Source: Oscillospiraceae bacterium (GTDB lineage Bacteria > Bacillota > Clostridia > Oscillospirales > Oscillospiraceae). From it: a stretch of 53,456 bases of DNA. The DNA lies in assembly GCA_015068025.1 (NCBI GenBank), contig SVLH01000010.1, positions 1 through 53,456 of the forward strand, written 5' to 3'. Under the pieces are notes generated by a model. That model searched no databases. It saw only the letters and a program-made list of their open reading frames with translations, and was not told where the DNA came from. The position numbers and the translations under genes are program-made. Shown one piece after another: positions 1-53,456 of this stretch (its first letter is position 1; each line of letters starts with the position of its first letter).

Positions 1-750
1 CATACCGAAGGTGGCGGGGACGTACTTGATGCGGACAGCCAGGATCACCAGACCGCCCAGCAGGAACAGGCCGGCCATAACGGGAACGATCTTCTCTGTC
101 ACAGAGGCCAGACGCTGCACGCCGCCCAGGAAAATGATGGCGCAGATCGCCACCAGCACAACGCCCATAACCCAGGAGGGGATGCCGAAAGCGGTCTCCA
201 CAGTGGAGCCGATGGAGTTGGACTGCACCATACAGCCCATAAAGCCCAGAGCCAGAATGGAAGCCACGGCGAAGAATGCAGCCAGGAACTTGCCGAAGCC
301 GCCCTTGAACGCGGTGGTGATGTAGTACACGGGGCCGCCGTGGATCTCGCCGCCCTCTTCCTTACGGGTCTTGATGGCCAGAGTGGCCTCTGCGTAGATG
401 GTGGCCATACCCAGGAAGGCGATGACCCACATCCAGAAGATGGCGCCGGGGCCGCCGGCCAGGATGGCGCCGGAAGCGCCCACGATGTTGCCGGTACCGA
501 CCTGTGCGGCGATGGCGGTGGCCAGCGCCTGGAAAGAAGTCATACCGGCGCTCTGCTTGTCACCCTTCAGCTTCAGGTTGCCGAAGACCTTCTTCATACC
601 TTCGCCGAAGCAGCGAACCTGCACGAAGCGGGTCTTGATGGAGTACCACAGGCCGACGCCCACCAGCAGGACGATCAGAATGTAGTTGGACAGATAGGTG
701 TTGATGTCACACACAACAGGATAAATTGCGGCTTCGAGATTTGCTAACAT
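1..750 (-). CDS. Sodium:alanine/glycine symporter (AGCS family), N-terminal part; runs off the window
   Basis: The 250 visible residues are the N-terminal half of an AGCS (AlsT/DagA-type) Na+-coupled amino-acid symporter of the cytoplasmic membrane. The early segment reads LSNYILIVLLVGVGLWYSIK, and the family region ATAIAAQVGTGNIVGASGAI follows. Further hydrophobic segments cover IFWMWVIAFLGMATIYAEA and WVMGVVLVAICAIIFLGGV. The ATG at 750 has an AGGAGG-like site just upstream. A tandem glycine riboswitch precedes it, so glycine is the likely substrate or signal; that is inference from context. The C-terminal half lies left of position 1, so intactness cannot be judged. Confidence 0.93.
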   Translation of the reverse strand, partial: MLANLEAAIYPVVCDINTYLSNYILIVLLVGVGLWYSIKTRFVQVRCFGEGMKKVFGNLKLKGDKQSAGMTSFQALATAIAAQVGTGNIVGASGAILAGGPGAIFWMWVIAFLGMATIYAEATLAIKTRKEEGGEIHGGPVYYITTAFKGGFGKFLAAFFAVASILALGFMGCMVQSNSIGSTVETAFGIPSWVMGVVLVAICAIIFLGGVQRLASVTEKIVPVMAGLFLLGGLVILAVRIKYVPATFGM

Positions 751-841
751 CGTTGGATTCCTCCTAAAAAATAATCGGGCCAGCTGGTCAGCCGCCCCGA
801 ACAAGAAAGTATAGACAAACATACGGGTAACCCCGCATTGT

Positions 842-1012
842 CTACTCCGTCCTTTTACCTGAGAGATTCAGCGGACACGCCGCCTTGCACCTTCGGTCCC
901 CGCATACACGGGCTTCTCCAGAGCCGCATCCGTTCCTAGTCCTCACCTGTTATCAGGCGCCTGAGAGTGTTACTCCTTCGGCAGGCTTGCGCCATTCCCC
1001 TAGAAACTTCAA
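842..1012 (-). promoter_or_regulatory. Tandem glycine riboswitch upstream of the AGCS symporter
   Basis: Read on the minus strand, the leader contains two copies of the glycine-aptamer signature. The first has GCCGAAGG, then ACTCTCAGGC and AGGACTAG. The second has CTCTGGAGA, then GACCGAAGG, then ATCTCTCAGGTAAAAGGAC. This order of GGAGA, CCGAAGG and CTCAGG with AAAGGAC is the established gcvT/glycine motif. The symporter start codon is about 90 bases further on. In Na+/amino-acid symporter genes these are commonly switches that respond to excess glycine. The direction of control was not determined from the sequence. Confidence 0.9.
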
Positions 1013-1037
1013 CTGCCGTTATTGATTTGTAGGTAAT

Positions 1038-1066
1038 ACCTTATCACACCGTCCTGCGGATGTCAA
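1038..1066 (-). promoter_or_regulatory. Probable sigma-A promoter for the glycine riboswitch/symporter transcript
   Basis: On the minus strand there is a perfect TTGACA (1061-1066), a 17-base spacer and TAAGGT (1038-1043) as a weak -10 match. It lies about 25 bases before the first aptamer. The -35 is strong; the -10 assignment is tentative, since TGATAA and GGTATT lie nearby at less usual spacings. Confidence 0.5.
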
Positions 1067-1178
1067 TGGATTTTGTCAATTTCTATCCGCGTATCAAAGA
1101 CTGGTGTCCGTCACCGGGAAAAACCATCAAAACGCACAAGGCCGGGATCCTCGTCCCGGCCTGTGAAGGAAACTCGCA

Positions 1179-1973
1179 TCATCCCAGCGCCACATCCAGC
1201 AGCATCATGATGAGGAAGCCCGCCATGACGCTGACGGTGCCGGTGTGGGAATGCTCGCCCAGCTGTGCTTCGGGGATCAGTTCCTCCACCACCACATAGA
1301 TCATGGCGCCGGCGGCAAAAGCCAAAATCCACGGCATCACGCCGGTGATGCTGCCTGCGATCAGCACCGTCAAAAGGCCGAAGATCGGCTCAACAATGCC
1401 GGAGGCCGCACCGCACCAGAACGCCTTCGAGGCTTTCACGCCCTGGGATTTCATGGGCAGGGACACCGCGGCGCCCTCCGGGAAGTTCTGCAGGCCCATG
1501 CCAATGGCCAGCGCCAGCGCCGCCGCAAAGGCACCGGGTTCGGCAGACCGTGCCGCCACGGAAAAGCTCAAACCCACCGCCATGCCCTCGGGGATGTTAT
1601 GCAGCGTCACCGCCAGCACCACCATGGTGGTGCGCTTCCAGTTGGCGGGCAGGCCTTCCGCCTCCTCGCTGCCGATGTGCAGGTGGGGCAGCAGCCGGTC
1701 CAGCAGCATCAAAAACACTCCGCCCAGCGCAAAGCCGCCGCCCACCGGCAGCAGCACGCCCTGCCCCTGGCTCTCCGCCATCTCCATGGCAGGGATCAGC
1801 AGCGACCAGACGGAGGCCGCGATCATCACCCCTGCCGCAAAGCCGAGAAACACCTTCTGGGTGGTATGGGACAGATCCTTCTTGAAGAAAAACACCAAAC
1901 CCGCGCCCAGAATGGTGGCAGCACAGGTGAAGCCTGTACCCATGGCGGCGTACAGCAGTTCTCTTTGCAGCAT
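1179..1973 (-). CDS. ZIP-family divalent metal transporter
   Basis: A 264-residue membrane protein of the ZIP (ZupT/GufA-like) family, which carries Zn2+ or related divalent cations into the cytosol. The transmembrane IV-V signature is visible as TLHNIPEGMAVGLSFSVA, followed by GLQNFPEGAAVSLPM; the His, Asn, Pro and Glu of HNIPEG and QNFPEG are the known metal-path residues. About eight hydrophobic helices fit the family. A charged patch between helices (PHLHIGSEEAEG) resembles the His-containing cytoplasmic loop. The gene starts 33 bases after the stop of the DUF1294 gene and is probably co-transcribed with it. Metal specificity cannot be told from sequence. Confidence 0.93.
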   Translation of the reverse strand: MLQRELLYAAMGTGFTCAATILGAGLVFFFKKDLSHTTQKVFLGFAAGVMIAASVWSLLIPAMEMAESQGQGVLLPVGGGFALGGVFLMLLDRLLPHLHIGSEEAEGLPANWKRTTMVVLAVTLHNIPEGMAVGLSFSVAARSAEPGAFAAALALAIGMGLQNFPEGAAVSLPMKSQGVKASKAFWCGAASGIVEPIFGLLTVLIAGSITGVMPWILAFAAGAMIYVVVEELIPEAQLGEHSHTGTVSVMAGFLIMMLLDVALG

Positions 1974-2006
1974 AGAGTCTCTCCTCTCCTCCGGCTGTTT
2001 GCCGGT

Positions 2007-2354
2007 TTATCGCATCACAAAGTACCAGTATCCAGCCAGCAGCAACAGCTGCGCCGCCAGAATGGCAGGAATGCCCACACGGAAGGAGGTGTGCAGCGTC
2101 TTGTGTCGAAACACCCTCATGCCCAGCAGCGCGCCAACGCTGCCGCCCAAAGCGGCCAGCAGAAACAGCGTCCGCTCCGAAATGCGGCGGGTCTGTCCCC
2201 CCTGTGCGCGGTACCTGGCTTTCCACTTATCCAGCCCGAAGACGCAGAACGTCACGGCGTTGATCAGCACCAGCCAGACCGCAGGCGCGCCCTCAAAAGA
2301 GCCCACCGCCGTCCAGATCACATCATTCTGTACTTCTGGAAGATATGTATACAT
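2007..2354 (-). CDS. DUF1294 small membrane protein
   Basis: A 115-residue protein with the DUF1294 pattern. After the first helix comes FGLDKWKARY, then RRISERTLFLLAALGGSVGA, then GMRVFRHKTLHTSF, and a final hydrophobic helix. The function of the family is unknown. The frame is open further upstream (to 2420), but the ATG at 2354 is preferred because GGGGTGA sits a few bases before it; the extra upstream residues are Lys/Arg-rich and have no ribosome site. It precedes the ZIP transporter gene on the same strand. The short distance suggests one transcript. Confidence 0.85.
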   Translation of the reverse strand: MYTYLPEVQNDVIWTAVGSFEGAPAVWLVLINAVTFCVFGLDKWKARYRAQGGQTRRISERTLFLLAALGGSVGALLGMRVFRHKTLHTSFRVGIPAILAAQLLLLAGYWYFVMR

Positions 2355-2467
2355 TCTTTCACCCCGTTGATTTTTTATCAGTTTATCGTTTTTTCTGCAA
2401 AAACGCAATCGCTTTTGCAACCGCTCTCTCCGCCGCCGGAATCACTGTCCTTTTCCGCCATTCCCCC

Positions 2468-2495
2468 TTGTAAATCGTGGGAAATGTGGTATAAT
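2468..2495 (+). promoter_or_regulatory. Sigma-A promoter for asnS
   Basis: TTGTAA (2468-2473), a 16-base spacer and a perfect TATAAT (2490-2495) lie about 50 bases before the asnS start codon. No T-box or other long leader fits in the remaining space. Confidence 0.65.
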
Positions 2496-2549
2496 ACTTT
2501 GATATTGTGAAAACCATCCTGCGAAATACGAGAAAACAGGTGAATTGCT

Positions 2550-3944
<1,395 letters not shown>

Positions 3945-3953
3945 AAACAGCAA

Positions 3954-3982
3954 AGCACCCGACCTTTCGTCGGGTGCTTTTT
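3954..3982 (+). terminator. Intrinsic terminator of asnS
   Basis: A ten-base-pair GC-rich stem, AGCACCCGAC pairing with GTCGGGTGCT around a CTTTC loop, is followed by TTTTTCTTT. It begins 10 bases after the asnS stop. Confidence 0.93.
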
Positions 3983-4071
3983 CTTTGCCCGGGCGGCTTC
4001 GGCGCAAAAAGAAGCTCCCTCCGCCGAAACAGCGGAGGGATGTCCCGCAGGCAATACCGCTCCGGCGGAAT

Positions 4072-4797
4072 TCACTTATTGCCGCAATAGACCCCGATCG
4101 CTGCGCAGATGAACGCAGCCGTGCCGTCAGCGTGCTTGTCGATGTTGCTGCGAAAACGCTCGTCTGCAGCATACATCTGACCGAGACCTGCAAGGATCTG
4201 CTCGGTGCAGTTGTAGTAATGCTCGGTGATGTGGCTCCGCAGCGTGTTTACAAGCTCCTGTGCTTCGGCGGAATCGGGCACTCCGCCGTTTTTCATGCAC
4301 ACCGCAAACTCCGCCATGATGTGATCCATCTCTCCGGCAAGGTCGTTCCACTTTTGACCGGAGTAATGCCCGGTTTTTTCTGCATACTGCCTGTATGCGT
4401 CGGTTCTGCCCCATTTCTCCTGCGCCTCGGCCTTGTATGCTTCAAATGCGCCGTTATCAAATGCTTTCATAACGTTTTCTCCTTTCACGGCACCGTCAAT
4501 GGCGGAAATCAGCCGCTCCAGCCGTTCCTTTTTAAGTATGAGCAGGTGCTTTTGCTCATTCAGTGCCTTGCTTTTGTCGTAATTCGGGGATGATAAAATC
4601 TCGCCGATACGCTTTAAGGAAAAGTCCAGTTCACGATAAAAGAGGATCTCCTGCATACGAAGAAGGGAGGTTTCGTCGTAATAACGATAGCCTGTCGATC
4701 GGTCAACACAGGCAGGCACCAGCAATCCTATCTCATCGTAATAGTGCAGAGTGCGCACACTCACACCCGTAAATTCTGCAAATTCCCTGATCCGCAT
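4072..4797 (-). CDS. MerR-family regulator with TipAS-type ligand-binding domain
   Basis: A 241-residue transcription regulator. Residues 1-70 form the MerR winged helix (MRIREFAEFTGVSVRTLHYY, then GLLVP and TGYRYYDE). A coiled dimerisation helix follows (LNEQKHLLILKKERLERLI). The C-terminal ~130 residues (YRQYAEKTGHYSGQKWNDLA, HITEHYYNCTEQILAGLGQMY) match the TipAS fold, which binds thiopeptides in Streptomyces and probably other hydrophobic compounds elsewhere. Start choice: GAGGTG lies 12 bases before the ATG at 4797 and 6 before a TTG at 4803, so the TTG may be the true start. No neighbour reveals the target; it may be autoregulated or act at a distance. Confidence 0.88.
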   Translation of the reverse strand: MRIREFAEFTGVSVRTLHYYDEIGLLVPACVDRSTGYRYYDETSLLRMQEILFYRELDFSLKRIGEILSSPNYDKSKALNEQKHLLILKKERLERLISAIDGAVKGENVMKAFDNGAFEAYKAEAQEKWGRTDAYRQYAEKTGHYSGQKWNDLAGEMDHIMAEFAVCMKNGGVPDSAEAQELVNTLRSHITEHYYNCTEQILAGLGQMYAADERFRSNIDKHADGTAAFICAAIGVYCGNK

Positions 4798-4993
4798 GTT
4801 CAATTTTATCACCTCACGAAAGAAAGTGTACGCTATGACGCAGCGTGAAAGTCAATAGTGATGATATGATCGGAACCCTGCCAATCCCCCACGCCTCGTT
4901 TGGTTGATTCTATCATCCTTTTTTCGGCCTTTCAATGCCTGACATGGAGGCAAAAAGTTTTCGCAGACACGATGGCAGCGTCCCCGCCGCCCC

Positions 4994-5022
4994 TTGACAA
5001 GCCGGGTCGAAATTGGTATAAA
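4994..5022 (+). promoter_or_regulatory. Near-consensus sigma-A promoter of fhs
   Basis: TTGACA (4994-4999), a 17-base spacer and TATAAA (5017-5022) stand immediately upstream of the ZTP aptamer. This fixes the leader of the fhs transcript at about 155-160 bases. Confidence 0.9.
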
Positions 5023-5029
5023 AGAAGTA

Positions 5030-5104
5030 GCTGTATGACTGACGGAAGTGGATCGACCACGTGGAGTACAGCCGCGGGATGCCGCTATTGCCGACCGTCT
5101 GGGC
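5030..5104 (+). promoter_or_regulatory. ZTP/ZMP (pfl) riboswitch controlling fhs
   Basis: The leader shows the pfl-motif landmarks in order. GACTGACGGAAGTGGATCGA with ACCAC forms the first domain, GGAGTACAGCCGCGGGA gives the pseudoknot/linker part, and GCCGACCGTCTGGGC is the conserved 3' element (CCGCCUGGGC class). It sits between a consensus promoter and a hairpin with a T-run, upstream of formate-tetrahydrofolate ligase, a classic ZTP-riboswitch target. Such switches sense ZMP/ZTP, a sign of 10-formyl-THF shortage, and raise one-carbon gene expression. Confidence 0.88.
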
Positions 5105-5136
5105 GTACTACACAAAAGGTAGTGCGTCCTTTTTTG
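5101..5136 (+). terminator. Riboswitch-associated intrinsic terminator (expression platform)
   Basis: GGGCGTACTAC pairs imperfectly with GTAGTGCGTCC and is followed by TTTTTTGTTTTT. Its 5' arm overlaps the conserved GGGC of the ZTP aptamer. That is the usual arrangement for ligand-controlled termination in this class. Confidence 0.75.
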
Positions 5137-5186
5137 TTTTTATGCGCAAAGGACGCCACGACACAAAAGAACGGAGGAAACCTATC

Positions 5187-6860
5187 ATGGAATTCAAGAC
5201 CGACATTGAGATCGCACAGTCCTGCACCATGAAGCCCATCACCGAGATCGCAAAGGTCGCCGGTGTGGATGACAAGTATCTGGAGCTCTACGGCAACTAC
5301 AAGGCAAAGGTCGACTACAATCTGCTGCGCCAAACCGACCGTCCCGACGGCAAACTGATCCTGGTCACCGCCATCAACCCCACCCCCGCCGGCGAGGGTA
5401 AGACCACCACCACCGTCGGTCTTTCCGACGGCCTGCGTAAGCTGGGCAAGAACGTTGTGGTCGCTCTGCGCGAGCCCTCCCTCGGCCCCGTGTTCGGCGT
5501 CAAGGGCGGCGCTGCCGGCGGCGGCTACGCACAGGTGGTTCCCATGGAGGACATCAACCTGCACTTCACCGGCGACTTCCACGCCATCGGCGCTGCCAAC
5601 AACCTGCTGGCCGCCATGCTGGATAACCACATTCAACAGGGCAACGCCCTGGGCATCGACGTCAAGCGCATTGTCTGGAAGCGCTGCGTGGACATGAACG
5701 ACCGCCAGCTGCGCAACATCATCGACGGTCTGGGCGGCCGCATGCAGGGCGTGCCCCGTGAGGATGGCTTCGACATTACCGTTGCCAGCGAGATCATGGC
5801 TGTGCTGTGCCTCGCTTCCGACATCCCCGACCTGAAAGAGCGTCTGGCCCGCATCGTGGTGGCCTACACCTATGACGGCAAGCCCGTCACCGCTGCCGAC
5901 CTGAAGGCACAGGGCGCTATGGCCGCCCTGCTCAAGGACGCGCTCAAGCCCAATCTGGTGCAGACGCTGGAAGGCACCCCTGCCTTCATCCACGGCGGCC
6001 CCTTTGCCAACATTGCCCACGGCTGCAACTCCGTCATGGCCACCAAGATCGCCCTGAAGCTGGGTGACTACTGCGTCACCGAGGCCGGCTTCGGCGCTGA
6101 TCTGGGCGCTGAAAAGTTCCTGGACATCAAGTGCCGTCTGGCCGGGCTCAAGCCCTCCGCCGTTGTGGTGGTTGCCACCGTCCGCGCCCTGAAGAACCAC
6201 GGCGGCGTGCCCAAAGCCGAACTGAACAACGAAAATCTGGAAGCTCTGGAAAAGGGTCTGCCCAATCTGCTCCAGCACGTTTCCAACATCACCAACGTCT
6301 ACAAGCTGCCCTGCGTGGTGGCCATCAACGCCTTCCCCACTGACACCGCCGCCGAACTGAAGCTGGTGGAGGACAAGTGCCGTGAGCTGGGCGTCAACGT
6401 TGCCCTGTCCGAGGTCTGGGCCAAGGGCGGTGAGGGCGGCAAGGCGCTGGCCGAAGAAGTCCTGCGCCTGTGCGAACAGCAGGGCGACTTCACCTTCGCC
6501 TACGACGTGAACGACTCCATCGAGCAGAAGCTGAACGACATCGCCAAGAAGATCTATCATGCCGACGGCGCAGTCCTCACCGCCAACGCCCGCAAGCAGA
6601 TGGCGGAGCTGGAGGCTCTGGGCTTCGACAAGCTGCCCATCTGCATGGCCAAGACCCAGTATTCCTTCTCCGACGACCAGACCAAGCTGGGCGCCCCCAA
6701 GGACTTCACCATCACCGTCCGTAACCTGAAGGTCTCCGCCGGCGCCGGCTTCCTTGTGGCTCTCACCGGCGACATTATGACCATGCCGGGTCTCCCCAAG
6801 GTCCCCGCCGCCGAGAAGATCGACGTGGACGAAAACGGCAAGATCACCGGTTTGTTCTGA
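5187..6860 (+). CDS. fhs: Formate-tetrahydrofolate ligase (10-formyl-THF synthetase)
   Basis: A 557-residue protein, the normal length for FTHFS, which makes 10-formyl-THF from formate, THF and ATP. This supplies purine synthesis and, in acetogens, the methyl branch of the Wood-Ljungdahl pathway. The ATP-binding motif [14 protein letters not shown] is near residue 65-80, followed by [20 protein letters not shown] and later [13 protein letters not shown]. The C-terminal end ([11 protein letters not shown]) is also typical. The ATG at 5187 is preceded by a strong GGAGG. The frame is open further upstream across the riboswitch, but there is no ribosome site there. Confidence 0.98.
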
Positions 6861-6871
6861 TTGCAAGCGAA

Positions 6872-6903
6872 ACATCCCACCCGGTTGGGTGGGATGTTTT
6901 TTT
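6872..6903 (+). terminator. Intrinsic terminator of fhs
   Basis: ACATCCCACCC pairs perfectly with GGGTGGGATGT around a GGTT loop and is followed by seven T. It starts 11 bases after the fhs stop. Confidence 0.94.
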
Positions 6904-6912
6904 GCGTCGTTC

Positions 6913-7335
6913 TCAAATTCCAAGTTCTGCTTTCAGGGCGGCGATCATCTCCTGATACTCCGCATCGGTGAGAAGAACGGGATCGGGGTTGGTGATGGTG
7001 AAGTTGCCGCCGAACTCGAAGCCGCCCTCGTACTTGGGCACAATATGGAAATGCAGGTGGGGGTTGGCGTCGCCGAAGGAGGCCAGATTCAGCTTGGTGC
7101 AGCCCCACAGCTTCTTCACGGCGCCGGAAGCGCGTGCCAGATCCTCGCAGTAGTCCGCACGCTCCTGATCGCCGCACTCGCACAGTTCCTTCTTGTGATC
7201 TTTCAGCGCCAGCACGCAGCGGCCGCGATGCGCCTGATCCTTGAACAGATACAGGGTAGATGCCTTCATATCACCCACCTTGAACATGATGGCCATGCGG
7301 CCCTCGTGGTTTGCGTCACAGTAAAAACAGCTCAT
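6913..7335 (-). CDS. HIT (histidine triad) family protein
   Basis: A 140-residue HIT-superfamily nucleotide hydrolase or transferase. The N-terminal SCFYCDANHEG carries a Cys pair like the zinc-binding N-terminus of many bacterial HIT proteins. The catalytic triad motif is seen as NPHLHFHIVPKYEGG, with His-x-His-x-His. The family acts on nucleoside phosphoramidates or dinucleoside polyphosphates; the substrate here is unknown. The ATG at 7335 is chosen because GGAGG stands 8 bases upstream, although the frame is open to 7398. It converges with fhs and shares the intergenic hairpin. Confidence 0.9.
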   Translation of the reverse strand: MSCFYCDANHEGRMAIMFKVGDMKASTLYLFKDQAHRGRCVLALKDHKKELCECGDQERADYCEDLARASGAVKKLWGCTKLNLASFGDANPHLHFHIVPKYEGGFEFGGNFTITNPDPVLLTDAEYQEMIAALKAELGI

Positions 7336-7486
7336 GGTTTCATCCTCCACAACTGAAATTGATACCTTAACCATACCGCGTTCTCCCATTCGCGTCAAGG
7401 AAAAGCCCCTCTGCCTTCGGGAAATTCTCCTGCCCTCCCCTGCCCTTTTTATATCATGAAAAAAAGACCGCCAAGGAGGGTACGCC

Positions 7487-7781
7487 GTGCAGACCCAAGC
7501 TGCGGGACGAGAACTGCTGCGACCTGTTTGAGACGAGCGCGCCCATCGACGTGTCTACCTGGCACGCCCACGCCAAGGATCATGCCCTGCGGCATCCCAC
7601 CCCCTTCTCCAGCGCCTATTCCCGCACGCCGAAGGATGCCCACAGTGAGAGCATCCGCGATGCGGCATCCGACTGGACATCCCGAATACCGAACGACGAA
7701 GTCTGCGACAGCTTTGACAGCAACAGCCACGTTTCCGATGAAGAGCCGCCAGAGGTTTTGCATCACCATTCCGAGCATTGA
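7487..7781 (+). pseudogene. Possible small acidic protein, 5' end out of frame with its ribosome site
   Basis: The frame reading from 7488 to the TGA at 7781 has strong GC3 bias and encodes an acidic, His/Asp/Ser-rich protein of about 97 residues (KLRDENCCDLFETSAPIDV near its start, HHHSEH at its end). It is followed by a terminator on the same strand. No start codon with a ribosome site exists in that frame. A strong AAGGAGGG sits six bases before a GTG at 7487, one frame away, and reading from that GTG hits TGA after 14 codons. A one-base error or frameshift in the CCC at about 7493-7495 would join them. I do not recognise the family. Confidence 0.35.
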
Positions 7782-7807
7782 CATCCCAAACAACAGCCCA
7801 AACGAAA

Positions 7808-7836
7808 AGAGGACGGCGCTGCCGTCCTCTTTCTTT
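7808..7836 (+). terminator. Intrinsic terminator, probably serving both strands
   Basis: AGAGGACGGC pairs with GCCGTCCTCT around GCT and is followed by TTCTTTATTTC on the plus strand. On the minus strand the same stem ends the lspA-like transcript, with TTTTCGTTT behind it. Confidence 0.8.
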
Positions 7837-8248
7837 ATTTCTTTTTGGGGAGAAACAGCCCGGCGCAGCCTGCCAGAATGGCAAAGTCCGCCAGATTGAA
7901 CACATAGTGCTTCAGCCGCCCCGGCGCTTTGGGGAGCTGGACATAGTCGTACACGCTGCCTTTTTCCAGCCGTTCCGCCAGATTGGCCGCGCCACCGCCC
8001 AAAAGCAGCCCCACGCTCACCGGATGGCTTCGCCGCTGCGAACAGGCCACGCCCAGTGCCGCCACGGACAAAGCCATCAGCACCCGGGAGGGAACGCGCA
8101 CACCAAAGGCCGCCTGCGTATTCCGCAGGGCAGTCAGGCGCACACGCCCGCCGGCAAGGTCTGTTTCCTGCCGGCTGCTTCGATCCAGATACCATCGGGC
8201 GGCATTGCAGGCCGCAAAGGTGCCCAGTCCGGTCAAAACAGTTTTCAT
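7835..8248 (-). CDS. Signal peptidase II-like protein, with altered catalytic motif
   Basis: A 137-residue membrane protein resembling LspA (aspartic peptidase A8), which removes lipoprotein signal peptides. The C-terminal half follows the family: GGGAANLAERLEKGSVYDYV matches the region of the N-x-x-D-R motif, and YVFNLADFAIL matches the F-N-x-A-D motif with the second catalytic Asp. The first catalytic Asp is replaced by Glu (NLAERL). The N-terminal half is less hydrophobic than usual and has an R/D-rich patch. It may be a paralogue with changed or no activity. It begins four bases after the Tet/NYN fusion gene and lies in the same transcript. Confidence 0.72.
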   Translation of the reverse strand: MKTVLTGLGTFAACNAARWYLDRSSRQETDLAGGRVRLTALRNTQAAFGVRVPSRVLMALSVAALGVACSQRRSHPVSVGLLLGGGAANLAERLEKGSVYDYVQLPKAPGRLKHYVFNLADFAILAGCAGLFLPKKK

Positions 8249-8252
8249 GGTT

Positions 8253-10910
8253 TCATTCCTCCTCCGGGGTCAGCGCACGCTCCATGGCAAGGCGCACGTT
8301 GCCGGTTTTTGTGTTTTGATTGTTTTTCTCCAGCACACCGCTGATCTGCCCCTGCACGCCCTCGATCTCCTCACGGAAGTTGGACGCGGACAGCCGCAGC
8401 GCCCCATGGCCCAGAATGATGAGCTGCTCCGGGCCATCGGAGGTAGCCACCTTCACACGATGGTGCTTGCCCAATTCGTAAGTAGCCTTTTCGATGTAGG
8501 CGTCCGCTGTTTCGGCCTCCTTGGTATAGACCACATGGATGTTGTGATACTTCTCCACGCTGCCAAGCCCCCCCTTGACCTTATAGGCGTCAAAGACGGC
8601 GATGACCCGGTTTTTCTTATAGCCCTGATAGTTGCAAAGCAAATCGCACAGGGCGGTGCGGGCGGCGTCCAGATTCTCCCGGGCGATGCTTTTCAGTTCG
8701 TCCCAGGCGAAGATGATGTTGTAGCCGTCCACCAGAAGATATTCTTCCCCCTGAAACTGCTCCTTTATACGCCGCTTTTCCGGTTCCGTGTCTGCCGCAG
8801 GCCGCTTCGGTTCTTTGGGCGGAATAAAGGTCTGCCGCTTCACAGGGCCGTAGGTGCGCTCGAAAATGGCCTGCAGTTCCTTATCCTGTTCCAGCGTTCC
8901 GGCATAGGTGCTGACGGTGCGGGCACGGGGTAAGGCGGTTTCCTGCACCGCCTGTTTCCCAAGTCGCAGGCCGCTGTCTACGTGTGCCATGGCAGGGACT
9001 TCGTCCCAGCGGACATTATAGCCCGCGCCGTGGCCGCAGAACACGGAGTCCGGCGTGTTCTCCACATCCCGCTCCGGCTCGTAGCCGATGGCTTCGATGA
9101 CCTTCTCCGCATCGGCACAGGGGCGGTAGCCGCCGTTTTGGAGCAGCAGCCGTCCCCGTCCACGGGTGTAGGCAATCACTTCCCGTGCGTAATCCCGCAG
9201 CGCGGCAACCGGCGCGCTGCCGACAAGCACGGTCTCCTCACCGAAGGTCTCCGGCGGCTCCGTTTCGCCGTTTATGCGCTGCAGATCGCTCATGGCGCGG
9301 CCGATCTGGTCGGCAGGCAGTTCCAGACGGAAGTCGTACCACGGTTCCAGCAGCACACTTTTTGCCTGCATCAATCCCTGCCGCACGGCGCGATAGGTGG
9401 CCTGACGGAAATCGCCGCCCTCGGTGTGCTTATCGTGGGCACGGCCGGCCACAAGGGTGATCTTCATATCCGTAATGGGCGAGCCGGTGAGCACGCCCAG
9501 ATGCTGCTTTTCCTCCAGATGGGTCAGGATCAGCCGCTGCCAGTTCAAGTCCAGCGCATCGGTGGAGCAGGCAGAGGCAAAGTGCAGACCGCTGCCGCGA
9601 GGCGCAGGCTCCAGCAGCAGATGGGCTTCGGCGTAGTGGCGCAGCGGCTCAAAGTGGCCGATGCCCTCCACCGCGTTTTCAATGGTCTCCCGATAGCACA
9701 CGGCGCCTGCGCCGAATTCCACCTCCATGCCGAAACGTTCCCGAATACGGCGGCTCAGGATCTCCAGCTGCACCTCGCCCATGAGGCACATGTGGATCTC
9801 TCTTGCGCCCTCATCCCACATCACTTTCAGCTGGGGATCTTCCTCCTCCAGCAAGCGCAGATGTTTCAGGGCGGTATGGGGATCTGTGCCGTCGGTCAAA
9901 ATCACCTGATAGCGCAGCACCGGTTCCAGCAGCGCGCCGTCCCAGTCCTCCTCAAAGCCCAGTCCCTGCCCCGGTGCGGTATGGGTCAGTCCCGTGACGG
10001 CCACCACCGTGCCGGCACTCGCCTCCTCCACGGGGCGGAACTTCGTGCCGGAATAGATGCGCAGCTGGTCGGCTTTTTCCTCCCACACCTTCTCCGCCGC
10101 CGTGTCAGGGCGGCGGTTTGAAAGCAGGTCTTTCACCCGCAGCGTACCGCCGGTGACTTTCAAATGCGTCAGGCGGCTGCCCTGGGCATCGCGGGTAATT
10201 TTAAAAACGCGGGCGCCGAATTCATTCGGATACACGCTCTCCGGGGCGTAGCGGGAAACACCCTCCGCAAAGGTCTCCACGCCCTCCAGCTTCAGGGCGG
10301 AACCGAAAAAGACAGGGAACAGTTTGCGCGCCCCTACCATCCGGGAGATGTCCGCGTCGCCGACTGTCCCGGTTTCAAAATAGGCTTCCAGCACCGCCTC
10401 GTCGCAGACGGCGGCTTCTTCGAAAAAGACATCCTGCGCCGCGCCGAAATCCACGCAGCCGCTATCCAGCCGCCGCTTCAGTTCCTCCATCAGGGCGCTT
10501 CTGTCCGCACCGGCCAAATCCATTTTATTGACAAACAGGAACACGGGCACGCCGTAACGCTCCAGCAGCCGCCACAGCGTACGGGTATGGGCCTGCACGC
10601 CGTCCGTGCCGCTGATGACCAGAACGGCGCAGTCCAGCACACGCAGCGTCCGCTCTGTTTCGGCGGAAAAGTCCACATGGCCGGGGGTGTCCAGCAATGT
10701 CACTTCCCGGTCGCCCAGCACCAGCTCCGCCTGCTTGGAGAAGATGGTGATGCCCCGCTCCCGCTCCATGGCGTCGGTATCCAGAAAGGCATCCTTATGA
10801 TCCACCCGCCCCAGCTTGCGCACCGCACCGCTGTGGTAGAGCAGCGCTTCGGACAGGGTGGTTTTTCCAGCGTCCACATGGGCAAGAATGCCCATCACCA
10901 GTTTCTTCAT
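8253..10910 (-). CDS. Tet(M/O)-type ribosome-protection GTPase fused to a YacP/Rae1-like NYN nuclease domain
   Basis: An 885-residue protein, about 245 longer than TetM-class factors (~640). The GTPase domain has G1 AHVDAGKTT (residues 10-18), G2 RGIT, G3 DTPGH and G4 NKMD. EF-G-like domains II-V follow to about 670. A charged, proline-containing linker (FIPPKEPKRPAADTEPEKRR) leads to a NYN/PIN-like domain from about 722: LLVDGYNIIFAW (Asp728), VIAVFDAYK (Asp774), ETADAYIE (Asp803) and ATSDGPEQ (Asp825). These four acidic positions fit the metal site of this fold. TetM-type factors act in the ribosomal A site and B. subtilis Rae1 (YacP) cuts mRNA there, so A-site-directed cleavage is a reasonable inference. 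The ATG at 10910 has GGAG upstream. Confidence 0.9.
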   Translation of the reverse strand: MKKLVMGILAHVDAGKTTLSEALLYHSGAVRKLGRVDHKDAFLDTDAMERERGITIFSKQAELVLGDREVTLLDTPGHVDFSAETERTLRVLDCAVLVISGTDGVQAHTRTLWRLLERYGVPVFLFVNKMDLAGADRSALMEELKRRLDSGCVDFGAAQDVFFEEAAVCDEAVLEAYFETGTVGDADISRMVGARKLFPVFFGSALKLEGVETFAEGVSRYAPESVYPNEFGARVFKITRDAQGSRLTHLKVTGGTLRVKDLLSNRRPDTAAEKVWEEKADQLRIYSGTKFRPVEEASAGTVVAVTGLTHTAPGQGLGFEEDWDGALLEPVLRYQVILTDGTDPHTALKHLRLLEEEDPQLKVMWDEGAREIHMCLMGEVQLEILSRRIRERFGMEVEFGAGAVCYRETIENAVEGIGHFEPLRHYAEAHLLLEPAPRGSGLHFASACSTDALDLNWQRLILTHLEEKQHLGVLTGSPITDMKITLVAGRAHDKHTEGGDFRQATYRAVRQGLMQAKSVLLEPWYDFRLELPADQIGRAMSDLQRINGETEPPETFGEETVLVGSAPVAALRDYAREVIAYTRGRGRLLLQNGGYRPCADAEKVIEAIGYEPERDVENTPDSVFCGHGAGYNVRWDEVPAMAHVDSGLRLGKQAVQETALPRARTVSTYAGTLEQDKELQAIFERTYGPVKRQTFIPPKEPKRPAADTEPEKRRIKEQFQGEEYLLVDGYNIIFAWDELKSIARENLDAARTALCDLLCNYQGYKKNRVIAVFDAYKVKGGLGSVEKYHNIHVVYTKEAETADAYIEKATYELGKHHRVKVATSDGPEQLIILGHGALRLSASNFREEIEGVQGQISGVLEKNNQNTKTGNVRLAMERALTPEEE

Positions 10911-10932
10911 ACCGTTACTCCAACGTCAAAAA

Positions 10933-11679
10933 TCAAAGGACTCCCGCAAATTCCAGACCCGCCAGCAAGCCGTAGATCACCGGCTGATGCAGCAGATAGA
11001 CCGGCAGAGAGTGCCGTCCCAGCGCCGTCACGACCGGCAGACGCAGAGAGCAAAACACCTCTCTCCGCAGCCGATAAAGGAAATATCCCGTCCAGAACAG
11101 AAACAGCCATGGCAGCAGGGAGAAATAGTCCGACGATACGAAATCTGCCGCCGGGAAGCCCAGAAAGGCCGTAAACAAATTGCTGTAAAGTGCCCGGGGC
11201 AGCGTGACCAGCCGTGCGCCTTCAAACCCCAGATAGCCGCTGTTGACGCCACGCAGGAGCAGAAAGAGCGTAAAGCTCCCTGCAAGGCCTGCCCTTGCGG
11301 GAATGCGCTGGAACAGCGCATCCAGCGGCACGGTCACAAGCATGGCCGTGCCCAGAAGGGTCAGCACGCCGAACACAATGGGCGCCTCCGGCATAGCCAC
11401 CAGCGTCACCGCCGTGACCAGTGCGCCGCCGCCGAATACCGTGAGTCCCCGCTTGACGCGGTGCCGTCCCAGATGGAAGCAGAAGCCCGAGAGGAGAATA
11501 AACGTCCAGCAGATGCTCTGCTGCCAGAGGTAGGCACCGAAGGAGCGGTACCACGGCCAGTTCACGCCGTGGAGATACACCAGATCCCAAGCCGCGTGAT
11601 AGGCGATCATGCTCAAAAGTGTCACACCGCGGACAGTATCCAGTTCCGGCTGTCTGGGGCGGCGGACTGTCTGCTTCAT
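10933..11679 (-). CDS. DUF1624 membrane protein (acyltransferase-like)
   Basis: A 248-residue polytopic membrane protein with the DUF1624 N-terminal signature: RPRQPELDTVRGVTLLSMI, then AYHAAWDLVY, whose His aligns with the membrane acetyltransferase (HGSNAT/OafB-like) catalytic region. About seven hydrophobic helices follow, ending with SLPVYLLHQPVIYGLL, a common ending of such acyltransferases. The substrate is unknown. The ATG at 11679 follows GGAGGCACGGAG. It lies 22 bases upstream of the Tet/NYN gene on the same strand, and the ribosome site of that gene lies between them, so the three genes (this, Tet/NYN, LspA-like) are likely one operon. Confidence 0.85.
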   Translation of the reverse strand: MKQTVRRPRQPELDTVRGVTLLSMIAYHAAWDLVYLHGVNWPWYRSFGAYLWQQSICWTFILLSGFCFHLGRHRVKRGLTVFGGGALVTAVTLVAMPEAPIVFGVLTLLGTAMLVTVPLDALFQRIPARAGLAGSFTLFLLLRGVNSGYLGFEGARLVTLPRALYSNLFTAFLGFPAADFVSSDYFSLLPWLFLFWTGYFLYRLRREVFCSLRLPVVTALGRHSLPVYLLHQPVIYGLLAGLEFAGVL

Positions 11680-11771
11680 CTCCGTGCCTCCTTTCGCATT
11701 TCTTTCCGCAACATCCTACCACAGTATGTGCTTTTTTTCAAGGAAAAGGGCGTCTTTCCTGCCCGTTCCCC

Positions 11772-11800
11772 TTGCAAAGGGACTGTTTTTATGGTAAATT
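11772..11800 (+). promoter_or_regulatory. Probable sigma-A promoter of prfC
   Basis: TTGCAA (11772-11777), a 17-base spacer and TAAATT (11795-11800) stand 38 bases upstream of the prfC start codon. Confidence 0.55.
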
Positions 11801-11838
11801 GTCTTGGATTGCACATTTTAGCTTAAGGAGGGGCTCAT

Positions 11839-13419
11839 ATGGCCACCCTGCACGAAGAAATTTCCCGTCGGCGGACCTTTGCGATCATCTCCCACCCCGA
11901 CGCCGGTAAAACCACATTGACCGAAAAGTTCCTGCTCTACGGCGGTGCCATCGCACAGGCTGGCGAAGTCAAGGGCAAGAAAGCGAAAGCCGCCACCTCC
12001 GACTGGATGGAGATTGAGAAGCAGCGCGGTATCTCCGTCACATCCTCCGTCATGCAGTTCCAGCACAGCGGCTTCTGCATCAACATTCTGGACACCCCGG
12101 GACATCAGGACTTCTCCGAGGACACCTACCGCACCCTGATGGCGGCCGACAGCGCCGTCATGGTCATCGACGGCGCCAAGGGCGTGGAGCCCCAGACCCG
12201 CAAACTGTTCCGCGTGTGCGCGCTGCGCAACATCCCCATCTTCACCTTCATCAACAAGATGGACCGCGAGACCCGGGATCCCCTCGAACTGTGCGAGGAA
12301 GTGGAGCGGGAGCTGGGCATCGATACCTATGCCATGAACTGGCCCATCGGCTGCGGCAAGGAGTTCCAGGGCGTTTACGACCGGGAAAAGAGCCGCATCA
12401 TCTTCTTCGACGCCGAGGGCAAGGGCAAGAAGGCCTCCACCACCGAAGTGGCGCTGGACGATCCTGCTCTGGACGAGATGATCGGTGCCAAGAAGGCCGA
12501 GACCCTCCGGGAGGAAGTGGAACTGCTGGGCGCAGGCCGCGACTTTGACATGGAAGCCATCCGCAACGGCACCCTCTCCCCCGTGTTCTTCGGCTCCGCT
12601 CTGACCACCTTCGGCGTGGAGCCCTTTTTGGAGGAGTTCCTGCGCATGACCACCTCTCCCCTGCCCCGTGTCAGCGATTGCGGCGAGGTGGACGTGTTCG
12701 GCGAGGATTTCTCCGCTTTCGTGTTCAAGATTCAGGCTAACATGAACAAGGCGCACCGCGACCGTCTTGCCTTCATGCGCATCTGCTCGGGTAAGTTCCA
12801 GCGGGACACCGAGTATTACCACATGCAATCCGGCAAGAAGATGCGCCTGAGCCAGCCCCAGCAGATGATGGCGGCCGAGCGCGAGATCGTGGACGAGGCT
12901 TATGCAGGCGACATCATCGGCGTGTTCGATCCCGGTATGTTCTCCATCGGCGACACCATCACCGTACCCGGTAAGAAGTTCAAGTATTCCGGCATCCCCA
13001 CCTTCGAGCCCGAACACTTCATGCGGGTATCCCCCAAGGACACCATGAAGCGCAAGCAGTTCATCAAGGGCACGGAGCAGATCGCACAGGAAGGCGCCAT
13101 CCAGATCTTCAAGATCCCCGGCGCAGGCTTGGAAGAAGTGATCGTGGGCGTCGTCGGCACGCTGCAGTTTGACGTGTTCCAGCACCGTATGAGAAGCGAA
13201 TACGGCGTGGAAATGTATATGACTTCTCTGCCCTACGACCATCTGCGGCTCATCGCCGAGTGTCCCTGCAAGCCGGAGGATCTGGTGCTGTGCACCGGTG
13301 CCTCCCTGCTGGAGGACTTCAAGGGCCGTCTGCTCATCGCTCTGGACGGCGAGTGGAGCGTGGGCTTCCTGACCAAGCACAACCCCGGTCTGGTGCTGGC
13401 GGACTCCCTGTCTGTGTAA
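11839..13419 (+). CDS. prfC: Peptide chain release factor 3
   Basis: A 526-residue translational GTPase, full length for RF3, which recycles RF1/RF2 from the ribosome after termination. The G1 motif SHPDAGKTTLTEKFLLYGGA is RF3-specific. It is followed by WMEIEKQRGISVTSSVMQF, G3 DTPGHQDF and G4 NKMDRETRDPLEL. The C-terminal part carries the RF3 domain (GVVGTLQFDVFQHRMRSEYG). The ATG follows TAAGGAGGGG. The GNAT gene starts 3 bases after the stop, so the two are translated from one message. Confidence 0.97.
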   Translation: MATLHEEISRRRTFAIISHPDAGKTTLTEKFLLYGGAIAQAGEVKGKKAKAATSDWMEIEKQRGISVTSSVMQFQHSGFCINILDTPGHQDFSEDTYRTLMAADSAVMVIDGAKGVEPQTRKLFRVCALRNIPIFTFINKMDRETRDPLELCEEVERELGIDTYAMNWPIGCGKEFQGVYDREKSRIIFFDAEGKGKKASTTEVALDDPALDEMIGAKKAETLREEVELLGAGRDFDMEAIRNGTLSPVFFGSALTTFGVEPFLEEFLRMTTSPLPRVSDCGEVDVFGEDFSAFVFKIQANMNKAHRDRLAFMRICSGKFQRDTEYYHMQSGKKMRLSQPQQMMAAEREIVDEAYAGDIIGVFDPGMFSIGDTITVPGKKFKYSGIPTFEPEHFMRVSPKDTMKRKQFIKGTEQIAQEGAIQIFKIPGAGLEEVIVGVVGTLQFDVFQHRMRSEYGVEMYMTSLPYDHLRLIAECPCKPEDLVLCTGASLLEDFKGRLLIALDGEWSVGFLTKHNPGLVLADSLSV

Positions 13420-13422
13420 CGT

Positions 13423-13890
13423 ATGGCGGAGATCAGACTGTACCGCCCCGGCGACGAGACGGCGCTTTCCATCCTGCTGCGCCGCACACTGCTGGAGGTC
13501 AATGCCAGCCACTGTCCTGCCGATGAGATCGAATGGCTCTACAACCGCTACACCCCCGAAATGGTGGCGGAGATCGCGTCCGGCGGCCACACCTATGTGA
13601 TGACCGAGGGCGAGACCATCGTTGGCACCGGCACGGTGGTTGAGACCGGCGAGGCGGAGTGCGAGATCATCGCGGCATTCCTGCTGCCGGAGGCCATCGG
13701 CCGCGGACTGGGGCGGAAGCTGTTTACAGCGCTGGAGTCGGACGCGCTTTGCGTCAATGCCCGGCGCATTTGGCTGACCTCCTCCGAGAACGCGCTGGAC
13801 TTTTACGAAAAGACCGGCTGGCAGTATGTCTACGGCTACCGTCAGCGGGGCGGCGAACTGCACCTGCTGGAGATGGAAAAGCGGAAATAA
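13423..13890 (+). CDS. GNAT-family N-acetyltransferase
   Basis: A 155-residue GNAT protein. The fold is seen as an N-terminal MAEIRLYRPGDETALSILLR, a central strand GTGTVVETGEAECEIIAAFL, and the acetyl-CoA pyrophosphate loop LPEAIGRGLGRKLFTALE (the R/Q-x-x-G-x-G/A motif). WLTSSENALDFYEKTGWQYV then follows, with the usual Asn and Phe/Tyr of motif B. The substrate cannot be told. It is coupled to prfC with a 3-base gap and has no separate promoter. A strong terminator begins 4 bases after its stop. Confidence 0.9.
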   Translation: MAEIRLYRPGDETALSILLRRTLLEVNASHCPADEIEWLYNRYTPEMVAEIASGGHTYVMTEGETIVGTGTVVETGEAECEIIAAFLLPEAIGRGLGRKLFTALESDALCVNARRIWLTSSENALDFYEKTGWQYVYGYRQRGGELHLLEMEKRK

Positions 13891-13894
13891 CGCA

Positions 13895-13928
13895 AAGCAC
13901 CTCTGCCTTTCGGCAGAGGTGCTTTTTT
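13895..13928 (+). terminator. Intrinsic terminator of prfC-GNAT
   Basis: A thirteen-pair stem, AAGCACCTCTGCC with GGCAGAGGTGCTT, closes around TTTC and runs into TTTT. It overlaps the 3' end of the convergent DUF6512 gene. Confidence 0.92.
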
Positions 13929-14460
13929 ATTGGATGCCGGTCAGACCTGTCACGGGATCTCGCCAAAGGCCCAGCTGCGGCGGATGGAAGGTACACCAGA
14001 CAAAGACAAAGGCCAGCGCCCACATCAGCGCAAAGGCCACCAGCTGCAGCCACGGCGCATTCAGCCGTCCCCGGCGCAGCAATCGGAAATCCACCCAGAA
14101 GGCGATCAGCGCCGACACATAAAAGATGGAGATGTTGACCCAGTCCACCAGATAGCCCAGCACGCCGCCGTAGGTGTAAAACAGCACAGGAATGAGGAGC
14201 AGCCCCGTCAGGGTGCTGACCAACCGTGCCGCAGGGAAGTTGGGGTAGTTCCGTCCCAGCACGCACAGCTGCACCAGCGACCAGAGGAACATAGGGAAAA
14301 AGAAGATCTTCATATGCTCCCATGTGGACTCGTTCACTCCTGAAAATGCCGCGGCAAGGGTGCTGCCCCCCGTCCAGTCGTAGAGGAAATGCAGTAATGT
14401 ACCCACTGCGGAAACAAAGAAAACGCCTCCTGCCTCCCAGAAAAACAACCGTTTACGCAT
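13927..14460 (-). CDS. DUF6512 family membrane protein
   Basis: A 177-residue polytopic protein with about five hydrophobic helices. The N-terminal part fits DUF6512: EAGGVFFVSAVGTLLHFLYDW, then FSGVNESTWEHMKIFFFP, the most conserved piece of the family (V-N-E-S-x-W-E-H). No function is known for these proteins. It stands alone between the argS terminator and the convergent prfC-GNAT pair. I see no clear promoter in the 130 bases upstream other than AT-rich sequence behind the argS hairpin. Confidence 0.82.
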   Translation of the reverse strand: MRKRLFFWEAGGVFFVSAVGTLLHFLYDWTGGSTLAAAFSGVNESTWEHMKIFFFPMFLWSLVQLCVLGRNYPNFPAARLVSTLTGLLLIPVLFYTYGGVLGYLVDWVNISIFYVSALIAFWVDFRLLRRGRLNAPWLQLVAFALMWALAFVFVWCTFHPPQLGLWRDPVTGLTGIQ

Positions 14461-14474
14461 CAGACCCTCCCCAC

Positions 14475-14504
14475 AAAAAAAGGACTGCGGAAATTCCGCA
14501 GTCC
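14475..14504 (-). terminator. Intrinsic terminator downstream of argS
   Basis: On the minus strand, GGACTGCGGAA pairs with TTCCGCAGTCC around a single-base centre and is followed by seven T. It lies about 90 bases beyond the argS stop; nothing else is seen in that gap. Confidence 0.88.
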
Positions 14505-14594
14505 CATTTTATGCAGTTTCCCCGCTGCTATGCAAAAACCGCCTGCAAGAGCAGCATATACAGCGCCGCACCGCAAGGGGCACAGCTGTTAAGA

Positions 14595-16340
14595 TCACAT
14601 TTTTTCGGGGGCGTCCACGCCGATGAGCTTCAGGCCGTTTTTCAGCACGATGCGGGTATCGTCTGCCAGTTTCAGACGGGCGCTCTGCACGGCAGGTGCC
14701 TCGCCCTTGATGCGGCAGGCGTTGTAGAAACGGTGGAAGCAGGCCGCCAGCTCCTGCAGGTAGCGGTTGATGTGGCTGGGATCATAGTCCCGGGCAGCCA
14801 GCTTCACTTCCTCGCAGAACTGGGCCAGCTGCTTGATGAGTGCCTGTTCGGTTTCGCCGGAGAGCAACTTCATATCCACCTCGCGCTGGGCAGGAACGGC
14901 GACGCCCTCCTCCGCCATGGCACGCAGCAGAGAGCAGATGCGGGCGTGGGCGTATTCCACATAGTAGATGGGATTCTCGCTGTCCTCACGGACGGCCAGA
15001 CCCAGATCGAATTCCATCTGGGTGTCGGGCTTGGCGTTGAAGTACCAGCGGGCGGCATCCACGGAGATCTCGTCCAGCAGGTCGGCCAGCGCGATGGCCT
15101 TGCCGGTGCGCTTGCTCATACGCACGGGAGCGCCGTCGCGCAGCAGCTTCACAAGCTGCATCAGCACGATATCCAGACGCTCGGTGCCGTTGAGATCCAG
15201 CGCGTCCAGCGCGCCCTTCAAACGAGCCACATGACCGTGGTGGTCGGCGCCCCAGATGTTGATGACCTTATCGAAGCCGCGAACGGCAAACTTGTTGCGG
15301 TGATAGGCGATGTCGGCGGCGAAGTAGGTGTAGAAGCCGTTGGCGCGGCGCAGCACGTCGTCCTTCAGATCCAGCTTGTCCACGTCGGCCTGCTTCTTGC
15401 CGCTCTTCAGCAGATTTTCGCGCATGATGTCGGCGGTGCGCAGCCACAACGCGCCGTCCTTCTCGTAAGTCCAGCCGTTGGCGGTGAGCATGTCCACGGT
15501 TTCGGCCACATAGCCGCTGTTGTGCAGGTCGGACTCCAGGAACCACAGATCGTAGTTGATCTTGTAGCGCTGCAGATCGGTCTTCATCTTGGGCAGGTTG
15601 CGGCTGAGACCGAACTGCGCCAGTTCGCTCTGGCGCTCCTGTTCGGACACGTTCAGCAGCTTCTCGCCGTTGATGTCATAATACTCCTGCGCCAGATCCC
15701 GGATGTCGCCGCCCTGATAGCCGTCCTCGGGGAAGGGCACGTTCTCCTCACCCTGAATGATCTGCAGATAGCGGGCCTCCAGAGAATGGGCAAACTTGTC
15801 GATCTGGTTGCCGGCGTCGTTGACGTAGAATTCACGGGAGACCTCGGCGCCGCAGTGTGCCAGAACAGCCGCCAGCGTATCGCCCAGCACGCCGCCGCGG
15901 GCGTTGCCCATGTGCATGGGGCCGGTGGGGTTGGCGGAGACGAACTCCACCATGTACTTCTTGCCCTTCAGGCTGTCGTTGGTGCCGTAGGTCTCGCCCT
16001 CCGTCTCCACGGCGGCACAGACATCAGCGTACCAGCTGTCATTCAGGCGGAAATTCAGAAAGCCGGGGCCGGCGATCTCGGCGGAGGCAAAATAGGTGCC
16101 TTCCAGCGCCATGTGATCCAGCAGGGTCTGGGCAATGTTGCGGGGGGGCTGGCGCAGCGCCTTGGAGGCGGCCAGCGCAAAGGTGGTGGTGAAGTCGCCG
16201 TTGGCGGTATCCTTGGGGATCTCCACGGGGGCGGTCTTGACCTCCGCTTCGGGCAGAGAGCCGTCTGCCACCGCAGCATGGTATGCCGCCATGGCCAGCG
16301 CCGCCACCTGATCCTTCGCATTCTGAATCATGTTAATCAT
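14595..16340 (-). CDS. argS: Arginyl-tRNA synthetase
   Basis: A 581-residue class I synthetase for tRNA-Arg. The N-terminal additional domain (residues 1-110) precedes the HIGH-equivalent NPTGPMHMGNARGGVLGD at about 135-150. IWGADHHGHVARLKGALDAL and the KMSKS-equivalent PVRMSKRTGKAI follow. The C-terminal DALR anticodon-binding domain includes YEYAHARICSLLRAM-like sequence and ends LKNGLKLIGVDAPEKM. The ATG at 16340 has GAGGAGA upstream. It is the third gene of a murI-ywiB-argS transcript; ywiB-argS linkage is also found in Bacillus. Confidence 0.97.
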   Translation of the reverse strand: MINMIQNAKDQVAALAMAAYHAAVADGSLPEAEVKTAPVEIPKDTANGDFTTTFALAASKALRQPPRNIAQTLLDHMALEGTYFASAEIAGPGFLNFRLNDSWYADVCAAVETEGETYGTNDSLKGKKYMVEFVSANPTGPMHMGNARGGVLGDTLAAVLAHCGAEVSREFYVNDAGNQIDKFAHSLEARYLQIIQGEENVPFPEDGYQGGDIRDLAQEYYDINGEKLLNVSEQERQSELAQFGLSRNLPKMKTDLQRYKINYDLWFLESDLHNSGYVAETVDMLTANGWTYEKDGALWLRTADIMRENLLKSGKKQADVDKLDLKDDVLRRANGFYTYFAADIAYHRNKFAVRGFDKVINIWGADHHGHVARLKGALDALDLNGTERLDIVLMQLVKLLRDGAPVRMSKRTGKAIALADLLDEISVDAARWYFNAKPDTQMEFDLGLAVREDSENPIYYVEYAHARICSLLRAMAEEGVAVPAQREVDMKLLSGETEQALIKQLAQFCEEVKLAARDYDPSHINRYLQELAACFHRFYNACRIKGEAPAVQSARLKLADDTRIVLKNGLKLIGVDAPEKM

Positions 16341-16373
16341 GCCATCTATCTCCTCATTCGTATTGTTTCCCGA

Positions 16374-16817
16374 TCAGTCTTTCCGCTTCACGCGGATCTT
16401 GAAGCAGTTCCGTCCCGTGACGGTATGCTCCACGGCGATGGAGTAGCGGATCTCCATCACGCCGCCCCGCGCGCTGATATTATGCCGCAGGCGGCTGGTC
16501 TGGATGTCCACCGTCAGCTCACCGAAGGGCGTTTCGTACAGGGAGGTGTGCTGCCGCCCCTCCTCAAACACCATCTGGGAGTTCACGCTGCCGCTGCGCC
16601 GCAGCGTCACCCGCGGTCCTGCGATCTCAAAGGTGGTGGTCGTGCCCTCCATGCCCGTCAGCGCCGTTTCCTGATACTCCAGAATGATGGCGTCCTGCCG
16701 CAGTTCCATGGTGCCTTCGGTCATCAGTTCCGTGGCGTCCGGGTCAATGTCGTCAAAATACTGCTCGCCCCGGACAAACAGCGTCACGGGCAGTTTGTTC
16801 TGTTCAATACCTGTCAA
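16374..16817 (-). CDS. DUF1934 (YwiB-like) beta-barrel protein
   Basis: A 147-residue protein of the DUF1934/YwiB family, predicted lipocalin-like. Repeating beta-strand segments are visible: VTLFVRGEQYF, TEGTMELRQDAIILEYQET, TTTTFEIAGPRVTLRRSGS and FGELTVDIQTSRLRHNIS. The start is a TTG at 16817, because GGAGG stands 7 bases before it and ATG codons in frame are internal. It overlaps the end of murI by 14 bases, so translation is coupled. Its place before argS matches the Bacillus arrangement; its role is unknown. Confidence 0.85.
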   Translation of the reverse strand: MTGIEQNKLPVTLFVRGEQYFDDIDPDATELMTEGTMELRQDAIILEYQETALTGMEGTTTTFEIAGPRVTLRRSGSVNSQMVFEEGRQHTSLYETPFGELTVDIQTSRLRHNISARGGVMEIRYSIAVEHTVTGRNCFKIRVKRKD

Positions 16818-17619
16818 TGTCGATCCTCCGTGCGCCGCTGCGCAGCTCCTCCTGCAGAAAGACCGAGGCGATGCGCTCAAAGTCCTCCGGCCGGTCGCTG
16901 ACGTAAAACTCCGCCGCGCCCTTTTGCGCGCTGTCTGCCCGGAGGCTGCCGTCATTCAGCAGGCGTTTCAGTTCGAAGGCGGACTCCTCTCCGGCGGAGA
17001 CCAGCGTCACCTCCGCTCCCATCACGTCGGACACTATCTCCGTCAGCAGCGGATAGTGGGTGCAGCCGAGGATCAGCGTATCGATACCTGCCTCTTTCAA
17101 CGGTTCCAGATATTCCCGGGCCACCGTTTCGATCACCACGTCGCCCCGGCGGAACCGGCCGTTCTCCACCAGCGGGACGAACAGCGGACAGGGCGCGCAA
17201 AACACCTCCACGCCTTCGTCCATCCGCCGCAGCGCCGCCTCGTAGGCGCCGGAGCGGACGGAGGCCAGCGTGGCGATCATGCCGATTTTTTTGTTCTTTG
17301 TCGCATTGACTGCACGGCGGCAGGTGGGCTCCACTACGCCGACGATGGGCAGGTCATTCTCCTGCCGCAGCGTATCCAGCGAGGTGGTGGATACCGTGCC
17401 GCAGGCGATGAGGATGGCCTTCAAATCGAAGGAGCGCAGAAAGCGCACATCCTGCCGGGCGTATTTGAGCAGCGTTTCCTTGGATCGTCCGCCGTAGGGG
17501 ACACGGGCGGTGTCGCCGAAATAGATCAGGTTTTCCTCCGGCAGGATCTGCCGCAGGGAGCGCACGGCTGTCAGTCCGCCAAGGCCGGAATCAAACACGC
17601 CGATGGGCCGCATATCCAT
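16804..17619 (-). CDS. murI: Glutamate racemase
   Basis: A 271-residue cofactor-independent racemase that provides D-glutamate for peptidoglycan. It starts MDMRPIGVFDSGLGGLTAVR, the family N-terminus with the DSGLGG loop. The two catalytic cysteines are in LIACGTVSTTSL and LILGCTHYPLL. PYGGRSKE is the family's PYG motif. The ATG at 17619 is preferred over an upstream in-frame start at 17751 because AAGGGG precedes it and homologues begin here. It is first in the murI-ywiB-argS operon. Confidence 0.96.
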   Translation of the reverse strand: MDMRPIGVFDSGLGGLTAVRSLRQILPEENLIYFGDTARVPYGGRSKETLLKYARQDVRFLRSFDLKAILIACGTVSTTSLDTLRQENDLPIVGVVEPTCRRAVNATKNKKIGMIATLASVRSGAYEAALRRMDEGVEVFCAPCPLFVPLVENGRFRRGDVVIETVAREYLEPLKEAGIDTLILGCTHYPLLTEIVSDVMGAEVTLVSAGEESAFELKRLLNDGSLRADSAQKGAAEFYVSDRPEDFERIASVFLQEELRSGARRIDIDRY

Positions 17620-17671
17620 ATCAGGTTCCCCTTTCCGGCGCATAACGCACCAAATTACACTAGGATTATAT

Positions 17672-17700
17672 ATTATACTATGCAAGCGCTTTTGCCGCAA
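17672..17700 (-). promoter_or_regulatory. Probable sigma-A promoter of murI-ywiB-argS
   Basis: TTGCGG (17695-17700), a 17-base spacer and a perfect TATAAT (17672-17677) lie on the minus strand about 50 bases before murI. Confidence 0.6.
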
Positions 17701-17757
17701 GACAGTTTTTAGTCTTTTTACCCTGTTTTTTGTATGGCATTTTCCCGTCACCTTTGC

Positions 17758-17763
17758 TATAAT
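17758..17763 (+). promoter_or_regulatory. Probable -10 element for the 17802 gene
   Basis: A perfect TATAAT stands 38 bases before the start codon. No good -35 is seen at the right distance (TGGCAT at best). Confidence 0.4.
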
Positions 17764-17801
17764 CCATCATATATAGAAACAAACAACTGGGAGGTGGGCC
17801 C

Positions 17802-18215
17802 ATGAACATCGAATTGACGCAGCAGCAGTTCCGCTATCTGCTGGATCTGGTATACATAGGAAACTGGGTGATGAACTCCACCCGGGAAAATGACCGCATC
17901 AAAGAATACGATCAGGTGGAGAGTCTGGTGTTCTCCCACTGCCTGCAGCACAAAATGCGCAAGCTGGTAGAGCTGTATCAGGGCGAGCTGATCCCCTCCC
18001 GCGCCTTTGCCGACGGCGGCATCCATGAGGTCATTGAAAATTACGAAGACATCATCTTTTACGAGATCCTGGCGGAGGAAATGGCCCTGCGGGATCTGGA
18101 CGGCCTCCCTCTGACGGCGGAAAACTACGGCACGCTGATGGAACGCATCGACCGCTACATGGCCGATTTTAACCAGCACGGCACGGATCACATCTCCGTG
18201 GAACTGGACGAGTAA
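17802..18215 (+). CDS. Hypothetical helical protein, unknown function
   Basis: A 137-residue soluble protein that I do not recognise. The start is secure: CTGGGAGGTGGGCCC precedes the ATG. It begins MNIELTQQQFRYLLDLVYIG, is rich in charged helices (DRIKEYDQVESLVFSHCLQH; EVIENYEDIIFYEILAEEMA) and ends acidic (HGTDHISVELDE). It has no signal peptide, membrane segment or Cys pair. GC3 bias matches the chromosome. It is followed after 60 bases by the DUF362 ferredoxin gene on the same strand. No terminator lies between, so the two may share a message. Confidence 0.82.
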   Translation: MNIELTQQQFRYLLDLVYIGNWVMNSTRENDRIKEYDQVESLVFSHCLQHKMRKLVELYQGELIPSRAFADGGIHEVIENYEDIIFYEILAEEMALRDLDGLPLTAENYGTLMERIDRYMADFNQHGTDHISVELDE

Positions 18216-18275
18216 GGCCGGCTCATAAATGACAAAAAAGACCTCATCATAAAATTACACAGAGGAGAAGAACGT

Positions 18276-19397
18276 ATGGCAGAAACATCCAAAGTTTATT
18301 TCGCAGACTTCCGCGCCCCCTCCTGGCGGGAGACCATCCCCCAGAAACTGGCCCGCCTGATCATGACCGCCGGCTTTGCCGACATGGATCTGGAAGGCAA
18401 ATACGTGGCCATCAAGACCCACTTCGGTGAGCCGGGCAACATGGCCTTCCTGCGTCCCAACTGGGCAAAGGTGGTGGTGCAGCTGGTCAAGGACAAGGGC
18501 GGCAAGCCCTTCCTGACGGACTGCAACACGCTGTATATCGGCGGCCGCAAGAACGCGCTGGATCACATGGAATCCGCCTACCAGAACGGTTTCAACCCCT
18601 ACAACACCGGCTGCCACATCATCATTGCCGACGGTCTCAAGGGCAACGACGAGGTGGAAGTCCCCGTGGAAGGCGGCGAATACGTGACCTCCGCCAAAAT
18701 CGGCCGCGCCATTATGGACGCCGATGTGTTCATCTCCCTCAGCCACTTCAAGGGTCACGAGCAGGCCGGTATGGGCGGTGCGCTGAAGAACATCGGCATG
18801 GGCTGCGGCAGCCGTGCCGGCAAGATGGAGCAGCACAACGCCGGCAAACCCTTCGTCAAGGCCAAGAATTGCATCGGCTGCGGCTCCTGCGCCAAGATCT
18901 GCGCCCACGGCGCCCCCATCCGCGGCGAGGACGGCAAGTTCTCCATCGACACCGACAAGTGCGTGGGCTGCGCCCGCTGCCTTGCCATCTGCCCCAAGGA
19001 TGCCATCCAGACCAAGTGGGATGAAGCGCCCGCCATTTTGAACAAGAAGATCGCCGAATACAGCAAGGCCGTGGTGGATGGCCGTCCCTGCTTCCATATC
19101 TCTCTCGTTCTGGACGTTTCCCCCAACTGCGACTGCCACGCCGAAAACGACATCCCCATTGTTCCCAACGTGGGTATGTTCGCCTCCTTCGACCCCGTGG
19201 CGCTGGATCAGGCCTGTGCCGACGCTGTTATGGCACAGCCCAAGGTCCCCAACTCCGCCCTGTTTGACGAGGGCTGCGACTGCAACGATGCCGACGTCTT
19301 CCACGCCGTCCATCCCGTCACCGACTGGCAGGTCTGTCTGGAGCACGCCGAAAAGCTGGGTCTGGGCAGCCGGAAATACGAGCTGGTCAAGATCTAA
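18276..19397 (+). CDS. DUF362 protein with two 4Fe-4S clusters
   Basis: A 373-residue protein. The N-terminal ~190 residues are DUF362 (AIKTHFGEPGNMAFLRPNWA; SLSHFKGHEQAGMGGALKNI). A bacterial ferredoxin domain follows, with C-I-G-C-G-S-C-A-K-I-C and C-V-G-C-A-R-C-L-A-I-C-P motifs near 200-240. The C-terminal part returns to DUF362 (GMFASFDPVALDQACADAVM). The family is widespread in anaerobes; its reaction is not established, and an electron-transfer or metal-centre role is the usual guess. AGAGGAGAAG precedes the ATG. A strong terminator follows the stop. Confidence 0.93.
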   Translation: MAETSKVYFADFRAPSWRETIPQKLARLIMTAGFADMDLEGKYVAIKTHFGEPGNMAFLRPNWAKVVVQLVKDKGGKPFLTDCNTLYIGGRKNALDHMESAYQNGFNPYNTGCHIIIADGLKGNDEVEVPVEGGEYVTSAKIGRAIMDADVFISLSHFKGHEQAGMGGALKNIGMGCGSRAGKMEQHNAGKPFVKAKNCIGCGSCAKICAHGAPIRGEDGKFSIDTDKCVGCARCLAICPKDAIQTKWDEAPAILNKKIAEYSKAVVDGRPCFHISLVLDVSPNCDCHAENDIPIVPNVGMFASFDPVALDQACADAVMAQPKVPNSALFDEGCDCNDADVFHAVHPVTDWQVCLEHAEKLGLGSRKYELVKI

Positions 19398-19405
19398 CAG
19401 CAAAC

Positions 19406-19441
19406 AAAGAGAGGGCTTCCTTTCGGAAGTCCTCTCTTTTT
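19406..19441 (+). terminator. Intrinsic terminator after the DUF362 gene
   Basis: AAAGAGAGGGCTTCC pairs with GGAAGTCCTCTCTTT (one G-T) around TTTC and is followed by T5. The convergent lipoprotein gene ends 13 bases away. Confidence 0.9.
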
Positions 19442-19453
19442 ACTCAGATTCGA

Positions 19454-20005
19454 TCAGGCAAACAGAGCGTTGAAGGAATCAACGATCTCATCGCACTCGC
19501 TGTAGGCGATCATCATCACATAGTTGCCGTTGTCAACGATGCGGGAGTTCTTCTGCCAGCCCTCCATGCTCTCGGGATACCAGGCGCCGCCGTCCACCTG
19601 GGCGTCGATACGGGCCTGCAGGATCTCCTTCACGGCAGCCACATCAGCCTCGTTGGCCACTTCCACCAGAGCGATCTCGCAGACCACAGCACCCATCATG
19701 GGCTGATAGATCATCAGCTGCTTGGCCTCGATAGCGCTCAGGCCGGGGAAGAAGCCGTCCATCGACTCGGGCATCTCGGTCAGGTTCACGGTAGCAGGGA
19801 AGTTTTCACCGTACTTCTCGCACACAGCGGTGTAGAAGGCGGCCAGATCCACCTGCTCGGCAGTCTCGGTCTGGGTGTTGTCTTCCTGGATGTTTTCTTC
19901 CTGGGTCTTGTCGTCCTCGACGGGGGTGTTGTCTTCCTTATTGCCGCAGGCAGCCAGGCTCAGCAGCATGGCCAGGGTCAGGAACAGAGTCAGAATCTTC
20001 TTCAT
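19454..20005 (-). CDS. DUF4358 lipoprotein
   Basis: A 183-residue exported lipoprotein. The signal peptide is MKKILTLFLTLAMLLSLAAC with lipobox L-A-A-C at residues 17-20. An acidic Asn/Asp/Glu/Thr linker follows (residues 21-50). The DUF4358 domain comes next: AAFYTAVCEKYGENFPATVN, then GAVVCEIALVEVANEADVAA, and DGGAWYPESMEGWQKNSRIV. The family is common in Clostridia and has no known function. The ATG at 20005 has a GGAGAAT site. An ECF-type promoter lies about 75 bases upstream, so expression may respond to envelope stress. Confidence 0.88.
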   Translation of the reverse strand: MKKILTLFLTLAMLLSLAACGNKEDNTPVEDDKTQEENIQEDNTQTETAEQVDLAAFYTAVCEKYGENFPATVNLTEMPESMDGFFPGLSAIEAKQLMIYQPMMGAVVCEIALVEVANEADVAAVKEILQARIDAQVDGGAWYPESMEGWQKNSRIVDNGNYVMMIAYSECDEIVDSFNALFA

Positions 20006-20077
20006 AATGTAATTCTCCTTTACAATTTCAGGCGCTCGGGGCACCAAATTTTTATGCTTTAAGGGGCACAGTATTCA

Positions 20078-20104
20078 TAGACGAACCGCGCGAAAAAAAG
20101 TTCC
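20078..20104 (-). promoter_or_regulatory. Candidate ECF sigma-factor promoter of the DUF4358 lipoprotein
   Basis: On the minus strand GGAACT (20099-20104), a 15-base spacer and CGTCTA (20078-20083) match the general ECF pattern (GGAAC at -35, CGTC/GTCTA at -10). There is no sigma-A promoter at a comparable place. The predicted start would give a leader of about 65 bases. Confidence 0.55.
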
Positions 20105-20135
20105 CGCTTTTTTGAAAATATTTTTCGGTTCCCCA

Positions 20136-20167
20136 CAAAAATGCCCCGCAGCCTTGCGGGGCATTTT
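20136..20167 (-). terminator. Intrinsic terminator of the CofE-like gene
   Basis: A thirteen-pair stem, AAAATGCCCCGCA with TGCGGGGCATTTT, is followed on the minus strand by a short T-run (TTTTTG). It begins 8 bases after the stop codon. Confidence 0.88.
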
Positions 20168-20174
20168 GCTGGGA

Positions 20175-21368
20175 TCATTCCGTGGTGTAGTTGTCGAAAT
20201 AGCCCTGAATATAGACGATGGGCGTGCCCTTGTCACCGGAACCGGAGGTCAGGTCGCACAGGGAGCCGATCAGGTCGGTCAGGCGGCGGGGGGTGGTGCC
20301 TTCGGACACCATGTTGCCCACCAGATTGCCGTCTTTCTCCTGAATTCTGCTCTTGATGGCTTCCTTCAGGGCGTCGCCGGACAGATCGGCATAGTCGTTA
20401 TCTGCCAGATATTTCAGCTTCAGCTCGTTGGGCGTACCCTCCAGACCGGCGGTGTAGGCGGGAGAGACCACAGGGTCGGCCAGCTCCCAGATCTTGCCCA
20501 CGGGGTCCTTGAAGGCGCCGTCGCCGTAGACCATGACCTCCACGTGCTTGCCGGTGGCTTCCAGAAGACGCTTCTGAATGTCCTCCACCAGATCCTGGCA
20601 GTCCCGGGGGAACAGCTTGACCTGATCTTCCGTGGACTTGTTGGTGCCCAGCAGGCCGTACTTTTCGTTATAGCCGCTGCCATTGACGGGCGCGGTCAGG
20701 ATCTCGTCCAGGCCGAACACGCGCTCGGCGCCGGCGGCCTTCAGCAGGCGCTTGGTGCGGGCACGGGTATGGATATCGCAGTTGATGACGTTCTTGGTGT
20801 AGCCCAGAACGGCACGGGGATCGTTGGCGAAGATGATCTCCGCCTCGGCGCCTGCCGCGCGGATCAGGCTCTCGTAATACTCCACATAGTCCACGCCGGT
20901 GAAGGGATGCTTCTCGTAGCCGAACAGCTCACGATACTTCTCCAGAGAGAGGACATCCTTGTAAGGATCCACGCCCTTCTCATCCAGCGCATCCAGGCTG
21001 ACCAAATGGTTGCCCACCTCGTCAGAGGGATAGCTGAGCATCAAAACGACCTTCTTCGCACCCATGGCGATGCCGCGCAGGCAGATGGCAAAGCGGTTGC
21101 GGCTGAGAATGGGGAAAATGACGCCCACGGTCTCCCCGCCCAGCTTAACGCGGACATCCTCGGCAATATCGGTCACAGAGGCATAGTTGCCCTGAGCACG
21201 GGCCACGATGGCCTCCGTCATGGCAACGATGTCGCGGTCACGCACGGCAAAGCCGTCATCAGCGGCGGCCTCCAGCACACAATTCGTAACGATCTCCGCC
21301 AGATTGTCGCCCTGACGGATAATGGGGGCACGAACGCCCCGGGAAACAGTGCCGACCATACGACTCAT
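20175..21368 (-). CDS. Coenzyme F420-0:L-glutamate ligase (CofE)-like domain protein
   Basis: A 397-residue protein of the CofE-like family found in many Clostridia. The N-terminal domain has VGTVSRGVRAPIIRQGDNLA and DIVAMTEAIVARAQGNYASV, matching the CofE core that joins glutamate to F420-0 by a gamma-glutamyl bond. The rest (AYTAGLEGTPNELKLKYLAD; GDKGTPIVYIQGYFDNYTTE) is longer than the 250-residue archaeal enzyme. Few Firmicutes make F420 and no other F420 gene is seen here, so a different amide ligation is likely. The start is the ATG at 21368 after AAGGAGTG; an in-frame start further up (21398) has no ribosome site. Confidence 0.82.
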   Translation of the reverse strand: MSRMVGTVSRGVRAPIIRQGDNLAEIVTNCVLEAAADDGFAVRDRDIVAMTEAIVARAQGNYASVTDIAEDVRVKLGGETVGVIFPILSRNRFAICLRGIAMGAKKVVLMLSYPSDEVGNHLVSLDALDEKGVDPYKDVLSLEKYRELFGYEKHPFTGVDYVEYYESLIRAAGAEAEIIFANDPRAVLGYTKNVINCDIHTRARTKRLLKAAGAERVFGLDEILTAPVNGSGYNEKYGLLGTNKSTEDQVKLFPRDCQDLVEDIQKRLLEATGKHVEVMVYGDGAFKDPVGKIWELADPVVSPAYTAGLEGTPNELKLKYLADNDYADLSGDALKEAIKSRIQEKDGNLVGNMVSEGTTPRRLTDLIGSLCDLTSGSGDKGTPIVYIQGYFDNYTTE

Positions 21369-21429
21369 AAGAACACTCCTTTTTGTATCAATAGACAAAT
21401 TGGATCAAAACAACCTTCTCAACCATACT

Positions 21430-21458
21430 ACAATACCAAGAAAATGTTCGCTTGTAAA
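21430..21458 (-). promoter_or_regulatory. Probable sigma-A promoter of the CofE-like gene
   Basis: TTTACA (21453-21458), a 17-base spacer and TATTGT (21430-21435) lie on the minus strand about 60 bases before the start codon. Confidence 0.55.
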
Positions 21459-21596
21459 TCGGTATTTGAAAAAAAATTGCACTCTTGCTTGTATTTTTGC
21501 TGAATCCCACTATTTTTATTCCTTATATCTCCCTGCTCGTGCCGCCAAAACACGCCTCTGCCTGCAGAAGGTTCCTCCTTGGCAGGCAGAAAAATA

Positions 21597-21622
21597 CCGC
21601 CTGTGCCGATCGGCACAGGCGG
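21597..21622 (-). terminator. Intrinsic terminator of the dfx operon
   Basis: The perfect palindrome CCGCCTGTGCCG/CGGCACAGGCGG (two bases at the centre) is followed on the minus strand by TATTTTTCTG. It lies 9 bases after the dfx stop. Confidence 0.88.
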
Positions 21623-21630
21623 CGTGATGT

Positions 21631-22014
21631 TTAAACGTCAGCCTTCCACAGACCGTGGAGGTTGCAGTACTCGTACACGGCCACGGGCTTCTCCCCGTCA
21701 GCCAGCGCAAATTCCGCAGTGGGTTCCGCGCCGGGAACCAGCGCTCTGCGCTGCACGCCGGAGGTGGTCTCCAGCCAGATCCAGGCGATGTGATGCTCCT
21801 CCAGCATGGGATGCAGCACAGAACCCACCTGCACCTTGACCAGATCGCCCTCCACCGTGACGGCGGGGATGTGCTTCTCGGCGCTGGCTTCCACCGTGCC
21901 GGGGATCAGCCGGGTCATCTTCTGGCCGCAGCACATCACGGGAACACCCGCATCGTGGATCTTCTCAATGATATTGCCGCAATGCTCGCAAACAAAAAAC
22001 TGCAGTTCGTTCAT
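21631..22014 (-). CDS. dfx: Desulfoferrodoxin (superoxide reductase)
   Basis: A 127-residue two-domain desulfoferrodoxin. Centre I (rubredoxin-like Fe) is CEHCGNII plus VMCCGQKM. Centre II, the superoxide-reducing Fe(His)4Cys site, is spread over AEKHIPAV, GSVLHPMLEEHHIAWIWL and EYCNLHGLW. The enzyme reduces superoxide to peroxide without making oxygen, as suits anaerobes. AAGGAGGAAC precedes the ATG. It lies 42 bases behind the flavodiiron/rubredoxin gene on the same strand, so the rubredoxin domain there may be its electron donor. Confidence 0.96.
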   Translation of the reverse strand: MNELQFFVCEHCGNIIEKIHDAGVPVMCCGQKMTRLIPGTVEASAEKHIPAVTVEGDLVKVQVGSVLHPMLEEHHIAWIWLETTSGVQRRALVPGAEPTAEFALADGEKPVAVYEYCNLHGLWKADV

Positions 22015-22056
22015 ACATGTTCCTCCTTGAATTAATTGTATGTAAATAGATGGTGG

Positions 22057-23370
22057 TTATTTTACTTCTTCAAAGTCCTCAACGCCGCGCTTGCAGAGGG
22101 GACAGAGAAAATCCGCAGGAAGCGCTTCCCCCTCGTACACATAGCCGCAGATCTTGCACACGAACTTTCTGCCGGCTTCGGTTGCCGCAGGCGCTGCCGC
22201 CTCTGCCGCCGCGGGCTCGCTGCACAGCTCCTCCGCCAGAGCGGTCAACTGGGCGGAACTCTCCTCGTTCAAGGCAGACACAATCTTCACGCCGGCGGCG
22301 GTGTAGGTCAGGTTTTTGCTCTTTTCCAGCATGCCTTTCATGATCCGGGCGGCAGCAGGCGCCCAGCTGCCATTCTCAATGAAGGCAACGGTGCGGTTGC
22401 TGTAATTCCGTTCGGTCAGGTGGTCGATAAAGGTGCGCATAAAGGGGAAAATGTCGCCGTTATACGTCGTGGTCGCCAGTACCAGCTTGCTGTAACGGAA
22501 CGCATCTTCCACAGCCTCGGCCATGTCGCATCGGGCCAGATCGTTGACCACCACCTTGGGGCAGCCCTTTTCACGAAGCTGCTCCGCCAGCTGCTCCACA
22601 GCTTTTTTCGTGTTGCCGTAGACGGAGGTGTAGGCGATCATCACGCCCTCCTCTTCCACAGCATAGGACGACCAGATGTTGTAAAGATTGAGATAATAGC
22701 CGAGATTTTCGGTCAGCACGGGGCCGTGGAGGGGGCAGATGGTCTGAATATCCAGCCCGGCGGCCTTTTTCAGCACAGCCTGCACGGGCACGCCGTACTT
22801 GCCCACGATGCCAATGTAATAGCGGCGGGCTTCACACGCCCAGTCCTCCTCCACATCCAGCGCACCGAACTTGCCGAAGGCGTCTGCAGAGAAGAGGACC
22901 TTCTCCTGACTGTCATAGGTCATAATGACCTCGGGCCAGTGAACCATGGAGGCGGTGACAAAGGTCAGCGTCCGGCTGCCCAGAGACAGGGTATCGTTCT
23001 CACCGACCACCACCTGACGGTCTGCAAAATCCGTGCCGAAGAAATTCTTCATCATCACGAACGCTCTGGCCGAGGCCACGATCTTCGCCTCCGGATAATG
23101 CTCCGCAAAGCGGCGGATGCTGCCGGAGTGGTCCGGCTCCATGTGCTGCACCACCAGATAGTCCGGCTTGCGGCCATCCAGCGCCTTGTCGATGTTGGCA
23201 AACCAGTCCTGTGTGAAGTGCGCGTCCACGGAGTCCATGATCGCGATCTTCTCATCCAGAATGGCATAAGAATTGTAGGCCATACCGTTGGGAACGGCAT
23301 ACTGCCCCTCAAAAAGGTCAATTTCGTGGTCATTCACGCCCACATATTGAATCGTGTCTGAAATCGTCAT
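22057..23370 (-). CDS. Flavodiiron protein (FprA-type) with C-terminal rubredoxin
   Basis: A 437-residue A-type flavoprotein. The metallo-beta-lactamase-like diiron domain has the H-x-E-x-D-H motif in QHMEPDHSGSI, later MVHWPEVIMTYD and CPLHGPVL. The flavodoxin domain has YTSVYGNTKKAVEQLAEQL and TTTYNGDIFPFM. An Ala/Glu-rich linker leads to a rubredoxin domain, with C-x-x-C-G-Y-V-Y and C-P-L-C-K-R-G, where Lys replaces the usual Gly. These enzymes reduce O2 to water or NO to N2O. The start is the ATG at 23370 after GAGGATAA. It heads the dfx operon. Confidence 0.95.
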   Translation of the reverse strand: MTISDTIQYVGVNDHEIDLFEGQYAVPNGMAYNSYAILDEKIAIMDSVDAHFTQDWFANIDKALDGRKPDYLVVQHMEPDHSGSIRRFAEHYPEAKIVASARAFVMMKNFFGTDFADRQVVVGENDTLSLGSRTLTFVTASMVHWPEVIMTYDSQEKVLFSADAFGKFGALDVEEDWACEARRYYIGIVGKYGVPVQAVLKKAAGLDIQTICPLHGPVLTENLGYYLNLYNIWSSYAVEEEGVMIAYTSVYGNTKKAVEQLAEQLREKGCPKVVVNDLARCDMAEAVEDAFRYSKLVLATTTYNGDIFPFMRTFIDHLTERNYSNRTVAFIENGSWAPAAARIMKGMLEKSKNLTYTAAGVKIVSALNEESSAQLTALAEELCSEPAAAEAAAPAATEAGRKFVCKICGYVYEGEALPADFLCPLCKRGVEDFEEVK

Positions 23371-23421
23371 TGGTTTATCCTCTTTTCCGGAACGGGTGTT
23401 TTTCATGTTTCCTGACCAAGA

Positions 23422-23450
23422 ATTATACCACAGATCCCAGAAACTTCAAA
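23422..23450 (-). promoter_or_regulatory. Sigma-A promoter of the flavodiiron-dfx operon
   Basis: TTTGAA (23445-23450), a 17-base spacer and a perfect TATAAT (23422-23427) stand about 50 bases before the start codon. No PerR or Fur box is evident. Confidence 0.65.
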
Positions 23451-23487
23451 TAAAAAAATCTCCTCCAAACACACCCGTTTTTCCGTA

Positions 23488-24201
23488 TCAGGCCTCCATG
23501 ATCCGGCCATCCGCGGTAATGGTCACCACCTGCCGGGGCAGAAGCTTCCCGCTGGCCTGAATGGCGCGGTTGGCAGCGTGTTCCAGCCCGCCGCAGCAGG
23601 GCACTTCCATGCGGACAACGGTGACGCTGCGGATGTCATTGTTCGTGAGGATGGCGGTGAGCTTGTCCGCATAGTCGCCTTCGTCCAGCTTGGGACAGCC
23701 GATGAGGGTAACGCGGCCGCGAATGAAATCCTGATGGAACGCCGCATAGGCGTAGGCGGTGCAGTCGGCGGCGATGAGCAGGTCGGCACCGTCGAAACAG
23801 GGCGCATTCACCGGCACCAGCTTGATCTGCACCGGCCACTGCATCAACTGGCTTTGGGGCTTGACGGCGCTTTCCGCGCTCGCTGCTTCCTGCGGACGAG
23901 CCAACGCTCTGGCCTGAGAGCCGGGGCAGCCACAGGGCAGCGCTGCCGCCTTGGCGGCCTTTTCGGCCTTTGCCCGTTCCACGGCGGCTTCATCGTAGGC
24001 AGGGGCTTCCCTTACCTCGAAACTGATGGCGTCCACAGGGCAGGCGGGCAGGCAGTCGCCCAGCCCGTCGCAGTAATCCTCCCGGGTCAGGGCGGCCTTT
24101 CCGTCGATCATTTCAATGGCGCCCTCGTGGCAGGCGGCAGCACAGGCGCCGCAGCCGTTGCAGCGCTCCTGATCGATTTTAATAATTTTTCTCAATAGCA
24201 T
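23488..24201 (-). CDS. 2[4Fe-4S] ferredoxin-domain protein with C-terminal Cys-rich domain
   Basis: A 237-residue protein. Residues 1-65 form a ferredoxin domain (CNGCGACAAACHEGA, then CDGLGDCLPACPVDA). The second motif has lost its second Cys (C-D-G-L-G-D-C), so one cluster may be altered. After an Ala/Lys-rich linker, a domain has IAADCTAYAYAAFHQDFIRG, LIGCPKLDEGDY and MEVPCCGGLEHAANRA. This combination is common in Clostridia, often near hybrid-cluster protein; the function is unproven. The ATG at 24201 is preferred to one at 24207 by its spacing from AGGGG. The promoter carries a CRP/FNR-like site. Confidence 0.85.
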   Translation of the reverse strand: MLLRKIIKIDQERCNGCGACAAACHEGAIEMIDGKAALTREDYCDGLGDCLPACPVDAISFEVREAPAYDEAAVERAKAEKAAKAAALPCGCPGSQARALARPQEAASAESAVKPQSQLMQWPVQIKLVPVNAPCFDGADLLIAADCTAYAYAAFHQDFIRGRVTLIGCPKLDEGDYADKLTAILTNNDIRSVTVVRMEVPCCGGLEHAANRAIQASGKLLPRQVVTITADGRIMEA

Positions 24202-24266
24202 ATTCATATCCCCTTTTCAGATGGTTTTAATCGATTGTGCGGCCTTTCGGCCCCATTTACGGTCTT

Positions 24267-24310
24267 ATCATACTACAATCAAAACCGAAAGGGTGTTGTT
24301 ATAACAACAC
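24267..24310 (-). promoter_or_regulatory. Activator-type promoter with an 18-bp perfect palindrome at -41.5
   Basis: On the minus strand GTGTTGTTATAACAACAC (24293-24310) is a perfect palindrome, followed by a -10 TATGAT (24267-24272) with no recognisable -35. If transcription starts at about 24260, the palindrome is centred at -41.5, the class II position of CRP/FNR-family activators. The half-site TGTTGT is CRP/FNR-like in size. The regulator is not in this window. A redox or nitrosative-stress regulator such as HcpR is a guess from the ferredoxin-type target. Confidence 0.6.
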
Positions 24311-24378
24311 TTTGCAGAAGATCTGCATCGTAAATCTGTAAAAAACTCCAAAAAGAGTGCTTTTCTGCGCACGGCAAG

Positions 24379-24420
24379 AAAAAGAGCCGCAGCAAGGCTG
24401 ACGCCTGCCGCGGCTTTTTG
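24379..24420 (-). terminator. Intrinsic terminator of the zinc-ribbon membrane protein gene
   Basis: A stem of AGCCGC and CCT-x-GCC segments, with one mismatch around the centre, is followed on the minus strand by CTTTTTCTTG. It lies about 75 bases after the stop at 24494. Between 24311 and 24378 nothing else is seen. Confidence 0.65.
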
Positions 24421-24493
24421 ACGAAGGATCGCCTGAAAGGGTTTTTAAAGCGGATCCATCCCCCTGCGGAGCGCCGCCCCCTTTTCTTATCAT

Positions 24494-25786
24494 TTATGCA
24501 ATACTGAAGCTCTTGGCTTCCTTTCTTGCCCGCACTTTTGCCACAATGGCTTTCACCACACAGCTGATGATAATCAACAGGACACCCACGCCCAGCACGA
24601 TCAAACCGTTCAGCAGCCAGCCTTTCAGCAGCAGGCCAGACACCATACCGATCAGTTCTCCGCCGGGAATGCTGCTCAATGCACCACCGACCAGAATCGA
24701 ACCGATCAGAGAGATCAGGGCGGCGATGGAACCGGAAACAGTCAGCGTGATTCCCACATCGCCCGTGGTGCGGATCATGCTCCAGTTGTTAACTCTTGCC
24801 AGCAGAATGGTCAGCAGAAGCACCACGGCCCAAAGCACACCGGTCACCCAATAAGAGAGACCATACTGCAGACCGTAATACACCACCGGGATGTCTTTCT
24901 TTAACGTTCTCACATCTGTGTAGTCCAGCACGCCGGTATCTTCGATCGTTTCCGCGACCACTTGGATCGTATAGTCGCTCATGTATACACCCAGAACATC
25001 ATCAATCAGTTCCCGGTCCTTTTTCAGCAGCTTTTCAATGTCCTCTACATCCATCGCTGCCGTTCTCGTATCCATACGAATATCCGTCACGCAAAGGGCC
25101 AGATTTTTGCAGATCCCATCAATCAAAGCGGAATCCGCCGCCAGCTTTTCAACATCGCGCTTTCTCAGGTCAACGCCTTCCTCTCGCGCAATTTCGACGA
25201 TCATATCCACCATCGTGGCGTCATCCTCAAGAGCCCCGGAAAGGTCGATTGCCGGAACCTCATCCAGATTCTGAAGCCTCTCCTCAAAGAAATTCTGCAA
25301 AGTTTCCGCCGAGGTAGCATTGCGCAAGCCGCCCAACACCGTGGCGATCCAGGAAAACAGGAAAACAACGATGCACAGGATCACCGCCAGAACGGTTTGC
25401 CCTGCGCTGCGCGGGCGGCGAACACGCGGTGTCTTGCTCTTTTTAGGCTTTGCCTCGGCCTTCACTTCAGGCTTTGTCTCGGGCTTCATCTCGAGATTCA
25501 CCTCAGGCTTCATCTCAAGCTTCATCTCGGGCTTCACCTCGGGATTCACCTCGGGATTCACCCCAGCCGGCACTTCAGCCGTCACCTCAGGTTCTGCCTC
25601 AACAAGTTCCTCTGTGACCACGTTTTCCACAGGCTGGATGTATTCAGGCGCCCACTCCGCTTCCTGGGCAACCACATTGTCTACCTGTTCCGCAGGCAGT
25701 GCCTCCACAGGAGTTCCGCACTTTCTGCAGAAACGATACCCCTCACCCAACCGCTCTCCGCAATTCGGGCAAAAAATGACTTCCAT
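24494..25786 (-). CDS. Zinc-ribbon membrane protein with a repetitive Pro/Glu/Lys linker
   Basis: A 430-residue protein. The N-terminus is a double zinc ribbon (VIFCPNCGERLGEGYRFCRK, CGTPVEA). An acidic stretch leads into repeated E-V/M-K/N-P units at about 75-115, then a basic patch and a transmembrane helix (TVLAVILCIVVFLFSWIATV). A large, mostly helical extracytoplasmic region follows, then three more helices near the C-terminus (VLWAVVLLLTILLA; LIVLGVGVLLIIISCVV). The function is unknown. The ATG at 25786 is chosen for its GGAGA site. A terminator follows and the upstream gene is on the other side of a long hairpin, so it is monocistronic. Confidence 0.8.
   Translation of the reverse strand: MEVIFCPNCGERLGEGYRFCRKCGTPVEALPAEQVDNVVAQEAEWAPEYIQPVENVVTEELVEAEPEVTAEVPAGVNPEVNPEVKPEMKLEMKPEVNLEMKPETKPEVKAEAKPKKSKTPRVRRPRSAGQTVLAVILCIVVFLFSWIATVLGGLRNATSAETLQNFFEERLQNLDEVPAIDLSGALEDDATMVDMIVEIAREEGVDLRKRDVEKLAADSALIDGICKNLALCVTDIRMDTRTAAMDVEDIEKLLKKDRELIDDVLGVYMSDYTIQVVAETIEDTGVLDYTDVRTLKKDIPVVYYGLQYGLSYWVTGVLWAVVLLLTILLARVNNWSMIRTTGDVGITLTVSGSIAALISLIGSILVGGALSSIPGGELIGMVSGLLLKGWLLNGLIVLGVGVLLIIISCVVKAIVAKVRARKEAKSFSIA
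25456..25572 (-). repeat. 12-bp tandem repeats encoding (E-V/M-K/N-P) units
   Basis: The minus strand carries about nine imperfect copies of a 12-base unit, seen on the plus strand as TTCACCTCGGGA or TTCATCTCGGGC. They encode P-E-V-N, P-E-M-K or P-E-T-K in the linker of the zinc-ribbon protein. The two copies nearest 25560 are nearly identical, which indicates recent slippage. Confidence 0.85.
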
Positions 25787-25975
25787 TGAAACGTCTCCTT
25801 TTTCTATATATTCGGTCATATATCCGTTCGCTGATAAAAAATCGCACTCTTATGCTTTTCATTATTTCATACTCCTTCCCAGATTGCAACAGATTTCTCC
25901 ATTTTTCTCCTGAAGAAGCTGTCAGTTGCGGACGAAACCCTTGTCCGGAAAACAGCCTTTCCCGCAGGCAGAAAA

Positions 25976-26009
25976 CGCCCCTCGGGTCGAAATTTCGACC
26001 CGAGGGGCG
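25976..26009 (-). terminator. Long perfect hairpin, terminator of the glucokinase gene
   Basis: CGCCCCTCGGGTCGAAA is followed directly by its exact reverse complement, giving a 17-pair arm with no loop beyond the centre. TTTT follows on the minus strand and CTTTTTATTT on the plus. It begins 5 bases after the glucokinase stop. The stretch 25787-25975 has AT-rich promoter-like sequence for the zinc-ribbon gene but no clear -35/-10. Confidence 0.82.
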
Positions 26010-26013
26010 CTTT

Positions 26014-26958
26014 TTATTTGGGAAGGGCCATTTTCGCGCAGCCGTAAATGCCGGCATCGTTGCCGAGATCGGCGATCACCGCGCCGGTCGCTGCAGAAAC
26101 GTGGAAGGCATATTTGCGGTAAGCCTTCATCACCGGATTGAGAACGGTTTTTCCTGCCCGGCTCATGCCGCCGCCGATGATATACACGTCCGGATCCACG
26201 GTACAGGAGATGAAGCTCATAGCACGGCCCAGATAGTCGCCGAAGCGCTCCAGAACGGACAGCGCCATGGTATCGCCTTGCTCTGCCTGTTCGCAGAGTT
26301 CCTTGGCGGTAAAGTCGCCCATATCACGCAGAGCAGAGGGCGTATTGCACGATGCCAGCATTCGCTTGGCCATGTCGGCCACGCCGCGGGCGGAGGCATA
26401 CTGTTCCAGACAGCCCCGCTTGCCGCAGGTGCAAACCAGCGTTTCCTCCGGCTCCACCGTGATATGGCCGATCTCGCCGGCACCGCCGTTTTTGCCGGCC
26501 ACAATCTTGCCGTCCAGCACCACGCCGCCGCCCACGCCGGTTCCCAGCGTGATCATGACGGCGCTTCCGTATCCGCGACCACCGCCCTGCCACAGCTCAC
26601 CCAGCGCCGCCACATTGGCATCGTTGCCCGCGGCAACGTTGGGGATTTCCGGCAGCAGTTCATTCATGCGTTTTTTGATATTGAACACACCCCAGCCCAG
26701 ATTCACGCACTTGTACACCACAGTCTCCGCATCCACCGGGCCGGGCACGGCGATCCCGATACCCTCCACCTGTTCGCCGGTAATGCCGTGGCGTGCCATA
26801 ACCGCCCGCACAGACGCCGCCACATCGGGCAGCACGGCCTCGCCGCCGTTTTCCGTGCGGGTGGGGATCTCCCACTTTTCGATCAGCGCGCCGTCGGCGG
26901 TAAAGAAGCCCAGCTTCACGGTGGTTCCGCCGATGTCGGCGCCAAATACATATTTCAT
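26014..26958 (-). CDS. ROK-family glucokinase
   Basis: A 314-residue sugar kinase. The phosphate-1 motif is FGADIGGTTVKLGFF at the N-terminus. NDANVAALGELWQGGGRGYG, ITLGTGVGGGVVLDG and GEIGHITVEP give the glucose site (E, G, H, E). The ROK zinc motif is CTCGKRGCLEQYAS. The ATG at 26958 follows GGAGAACC. It is the last gene of the alpha-glucan locus, 16 bases after the GH13 amylase, so it would phosphorylate the glucose that malQ and the amylase release. Confidence 0.93.
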   Translation of the reverse strand: MKYVFGADIGGTTVKLGFFTADGALIEKWEIPTRTENGGEAVLPDVAASVRAVMARHGITGEQVEGIGIAVPGPVDAETVVYKCVNLGWGVFNIKKRMNELLPEIPNVAAGNDANVAALGELWQGGGRGYGSAVMITLGTGVGGGVVLDGKIVAGKNGGAGEIGHITVEPEETLVCTCGKRGCLEQYASARGVADMAKRMLASCNTPSALRDMGDFTAKELCEQAEQGDTMALSVLERFGDYLGRAMSFISCTVDPDVYIIGGGMSRAGKTVLNPVMKAYRKYAFHVSAATGAVIADLGNDAGIYGCAKMALPK

Positions 26959-26974
26959 CGTTGGTTCTCCTTTC

Positions 26975-28261
26975 TTACAGCACGCAGGACAGCACCATGG
27001 GCGCACCTGTGCAACGCAGCCGTCCGCCCGCCACCTGTACGGTCTTGCCGTCAAGGTGGTTGGTGTATGTGCCGTCCGGCAGAGATACCTGCACCTCCGC
27101 CGCCTTGCCCTTTAAGCTGAACACACCCACTTTCAGGGTGCGGGTGTCATCCCGTTCCAGAATGGCGATGTCATTTGCATCGTCGGCGCTGCCTTTGAAA
27201 TAGTCCTCTGCGGAGAGCACCGTCTTTTTCACCTCATACAGCTTTCGCAGCAACGGCGTGATGTCCGCCGCCGTCCGCAGGATGTCTTCCTTTTCAAACA
27301 GGCTGGGAGTATGGTCGTTGCAGAACTCCTGTCCTGCATAAATGAGGGTGCTGCCCTTGAGGAAATAGAGGAAGGCGGTAAAGTTCTCCAACGCCTTTGC
27401 ATCCTTCACAAAGGAGCAGATCCGGGGCTGGTCATGGTTTTCCAGACAGCGCATTTTGATGTAATTTTCGGGGTAGGCGCACTCCTGAAAATTCAGCATG
27501 TCGATATAGTTGGACAGGCCGCACTCGCCCTTCAAATAGCGGTCGAAGACCTCGCGGATGTCGTAATCGTACTCCATATCGAAGGCGCGGAACATCTCGT
27601 AGTCATTGGAGGAGTACAGGCCGAGCTTGCGGTTCATCTGGGAGAATCCGCTGTGGACGGTCTCCGCCAGCCAGATGCAGTCCGGCCGCACCTTCTCCAC
27701 AGCTTCCCGTGCCTCGCACCAGAACTCCACAGGAACCATGGAGGCCACATCGCAGCGGAAGCCGTCCACGATGCCGGCCCACATGACCAGCGACTCGATC
27801 TGATAGTCCCACAATTCGCGGCAGCCATAGTCCAGATCCACCACATCCGTCCAGTCGCCCACGCGGTTGCCCATATTGCCGTCGCTCTTGCGGTAGAAGA
27901 ACTCCGGGTGCTCCTGCGTCAGTACGGAATCCGGAGAGGTGTGGTTGTAGACCACGTCGATGATGCACTTCATCCCCCGGCGGTGGATCTCCTCCACCAG
28001 CGCTTTGAAATCCTCCATCGTGCCGTACTCCGGGTTGACGGTGCGGTAGTCCCGGTTGGCGTAGGGGCAGCCCAGAGAGCCCTTCTTCCCCTTGACGCCG
28101 ATGGGATGGATGGGCATGAGCCAGATGATGTCCGTGCCCAGCGCGCGGATGCGGTCCAGATCGCCGATGAGGGCGCGGAAGGTGCCCTCCGGTGTGTGGC
28201 TGCGCACATAGACGGAGTAAATCACGTCACGGCGCAGGCTGATGTTCGTTTGCTTTGCCAT
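26975..28261 (-). CDS. GH13 alpha-amylase family enzyme (intracellular)
   Basis: A 428-residue cytoplasmic GH13 hydrolase with no signal peptide. The four conserved regions are visible: I, CIIDVVYNHTSPDS; II, GFRCDVASMVP (nucleophile Asp); III, IWLAETVHSG (acid/base Glu); IV, CLENHDQPR (transition-state Asp). The catalytic barrel occupies residues 15-340. A beta-sandwich closes the C-terminus (VGVFSLKGKAAEVQVSLPDG). It probably cleaves imported maltodextrins. The ATG at 28261 follows GGAGAGC. A hairpin with T5 separates it from malQ, so it may be reached by partial read-through. Confidence 0.92.
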   Translation of the reverse strand: MAKQTNISLRRDVIYSVYVRSHTPEGTFRALIGDLDRIRALGTDIIWLMPIHPIGVKGKKGSLGCPYANRDYRTVNPEYGTMEDFKALVEEIHRRGMKCIIDVVYNHTSPDSVLTQEHPEFFYRKSDGNMGNRVGDWTDVVDLDYGCRELWDYQIESLVMWAGIVDGFRCDVASMVPVEFWCEAREAVEKVRPDCIWLAETVHSGFSQMNRKLGLYSSNDYEMFRAFDMEYDYDIREVFDRYLKGECGLSNYIDMLNFQECAYPENYIKMRCLENHDQPRICSFVKDAKALENFTAFLYFLKGSTLIYAGQEFCNDHTPSLFEKEDILRTAADITPLLRKLYEVKKTVLSAEDYFKGSADDANDIAILERDDTRTLKVGVFSLKGKAAEVQVSLPDGTYTNHLDGKTVQVAGGRLRCTGAPMVLSCVL

Positions 28262-28283
28262 AATGCTCTCCATTCTTCCGATG

Positions 28284-28317
28284 AAAAATCAGACACCCAC
28301 CTGCGTGAGTGTCTGAT
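28284..28317 (-). terminator. Terminator-like hairpin between malQ and the GH13 gene
   Basis: On the minus strand ATCAGACAC pairs with GTGTCTGAT and is followed by TTTTT. Because the next gene lies 20 bases on, it may only attenuate transcription. Confidence 0.7.
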
Positions 28318-28346
28318 CGACAGGTGTGTGAAACTGTTTTGCCTCC

Positions 28347-29834
28347 TCAATTGGGCGCACGGCCGTAGAGGCAGGTCATGTCGGCGATCTTTGCCGCCAG
28401 TTCGGGGGTGATCTGCTCGCGCAGGGCACGCCACTGCCAGTTGCCGCCCAGAATACCGGGGGTATTGATGCGGGCAGATGCGCCCAGACCCAGATAGTCC
28501 TGCAGCTGCACCACAAACAGCTCTGCTACGCTGCTCATGCCGCCGCGGATGATGCCCCAGTGGAAGCCCTCTTCCTCGTTGAGTCCCAGATAGCGCACAG
28601 CCATGTCCACATCGGCGGGATCTGCGTCATGTCTCCAGCCTGCCAGGGTGGTGTTGTCGTGGGTGCCGGGATAGCAGACACAATGGGGCGTATAGGTGTG
28701 GGGCAGGTGGTTGCTGGGTTCCCGGGAGTCGAAACCGAACTGCAGCACCTTCATGCCGGGCAGGCCAGAATCCTCCAGCAGCTGCCGTACCTCCGGCGTG
28801 GGATAGCCCAGATCCTCGGCGATGAACTGGATATGGGGGAACCAGCCGGTGAGCACGCCCACCAGATCCATGCCGGGGCCCTTGACCCAGCGGCCGTTGC
28901 GGGCTGTAGTTTCTCCGTAGGGCACGGCCCAGTAGCTCTCAAACCCGCGGAAATGGTCAATCCGCAGGATGTCATACAGTTTCGATGCACCCGAAACGCG
29001 GCGGATCCACCAGCCGTAGCCGTCCTTTTTCATGGCGTCCCAGTCGTAGAGGGGATTGCCCCACAGCTGACCGTCCGCGCTGAAATAGTCAGGCGGGACG
29101 CCGGAGACCTCCACAGGCACATTCCGCTCATCCAGCTGGAAGCTGGCGGGGTCGGCCCAGACATCGGCGGAGTCCAGCGCCACATAGATGGGCAGGTCGC
29201 CGATGATGCCGATGCCCTTTTCCCGGGCGTAGGCGCGCAGCGCCGTCCACTGCTTGAAGAACAGATACTGGATGTAGGTAAACAGGCGGACGTCCTCTGC
29301 CAGTTCCTGACGATAGCGCCCCAGTGCCTCGCACTTACGCAGGCGGATGGACTCGTCTGGCCAGTCCGGCCATCCCTTCATGTCGAAATGCCGCTTCAAC
29401 GCCATGAACAGGGCATAGTCCGGCAGCCAGTCCCGGTTTTCCGCCAGAAACGCTTCGATTTCTGCCCGCTCTTTCTCCCAGCCGCGCTGCAACGCCAGCT
29501 GCAAAACAGAGAACCGGCCGCGATAGATGGCCTCGTAGTCCACCTTTTCGGGGTCGCTGCCCCAGTTGACCGCGGCAATCTCCTCTGCCGTCAGGAGGCC
29601 TTCCTCCCGCAGCAGATCCAGATCGATCAGATAGGGGTTGCCGGCGTAGGTGGAAAAGCACTGATAGGGGGAGTCGCCGTAGCTGGTCTGTCCCACGGGC
29701 AGGATCTGCCACCAGGACTGCTTTGCCGCCGCCAGAAAGTCCACAAATTCATAGGCGGCTTTGCCCAGCGTGCCGATGCCGTAGGGCGAGGGCAGCGAGG
29801 TAATGGGCATCAGGATGCCACAGCTTCGTTTCAT
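28347..29834 (-). CDS. malQ: 4-alpha-glucanotransferase (GH77, amylomaltase)
   Basis: A 495-residue GH77 enzyme that disproportionates maltodextrins and frees glucose. It begins MKRSCGILMPITSLPSPYGI, the typical N-terminus, then SWWQILPVGQTSYGDSPYQC. The catalytic residues fall in LRIDHFRGFESYWAVP (nucleophile Asp), FIAEDLGYPTPEV (Glu) and CYPGTHDNTTLAGW (Asp). It lies 13 bases after the malG-type permease, in the same transcript as the transporter. Confidence 0.96.
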   Translation of the reverse strand: MKRSCGILMPITSLPSPYGIGTLGKAAYEFVDFLAAAKQSWWQILPVGQTSYGDSPYQCFSTYAGNPYLIDLDLLREEGLLTAEEIAAVNWGSDPEKVDYEAIYRGRFSVLQLALQRGWEKERAEIEAFLAENRDWLPDYALFMALKRHFDMKGWPDWPDESIRLRKCEALGRYRQELAEDVRLFTYIQYLFFKQWTALRAYAREKGIGIIGDLPIYVALDSADVWADPASFQLDERNVPVEVSGVPPDYFSADGQLWGNPLYDWDAMKKDGYGWWIRRVSGASKLYDILRIDHFRGFESYWAVPYGETTARNGRWVKGPGMDLVGVLTGWFPHIQFIAEDLGYPTPEVRQLLEDSGLPGMKVLQFGFDSREPSNHLPHTYTPHCVCYPGTHDNTTLAGWRHDADPADVDMAVRYLGLNEEEGFHWGIIRGGMSSVAELFVVQLQDYLGLGASARINTPGILGGNWQWRALREQITPELAAKIADMTCLYGRAPN

Positions 29835-29847
29835 GCCGGTAACACCC

Positions 29848-30696
29848 TTAACCCTTCACAGCGCCGGCTGCCACGCCCTTGATGATATGCTTCTGGCAGA
29901 ACAGGTAGACGATGATGATGGGGATGATGCTCATCATAATAACGGCCATGGTGGCGCCCAAGTCCACGGTGCCATAGCTTCCCTTCAGGTACTGGACATG
30001 GATGGGGATGGTACGGTACTCGGTGCGATCCAGCACCAGATAAGGCAGCAGATAGTCGTTCCAGACCCACATGGTCTCCAGAATGCCAACGGAGATCAGC
30101 GTGGGCTTGAGCATGGGCAGCACCACCAGGAAGAAGGTGCGCACGGGGCCGCAGCCGTCGATGGCGGCCGCCTCTTCAATGGCGAGGGGCAGACCCTTGA
30201 CAAAGCCGACAAACATGAAGATGGCAAGGCCCGCACCGAAACCCAGATACACCACCGGAATGCCCCAGGGGGTATTCAGCTTGAGCCGGTCGGCGGTGAA
30301 GGTCAGGGTGAACATGACCATCTGGAAGGGCACGATCATGGAAAACAGGCACAGGTAATAGAAGATTTTGGAAACCCGGTTGTTCACGCGGGCAATGTAC
30401 CAGGCGCTCATGGAGCAGAACACCAGGATCAGCGCCACGGAGAGCAGGGTAATCAGCACGCTGTAAAAGGCGGATTTCATGAAGGGATAGTTGCCGAAGG
30501 TCAGGCCTTTGAGGTAGTTTGCCCACCCCATGAAAGACTCGCTGTTGGGCAGGGCGAAGGCCTCCATATTGATGTAGGAGTTCTCCTTGAAGGAGTTAAT
30601 CACCACTTCAAACACGGGGATCAGCCAGCCCAGGGACAGGATGACAAAGCAGGCTGTCAGGATCTTACTGCCGAGGGTATAACGGGATTTCATCAC
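29848..30696 (-). CDS. Carbohydrate ABC transporter permease (MalG-type)
   Basis: A 282-residue inner-membrane permease with six predicted helices. The first is SKILTACFVILSLGWLIPVF. The EAA loop that docks the ATPase reads FVKGLPLAIEEAAAIDGCGP, then FLVVLPMLKPTLISVGI. It overlaps the upstream MalF-type gene by four bases (ATGA). The cognate ATPase (MsmX/MalK type) is not in the window and is probably encoded elsewhere, as is usual in Firmicutes. Confidence 0.94.
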   Translation of the reverse strand: MMKSRYTLGSKILTACFVILSLGWLIPVFEVVINSFKENSYINMEAFALPNSESFMGWANYLKGLTFGNYPFMKSAFYSVLITLLSVALILVFCSMSAWYIARVNNRVSKIFYYLCLFSMIVPFQMVMFTLTFTADRLKLNTPWGIPVVYLGFGAGLAIFMFVGFVKGLPLAIEEAAAIDGCGPVRTFFLVVLPMLKPTLISVGILETMWVWNDYLLPYLVLDRTEYRTIPIHVQYLKGSYGTVDLGATMAVIMMSIIPIIIVYLFCQKHIIKGVAAGAVKG

Positions 30697-31607
30697 TGCT
30701 GCACCTCCTTGTTACGAGTCGCGGAAAGCTGGATGATGGCAAGCGTCGCCACCAGGACGAAGAACACCACGGCCTTGGCCTGTGCCACGCCGTGCCAGTT
30801 CTTGTTGATGTTGTAGGTGGAGTAGATGTTCAGCGCCAGCATTTCCGTCATCTTCAACTTGCTGCCGTCCGCCATGGTGATGATGGGATTGCCGCCGGTC
30901 AGCGCCATGTTCTGATCAAACAGCTTGAAGGAGTTGGTCAGCGTCAGGAAAGTGCAGATGGTGATGGTGGGCATGATGTTGGGGATCGTGACATGGAACA
31001 GCGTCTTCCAGCCGTCAGCACCGTCGATCTTGGCGGCTTCCAGCATGTCGCCGGAAACGGCCTGCAGGCCCGCGATGTAAATAATCATCATGTAGCCGAT
31101 CTGCTGCCATGCAACCAGAATCACCAGACCCCAGAAGCCGTAAGTGGCATTGGCGGTGATGTAGGTGTTGTACTGCTTGAGGATGGCGTCAAAGATCATC
31201 TGCCAGATGTAGCCCAGCACCACGCCGCCGATAAGGTTCGGCATGAAGAACACGGTGCGGAACAAATTTGCGCCCTTCATATGCTGGGTCAGGGCGAAGG
31301 CGATGGCAAAAGCCAGAACGTTGATTACCACAATGGAGACTGCCGCAAAGGCCGCCGTGTTCCAGAACGCCTTGCCGAAGCTGGGGTCGGAAAATGCCTT
31401 GATGTAGTTGGTGATGCCCACCCACTTGGCGTCTTTCGGTGTATTGAAGTTGCAGAAGGAAAGATAGATACCCTGCAAAAACGGCCAGATAAAGCCGATG
31501 ATGAAGCAGAGAAAGGTCGGCAGGATGAACAGCGGGAACCACTTCTGGACGGAGCGGCGAAGCAGAACGCTGTTCACATCCGAATGATCTTTTTTTCTTT
31601 TACGCAA
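30693..31607 (-). CDS. Carbohydrate ABC transporter permease (MalF-type)
   Basis: A 304-residue permease. Six helices include FPLFILPTFLCFIIGFIWPF near the N-terminus, and the EAA loop reads DMLEAAKIDGADGWKTLFHV. Its long cytoplasmic N-terminus is Lys/Arg-rich (RKRKKDHSD). The start is probably the TTG at 31607, which has AGGAG 7 bases upstream; the frame is open further up without a ribosome site. A terminator between it and the binding-protein gene suggests lower transcript levels than the binding protein. Confidence 0.92.
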   Translation of the reverse strand: MRKRKKDHSDVNSVLLRRSVQKWFPLFILPTFLCFIIGFIWPFLQGIYLSFCNFNTPKDAKWVGITNYIKAFSDPSFGKAFWNTAAFAAVSIVVINVLAFAIAFALTQHMKGANLFRTVFFMPNLIGGVVLGYIWQMIFDAILKQYNTYITANATYGFWGLVILVAWQQIGYMMIIYIAGLQAVSGDMLEAAKIDGADGWKTLFHVTIPNIMPTITICTFLTLTNSFKLFDQNMALTGGNPIITMADGSKLKMTEMLALNIYSTYNINKNWHGVAQAKAVVFFVLVATLAIIQLSATRNKEVQQ

Positions 31608-31763
31608 ATCGTTTCTCCTCACTTTCTGAAAAATCCGCCTGCCTGTGCAGGGCAAAACATCCGTTCCGTATCACAGGACGCTTTGCCTCACACAGGATGG
31701 CCTGATACCATCATACCGTATCCCATACAAAACAGACAGCGTTTGCTGCAAAAAACTGTTTGG

Positions 31764-31795
31764 AAAAAATAGGGCGGGCAATCGCCCGCCCTATT
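31764..31795 (-). terminator. Intrinsic terminator behind the binding-protein gene
   Basis: AATAGGGCGGGC pairs with GCCCGCCCTATT around a short loop and is followed on the minus strand by TTTTTTCC. Such internal terminators are common between binding-protein and permease genes and set their ratio. Confidence 0.9.
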
Positions 31796-31825
31796 TTAAC
31801 GTTCGTCAAACCGCTGTTTGAAGGA

Positions 31826-33118
31826 TCAGCCGTTCTGAGTCTTGTACTCGTTGGCCCAACCGGCAACGAAAGCGGTCTTCACGCCTTCCCAGTTGGCATC
31901 GGTCTGGTCGGCAGAGTAAGCAGCCAGAGCAGAGACAACACCGGCGCGCCAGCTGTCAACGTTGGGGGTGTGGTTGAAGGCCCAGGTCACGGTGTAGTTG
32001 CCGTCAGCCATGTAGGCATTGGCGTCATTGAAGAACACGTTCTCGGACTCCTTGGCGTTCTTGAAGGGGATGGGGCCAAACTGCTCGGCCATCATCGTGG
32101 TGCCCTCGTCGGAGGTCACGACCCAGTACAGGAAGTCCAGAGTGGCCTTGATGTCAGCCTCGGAAGCCTTGGCGTTGACGGCCCAGCAGTTTTCGGTGCC
32201 GCAGGCCAGACCGGCCTTCTCTTCGCCCTCAACACCGCAGTAGATGGGGATCATGGCCAGATCCTCGGCCTTCAGGCCGGCTTCGATCAGACCAGCATAC
32301 TCCCAGGTACCGTTCTGATAGAACACAGCCTTGCCGGCCTTGAACTCACCGGTGGACATGTCGCCGGTGCCGGAGGTCAGAGAGGTCTTGTCCATGGAAG
32401 CGTTGTTGATGTACAGATCCCAGATGTTGCGATAGTTGTCCAGATAGGCGCCGGTGATCTCGGCGGGCTGCTTGGTAACATTGTCATCGCGGAACTCATA
32501 GTACAGGGGCATGTTGGCCAGGTGGCCGGAGAAACGTCAGGAGGAGGAGCCGTCCAGACCAGCGGAGGAGAAGGCGTCGAAGCCCAGAGCGTCCTTGCGG
32601 GCGTGGATGTCCTCAGCGATGGTCTTCAGGGACTCGAAGTCCTTGATGTCGGCCAGCTCATAACCGGCCTCGGCCAGCAGAGCCTTGTTGACGATGATGC
32701 CGAAAGCCTCGTAGCAGTAGCCGATGGCCTTGACAGCGCCGTTCTCGTCGGTCAGGTTGAAGTCGGAGGTGGTCATCTCACCCAGGACCTGGCTGCCGGT
32801 GAAGTCCAGGCAGTAGTCGCCCCAGTCGAGCAGGCCCTGTGCGTTGCCGCACTGGAACAGGGTGGGCATAGCGCTCTTGCCCATTTCGGCAGTCAGGGTC
32901 TCGGAGTAGGTGCCGGAAGCGGCGGTCTCAACCTTGACTTCCACGCCGGTCTTCTCGGTGTACAGCTTGGCCAGATCCTGCCAGGCCTGATCGGCTTCGG
33001 GCTTGAAGTTCAGGTAGTAGACAGAGCCGGTAGCGGCGGTGTCGTCCTTCTTTTCGCCGCAGGCAGCCAGAGACAGAACCATAGCCAGAGCCAGCAGCAT
33101 TGCGAAAAACTTCTTCAT
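31826..33118 (-). pseudogene. Maltodextrin-type ABC solute-binding lipoprotein with one in-frame TGA
   Basis: The reading frame from the ATG at 33118 to 31826 is one continuous solute-binding protein of 430 codons, apart from a single TGA at 32537-32539. The first part has a lipoprotein signal (MKKFFAMLLALAMVLSLAAC). The text across the stop is GLDGSSS-stop-RFSGHLANMPLYYEF. Homologues have Trp here (S-W-R-F-x-x-H-L-A-N), so TGG to TGA is the simplest explanation. Both halves keep normal codon bias, so the change is recent, a sequencing error, or tolerated by read-through (the next base is C, a leaky context). The permeases and enzymes downstream look intact. Confidence 0.85.
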
Positions 33119-33148
33119 GTTGTTTCTTCCTTTCGATCCACATTTTTT

Positions 33149-33178
33149 AATATATTTTCACATCGGTCCCGATGTAAA
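33149..33178 (-). promoter_or_regulatory. Promoter of the binding-protein gene with overlapping palindrome
   Basis: TTTACA (33173-33178), an 18-base spacer and TATATT (33149-33154) form a promoter. The inverted repeat ACATCGGTCCCGATGT (33160-33175) covers the spacer and most of the -35, an operator position that would block RNA polymerase. The LacI-family gene next door is the obvious candidate regulator. Confidence 0.6.
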
Positions 33179-33180
33179 AA

Positions 33181-34191
33181 TCAAAAACAGCGAACGCTTC
33201 CGCCCATGCGGGTGGAGGTATCCAGCAGCAGGTGCCGATTCTTCCCGCGACCTTCGATCATGTCCACCAGAATTCCCACGGATTCCCGGCCCAGCTCTTT
33301 CCGGGGCTGGACCAATGTGGTCAGGGTAGGCACGGTATAAGCTGACATCTCGATGCCGTCAATGGCTACCACGGAGCAGTCCTCCGGCACCCGCATTCCG
33401 TGGTCGTGCAGCGCCTTCATGGCAGCCACCGCCAGTGCATCCGCGACCACGAACACCGCCGTGAAGTCATCTCTGCGCCGCAGCAGTCTTTCCATGGCCG
33501 TATAGCCGTCGGCCATTTCAAAGGTATCGGTCTCCTCGATCAGGCCTGGGTCCAGCTCGATCCCGCTGTCCGCGAGCGCCTGACAATAGCCGTTATAACG
33601 CAGCTGGCTGATGGAGTGATCCTCCACGGAGTCCAGAATCACGGCGATCTTCCGGTGACCCTGTTCCGTCAGCAGCCTGACCAGCTTATAGGCCTCTTTC
33701 CGGTCGTCGATGGACACCGAGGAATAGGTGTCCGGCGGCAGCGTGCCGAAGCTGTTGGTGTATGTACAGCAGACAAAGGGGATCCCCAGCGCGGCGGTCT
33801 TTTCCGGCGCATAGTCAAACTGGCCGCCCAGCAGGATCAGTCCCCGCAGGCGTTTGGACCGAGCCAGCTCCGCACCGGCGCGCAGTTCATCCTCACCGGA
33901 CCGGATCTGATGCAGCACCATGGTATAGCCGGCTGCCTCGCAAGCTTCTTCCACGGCGTAAATGATGTCGGTAAAAAACGGGTTGCCAACGCCGCGCACC
34001 ACAAGTCCGATGGTGTCCGATGGGGATCTTACCAGATCCCGGGCGCTGCTGTTGGGGACGAAGTGCAGTTCCCGTACAACAGACAGCACTTTTTCCCGGT
34101 TTGCGGCACTTACATCCGGATGGTCATTCAAAACACGGGAAACCGTGCTGACACTGACTCCGCACTTTTTGGCAATATCTTTGATCGTCAA
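33181..34191 (-). CDS. LacI-family transcriptional regulator of the alpha-glucan locus
   Basis: A 336-residue repressor. The N-terminal helix-turn-helix and hinge are MTIKDIAKKCGVSVSTVSRV, then LNDHPDVSAANREKV and PNSSARDLVR. The periplasmic-binding-protein-like sugar domain follows (DTIGLVVRGVGNPFFTDIIY to TTLVQPRKELGRESVGILVD). The start is TTG, with GGAGG 6 bases upstream. It is directly upstream of the transport genes on the same strand and would respond to maltodextrin. Palindromes lie at its own 5' region and at the binding-protein promoter. Confidence 0.92.
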   Translation of the reverse strand: MTIKDIAKKCGVSVSTVSRVLNDHPDVSAANREKVLSVVRELHFVPNSSARDLVRSPSDTIGLVVRGVGNPFFTDIIYAVEEACEAAGYTMVLHQIRSGEDELRAGAELARSKRLRGLILLGGQFDYAPEKTAALGIPFVCCTYTNSFGTLPPDTYSSVSIDDRKEAYKLVRLLTEQGHRKIAVILDSVEDHSISQLRYNGYCQALADSGIELDPGLIEETDTFEMADGYTAMERLLRRRDDFTAVFVVADALAVAAMKALHDHGMRVPEDCSVVAIDGIEMSAYTVPTLTTLVQPRKELGRESVGILVDMIEGRGKNRHLLLDTSTRMGGSVRCF

Positions 34192-34237
34192 AAGGGTCCT
34201 CCCTGCCGCAAAACGGGCCCGGTACTGCTTCCGAAAT

Positions 34238-34251
34238 CGTTACCGGTAACG
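34238..34251 (-). promoter_or_regulatory. Probable LacI-family operator in the regulator's leader
   Basis: CGTTACCGGTAACG is a perfect 14-base palindrome with the central CG typical of LacI-family operators. It lies at about +14 to +27 of the predicted transcript, where binding would give autoregulation. Confidence 0.65.
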
Positions 34252-34271
34252 TTTCCAGTTCTTCCGAAATT

Positions 34272-34300
34272 ATGATAGCAGGATTCTTTCCTTCCGTCAA
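34272..34300 (-). promoter_or_regulatory. Sigma-A promoter of the LacI-family gene
   Basis: TTGACG (34295-34300), a 17-base spacer and TATCAT (34272-34277) stand upstream of the palindromic operator. The stretch 34301-34429 is AT-rich and shows no gene and no clear terminator for the ABC exporter gene above it. Confidence 0.65.
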
Positions 34301-34429
34301 TGGATTCTCTTTATTTTTGTATATTATTTTATATTTTCTGCAAAAAAGTGTGTATTTTGTCTGGAAACTATCCATTTCAAAGTAGAATGTGCGATTTTTT
34401 GCCATTTCTTCTCGACCCCGCCAAACAGG

Positions 34430-36118
34430 TCAGCTCTGCTGCATCTTTTCGAAGCGGATGTGCTTGTCGCAGACTTCCAGCGCCGCCTCCCGATGGGTCA
34501 CGATCAGAAGCGTACGGTCGGTCATGGAGCGCAGGTTTTCCAGCAGCTGCATCTCGGTTTGTCCGTCCAGCGCGCTGGTGGCCTCATCCAGAAGCAGAAC
34601 AGGACGATCCGACAGCAGGGCGCGGGCGATGGCAATTCGCTGCATCTGCCCCTCCGAAAGACCGCTTCCCCGCTCGCCGAGGAACGTTTCCAGTCCATCG
34701 GGCAGTTCATCCACAAACTTCTCTGCACAGGCGATCCGCAGCGCCTGCCGAATGGCATCCTCCTGTTTCATCAGCTTCGGATCGCCGAATGCGAGGCATT
34801 CCCGGATCGTGCCGGAGAGAAGGTGATTCCCCTGCGGCACATAGGCGAACAATCCCCGCCACACAGCTTCCATAGGTCGCTGGGTCCCATCCGCATCCCG
34901 CAGATATGCACTTCCCTCGTGCAGGGGATACAATTTCAGCAGCAGCTTCAGGGTCGTGCTCTTTCCGCAGCCGGAGCCGCCGGTAAAGGCAACGAATTCT
35001 CCTTTATGGATCTCCAGATTCAGGTTCTGCAGCACCGGAGAACTGCCGTCCTCCTCGTAGGAAAAGCAGGCATTTTCCAGACCCATGGCATCGAACCGTT
35101 CCGCATAGTAGGTTCGGATCTCCTCCTGCGGGAAGGGGCTTTGTGCGGAATCGAGGGGATATGCCTCCACTTCCATCAGCCGCTCGGCGCTGGCTGTCAT
35201 GATGGAATACTGCCCCAGCACAGAAGAGATGGTGCTCAGGGGCGCATCCAGCAGATTGACCAGATACAGCACGCTGGACATGGTGCCGTAGGTCAGCGTT
35301 CCCTGCAGGATCCCCCAGCCGCACAGGCCGACGCCCAGCGCCTGAATACCAGCAAAGGCGCCGCTTACCGCGCTGTGTCCGAAGAGCAGCACGCCTGCCC
35401 GGCGCATTCTCGCCTCGCCCAATTCCTTCATGCGGTCACCGGCCTGACCGACCGCAGCCTCTTCCTGCGTAAAGGTGCGGATCACCAGCAGGCTGGAAAG
35501 CCGCTCCTGCAAAAACACGCGCACCCGGCCATCCGCCTGCTGCACCGCTTTGTGGTTCTTTCCCACCCATTTGCGGAAGATATGCGATCCGGTCAGGATC
35601 AGGAGCCCGCCGGGAATCAGCAGCCAGATCACAGCAGGAATGATCTGAAAAAGTGCAATGACCGCGCCAAAAATCCGCACCAGCATGCCGCTCACATTCG
35701 GCACGATCTGCACCAGAGCAGATTCCACCACCTGCACATCGGAGGTGATGCGGGTGATCCACTCGCTGGAATGAACCCCGGAGACCCTGGCATAGTCACG
35801 GCGAAGCAGCTGGGAGAAGGTCCGCAGCCGGAACCGCCGTTCCAGCGCCACTTTTCCCCGCTCCTCCACATAGCGACCCGCGATCATCAGCAGCATGGAC
35901 AGCAGCGACAGCGACACAAACAGGATCAGATCCTGGCGAAAGGCGTCGCGCAGGCCTGCGGCCGCACTGTTCACCACATCGCTGAGTGCAAAGGCAAAGG
36001 AAATGCACACGCAGCTTTGTGCAACGCGGATCAGACCCAGCAGCAGGATCCACCACTTTGCCGATCCGGAAACCGTCCAGATCCAACGAAGGGTGCCGCC
36101 GTCCTTTTTCCTTTTCAT
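34430..36118 (-). CDS. ABC exporter, fused membrane and ATPase domains
   Basis: A 562-residue MsbA-type half-exporter. Six membrane helices occupy residues 1-300 (WWILLLGLIRVAQSCVCISF; GGLLILTGSHIF), with no N-terminal C39 peptidase domain. The ATPase has Walker A AFTGGSGCGKSTTLKLLL, Q-loop YVPQGNHLLSGT, signature RGSGLSEGQMQRIAIARALL and Walker B VLLLDEATSALDGQ, then the switch His in LIVTHR. It is the last gene of the eleven-gene operon, 4 bases after the FrhB-like gene. With no Wzx/Wzy, it is the likely export route for the product. Confidence 0.94.
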   Translation of the reverse strand: MKRKKDGGTLRWIWTVSGSAKWWILLLGLIRVAQSCVCISFAFALSDVVNSAAAGLRDAFRQDLILFVSLSLLSMLLMIAGRYVEERGKVALERRFRLRTFSQLLRRDYARVSGVHSSEWITRITSDVQVVESALVQIVPNVSGMLVRIFGAVIALFQIIPAVIWLLIPGGLLILTGSHIFRKWVGKNHKAVQQADGRVRVFLQERLSSLLVIRTFTQEEAAVGQAGDRMKELGEARMRRAGVLLFGHSAVSGAFAGIQALGVGLCGWGILQGTLTYGTMSSVLYLVNLLDAPLSTISSVLGQYSIMTASAERLMEVEAYPLDSAQSPFPQEEIRTYYAERFDAMGLENACFSYEEDGSSPVLQNLNLEIHKGEFVAFTGGSGCGKSTTLKLLLKLYPLHEGSAYLRDADGTQRPMEAVWRGLFAYVPQGNHLLSGTIRECLAFGDPKLMKQEDAIRQALRIACAEKFVDELPDGLETFLGERGSGLSEGQMQRIAIARALLSDRPVLLLDEATSALDGQTEMQLLENLRSMTDRTLLIVTHREAALEVCDKHIRFEKMQQS

Positions 36119-36122
36119 TGGA

Positions 36123-37205
36123 TCATCCTCCGTACTTTTTCAAAATCAGGGGAATATCGCAGCAGCCGTCCTCCCCTTTTCGGGCATAGTCACGAAACAG
36201 CAGCTTGCGCAGGATCGTTTCCTTCGCCGGGGTCTGCAGCGCCTCCTGCTGTGCATCCTCCCGGCTGCTCTCCAGCACAACGGCACGGGCGCCGGCAGCA
36301 TCCAGCAGTTTCAGCGCGGCCTCCGTTCGGGCGATCACCAGCGAAGTGCCTTTTCCGTCCGCTAGCTCCGGACGCGTTTTCTCAATGCCCCAGAAATCAC
36401 CGATGGTAAGATCGAAGGGCAGTTCCCAGCGGGTATAGGGACACCGATGGCAGCTGGGTCGCAGCGCCAGACATTTCAGATAGATCCGGCAGAAGGCGTC
36501 CCGCCCCATAGGCATGGCCCGCTCCTGTCCGCCCACGGTAAAGGCCACCGTGTGTCCGTCGTTGCAGCTGCGTTTATCCCGGAAACAGTAGGCCTGCAAA
36601 GGCCCTCCCTTTTCCAGGTATGCCACATAGTCCCGCCACAGTCCCGGAGACTGCACGCCGCGGCAGACCAGCGCCGCAAGGAGCAGCCCCGCCGGCTTCT
36701 CCCCGAAATAACGGAGCATTCCGTCACACTGGCAGGGTGTGCCGGTAAACAGCACCCGACGCCCCGCCGCCAGCGCTTCCGCCACAGCAGCGTATGCGCC
36801 GTCCATATCGCTTTGTACATACTTGGCCTTGCGCATGGGCGCAATGTCGTCGGAAAGCACATGACGCACCCGGAATTTCTCGTCAAACACGGCGCCGCAG
36901 ACCAGTCCGCCCTGTGCGAGGATCTGCTCCGCCAGCAGGGAAAAAGCCCCACCGGAGGTGCTGGCGCGCAAAAGCGCCTCCTCTTCGGCCCGCACCGCAA
37001 AGGCACGACCCGCACAGCCCTCCGGAGCGGACAGCGCCGGGCAGGCCGCCTGACATTTCCCGCAATCCACACAGCGTTCCGCATCGATCACGGGATAGGA
37101 AAAGCCCTCCTCGTCCGCCGTCATGGCAATCGCACCCGCAGGACAGACCGCCGCGCAGCTCCCGCATCCGAAGCAGTCTGCTTTATTCTCAAACAGCCGA
37201 ATCAT
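36123..37205 (-). CDS. Ferredoxin-F420 dehydrogenase beta-subunit-like protein
   Basis: A 360-residue Fe-S flavoprotein-like protein. The N-terminal 2[4Fe-4S] domain is CFGCGSCAAVCPAGA and CVDCGKCQAACPALS. The FrhB domain follows: RASTSGGAFSLLAEQIL, then VLFTGTPCQCDGMLRYFG and LTIGDFWGIEKT. Such proteins regularly pair with polysaccharide pyruvyl transferases in surface-glycan loci of gut bacteria; their reaction is not known and probably does not use F420. The gene overlaps the pyruvyl transferase gene by 17 bases. Confidence 0.9.
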   Translation of the reverse strand: MIRLFENKADCFGCGSCAAVCPAGAIAMTADEEGFSYPVIDAERCVDCGKCQAACPALSAPEGCAGRAFAVRAEEEALLRASTSGGAFSLLAEQILAQGGLVCGAVFDEKFRVRHVLSDDIAPMRKAKYVQSDMDGAYAAVAEALAAGRRVLFTGTPCQCDGMLRYFGEKPAGLLLAALVCRGVQSPGLWRDYVAYLEKGGPLQAYCFRDKRSCNDGHTVAFTVGGQERAMPMGRDAFCRIYLKCLALRPSCHRCPYTRWELPFDLTIGDFWGIEKTRPELADGKGTSLVIARTEAALKLLDAAGARAVVLESSREDAQQEALQTPAKETILRKLLFRDYARKGEDGCCDIPLILKKYGG

Positions 37206-38235
37206 CGCACACCAAACCCTTCAAATAGTTCAGAGAAGCCGCTCTCCGCTGCTCCATCTTTGCCCAGACACGCTCATATTCCGGCTGTACCGGATGATCC
37301 AGCGCATCGGAAAGTTCCAGATATGCCAGCAATTCTTCAATGCGGCCGTTACGGCTGCTCAATTCCCCGCCAAGGCGCTGTACCTGAAAACGCCGCTCAA
37401 AAATCATGGAAAACACCATACCGTGGAACGAGTTGGTAAACACACAGCGGGCACCGCGGATGGCGTCCAGCCACTCCGTTACACCGGTGCCGTTCCACGC
37501 CTCCATGCCCAGCTGCGGCACGAACGACGCAGTAACTACCCGCAGGGGCAGCCCCAGTTCCTGTGCCTCGGCCTGGGCCTTTTCCACCAGCGCTTCGTCA
37601 TATTTCAGAAGGAACAGCAGCACATAGTCCTCTGCCGGTAGCGGCGCTGCCAGTTCCCGCCAGTGGGCTCTGTCCGGCAGAAGGGTGGGATCCAGGCAGA
37701 CCACCGCATCCCGCCCGGTGAGTTTTTTTACCAGCTGACAGCCGCTTTCCTCCCGCACGGAGATGGCGCGGAAGCCGGCCAGCTGGGCTGCCGCCCAGAC
37801 CTCCGCCTTCTCGGGCAGGGCATCGGCGCCGAAGCTGGCGGCATAACTGCAGCGCTGCTCCGGCCGTGCAAAGGGCAGAAAATATCTGGCGTCGGCGCCG
37901 GGGATCCGGAAATTCCAGATCTGATCGCTGCCCGCCACAAACAGATCGTAGTTCTCTGCAATGGGATCTGTCGGCGCATAGGGCGCAGAGATCTCCAGAC
38001 GTTCCTTCCGGAACGCCGCAAACAGGGCGGCGCGTTTTTGTCCCGCCGCCTGCATCCGCCGCGCAAACAGGGACTGTGCGGCAGACGGCTGAGCAGACTC
38101 CGCCCCCTGCGGTGCATTGATCTGCACAAACTCGCTGTCCGCACCCAAAACGGAAAGCGTATGCTGCAGCGCATGCGCCTGCAGCACCGCGCCGTAACTG
38201 TCCGCTTCATGGAAGGTCAGAATACCAACTTTCAT
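37189..38235 (-). CDS. Polysaccharide pyruvyl transferase family protein
   Basis: A 348-residue protein of the PS_pyruv_trans family, which puts pyruvate ketals on sugars. It begins MKVGILTFHEADSYGAVLQA, the usual N-terminus (T-F-x-x-x-x-N/S-Y-G-A-x-L-Q). FVAGSDQIWNFRI, SYAASFGAD, ISVREESGCQLVKKLTGRD and VFTNSFHGMVFSMIF are the other landmarks. It overlaps its upstream glycosyltransferase gene by four bases (ATGA) and sits with the FrhB-like gene as usual for this pair. Confidence 0.92.
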   Translation of the reverse strand: MKVGILTFHEADSYGAVLQAHALQHTLSVLGADSEFVQINAPQGAESAQPSAAQSLFARRMQAAGQKRAALFAAFRKERLEISAPYAPTDPIAENYDLFVAGSDQIWNFRIPGADARYFLPFARPEQRCSYAASFGADALPEKAEVWAAAQLAGFRAISVREESGCQLVKKLTGRDAVVCLDPTLLPDRAHWRELAAPLPAEDYVLLFLLKYDEALVEKAQAEAQELGLPLRVVTASFVPQLGMEAWNGTGVTEWLDAIRGARCVFTNSFHGMVFSMIFERRFQVQRLGGELSSRNGRIEELLAYLELSDALDHPVQPEYERVWAKMEQRRAASLNYLKGLVCDDSAV

Positions 38236-39083
38236 TTTCCAAGGTCCTTTCTCGCCTGCTGCACCGCGCTGTAAACCAACGCAGCTTTCGCCCTGCGTTC
38301 CACAAGGGCGATCTGCTGTTCACATCTGCTGCGGTCACAGTCACAGTACTTCAAAATCTCTTTCTGCAGGACGGTAAAGTTTTCAATCCGGCGAAGCATA
38401 TCCTGATATGATCGCTTCCGGCTGGAATGACTGCCGCTGCGGCGGCAATATGTATGCAGCTTTTCATCCAGATACCCACAGACCGTTCTGCTGGCAGGCG
38501 GCAGAAGCAGCTGCAGATTCTGCCCCTCCGGCGACTCCGGGATCTGCTTTTCCGGATAGCAGGCAAAAAACAGCTCCGTCCGCACCATATAGCAGCCGGC
38601 ATAGCAATAGGTCCGGTCGGTGAGCAGCGCCTCAAACACATTCTGGTCGGCTCTGTCCGCCGCCCGGGCGCTTTCTTCCAGCACCGTTCCCGTATCCGCG
38701 TCCAGCACCGTACCGTTGCTGCGCACCATACCCGCCTGCGGATGCTCCATCAGCCAAAGCGCCTTTTTCTCCACGCTGTCCGGCGTCAGAAGATCATCGG
38801 CGTCGCACCATGTAAAAAACGTTCCGGAGATCAGGGGAAGGGCGGCATTCATGGCGGCGGCCTGTCCCCCATGGGGGCAGAACAGCAGACGAGTCTCGAC
38901 CCCCGCCGCTGCCAGCATATCGGCAGACTGGCGCATACATTCGCCCGAATCGTCCGAAGATCCGTCATCCACCAAAATCAGCTCCAGCGGCCGCCAGGTC
39001 TGGGCGGCCACACAGTCCAGATAGTCCCGCAGCCACGGCATGGCGTTATAAACAGGCGTTACCAGCGTCACCAGCGGTCTCAT
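38232..39083 (-). CDS. Family 2 glycosyltransferase (third in the operon)
   Basis: A 283-residue GT-A enzyme. The nucleotide-binding start is TLVTPVYNAMPWLRDYLDCV, followed by ELILVDDGSSDDSGE. The metal D-x-D region is FTWCDADDLLTPDSVEKKAL. The C-terminal third is Cys/Arg-rich (YCDCDRSRCEQQIALVERR), unlike the other two glycosyltransferases here, with no membrane helix. It is coupled by four-base overlaps to the genes on both sides. Confidence 0.92.
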   Translation of the reverse strand: MRPLVTLVTPVYNAMPWLRDYLDCVAAQTWRPLELILVDDGSSDDSGECMRQSADMLAAAGVETRLLFCPHGGQAAAMNAALPLISGTFFTWCDADDLLTPDSVEKKALWLMEHPQAGMVRSNGTVLDADTGTVLEESARAADRADQNVFEALLTDRTYCYAGCYMVRTELFFACYPEKQIPESPEGQNLQLLLPPASRTVCGYLDEKLHTYCRRSGSHSSRKRSYQDMLRRIENFTVLQKEILKYCDCDRSRCEQQIALVERRAKAALVYSAVQQARKDLGK

Positions 39084-39745
39084 GGTCTCTTCATCCTTTT
39101 GCGCAGCAGCGCCGCGTAATTTGCCATTTCATTGCTTCTTTGCAGGCGACCCGTATTGGTCAGGTGCAGGCGGCGGCGCAGCGTCACGGCGGAAAGCTGC
39201 GCAGTTTTGATGCCTGCGTCCCGCAGCTTCATCTGCCAGTCCACAGTCTCGCCGCTTTTCATGGTCTCATCAAACAGTCCCACCGTTTCAAAAACGGTCC
39301 GGCGGATCAGGCTGCACCCGGGCAGCACACCGCCGTAGGCTCCATTTCGGGGGCGAAGTTCCGCCTGCTGCGCCTCCGTCAGTTCCGGGGAAACAAAATC
39401 CTCCGCCATGGCAAACACCGCGTCGGCTTTCTGCTCTGTCATGGCCGCATACAGCGCATCCAGCGCACCGGCGGTAAAGAGATCGTCGGCATCCAGCAAG
39501 GCGATCAAATCGCCCTTTGCCGCACGCAGACCGACATTGCGGGCAGAGGCCGCACCGCCCTGCGCCTTTTGCAGCACGGTAACGCCCAGCTGCCGCGCCA
39601 CTTCGGCCGTGCGGTCGGCAGAGCCGTCATCCACCACGATGATCTCCACCGTTCCGGGCCAGTTCTGCGCCCGTACGGAGGCCACCGCCTCTGCCACGTA
39701 CCGCTCTGCCTGATAAGCAGGAATGATAACGGATAAGGATCCCAT
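39080..39745 (-). CDS. Family 2 glycosyltransferase (second in the operon)
   Basis: A 221-residue, compact GT2 protein: LSVIIPAYQAERYVAEAVAS, EIIVVDDGSADRTAEVARQL, GGAASARNVGLRAAKGDLIA and LLDADDLFTAGALDAL. The C-terminal part (LRRRLHLTNTGRLQRSNEMA) strongly resembles that of the 43.2-kb glycosyltransferase (LRRIHNDNISLTHRKVGREN), so the two may be duplicates with different acceptors. Its start codon overlaps the stop of the PP-loop gene before it. Confidence 0.92.
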   Translation of the reverse strand: MGSLSVIIPAYQAERYVAEAVASVRAQNWPGTVEIIVVDDGSADRTAEVARQLGVTVLQKAQGGAASARNVGLRAAKGDLIALLDADDLFTAGALDALYAAMTEQKADAVFAMAEDFVSPELTEAQQAELRPRNGAYGGVLPGCSLIRRTVFETVGLFDETMKSGETVDWQMKLRDAGIKTAQLSAVTLRRRLHLTNTGRLQRSNEMANYAALLRKRMKRP

Positions 39746-40902
39746 CAGATCAGCTCCTTTTCGTTCCGGGCTTTCTCTGCCGCGGCTTTGGCTGCACGCA
39801 GAATACGAACACGGCGCTGCGCGGCGGGCGGCAGTTCCATCCCCCGCTGCTTCATGACCTGCAGCACCTCGGCATAATGCTGGCTGTGGGCGCTGACAGC
39901 GACCTTCGCCAAAATCTCGTCCTTGTTTTTATAAAAAGCGGCGACATCAAAGGCCTCCGCAAACACTTCCAGTTTATCAAGTGCATACAATGCGGCCTGA
40001 GTACGGATACACTTGCCGCACTGTCCGCAGTTTTGCTCTCTCCCATAAATGCACGGGTGCAGGTATTTCCGCGCCGGCGGGAACTCCGAAAGCTCCTGCA
40101 GCTTTTGGATCCGGGTCACATTGCCGCCGGAGGAATAAAACACCGTGTTGTCCGTTTCAAAGCAAAACAGGGGCAGCAATTCATAATAGGCGCTGTTTTC
40201 CTGCACAAAGGAAAAGCGGGAAAACTCGTATGCGCCGGAGTTCAGGAACGTCCCGAACAGCTTTTGCAGTGCCAGTACTACCGCAGGAAGCCGGAAGCCG
40301 GCCACCGCCAGATAGTTTTCATCCTGGATCAAATGCAGATTGGAACTGACTGTGACCACAGAGAGGGGATACTCCTTCGCGATCCCCTGCCGGGCTCGCC
40401 GAGCCATGGTGCGCAGCATCGCCTCGTTATCGGCGGACTCCAGCGCACCGTTGCTGGCGATGAGCAGATGGGTCAGGCGACGGCTTTTCTCCTGCGCCGC
40501 AATGTGGTGCATCAGGGTGTACATACAGTCCACGCCGCCAGTCCAGCCGGTGCCCACTGCCCCGGCGCAGGACAGCGCTTCGTCCGTCACCGGCGCATGA
40601 ATGGCGATGGGATGATAGATCTCCATATTGGCCGCCATAGGCGGGATCAGGTACTGCTCCAGCTGATATTTCAGCCGCCGGGTCAGGGGCGCCTCGCAGA
40701 CGATATCCTCCCCCATACGCATAGCGGTGGTCAGCACGCCGACAACAAAGGCGTCCAGCCGGTCATCGGTGAGACAGGCGCCGTATTCCGATTCCACGGT
40801 AAACCACGCCTCCGATCGGCACGCTCCAATGGTGATCTGCGCGCAGAGGGACACAGAGTCCCCATTTTGGCGCAGATAGGGCTTTTCAATTCGAATGGCC
40901 AT
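39745..40902 (-). CDS. QueC-like PP-loop enzyme, copy 3 (motif TGGVDC)
   Basis: A 385-residue protein. An N-terminal ~115-residue domain (EAWFTVESEYGACLTDDRLD) is shared by all three copies. The PP-loop at 119-126 is G-W-T-G-G-V-D-C, where the usual SGGxDS has Thr for Ser and Cys for the last Ser. The C-terminal zinc-type site is HPCIYGREQNCGQCGKC (C-x7-C-x2-C-x2-C), as in QueC. PP-loop enzymes adenylate a carboxylate or carbonyl using ATP. The substrate is unknown. It is the most divergent of the three in its motif. Confidence 0.85.
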   Translation of the reverse strand: MAIRIEKPYLRQNGDSVSLCAQITIGACRSEAWFTVESEYGACLTDDRLDAFVVGVLTTAMRMGEDIVCEAPLTRRLKYQLEQYLIPPMAANMEIYHPIAIHAPVTDEALSCAGAVGTGWTGGVDCMYTLMHHIAAQEKSRRLTHLLIASNGALESADNEAMLRTMARRARQGIAKEYPLSVVTVSSNLHLIQDENYLAVAGFRLPAVVLALQKLFGTFLNSGAYEFSRFSFVQENSAYYELLPLFCFETDNTVFYSSGGNVTRIQKLQELSEFPPARKYLHPCIYGREQNCGQCGKCIRTQAALYALDKLEVFAEAFDVAAFYKNKDEILAKVAVSAHSQHYAEVLQVMKQRGMELPPAAQRRVRILRAAKAAAEKARNEKELI

Positions 40903-40908
40903 ACGTTC

Positions 40909-42105
40909 TCACTTCCATGCAAAGGGTATATCCGCGTCCTGATCCCGAAAATACGTATCCGTGACGCGCACAGCCGCCGACAGCAATCTGGCCCGCCGTT
41001 CCAGCTGCGGCGTAATGGGAATACTGGCTCGCACCAGTTCCTCCAGCCCCTCCTCATGGATTCCGCCGGTGCGCATCAAAGCCCGGGCGATAAACTCCTC
41101 CCGGTTTTTTCGGTACAGTTCCAGATCATAGACCGCCGCGTACCGATCCAGCTTTCCCAGACAGTCAAACACGACCTGGGCGATGGAACATTTCCTGCAG
41201 ACACCGCAATTCCCCTCCGAGGTGAAGCAGGCATGGAGCCAGCGGTAGGATGGCTCCCAATCAGAGAGGGCGATCAGCTTCTGAAGGCGGGTAACTTCAC
41301 CGCCGATCGGATAGAATGTCGTCCCCCCTGTTGAGCAGGTCATCACCGTGAGCAGATCATAGTAACAGGCATCCCCTCTCACCTTTTCCGGATCCAGCAT
41401 GAACTTTTTAAAGGGATTGGAGGTGGAGAGATAATAGACGGAAAAAAGGCCGTTCAGCGCGAGGATCGCAGAAAAGATCCGGTAGGTAACGGCATCCGAA
41501 ATGTAATGCAGTCCGTTGACGCTCATCACATCCACCAAATCCTCGTTGAAGTTGGTGTCGATGCAGACCAGTTCCAGCCCCTGCTCATCGGCAAAACGGC
41601 GGGCAAAGCCGCAGGCCGTTTCAAAATTCTCCCGATAGCGCTTCCCCTTGAAGGCACCCACATTCAGCACCGTCAGATGGGTCAGGGCGAAGCCGGGCTG
41701 CACCCTGCCGGGCATGTGCTGCATCACGGTATACAGAGAGTCCACGCCGCCGGTAAAGCCGGTACCCACCGCGCCGGCGCCGGGCTCCGTTCCCGGCGCA
41801 GCCTCCGCATGGATGCGAAAGCGCTTTCCGATGCCGGAATTGGCGATGGTGGGAATATGGTAGGTCTCCAGCTGATGCAGCAGCCGTTCCGATACCGGTG
41901 CATCACACCGGATATCCAGCCCCCTCCGAAACGCCATGGCCAGCAGCGCCATGACGAAGGGATCTGCCCGGCGGGTAAAGAAGCGGGCATACCGCTCCTC
42001 CACGCCAAACCAGAGGATCGTTCCCCTGTCTCCGATGCTGACCGGCGCACAAAGGCGTGCCTGTCCGTCTACGGTTTCGACATAGGGTTTTCCGATGCAG
42101 ATCAT
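40909..42105 (-). CDS. QueC-like PP-loop enzyme, copy 2 (motif TGGVDS)
   Basis: A 398-residue paralogue of its two neighbours. The N-terminal domain is ILWFGVEERYARFFTRRADP, then FVMALLAMAFRRGLDIRCDA and LLHQLETYHIPTIA. The PP-loop reads GTGFTGGVDSLYTVM (118-123). The Cys cluster is HACFTSEGNCGVCRKC (C-x6-C-x2-C-x2-C). The C-terminal tail is longer than in the others (TDTYFRDQDADIPFAWK). It overlaps copy 1 by four bases and ends 6 bases before copy 3. Confidence 0.85.
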   Translation of the reverse strand: MICIGKPYVETVDGQARLCAPVSIGDRGTILWFGVEERYARFFTRRADPFVMALLAMAFRRGLDIRCDAPVSERLLHQLETYHIPTIANSGIGKRFRIHAEAAPGTEPGAGAVGTGFTGGVDSLYTVMQHMPGRVQPGFALTHLTVLNVGAFKGKRYRENFETACGFARRFADEQGLELVCIDTNFNEDLVDVMSVNGLHYISDAVTYRIFSAILALNGLFSVYYLSTSNPFKKFMLDPEKVRGDACYYDLLTVMTCSTGGTTFYPIGGEVTRLQKLIALSDWEPSYRWLHACFTSEGNCGVCRKCSIAQVVFDCLGKLDRYAAVYDLELYRKNREEFIARALMRTGGIHEEGLEELVRASIPITPQLERRARLLSAAVRVTDTYFRDQDADIPFAWK

Positions 42106-43238
42106 ACAGAGCCCTCCTCCAGATTCTTCATCGCCCGCCGGAACTGCTGTTCACAGGCGTAGGCCGCAGGGGGGATGGAGACGTTCCGCTCCTCCAGCAG
42201 ACGAAGCGTTTCATCATAGAGATGATTGCCCCGGTTCGCCAGGACAAAGCCCATACGCTGGGGAAGCGCCTTTTCGTAGGCGGCAAGGTCGAATACTGCC
42301 TCGTAACGCCCAAGCGCGCCCAGGGCGTACAGGGTCGTCATATCGCGGGCACACTTTTTGCAGTGTCCGCAGTTTTTCTCCCCCACGCGTCCGTAGACGC
42401 AGGGATGCAGCCATCGCCAGGACGGCGGCCATTCCGCCAGCGCCGCCAGTTTCTGCGATCTCTGAACCTGAGAACCGGAGAGGTAGATGGCCAGTGATTC
42501 CGTCTGGGCACAGTGCACCGTCAGCAGATCGTAGGTGGCGCTGTTGTGCAGATCAAATGTAAACTGGGCAACATCGTGCCCGGAGGAAAGCAGATACACG
42601 GAAAACAGGCTTTGCAGCGCCATGGCACCCGCCAGATTCCGGAAGCTGTACACATCCAGAAACCGCTCCGGCAGCGCCTCGGGCAGGTTGGAATCCAGCG
42701 CCACCAGCTCCAGCCCGTTTTCTGCCGCAAAGCGGCGGGCGTTGTCACAGGAGCGGCGGAAATTCATACGGAAGGCCGCCCCCTCAAACACGCCGACATC
42801 GAACAGCGCCAGATGGGTCAGGGGATACGCGCTTTCCTTCCCGTGGGTCATGACGGAATACAAACTGTCCACCCCGCCGGAAAAACCGGTGCCCACAGCG
42901 CCCCTGTTTCTGACACGCTCCGCCGCAAGGGGCGCACGGACGGAAACAGGCCGGTACAGCGTCTCTGCCGCCGCCAGAGATGGGATGAGGTATCCCTCCA
43001 GCTGATAGTGCAGCCGCTCGGACATGGCCGTGACACACGCAATGTCCTGCCCGCTGCGCATGGCCATGGGCAGCAGCGCCATCACGAAGGCATCGCTGCG
43101 TTCGGCGCAGAGATATGCCTCCTGTGCTGTCTCCACCCCAAACCAAAGAGTCGTGCCCCGTCCGTTTACCGAAACGTCGGCACACAGGCGGGTTTGTTCT
43201 TCCACGCGCTGCAGATAGAGTTTTCCGATCTCAATCAT
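42102..43238 (-). CDS. QueC-like PP-loop enzyme, copy 1 (motif SGGVDS)
   Basis: A 378-residue protein with the canonical PP-loop, GTGFSGGVDSLYSVM (120-125), so the most likely to keep ordinary ATP-pyrophosphatase chemistry. The N-terminal domain has LWFGVETAQEAYLCAERSDA and LHYQLEGYLIPSLA. The Cys cluster is HPCVYGRVGEKNCGHCKKC (C-x9-C-x2-C-x2-C). The ATG at 43238 overlaps the end of the glycosyltransferase gene and is chosen for GAGAGTAAAG upstream; the frame is open to 43274. Confidence 0.86.
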   Translation of the reverse strand: MIEIGKLYLQRVEEQTRLCADVSVNGRGTTLWFGVETAQEAYLCAERSDAFVMALLPMAMRSGQDIACVTAMSERLHYQLEGYLIPSLAAAETLYRPVSVRAPLAAERVRNRGAVGTGFSGGVDSLYSVMTHGKESAYPLTHLALFDVGVFEGAAFRMNFRRSCDNARRFAAENGLELVALDSNLPEALPERFLDVYSFRNLAGAMALQSLFSVYLLSSGHDVAQFTFDLHNSATYDLLTVHCAQTESLAIYLSGSQVQRSQKLAALAEWPPSWRWLHPCVYGRVGEKNCGHCKKCARDMTTLYALGALGRYEAVFDLAAYEKALPQRMGFVLANRGNHLYDETLRLLEERNVSIPPAAYACEQQFRRAMKNLEEGSV

Positions 43239-43923
43239 GCTCTTTACTCTCTTTTCTCTGTTGGCGGATGGCATCTGCCATCAGCGCCATGACGTTCTCT
43301 CTCCCGACCTTCCGATGGGTGAGAGAAATATTGTCGTTGTGAATCCGGCGCAGGTACAGCGGTTCCTGAATGCAGTGCTTCATATGAATCCCCGCCGTCC
43401 AGAGCCGCGTGATCCAGTAGGTATCCTCCCCGTATGCCAGATCCTCCCGGAAGATGCCGCATGTTTCAAACACCTCTTTGCGGACACAGCAGGCAGGCAG
43501 ACAATACTCGACCTTTGCATTGAGCAGCTGCCGCTGCCGTTCGGTCATGGCCGCCTCCGGCCCGTCAAAGAAGTTTTTTACAAGGCTAAACACCACCTGA
43601 CAGTCCGGACAGGCATCCAGATAGGCCACCTGCTTTTCCAGCTTGTCCGGCGTCCACAGATCATCTGCATCCAGAAAGGCAATGACCTCGCCCCGCGCCT
43701 GCGCAATCGCCAGATTGCGGGTGGCGGAGATTCCGCTGTGTTCTTTGCGGATATACCGCACTTCCGGCCGGGCGGCGGCCACCGCCGCCGTATCATCCTC
43801 GGACCCGTCATCCACAACGATGACCTCAAAATCCCGATACGTCTGGGCAAATACGCTGTCCAGCGCCTGTCCCAGAAAGGCCGCGCTGTTGTAGGCGGGA
43901 ATGAGGACGGAGACCCGGGGCAT
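43231..43923 (-). CDS. Family 2 glycosyltransferase (first in the operon)
   Basis: A 230-residue GT2 enzyme: VSVLIPAYNSAAFLGQALDS, FEVIVVDDGSEDDTAAVAAA, GISATRNLAIAQARGEVIAF and LDADDLWTPDKLEKQVAYL. GEDTYWITRLWTAGI contains the E-D motif of the catalytic-base region. The ATG at 43923 overlaps the PqqD-like stop (TGATG); a GTG just before it is an alternative. No membrane segment is seen. Confidence 0.92.
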   Translation of the reverse strand: MPRVSVLIPAYNSAAFLGQALDSVFAQTYRDFEVIVVDDGSEDDTAAVAAARPEVRYIRKEHSGISATRNLAIAQARGEVIAFLDADDLWTPDKLEKQVAYLDACPDCQVVFSLVKNFFDGPEAAMTERQRQLLNAKVEYCLPACCVRKEVFETCGIFREDLAYGEDTYWITRLWTAGIHMKHCIQEPLYLRRIHNDNISLTHRKVGRENVMALMADAIRQQRKESKEHD

Positions 43924-44339
43924 CACTGCTCATTCAGGATGGGCCAGCCCATCTCCACATCCACATCGTGAACGGGATCGGCCAGGATCAGATCCTGCAC
44001 CTCGGAGAACTCATCCACAGAGAGAACAAAGCCGTCCTGCAGGGAGGCAGCGCCGATCTCGGGCATCGCTGCCGCGCCGCCCTCTGCTGCCACGATGATC
44101 TCCTTTTCCAGCAGGGCGGCAATGAAGGCATCCAGCTGCTCCGCCATGTCTGCAGGGCAATCGGGCAGCGCCTGCACCGCAGTGAGGATCTGTGCGGGTT
44201 CGGCGCCGGCCACCAGCGCGTCCAGCACCGCGGAGCCGAGGCTGCTGGTGCCGTAATACATACCGGTGGTAAAATTGATTACGATGGCCTGACCTTCTGC
44301 CATGTCATAAAACATCTTCTGTTCATTCAGCTTGTACAT
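43923..44339 (-). CDS. PqqD-like peptide-recognition protein with acidic C-terminal tail
   Basis: A 138-residue protein. Residues 1-85 fit the PqqD/RRE winged helix (YDMAEGQAIVINFTTGMYYG, TSSLGSAVLDALVAGAEPAQ, DMAEQLDAFIAALLEKEIIV). A Gly/Ala linker (AAEGGAAAMPEIGAA) leads to a tail of about 40 residues with SVDEFSEVQDLILADPVHDV and a final MGWPILNEQ. A similar D-P-[IV]-H-[ED]-V-D...GWP tail is, to my recollection, shared by other PqqD proteins in tailoring clusters. RRE domains bind leader peptides. The ATG at 44339 is preferred by spacing to AGGAG; another at 44345 overlaps the kinase stop. Confidence 0.82.
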   Translation of the reverse strand: MYKLNEQKMFYDMAEGQAIVINFTTGMYYGTSSLGSAVLDALVAGAEPAQILTAVQALPDCPADMAEQLDAFIAALLEKEIIVAAEGGAAAMPEIGAASLQDGFVLSVDEFSEVQDLILADPVHDVDVEMGWPILNEQ

Positions 44340-44341
44340 AC

Positions 44342-45376
44342 TCATAACTCCTTTTCAATAAACCTGCGCAAAGCCGCAGGATTTTTTTTAAGATCTCTGC
44401 TCATCCGCATTTCATAAACCGGCAGTCCGGAGAGCCGCTGCGCCATTTGCCGCACCAGCGCAGCGTCCCGGTTGCGGCTGACCTGTATCGCGCTGGTGTG
44501 GAGCATCTGCACCATAGCCGCCCCCGGCGCTATGGGGCGAATGGCCGGCTCTCCGTCATCCGGTCCGATCACCGGCATCACAACCGCACCGATCTCCAAT
44601 TCCGGTGCAAAGCGTTCTCCCGGGATAAAGAACTGCAGTTTTCCGTTGCACCACTCCGCGTCGGGCGGAACGCTGGGCTCACCCAGAGACGGAAGGCGGG
44701 CATACATATCGGGATTGACCGCCACCGTGGTATAAATCGGCATGGCCCGCAGCGACCCCGAAGCGGAAATCAATGTATAGTCATCGGACACAAAGTCCAT
44801 CCCCTCGGTCATGCAGGATACGGAGAAGGTGGACTTTCCGCTGCCGCCCCGGCCCACGACCAGAACGCCCTTTCCGCCCGCACCCACCGCGGCCGCGTGC
44901 AGCAAAATCAAATCGCTTTCACTGGCCCAGCGGGAAACCAATCCCACCAGCGTGTGTCCGTAGACGGCGTAATCCACCGTGTCCGGCTTCTGTCTGGTGA
45001 AATAAAAGTGTCTGCGCACAGTATCGACGCCGTACATCTGCGCCTCACTGACCTTCAGGAGGCCGGTGTCATCCCGGCTCTCCCAGACACCGGGACGCTG
45101 CGTCATCTCTTCCGGCAGGATCTCGGTACTGACACCGTACCAGTAGAAGAACACGGCGTCCGGCGTGCCTGCCTCCTGCACCACATGACTCTGCACGCTT
45201 CGCATGGCGGCATCCCGCATGTCCCGATCTTCAAAGCACAATTCCAGCAGCCGGCCGCAGACTCTGATGCGGAAGGTTTCCCAGACGATGGGTCTTCTCG
45301 CAAGTCTCCGGTCCAGCGCCTGAAAAACCTGTGTCAGAGGAACCTTTTCCCCTGCCCGGTTTGTTATTTTCTCCAT
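44342..45376 (-). CDS. HPr-kinase-like protein
   Basis: A 344-residue protein of the HPrK C-terminal fold. The P-loop is VVGRGGSGKSTFSVSCM (175-183), preceded by ILLHAAAVGA with the conserved His160 and followed by FVSDDYTLI (Asp198-Asp199), as in HPrK. The N-terminal ~150 residues differ from true HprK. Such kinases accompany Firmicute lasso-peptide genes, where PadeK phosphorylates a C-terminal Ser; no HPr is near. The ATG at 45376 has CGGAGGAT upstream. It is the first gene of the eleven-gene operon. Confidence 0.85.
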   Translation of the reverse strand: MEKITNRAGEKVPLTQVFQALDRRLARRPIVWETFRIRVCGRLLELCFEDRDMRDAAMRSVQSHVVQEAGTPDAVFFYWYGVSTEILPEEMTQRPGVWESRDDTGLLKVSEAQMYGVDTVRRHFYFTRQKPDTVDYAVYGHTLVGLVSRWASESDLILLHAAAVGAGGKGVLVVGRGGSGKSTFSVSCMTEGMDFVSDDYTLISASGSLRAMPIYTTVAVNPDMYARLPSLGEPSVPPDAEWCNGKLQFFIPGERFAPELEIGAVVMPVIGPDDGEPAIRPIAPGAAMVQMLHTSAIQVSRNRDAALVRQMAQRLSGLPVYEMRMSRDLKKNPAALRRFIEKEL

Positions 45377-45404
45377 TGGATAAATCCTCCGCTTATGGTA
45401 CAAT
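45376..45404 (+). promoter_or_regulatory. Candidate promoter for the 45525 gene, overlapping the divergent start codon
   Basis: TTGGAT (45376-45381), a 17-base spacer and TACAAT (45399-45404) face rightward. The -35 lies over the start codon of the HPrK-like gene, so the two transcripts would interfere. Confidence 0.5.
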
Positions 45405-45417
45405 AAGCTATCAGCTC

Positions 45418-45439
45418 CCGTGCGGCGGCGCCGCACGGA
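45418..45439. other. Perfect GC hairpin in the divergent intergenic region
   Basis: CCGTGCGGC, GGC, GCCGCACGG forms a nine-pair stem with a three-base loop in the 148 bases between the HPrK-like gene and the 45525 gene. It lies in the leader of both transcripts and lacks a T-run, so it is not a plain terminator. It may be a protein or RNA-structure control site. Confidence 0.6.
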
Positions 45440-45524
45440 CCTCTTCAAAGGGGTTTGTGTCTGTCCCGGCAACGCACAATGCAAGCTCCCCCCCCACTTC
45501 TATTTTCCGAAAAGAGGTATGCAC

Positions 45525-46562
45525 ATGAACCGCTACAACGAACGGTTGTCCACGCTTTGCAGCATCGGCCCCACGGTTCGGGCGCTGCTGAAGGGCTGCT
45601 GCTCCGGTCTCGCCGACGGAGCCGGCCCGGCAGCCGTTTTGTCCGCCATGGATCTTGAGCGGCTCCCGCCCCAGATCTCCGGCATTCTCGCTCTGGAGGC
45701 CGCTGCCGCCGATTATGCCGGCGTCCCCGCGGGTGCGATCCCCCGCCTGCGGGGCATCGTGAAGTACGCCCACACGCTGTACGCCGGCATGACGGCCGGG
45801 CTGTGCGCACTGGGGCAGTTGTGCAACAACGCCTCCCTCCCCGTGCTGCTGCCGGATTCCACCGCGATCCGTTTCGGCTATTCCATCCCGCTTCGCCAGC
45901 ACACATGGACCGCGGAACTCTCCGTTCCCGCCGAACATTATGCGCATTTTCTCTCTCTCGCCCGGGAAGCGGGCTGCTGCGTGACAGCCACCCGTTTCGG
46001 CGCCACCATCAAACGGCAGAATACAGAAGCCGTCCTGATCCGCAAAAACACCTCCGCAAAGGCATTTCTGTGGGAGGGCGCAGAGCCCGTCCGCATCGGC
46101 GGCACAGACTTTCTCCGCCCTGAAAAAAATCGGCTGCTGGTCAGTCTGCTGGAGGACGGATTTCTCCTTCTGCGCAGCGCAAATCCCGGAAGCCGGCTGG
46201 TCAGCTGGACGCTGGACATGCACGCCGCTTCCTCCGGCGCCGACTGGAAAACTGTCGCCGCCCTTGCAGCCGGGCGAGGCAGCGCCCGTCAGCTCCGCGT
46301 GATGCTGGAGGTCTACCAGACCCTTTCCCTGCAGCCGCTGGGCGAAGACGTGCTGTCCTTCTTCCCTTCCCGGCAGGAAACAGAATCCCTCGTGCAGCTC
46401 CTGGAGGCCAGCCGCACCGCCCTTGAGCGGAAGCACCGCATCCGGCGGCACTGGTACATTGCCCGGCTTGAAAGCGCGGACAACTCCGCCGCAAAAGCGC
46501 TTCCCCTGTTTTGCAGAGGAATCCTCCGCACCCTTTGGCTCCGCCTTACTCCAGTTCGCTGA
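45525..46562 (+). CDS. Divergent nucleotidyltransferase-like protein, probable loss of catalytic site
   Basis: A 345-residue protein on the strand opposite to the rest of the locus. Its overall plan (helical N-terminus, a central alpha/beta region LPVLLPDSTAIRFGYSIPLR, then HTWTAELSVPAEHYAHFLSL, then DGFLLLRSANPGSRLVSWTL) resembles the NTP_transf_5 protein next door. Where that has K-G-A-V-M and G-D-A-D-V-L-I, this has P-D-S-T-A and T-W-T-A-E-L-S-V, lacking the D-x-D metal pair. The similarity is weak and by eye. GC3 bias is high, so it is a real gene. AAAGAGG precedes the ATG at 45525; an ATG at 45519 is an alternative. Its last 17 bases overlap the convergent gene. Confidence 0.65.
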   Translation: MNRYNERLSTLCSIGPTVRALLKGCCSGLADGAGPAAVLSAMDLERLPPQISGILALEAAAADYAGVPAGAIPRLRGIVKYAHTLYAGMTAGLCALGQLCNNASLPVLLPDSTAIRFGYSIPLRQHTWTAELSVPAEHYAHFLSLAREAGCCVTATRFGATIKRQNTEAVLIRKNTSAKAFLWEGAEPVRIGGTDFLRPEKNRLLVSLLEDGFLLLRSANPGSRLVSWTLDMHAASSGADWKTVAALAAGRGSARQLRVMLEVYQTLSLQPLGEDVLSFFPSRQETESLVQLLEASRTALERKHRIRRHWYIARLESADNSAAKALPLFCRGILRTLWLRLTPVR

Positions 46563-47790
46563 TGTCCAGCCCGATCCCCCGAAGCTGCTCCTGATAGGCG
46601 GTCAGCTTTTCCTCGTCCGTCTCCAGCATCAGCCTGGAGGATTCGATCGCCCGGTCTCTCCGCTCCGGATGGGTGGCGATCTCCCAGCCCCGCACCGCCC
46701 AGAACACCGGCAGCAAAACAGGTGCTTTCTGCAACGCAGGATAGCGATGCTTCAAATAGGATGCCGGTGGGAACACACGCCAGAAAAACCACCGCAGCTT
46801 CTTCCGCAGCATGGAGCTTTCCCCGTCGGAGATCCGGATGGCAGCGGACACCACATCAGACTGTTCCTTGCCGTAAATGCCGCCGCGCAGCGCCGTTACG
46901 GTGATCTGCTCGGCAACAGCGCTGAACGGCGCGCCGCGGAACCAGCAGTCCAGCAGCTGCAGGATGTTCCGATAGAATGCCAACAGCCGCAGTTTTTCAA
47001 GTTCCTGCTCCATGTAGGCTTGATCCATGTTGGGATGCGCTCTGTAAAATACATAGAAATCGCAGATGCTCTTTACGGGAGCCACACCTCCCCGATAATG
47101 TCTGACAAAGTGTATCAGCATGAAAATAAAGTGATCCTCCGGCCGCATGTGATGCAAAGAACCGGAGGGTCCTTTTTCTGCCAGCCGCCAGCCATCCCGA
47201 TAATAGTCATAATAAAGATTTTCTTCCGGTTTCGACAGGCATCTGTGCACATCGATCCTCAGCCCGTCGCAGCTCCACTGGCACTCATACCCGCAGTCTC
47301 CATCGTTATTCCAGCCGTTTTCAGTCAGCACACGCCGGATTTCGGGATACTGTTCTTCCCGGATCAACACATCCGCATCGCCCATAACGCGCAGTTCCGG
47401 CTGGGGATACAGCGGCTTCATGACCGCGCCTTTCACAAAAAGAAGATCCAGACCATGCGCATCAAACAAGGCCGTCAGCTCCCCAATGCGCTGCATCTGC
47501 CTGCCGCTGACCAGAGCCTCCTGCCGGAAGACCGCGATCAGCCGGGAAAACGCTTTCCCCGTTTTCGGCACGCCGCAGCGCACGGCACCACGCAGCGCAA
47601 GCCCCGCCAGAGATTGGCGGCACAGCACCGGAAGTGCCTGTTCCAGATCGAATCCCTCCGGCAGCGCACACGCCTCGTCATTCAGCGCGCTTCGAAGCAG
47701 CGCGATCATTCCCAATGTCTGTTGATCCACTCTGTTTTCTCTCCCTCTGTCGGTTTCGGAAAAATACACCTTTGCCTCCGGGCCGCTCAT
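46546..47790 (-). CDS. Nucleotidyltransferase family protein (NTP_transf_5)
   Basis: A 414-residue protein. The N-terminal ~110 residues are helical. The catalytic core has LDLLFVKGAVMKPLYPQPEL (Lys120-Gly121) and VMGDADVLIREEQYPEIRRV, with Asp138 and Asp140 as metal ligands. LRIDVHRCLSKPEENLYYDY and MRPEDHFIFMLIHFVRHYRG follow, the usual order in this family. Family members occur in lasso-peptide and surface-glycan clusters and transfer nucleotide to peptide or sugar; the acceptor is unknown. Its ATG overlaps the YwaF-like gene stop (ATGA). Confidence 0.9.
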   Translation of the reverse strand: MSGPEAKVYFSETDRGRENRVDQQTLGMIALLRSALNDEACALPEGFDLEQALPVLCRQSLAGLALRGAVRCGVPKTGKAFSRLIAVFRQEALVSGRQMQRIGELTALFDAHGLDLLFVKGAVMKPLYPQPELRVMGDADVLIREEQYPEIRRVLTENGWNNDGDCGYECQWSCDGLRIDVHRCLSKPEENLYYDYYRDGWRLAEKGPSGSLHHMRPEDHFIFMLIHFVRHYRGGVAPVKSICDFYVFYRAHPNMDQAYMEQELEKLRLLAFYRNILQLLDCWFRGAPFSAVAEQITVTALRGGIYGKEQSDVVSAAIRISDGESSMLRKKLRWFFWRVFPPASYLKHRYPALQKAPVLLPVFWAVRGWEIATHPERRDRAIESSRLMLETDEEKLTAYQEQLRGIGLDISELE

Positions 47791-48563
47791 ACGGCCGCCG
47801 CTTCCTCTTCACGGCAGGCGGCCGTCCGCTTATCCTTGAAATACCAGGGCAGATAGGCCAGCACATACATCACCGCGATGATAAACGTCATCACCGCCAG
47901 CCGCAGCGCAAAATTGGCCGGCAGAATGTCCAGCACGGAGGGCGCCGCCTCCGGCCGCGCCATGTACAGGTAGTTGGCGCCCGGCAGCATGACATTGACG
48001 CCGTAGGCGATCACCGCCAGGATCACCAGCGCACAGAAAGACTTGATTGCTGCGCGCACTGTGGGGCGCATTCCGTGGACGAAGATCATGTAAAAAATGG
48101 CAACATAGCCCAGGGTATGCTCGGCCCAGAACTGATAATAGCGGAAGCGGGTAGGGCCGGCATAGGTGAGCGGCGTAGGGGTAATCAGCGCAAACAGAGA
48201 ACCGGACAGCAGCCAGAAATAAACGATATCGAACAGGGACTGCTTCTTCCCCACCAGCATATAACTGCAAAAAATCACAGCCCAGCCGCACACGGCGATG
48301 GGCAGATGATCCACCGGGTTGGGCTGCAGCACCGGCATGCCCACCAACCGCCAGTAGTAACTCATCTCCGAAACAATCAGCGCAAAGGCCAGCACATAGC
48401 GGATGTTCTCCTCATGGCGGCTTTGGCGCAGGGCATCCCGCTTGCGGTAAATCAGGAAGATCACCGCCAGCATCACCAGGATCGGCGCAAGATGCGCCGG
48501 TGTGAGGAGCGAAAACTCCGCCGTGTCACCCTGCCCGAAAAAGTATCGAAAAAAGTCTTTCAT
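47787..48563 (-). CDS. YwaF/TIGR02206-type membrane protein
   Basis: A 258-residue protein with about seven membrane helices: LLTPAHLAPILVMLAVIFLI, FALIVSEMSYYWRLVG, then LPIAVCGWAVIFCSYMLV (the L-P-L-x-x-C-x-x-A pattern), AEHTLGYVAIFYMIFVHGM, NVMLPGANYLYMARPE and NFALRLAVMTFIIAVMYVLA. H-x-x-x-Y in the fourth helix and the N-Y-x-Y-M region are family marks. The function is unknown. It is translationally coupled to the nucleotidyltransferase. Whether these two belong to the exporter operon's pathway is inference from position. Confidence 0.88.
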   Translation of the reverse strand: MKDFFRYFFGQGDTAEFSLLTPAHLAPILVMLAVIFLIYRKRDALRQSRHEENIRYVLAFALIVSEMSYYWRLVGMPVLQPNPVDHLPIAVCGWAVIFCSYMLVGKKQSLFDIVYFWLLSGSLFALITPTPLTYAGPTRFRYYQFWAEHTLGYVAIFYMIFVHGMRPTVRAAIKSFCALVILAVIAYGVNVMLPGANYLYMARPEAAPSVLDILPANFALRLAVMTFIIAVMYVLAYLPWYFKDKRTAACREEEAAAV

Positions 48564-48606
48564 ATCCGTGTCTTCCCATTCTCGTTTTTATGTCTTTAAT
48601 TAAATA

Positions 48607-48635
48607 ATTATATCATATACAGGCGGAATACGCAA
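48607..48635 (-). promoter_or_regulatory. Sigma-A promoter of ywaF-like/nucleotidyltransferase genes
   Basis: TTGCGT (48630-48635), a 17-base spacer and a perfect TATAAT (48607-48612) stand on the minus strand 44 bases before the start codon. Confidence 0.65.
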
Positions 48636-48679
48636 TCACTACGCAGTCCGAATCTCTCTGCGGTTCATGAAATTTTTGC

Positions 48680-48708
48680 TTGTAACACAGCTTCCGGCAT
48701 TGTACAAT
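48680..48708 (+). promoter_or_regulatory. Sigma-A promoter of the 48742 gene
   Basis: TTGTAA (48680-48685), a 17-base spacer and TACAAT (48703-48708) lie 33 bases before the start codon, divergent from the promoter at 48607. Confidence 0.65.
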
Positions 48709-48741
48709 ATTCTCATCCATTCCGCACACAACGGAGGCCGT

Positions 48742-49056
48742 ATGACGTTTACTTACACGCCGGAACTACTGGCATACATGAAACAGAAAAACCGCTCCAC
48801 CATCCTTGTGGAGCTGATCGAACTGAACAACACGGATCTGGAGATCACAGAACTGTCCATCCGTCTGGCGGATGCGCGGACGCGGGAGCGATTTGTGACC
48901 CAGAAACAGTACCGTGTGGTGGAAACCGAGGTCGGCGAAGTGCTGCTGCCCAAGTTCCCGCTGGATTACAGCGAGACTGTGGCGTTCGGTCTGCGGAAGT
49001 TCCTGTGTTTCCGCCAGATCACCTGCAAGGGCATCTCCGCGCCCAAGCCAATTTAA
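48742..49056 (+). CDS. Small protein, possibly HesB/IscA-like, unknown function
   Basis: A 104-residue protein. The pattern of an N-terminal helix (YTPELLAYMKQKNRSTILVE) followed by beta-strands (LEITELSIRLADA; VVETEVGEVLLPKFPL) and a final FGLRKFLCFRQITCKGISAP recalls HesB/IscA-like or CC/Se-motif proteins. Only two Cys are present, in C-F-R-Q-I-T-C, so the fold call is weak. GGAGG stands 4 bases before the ATG. It is the last gene before the tRNA-derived junction. Confidence 0.75.
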   Translation: MTFTYTPELLAYMKQKNRSTILVELIELNNTDLEITELSIRLADARTRERFVTQKQYRVVETEVGEVLLPKFPLDYSETVAFGLRKFLCFRQITCKGISAPKPI

Positions 49057-49068
49057 ACAAAACAGATA

Positions 49069-49100
49069 AAAGGCTGATGCCCTGTCGGGCATCAGCCTTT
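49069..49100. terminator. Intrinsic terminator between the 48742 gene and the tRNA remnant
   Basis: A fourteen-pair stem, AAAGGCTGATGCCC with GGGCATCAGCCTTT, lies 12 bases after the stop codon of the 48742 gene. It also lies just behind the CCA end of the tRNA remnant on the opposite strand, so it could end transcripts from both sides. Confidence 0.85.
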
Positions 49101-49101
49101 C

Positions 49102-49127
49102 TGGTGCGCCTGAAGGGACTCGAACCC
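49102..49127 (-). other. tRNA 3' end remnant (T-loop to CCA): probable attachment site
   Basis: On the minus strand GGG, TTCGAGT, CCC is a T-arm core, followed by TT, CAGGCGC, A and CCA. The 3' acceptor strand CAGGCGC has no partner GCGCCTG within the next 100 bases upstream, and the two bases before GGG do not complete the T-stem. No D-arm or anticodon arm is found. A bare 3' end is the usual trace left when an element integrates into a tRNA gene by site-specific recombination. The rest of the tRNA should be at the far end of the element, to the right of this window. Confidence 0.75.
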
Positions 49128-49376
49128 ACACGCTAAAAGCACGGGAACCTAAATCATATGAGAATTTCTTGCCACAGCCCGTGCTTTCCCGTAGCTCACC
49201 GTTAAAAAACCTTGATATATCAAGCGTTTGGAGCGTTTTAGGGACAGGGTGTTTTTCAAAGCGTTGCGGCACAAGGCTTGCGCTATATTTTGCCCCGATT
49301 TTAGAAAACTCGTTAGATAGGTCGATGGGGCACAAAGGCTCACCGCACCATATTTTTACCGTTTCATGTTACCACA

Positions 49377-49406
49377 ACGGGCTTGCTCCGGCAAGCCCGT
49401 TTTTCT
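49377..49406 (+). terminator. Intrinsic terminator in the element flank
   Basis: ACGGGCTTGC pairs with GCAAGCCCGT around TCCG and is followed by TTTTCTTTT. No gene ending here was identified. Confidence 0.75.
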
Positions 49407-49409
49407 TTT

Positions 49410-49536
49410 GTTACAGTTGTGTTACAGAAACAGGCACCCCTCTAGACCGATTTTTGGGAGTGCGTTATAGTGCCTGACGTTCAACTTTTTTCGGAAAAGC
49501 CAAGCGTTGAGGAATGTTACAGTTATGTTACGAAAA
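49410..49536 (+). repeat. Two direct repeats GTTACAGTTRTGTTAC, 106 bp apart
   Basis: GTTACAGTTGTGTTAC at 49410-49425 and GTTACAGTTATGTTAC at 49516-49531 differ at one base. Each itself contains two GTTAC words in the same orientation. They lie some 300-400 bases inside the proposed attachment site, where arm-type recombinase sites are often found. Confidence 0.65.
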
Positions 49537-49675
49537 CGGAACTTCCTTTCCTTTTGCCAAAAAATGTTGAATTATTCCTACGTCAGCTGACACAGACCCG
49601 TCTGCAGTGGGTCGGAAAATATTACGAAAGGAATAGCGACCCGCTGTGTACAGGCGGGTAACGCTTCAACTATAT

Positions 49676-50296
49676 ATGTATTCTGATTATTGTATCAAGC
49701 CAATCAGTAATGGATTGGCGCTACAGATGGTGGTTACGCACCACCACTTGCACACAAAGTGTCCCTGCTCGGAGGCGTTCGGCCTGTTCGAGCGAAGCAC
49801 CGACAAGTGCGTTGGGGTCGTTACGTACGGTGTACCTCACTCGCCCACGCTGCGGCGCGGCATTTGCGGGAAAGAAGAGGAACACAACGTGTACGAACTC
49901 AATAGAGTTTGGGTTGATTCCAGCGTCCCAGCTGGCGGCGAGGCTTACCTGATTGCCAACACTGTCCGTAGGGTCAAGCGGCAAATCATCGTTTCCTATG
50001 TCGACACCAGTTATAGGGATGGAGTTGCCCCCTTGCAGGTTGCAGGCTTCTACTACACGGGGGTAACTGGAAAACACACCTCTCCCGTGGTAAAGGGCCG
50101 CACAGGCCACCATGCCAGTCTGGCCCATGGCCTTCCCAAGTCAGAGTTTATCGACTTCTACGGAGAGGACAACGTAACCTTTGTCCAGCGCAGTCGCAAA
50201 CATCGGTTTGTTTTCTTCAACGCAAAGACGCGCCGCCTAAAGGCCCTCAGGGACAAGCTGCGCTACCCCATTATCCGTGCATCGGTCATTTATTGA
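49676..50296 (+). CDS. Mom-like DNA modification protein (GNAT-related)
   Basis: A 206-residue protein resembling phage Mu Mom, which turns adenine into N6-carbamoylmethyl-adenine and so blocks restriction. The shared pattern is FGLFERSTDKCVGVVTYGVP near the N-terminus, NVYELNRVWVDSSVPAGGEA (the E-L-x-R-x-W motif), then RQIIVSYVDTSYRDGVAPLQ (S-Y-x-D) and VAGFYYTGVTG. The C-terminus is basic (SRKHRFVFFNAKTRRLKALR). The ATG at 49676 is chosen though it has no clear ribosome site; a GTG at 49646 is an alternative. Codon usage is less GC3-biased than that of the chromosome, consistent with transfer. Confidence 0.8.
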   Translation: MYSDYCIKPISNGLALQMVVTHHHLHTKCPCSEAFGLFERSTDKCVGVVTYGVPHSPTLRRGICGKEEEHNVYELNRVWVDSSVPAGGEAYLIANTVRRVKRQIIVSYVDTSYRDGVAPLQVAGFYYTGVTGKHTSPVVKGRTGHHASLAHGLPKSEFIDFYGEDNVTFVQRSRKHRFVFFNAKTRRLKALRDKLRYPIIRASVIY

Positions 50297-50304
50297 CCAA
50301 TCAC

Positions 50305-50341
50305 GGGAGTGATGGATCGGCAACGCCGGGCCATCACTCCC
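50305..50341 (+). terminator. Strong hairpin after the Mom-like gene
   Basis: GGGAGTGATGG pairs perfectly with CCATCACTCCC around a 15-base loop, 8 bases after the stop. There is no immediate T-run, only TTTTTATTT about 15 bases on, so termination may be incomplete. Confidence 0.55.
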
Positions 50342-50377
50342 AACAAACAAAACATTTTTATTTAGGAGGATTTTTCC

Positions 50378-50677
50378 ATGGATATTTTTAATCTATATAA
50401 AACTGAACTCTCAAAACTGATAGATAGCATTGTTGAAGTTTATTTTGCGATTGATGGGTTACCAGCGTCAAAAAGAAATAATCGGTTCTATCGAGAACTG
50501 GCGCAGGCTGGACGCAAATCTTCCGCAAAGGCAGGTATTTCCAAAGTAGAGAGCGATGCTTTGGTTCGTTGTATAAAGCAAGCTTACAACACAGCCCAGA
50601 CAATGCCAGAGGAAACTCGGGTTGAGTATTTCATCCGCGAGATGTTGGACTTTATCATCAGCACGATTGATACATAA
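50378..50677 (+). CDS. Hypothetical small helical protein of the mobile element
   Basis: A 99-residue protein without recognisable domain. The ribosome site TTTAGGAGGA precedes the ATG. It is mostly helical (MDIFNLYKTELSKLIDSIVE; VESDALVRCIKQAYNTAQTM) and ends with EYFIREMLDFIISTIDT. It is AT-richer than chromosomal genes, as is its downstream neighbour. No signal peptide or Cys cluster is present. Confidence 0.75.
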   Translation: MDIFNLYKTELSKLIDSIVEVYFAIDGLPASKRNNRFYRELAQAGRKSSAKAGISKVESDALVRCIKQAYNTAQTMPEETRVEYFIREMLDFIISTIDT

Positions 50678-50731
50678 CACATATTCAGCGTGCAAATCAC
50701 AATAAAACAAATTATTAAAGGAGACTTTTTT

Positions 50732-51118
50732 ATGGAGAATTATTCAGTAAAGTATAAAAAGCAGATAGCCGATATGAAGTATTTTTTAGAGGCTTACTAT
50801 GATACATACGCAATAAATTACACCAACGCGAAGCGGCTGCTTGCGCTCCTCAGAACGGAAAACGATGAACATATCGTGCTCACAATTACATTCAGCAACA
50901 ACGGTATTATGGGTGGTATTACCAAGCCTATAAACTTCAAACAATTTCAGGCGTGGCTTAAGCGCAAGAACACTATTTTTGATGATGGCTTTGACTATAT
51001 CTATGCAGCCCCCTTTAAGTTTTTGGAATATGACGATAGCCACGAAGCCCTTGAGGCGGCGGTAAATATGCTCCTTATGCGTGCTTGTCGCGAATATGGT
51101 TTTGTAATGGCTGGATGA
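50732..51118 (+). CDS. Hypothetical protein of the mobile element
   Basis: A 128-residue protein that I do not recognise. AAAGGAGA stands before the ATG at 50732; the frame is open 42 bases further up with no ribosome site. It has a helical start (YSVKYKKQIADMKYFLEAYY), a central strand region (EHIVLTITFSNNGIMGGITK) and an acidic helix near the end (FLEYDDSHEALEAAVNMLLM). Codon use is AT-leaning. It is probably co-transcribed with the 50378 gene and is closed off by a strong terminator. Confidence 0.75.
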   Translation: MENYSVKYKKQIADMKYFLEAYYDTYAINYTNAKRLLALLRTENDEHIVLTITFSNNGIMGGITKPINFKQFQAWLKRKNTIFDDGFDYIYAAPFKFLEYDDSHEALEAAVNMLLMRACREYGFVMAG

Positions 51119-51135
51119 TAATACATGCCCCTACC

Positions 51136-51184
51136 ACGACCCAGCGGGTTGCGGCCTTTGTGCCCTCCCCGCTGGGTCGTTTTA
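51136..51184 (+). terminator. Intrinsic terminator behind the two small element genes
   Basis: ACGACCCAGCGGG pairs with CCCGCTGGGTCGT around a long loop and is followed by TTTT. Both arms are perfect over 13 pairs. Confidence 0.8.
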
Positions 51185-51358
51185 TGCCTCGGCCCGTTCT
51201 GAGTGATAAGCAAAGCGTTGAAAACACTACAATATAGAAAAATAACGATGGGGGAAATAACCGCCGAATGATAACGCCAGACCTCGCCTACATCCCCCTG
51301 CCATGACTGGTAGGGGGGACTTCGCTTCGCTACGCCGCAGGAAAATGGCTGCGCCACC

Positions 51359-51380
51359 GCGTTTGTCCCAAACGCTTTTT
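51359..51380 (+). terminator. Terminator in the leader of the 51481 gene (possible attenuator)
   Basis: GCGTTTG pairs with CAAACGC around TCC and is followed by TTTTT. It lies 100 bases before the start codon, in a 296-base region (51185-51480) with no gene. Upstream, GCCATGACTGGTAGGGGGG and CATCCCCCTGCC can pair with each other, which would permit alternative folds. Confidence 0.55.
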
Positions 51381-51421
51381 GCTGCGGTTTCGGCTCGGTC
51401 TGGCAGGAGCCTCGGCGGATA

Positions 51422-51454
51422 GATTTGTGAGACGGCTTCGCCGGATCACAAATC
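51422..51454 (+). other. Large hairpin just upstream of the 51481 gene
   Basis: GATTTGTGA pairs with TCACAAATC, enclosing a small CGGC-TTC-GCCG stem. It ends about 17 bases before the ribosome site AAAGGAGG, so it could hide or present that site. Confidence 0.6.
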
Positions 51455-51480
51455 CCCGCCCAGCAAAGGAGGAAACGCAA

Positions 51481-52068
51481 ATGCGAAAAAAGGAATACAT
51501 ACAACGTCTGAATTACCGTGACGAAAAGTTTTGCTACATTATGAAGAACTGCCACCACATGAGCCGTGAGCAGGTATTGGAGGTCATAAGCCAACACCGC
51601 CTGTTGGCCTATCAAAACCAAGGGCTGATACGCAAGCTTCACTATATCTACCACAGCAAGCAGCAAACCGCATACGAACTGACCGACAAGGGCCGCAGTT
51701 GGATAAGAAAGAATCTGCCCCAGCTTGGGCCAAACTTCTACGTTAGCGGTACAGCCGTGCGCCACAATATCCGTCTCGCGGAGCAGGTCATGTATCACAC
51801 CATGGAGCGCGGCCATACATGGCTCAACGAGCGCGACCTGCGGCAGGAACTGATGCAGCGTATCGAGCGCACGGAGGGAGAGGAACGCTTTGCCCTGCTG
51901 CGCCAGCTGGAACGGGGCGAACTGTCCGTGCCAGACGGGGGCTACTATGAGGACGGCCAGCTATACACAATAGAGATATACAACGACAACTACACAGCGG
52001 AGATATTGACAGCAAAAGACCTTTGCGCCCAGACGCTGGGGGCCTCCCTGCGCCTTGTTCGGCAGTAA
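51481..52068 (+). CDS. Replication-relaxation-like winged-helix protein (first of two)
   Basis: A 195-residue protein that resembles plasmid replication-relaxation proteins (Replic_Relax). The N-terminal winged helix is YIQRLNYRDEKFCYIMKNCH, then REQVLEVISQHRLLAYQNQG and QQTAYELTDKGRSWIRKNLP. The C-terminal part has LSVPDGGYYEDGQLYTIEIY, a P-D-x(10)-E pattern like a PD-(D/E)xK core. AAAGGAGGAAACGCAA precedes the ATG. It is 12 bases before the second such gene. These families accompany plasmid or conjugative-element DNA processing; the exact role is unproven. Confidence 0.62.
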   Translation: MRKKEYIQRLNYRDEKFCYIMKNCHHMSREQVLEVISQHRLLAYQNQGLIRKLHYIYHSKQQTAYELTDKGRSWIRKNLPQLGPNFYVSGTAVRHNIRLAEQVMYHTMERGHTWLNERDLRQELMQRIERTEGEERFALLRQLERGELSVPDGGYYEDGQLYTIEIYNDNYTAEILTAKDLCAQTLGASLRLVRQ

Positions 52069-52080
52069 GGGGGTGTCAGC

Positions 52081-53034
52081 ATGGATAGCGAATACATCTA
52101 CGCCTTGCAGAGTTACTACCTGCCCAAGTATCAGGAGTTGTTCAGGGTCATAGCCTACTTGGGCGGCTGTATCATGCGGCAGCAGCTTACCCGCCTGCTG
52201 TTTAAGAACAAGACCGACTGCACACAGGCGGACGCACTGGTCAAGAAACTGGTGGATAGCAAGTTGGTCAAGGTACAGCGCATCGGGACAAGCAACGTCC
52301 TGATACTGACCTACCCCGTGTTCCGTTATCTGAACATCAACCGCGTGGCGAACATCAACGGAACACGGCTGAAAATCTCGGCCCTTATCATGGAGAAGTA
52401 CCTGCGGCAAGGGGTGTGGAAGCAGGATGAGCCAGCCATGGCCCTGCGCAAGCGGATGGAGAAGACGGCGGCTCTGGCCTTTGTGTCCTCTGGCGAGGCG
52501 CACATGAGGCAGTTATATACCCTGATGCAGGCATTTGAGGCAAGGGGGCTTGATACGGATGGCCTGCGCTACCAGTATGCCCGCGCGGAGAAACGCATGG
52601 AGCACGACTTCCGCAGCCAGTATGACCGCAGCCACAGACTATGCCTCCCAAAGGAGCCAGACCTATACACCCTTGAATGTAAGAACATCTACCTTTCGGG
52701 GGTCAGGGAACGGGAAAATACCCACGGGCGGATGGAGATAGAGGGCATCGTTGATATATACCATGTGTCCGACCTGCCCCCAGCGAAGATGGCGGCCTAC
52801 ATCATAGAAGCCAAGCGGGTCATAGAAAGCACCTTGCAGAATGACAGCGGGTCAAGCATCCGTATATACAGCCACGGGGCAGAGGACACCGACTATGCCG
52901 ACAAGGTATATGCTGCCTTGGAGCAGTACCCCGAATACGCCCTGCCCGATACGGCACGGGAGCAGGTGACGTTCCACTTCTTTGACACCCGCCGTACCTT
53001 GTTTGGCGGGGTGGCTCCCTCCGTCATAAAGTGA
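52081..53034 (+). CDS. Replication-relaxation-like winged-helix protein (second of two)
   Basis: A 317-residue protein. The N-terminus has a winged-helix segment (YQELFRVIAYLGGCIMRQQL, then DALVKKLVDSKLVKVQRIGT and VLILTYPVFRYLNI). A basic helical middle follows (AMALRKRMEKTAALAFVSSG). A C-terminal region has MEIEGIVDIYHVSDLPPAKM, then AAYIIEAKRVIESTLQNDSG, which may be a degenerate nuclease-like domain (D-x(n)-E-A-K). AAGGGGGTG precedes the ATG at 52081. It is coupled to the previous gene and probably works with it on the element's DNA. Confidence 0.6.
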   Translation: MDSEYIYALQSYYLPKYQELFRVIAYLGGCIMRQQLTRLLFKNKTDCTQADALVKKLVDSKLVKVQRIGTSNVLILTYPVFRYLNINRVANINGTRLKISALIMEKYLRQGVWKQDEPAMALRKRMEKTAALAFVSSGEAHMRQLYTLMQAFEARGLDTDGLRYQYARAEKRMEHDFRSQYDRSHRLCLPKEPDLYTLECKNIYLSGVRERENTHGRMEIEGIVDIYHVSDLPPAKMAAYIIEAKRVIESTLQNDSGSSIRIYSHGAEDTDYADKVYAALEQYPEYALPDTAREQVTFHFFDTRRTLFGGVAPSVIK

Positions 53035-53048
53035 GGGGTAGAGCAGCT

Positions 53049-53186
53049 TTGAGTAGTAATCCACGGCCAGAAACCATAGCATATAGTAAGCAGGCCCGAA
53101 AGGGCTATGTACATAAAAGGGCAAGGGATATAACTGGCAGGAAAACCACTGGTGCCATAATTAACTCAATCCCCTCTTTTCTATAG
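53049..53186 (+). CDS. Possible 45-residue basic peptide (TTG start)
   Basis: A short open frame begins with TTG about 10 bases after GAGGGG, 14 bases beyond the stop of the 52081 gene. It is rich in Lys/Arg: MSSNPRPETIAYSKQARKGY at its start, then RARDITGRKTTGAII. A terminator follows its stop by one base. I do not recognise it. Its basic nature and position suggest a DNA- or RNA-binding accessory, but that is a guess and it may be untranslated. Confidence 0.35.
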   Translation: MSSNPRPETIAYSKQARKGYVHKRARDITGRKTTGAIINSIPSFL

Positions 53187-53187
53187 C

Positions 53188-53221
53188 AACACCCCCGATG
53201 TCGTAAGACACCGGGGGTGTT
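53188..53221 (+). terminator. Intrinsic terminator after the element's replication-relaxation-like genes
   Basis: AACACCCCCG with GTGTC-like extension pairs with CGGGGGTGTT around GTCGTAAGAC. A weak T-run (TTCGCGTTT) follows. The following 120 bases (53222-53342) are AT-rich and I see no gene in them. Confidence 0.65.
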
Positions 53222-53342
53222 CGCGTTTAAGGTATTAAAGAGAAGCAATGGCGAAAGTGATATGCAAAAGGCGCTTATTATAAAAAGCGACTGCGAGTTA
53301 TAACCATAATCAACTTATGATTAACGAGCCTATGTCAACCAA

Positions 53343-53456
53343 TTAGTTAAAATAAAAAGTGTTGCCATTGCTTCCAGGAACATATTCAATTTGAATGCCA
53401 TTCATCTCGATGATTTTCTGACTGTCATTCCAAACAACATCGTGGAACCCATAGTT
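53343..53456 (-). CDS. C-terminal end of an unknown protein, cut by the window edge
   Basis: The last 37 codons of a minus-strand frame enter from the right edge and stop at TAA (53343-53345). The visible residues are NYGFHDVVWNDSQKIIEMNG, then IQIEYVPGSNGNTFYFN. Codon use is AT-rich, like the small element genes. It looks like a beta-strand-rich C-terminus; nothing more can be said. Confidence 0.5.
   Translation of the reverse strand, partial: NYGFHDVVWNDSQKIIEMNGIQIEYVPGSNGNTFYFN

Follow-up and report, generated by a model that had tools for sequence, protein, structure and literature searches.

An RRE-protein, kinase and glycosyltransferase operon from an Oscillospiraceae bacterium elaborates on a conserved, transferable gene system

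Introduction

In the PQQ and mycofactocin pathways, an RRE protein occurs alongside a near-invariant, cofactor-type peptide, and a PqqD-like partner accompanies the kinase in HprK-related cassettes defined by NCBIfam models. In the lasso peptide pseudomycoidin, the kinase PsmK acts first and the NTP-family protein PsmN is then linked to hexose addition on the phosphoserine; that report itself allows that PsmN may be a nucleotidyltransferase, with the sugar added by the host (PMC9266682). According to a 2025 survey, 21% of PF05402-matching proteins exceed the size of a discrete RRE and carry no other Pfam annotation (PMC12710340).

The operon described here has an HprK-like kinase and, nearby, an NTP-family protein with intact catalytic motifs, as do pseudomycoidin-type clusters. 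It differs from those clusters and from discrete lasso RREs (TbiB1) in that no lasso protease was found, no cyclase family is present in the operon, no separate precursor was seen and there is no invariant Ser acceptor, while an invariant tail is fused to the RRE and several family 2 glycosyltransferases (GT2) are encoded. Its kinase resembles those of the HprK_rel_A, HprK_rel_B and ScmC (SynChlorMet) cassettes, with all matches below cut-off, but unlike those cassettes the operon has no radical SAM enzyme (no Radical_SAM Pfam match among the eleven genes). That same absence separates it from the PQQ and mycofactocin pathways, with which it has in common an RRE protein and a near-invariant peptide, here fused into one chain.

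Results

The window, that is, the whole 53,456-nucleotide stretch analyzed, spans positions 1-53,456 of contig SVLH01000010.1 in Oscillospiraceae bacterium GCA_015068025.1, a metagenome-assembled genome (MAG) that is 71% complete. Eleven co-directional genes occupy 34430-45376 on the minus strand in the order originally predicted, and all ten junctions between them fall between -17 and +6 nt. Four-base overlaps, said to be the rule, account for five of these junctions (-4) and not for the other five (-8, +6, -1, -17 and +4). The features are as follows.

44342..45376, minus: HprK-like kinase, 344 aa, with Walker A GKS and DD residues
43923..44345, minus: RRE (PqqD-fold) protein, 138-140 aa, with a variable linker and a near-invariant C-terminal tail (fold prediction, alignment)
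43929..44009, minus: C-terminal tail of the RRE protein, residues 111-137 of the 138-aa form, FSEVQDLILADPVHDVDVEMGWPILNE
43231..43926, minus: GT2a, family 2 glycosyltransferase (Pfam GT2, 126.8 bits)
42102..43238, minus: PP1, PP-loop protein, SGGVDS, C(x)9CxxCxxC; modelled fold QatC/QueC-like
40909..42105, minus: PP2, PP1 paralogue (42% identity), TGGVDS, C(x)6CxxCxxC
39745..40902, minus: PP3, PP1 paralogue (39% identity), TGGVDC, C(x)7CxxCxxC; fused to GT2b in loci L006 and L008
39080..39745, minus: GT2b, family 2 glycosyltransferase (Pfam); homologue in the Paenibacillus cassette
38232..39083, minus: GT2c, family 2 glycosyltransferase (Pfam); homologue in the Paenibacillus cassette
37189..38235, minus: polysaccharide pyruvyl transferase family protein, accessory (Pfam PS_pyruv_trans, 83.5 bits)
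36123..37205, minus: FrhB/FdhB-like iron-sulphur protein, accessory (Pfam FrhB_FdhB_C, 51.9 bits)
34430..36118, minus: ABC exporter, 562 aa, transmembrane and ATPase domains (ABC_tran 94.7 bits, ABC_membrane 62.5 bits)
45525..46562, plus: divergent NTP_transf_5-like protein, lacking the D-x-D motif, no Pfam match
46546..47790, minus: NTP_transf_5 protein with intact D-x-D, a possible active partner and putative member of the system

The three GT2 proteins of the operon score 126.8, 110.2 and 72.1 bits against Pfam GT2. None of the eleven genes encodes a protease, and the Pfam matches of the ABC exporter include no C39 peptidase domain. The original prediction also held that lasso protease, asparagine synthetase, Wzx, Wzy and an initiating glycosyltransferase are missing, and we agree: PF13471 has no match in the 71%-complete genome, and neither Asn_synthase nor any Pfam family for the last three occurs among the eleven proteins. 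On these grounds we rejected a lasso assignment; no precursor was seen either. A single gene for an initiating transferase (PF02397, Bac_transf) lies on another contig of the same genome.

The HprK Pfam match of the kinase (21.6 bits) is well below the cut-off of 33.3, and its NCBIfam matches to HprK_rel_A TIGR04352 (41 bits), HprK_rel_B TIGR04355 (35 bits) and ScmC TIGR04249 (21.5 bits) are likewise sub-cut-off; a search of PDB sequences with the kinase returned nothing useful. Its predicted identity as an HPr-like kinase is nonetheless backed by alignment, in which GKS and DD are invariant across 13 relatives. The D-x-D motif is present in nine of 11 NTP proteins compared, and the window holds one intact and one degenerate copy, the latter (45525..46562) being the counterpart of a divergent Papillibacter gene (82 bits).

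The RRE protein falls just below the PF05402 (PqqD) gathering threshold (22.1 vs 23.4 bits), and the precomputed PF05402 label is carried by about 30 of ~120 relatives. Its assignment as PqqD-like is nevertheless supported by structure prediction, which gives the three-strand, three-helix PqqD/RRE fold. Behind a variable linker comes a tail with the consensus FxEVQDLxLADPVHDVDxxxGWP. Among the RRE matches examined this tail is limited to the gene context described here, with the proviso that homologues (294 reported, of which the best 120 were read) and the 11 loci were gathered by full-length similarity, which favors tail-bearing proteins. Comparison across loci places the tail under stronger constraint than the RRE domain; dN alone was used because many dS values were saturated. 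Identity between the window and L010 across residues 100-112 is 23%, so that the constraint sits on residues 111-135 and not on the entire C-terminus. In the modelled structure a strand is predicted at 108-111 and the tail is predicted to be flexible.

Not one Ser or Thr is invariant in alignments of the tail across relatives. At position 107 the 120 close relatives all carry T or S, Paenibacillus carries E and L008 carries N. Judged by conservation, candidate modified residues in the tail are His124, Trp132, Asp121 and other acidic residues. L015 is interrupted by an in-frame stop, and the tail His is absent from it; this locus was kept in the synteny counts. Searching with the tail alone, with candidate lengths restricted to 0.55-1.75 x 56 aa, gave two proteins, one of 94 residues and one of 41, from contigs no longer than 1833 bases; because the longer retains the end of the RRE, we take both as fragments. 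The tail peptide found nothing useful among PDB sequences, and the open-licence literature searched for earlier accounts or related chemistry yielded no description of it.

None of the PP-loop proteins has a Pfam match above cut-off, but each of them shows an SGGxDS-type loop and a Cys cluster, in keeping with the predicted family. The model of PP1 aligns with the QatC fold across 302 residues, and this modelled protein resembles QatC/QueC, not a lasso cyclase; its one asn_synth match (E 0.19) is far below cut-off, and a PP-profile search of PDB sequences gave a single match, a response regulator (E 0.04). PP1 has in common with QatC (of QatABCD), QueC and Cap9 the fold, the SGGxDS-type loop and the CxxCxxC cluster. 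Set against the QueC/QatC motifs C(x)8CxxCxxC and SGGxDS, the three proteins space the first Cys by 9, 6 and 7 residues and read SGGVDS, TGGVDS and TGGVDC at the loop; they have no Pfam QueC match and stand as three copies in a glycan operon. The fusion of the PP3 type to GT2b in two relatives suggests a part in decorating sugars no less than one in peptide chemistry. PTPS, which we take to be the QueD family, was not found in any of the three PP-bearing genomes (all MAGs, one 71% complete), which makes a deazaguanine substrate unlikely.

The operon represents an elaborate version of a system that is conserved and transferable. The core of this system comprises the HprK-like kinase, an NTP_transf_5-like protein, the PqqD/RRE protein, GT2 enzymes and often an ABC exporter. 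This core recurs in Papillibacter, in other Clostridia, in Paenibacillus/Cohnella and on a plasmid of the cyanobacterium Crinalium, and the RRE-tail protein, HprK and GT2 are together in all 11 loci. The minimal form has been transferred as a six-gene, 6 kb cassette: copies in Paenibacillus/Cohnella are 91-95% identical in mostly unrelated surroundings, and among 181 Paenibacillaceae genomes with a model match, a full-length score was obtained only in the five cassette genomes. For one pair, L010 and L014, the identity of the cassettes (91.2%) equals that of rpoB (91.6%), so that this pair is uninformative on transfer.

The predicted conservation of gene association across genera was therefore found, but around a different signature. 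A PqqD gene beside at least two PP-loop genes had been proposed as diagnostic; PP-loop homologues occur in three of 11 loci and are absent from the Paenibacillus/Cohnella cassette. Independent occurrence, named as grounds for refutation, is true of the accessory genes (PP-loop, pyruvyl transferase and FrhB), while kinase, RRE-tail protein and GT2 stay together. An ABC homologue is labelled in six of 11 loci, but not in L021 and not in the vicinity of the Papillibacter operon, so that export is not universal.

The system is rare in genome samples. It was found in two of 300 genomes from the family (the source genome and G032) and in one of 394 from the order, the source genome itself. Matches in the phylum sample (4/398) were full length in the source genome and G837 and partial in G834 (positions 7-83) and G949 (positions 15-95, frame broken); within the class of G837, one of ten genomes matched, again G837. 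Two further PqqD matches in the source genome (C31) do not match any protein of the window; that region contains a radical-SAM/PqqD protein, an integrase and metabolic genes.

Discussion

A pathway to a peptide-linked glycan, as originally predicted, is still the best class of explanation, with a different signature, a different peptide and a different likeness for the modelled PP-loop protein. The candidate peptide, unmentioned in that prediction, is the tail that ends the PqqD protein. We tentatively favor the reading that in this tail the system carries its own substrate or handle, which the RRE domain would display in cis to the HprK-like kinase, to the NTP_transf_5-like protein and to the GT2 enzymes while a phosphoglycan is assembled on it. 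By analogy with the passage from PsmK to PsmN in pseudomycoidin, phosphorylation would be followed by sugar priming and then by GT2 elongation. The QatC/QueC-like proteins may activate carboxyl groups for the amidation or ligation of sugars (or of the peptide), the pyruvyl transferase and FrhB-like protein could add further decoration, and the ABC protein would export the product. Several observations weigh against this reading: no Ser or Thr of the tail is invariant, residues 100-112 show little conservation relative to Paenibacillus, pairing of the modelled strand 108-111 with the RRE groove was not seen, the operon encodes no protease, ABC homologues accompany only part of the loci, and the PsmN precedent is itself ambiguous. 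The tail also varies too little for the core of an ordinary, diversified RiPP. A bolder version, possible but on the doubtful side, is that the RRE-tail protein, made by the ribosome, serves as a carrier for glycan assembly, its peptide arm having the invariance of a cofactor site and bearing phosphate and sugars that would be built in cis.

The main rival is a pure docking role, a quite conceivable arrangement in which the unmodified tail is a docking motif and the RRE protein a scaffold for kinase, NTP protein and glycosyltransferases, the glycan being made on a lipid, nucleotide or small-molecule acceptor. The tail is invariant yet has no invariant Ser/Thr, behaves as a short linear motif attached through a variable linker and is predicted to be flexible, all as a docking motif might be. 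Against this, although neither point is strong, the operon has no initiating transferase or flippase, and three of four distant members have an FxxP-type, leader-like sequence directly before the tail.

A conventional RiPP pathway, with the RRE recruiting a separate precursor encoded elsewhere and the tail merely positioning enzymes, seems improbable. Many RRE systems do act on separate precursors, as the survey states (PMC12710340), and a genome that is 71% complete could conceal one. However, the cassette moves between genera with internal gaps of at most 59 nt (L010), none of them suited to a separate precursor gene, and inspection by eye of small ORFs around the window operon and the L010 cassette revealed no tail- or leader-like peptide.

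It is also rather unlikely that this is an ordinary locus of the exopolysaccharide or teichoic-acid type, with RRE protein and kinase as regulatory bystanders. Such loci usually carry GT2, pyruvyl transferase and exporter genes, as here, and L021 additionally has sugar-nucleotide enzymes. The supposed bystanders, however, accompany GT2 in every locus and the minimal cassette consists mostly of these parts, and the operon has neither Wzy nor an initiating transferase. A defence system related to QatABCD, with QueC-family protein conjugation, is very improbable and was rejected: PADLOC, run on eight proteins, gave no qat match and none of any kind for PP1-PP3, the RRE protein, the kinase or the two NTP proteins, matching only the ABC protein to generic ATPases (top mad3, a Mads-system ATPase, 105 bits, which we take as generic ABC similarity), while all eleven genes are otherwise assigned, leaving none for QatA, QatB or QatD, PTPS was not found, and the Paenibacillus/Cohnella cassette has no PP genes.

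With this finding, one coherent family of oversized PF05402-type proteins gains a conserved tail, a genomic setting and a role that can be tested. The QatC/QueC-like enzymes in glycan operons, one type of which is glycosyltransferase-fused in two relatives, are a second lead. With six genes, the Paenibacillus cassette has a size that allows expression of the whole, which makes the question of the tail directly answerable. If the tail is modified in cis, the system would depart from the usual RRE scheme of separate precursors and would provide a lipid-free start for a bacterial glycan; and if the RRE-tail protein is a carrier, it would be the sugar counterpart of acyl carrier proteins, replacing both lipid carrier and initiating transferase.

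Operon layout and gene context

The eleven genes lie on one strand in the order claimed by the original prediction, an order that our analysis bore out (34430-45376, minus strand); all ten junctions fall between -17 and +6 nt, five of them at -4. The source genome, assembled into 39 contigs that total 1.54 Mb and 71.3% complete, is from the same clostridial family as Papillibacter cinnamivorans. Two NTP_transf_5-like genes are paired in the window:

45525-46562, plus strand: divergent NTP_transf_5-like gene, without D-x-D; 82 bits to the divergent Papillibacter-locus counterpart
46546-47790, minus strand: full NTP_transf_5 gene, D-x-D kept; 134 bits

Degenerate and intact copies are likewise paired in the Crinalium locus L024, on a cyanobacterial plasmid, where an NTP_transf_5-like protein without D-x-D (6367-7431) has an intact paralogue nearby. 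A TMEM164-family membrane protein gene (47787-48563, minus strand; 124.6 bits) overlaps the window's NTP_transf_5 gene by 4 bases. The window also encodes a Mom-family protein (PF25680; 49646-50296, plus strand; 86.1 bits) and an SBP_bac_8 sugar-binding protein that looks broken, two ORFs covering consecutive parts of the profile (31826-33118, minus strand).

Among 11 loci compared, several truncated by contig ends, HprK and GT2 homologues were labelled in all, NTP-like in nine and ABC in six; PP-loop homologues were labelled in three, including the degenerate L015, and pyruvyl transferase together with FrhB in three. On Crinalium epipsammum plasmid pCRI9333.04, genes for PqqD, a nucleotidyltransferase, an HPr kinase, an FkbM methyltransferase and a glycosyltransferase stand in a row; the opposite strand then carries another glycosyltransferase, a TPR protein, another nucleotidyltransferase and an ABC transporter. 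Locus L021 also contains a GT4 and sugar-nucleotide enzymes. Three GT2 genes and no labelled ABC gene were seen in the Papillibacter operon, which is followed by a 472-aa protein with PdaC, DUF3298 and I42-inhibitor domains.

PP3 and GT2b are separate adjoining genes with a one-base overlap in the window and a single polypeptide in L006 (9090-10916) and L008 (7062-8888), a natural fusion of a PP3-type QatC/QueC-like PP-loop protein with a GT2 glycosyltransferase. The rabbit MAG carrying intact L006 also holds L015, a degenerate second copy of the system (4600-5100 and 5759-6941): its RRE gene has an in-frame stop and lacks the tail His, and its PP3 homologue is in two pieces. L004 encodes, next to an Orn/Lys/Arg decarboxylase-type protein, a radical SAM/SPASM protein (16667-18106, minus strand) that carries a PqqD domain at its N-terminus.

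A mobile six-gene cassette

Four Paenibacillus genomes and one Cohnella genome (L010-L014; about 7727-13695) share a minimal cassette, ordered NTP-HprK-RRE tail-GT2b-GT2c-ABC. Its copies are 91-95% identical along some 6 kb, starting roughly 25 nt 5' of the NTP start codon and ending at the ABC stop; in L010 no gap inside it exceeds 59 nt. Most of the flanking sequence is unrelated, apart from shared upstream stretches of about 50-130 nt, promoter-like in look, and segments common to L013 and L014 that are placed differently. In the four pairs involving Cohnella, rpoB-region identity is 78-80%, versus 91-93% for the longest cassette piece; Paenibacillus pairs give 80-92% for rpoB versus 91-95% for the cassette, and the L010-L014 pair by itself would not show transfer. 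Because identity between genera exceeds that of rpoB, these values point to recent transfer as a unit. The cassette is mobile.

Specificity of the tail

The RRE-protein profile matched 181 of 295 Paenibacillaceae genomes. Model positions 1-138, which include the near-invariant C-terminal tail, were covered in the five cassette genomes (196-201 bits); the other 176 reached E 5.9e-12 at best, and non-cassette matches listed scored at most 48.2 bits, with alignments ending at or before position 111. Ten of 11 plasmid records matching the RRE-tail protein P0125 reach residue 102 at most, short of the tail; the eleventh, from Crinalium, covers 96% of the query. The tail as a stand-alone query found two short proteins, which we take as fragments. 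As far as could be seen, it is the sole conserved peptide travelling with the system.

Proposed mechanism and classification

An FxxP motif lies between RRE and tail in three of four distant members (FEPP, FEAP, FEKP); PMC12710340 gives the lasso recognition motif as YxxP, bound in the alpha3/beta3 cleft. In the structural model of the RRE protein, confidence is good over residues 91-110 (block means 83 and 90); the model places a strand at 108-111 and shows the end as disordered. Sequence and model together suggest that the FxxP region and tail may act as leader plus arm presented in cis. We tentatively favour the tail as substrate or handle, with a glycan built on it, as a possibility short of an even chance. 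According to the review PMC9266682, the pseudomycoidin kinase PsmK adds phosphate to the C-terminal Ser, and PsmN accounts for the one or two hexoses carried by that residue; the review also allows for a host enzyme adding the sugar. By analogy, priming of the tail would fall to the kinase and the NTP protein, and its extension to the GT2s. Counting against this, neither Ser nor Thr is invariant in the tail, which would leave His124, Trp132, an acidic residue or an off-tail group as acceptor; this is the weakest step of the scheme. The same lack keeps close behind a somewhat less probable reading, that the tail gathers the enzymes by docking and stays unmodified.

Lasso cluster, QatABCD system and capsule locus were each rejected, and the system is placed outside these classes because defining features of each were looked for and not found. 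Support is good for the system and for its tail, and the chemistry is inferred; we file it as a new variant among RRE-dependent pathways.
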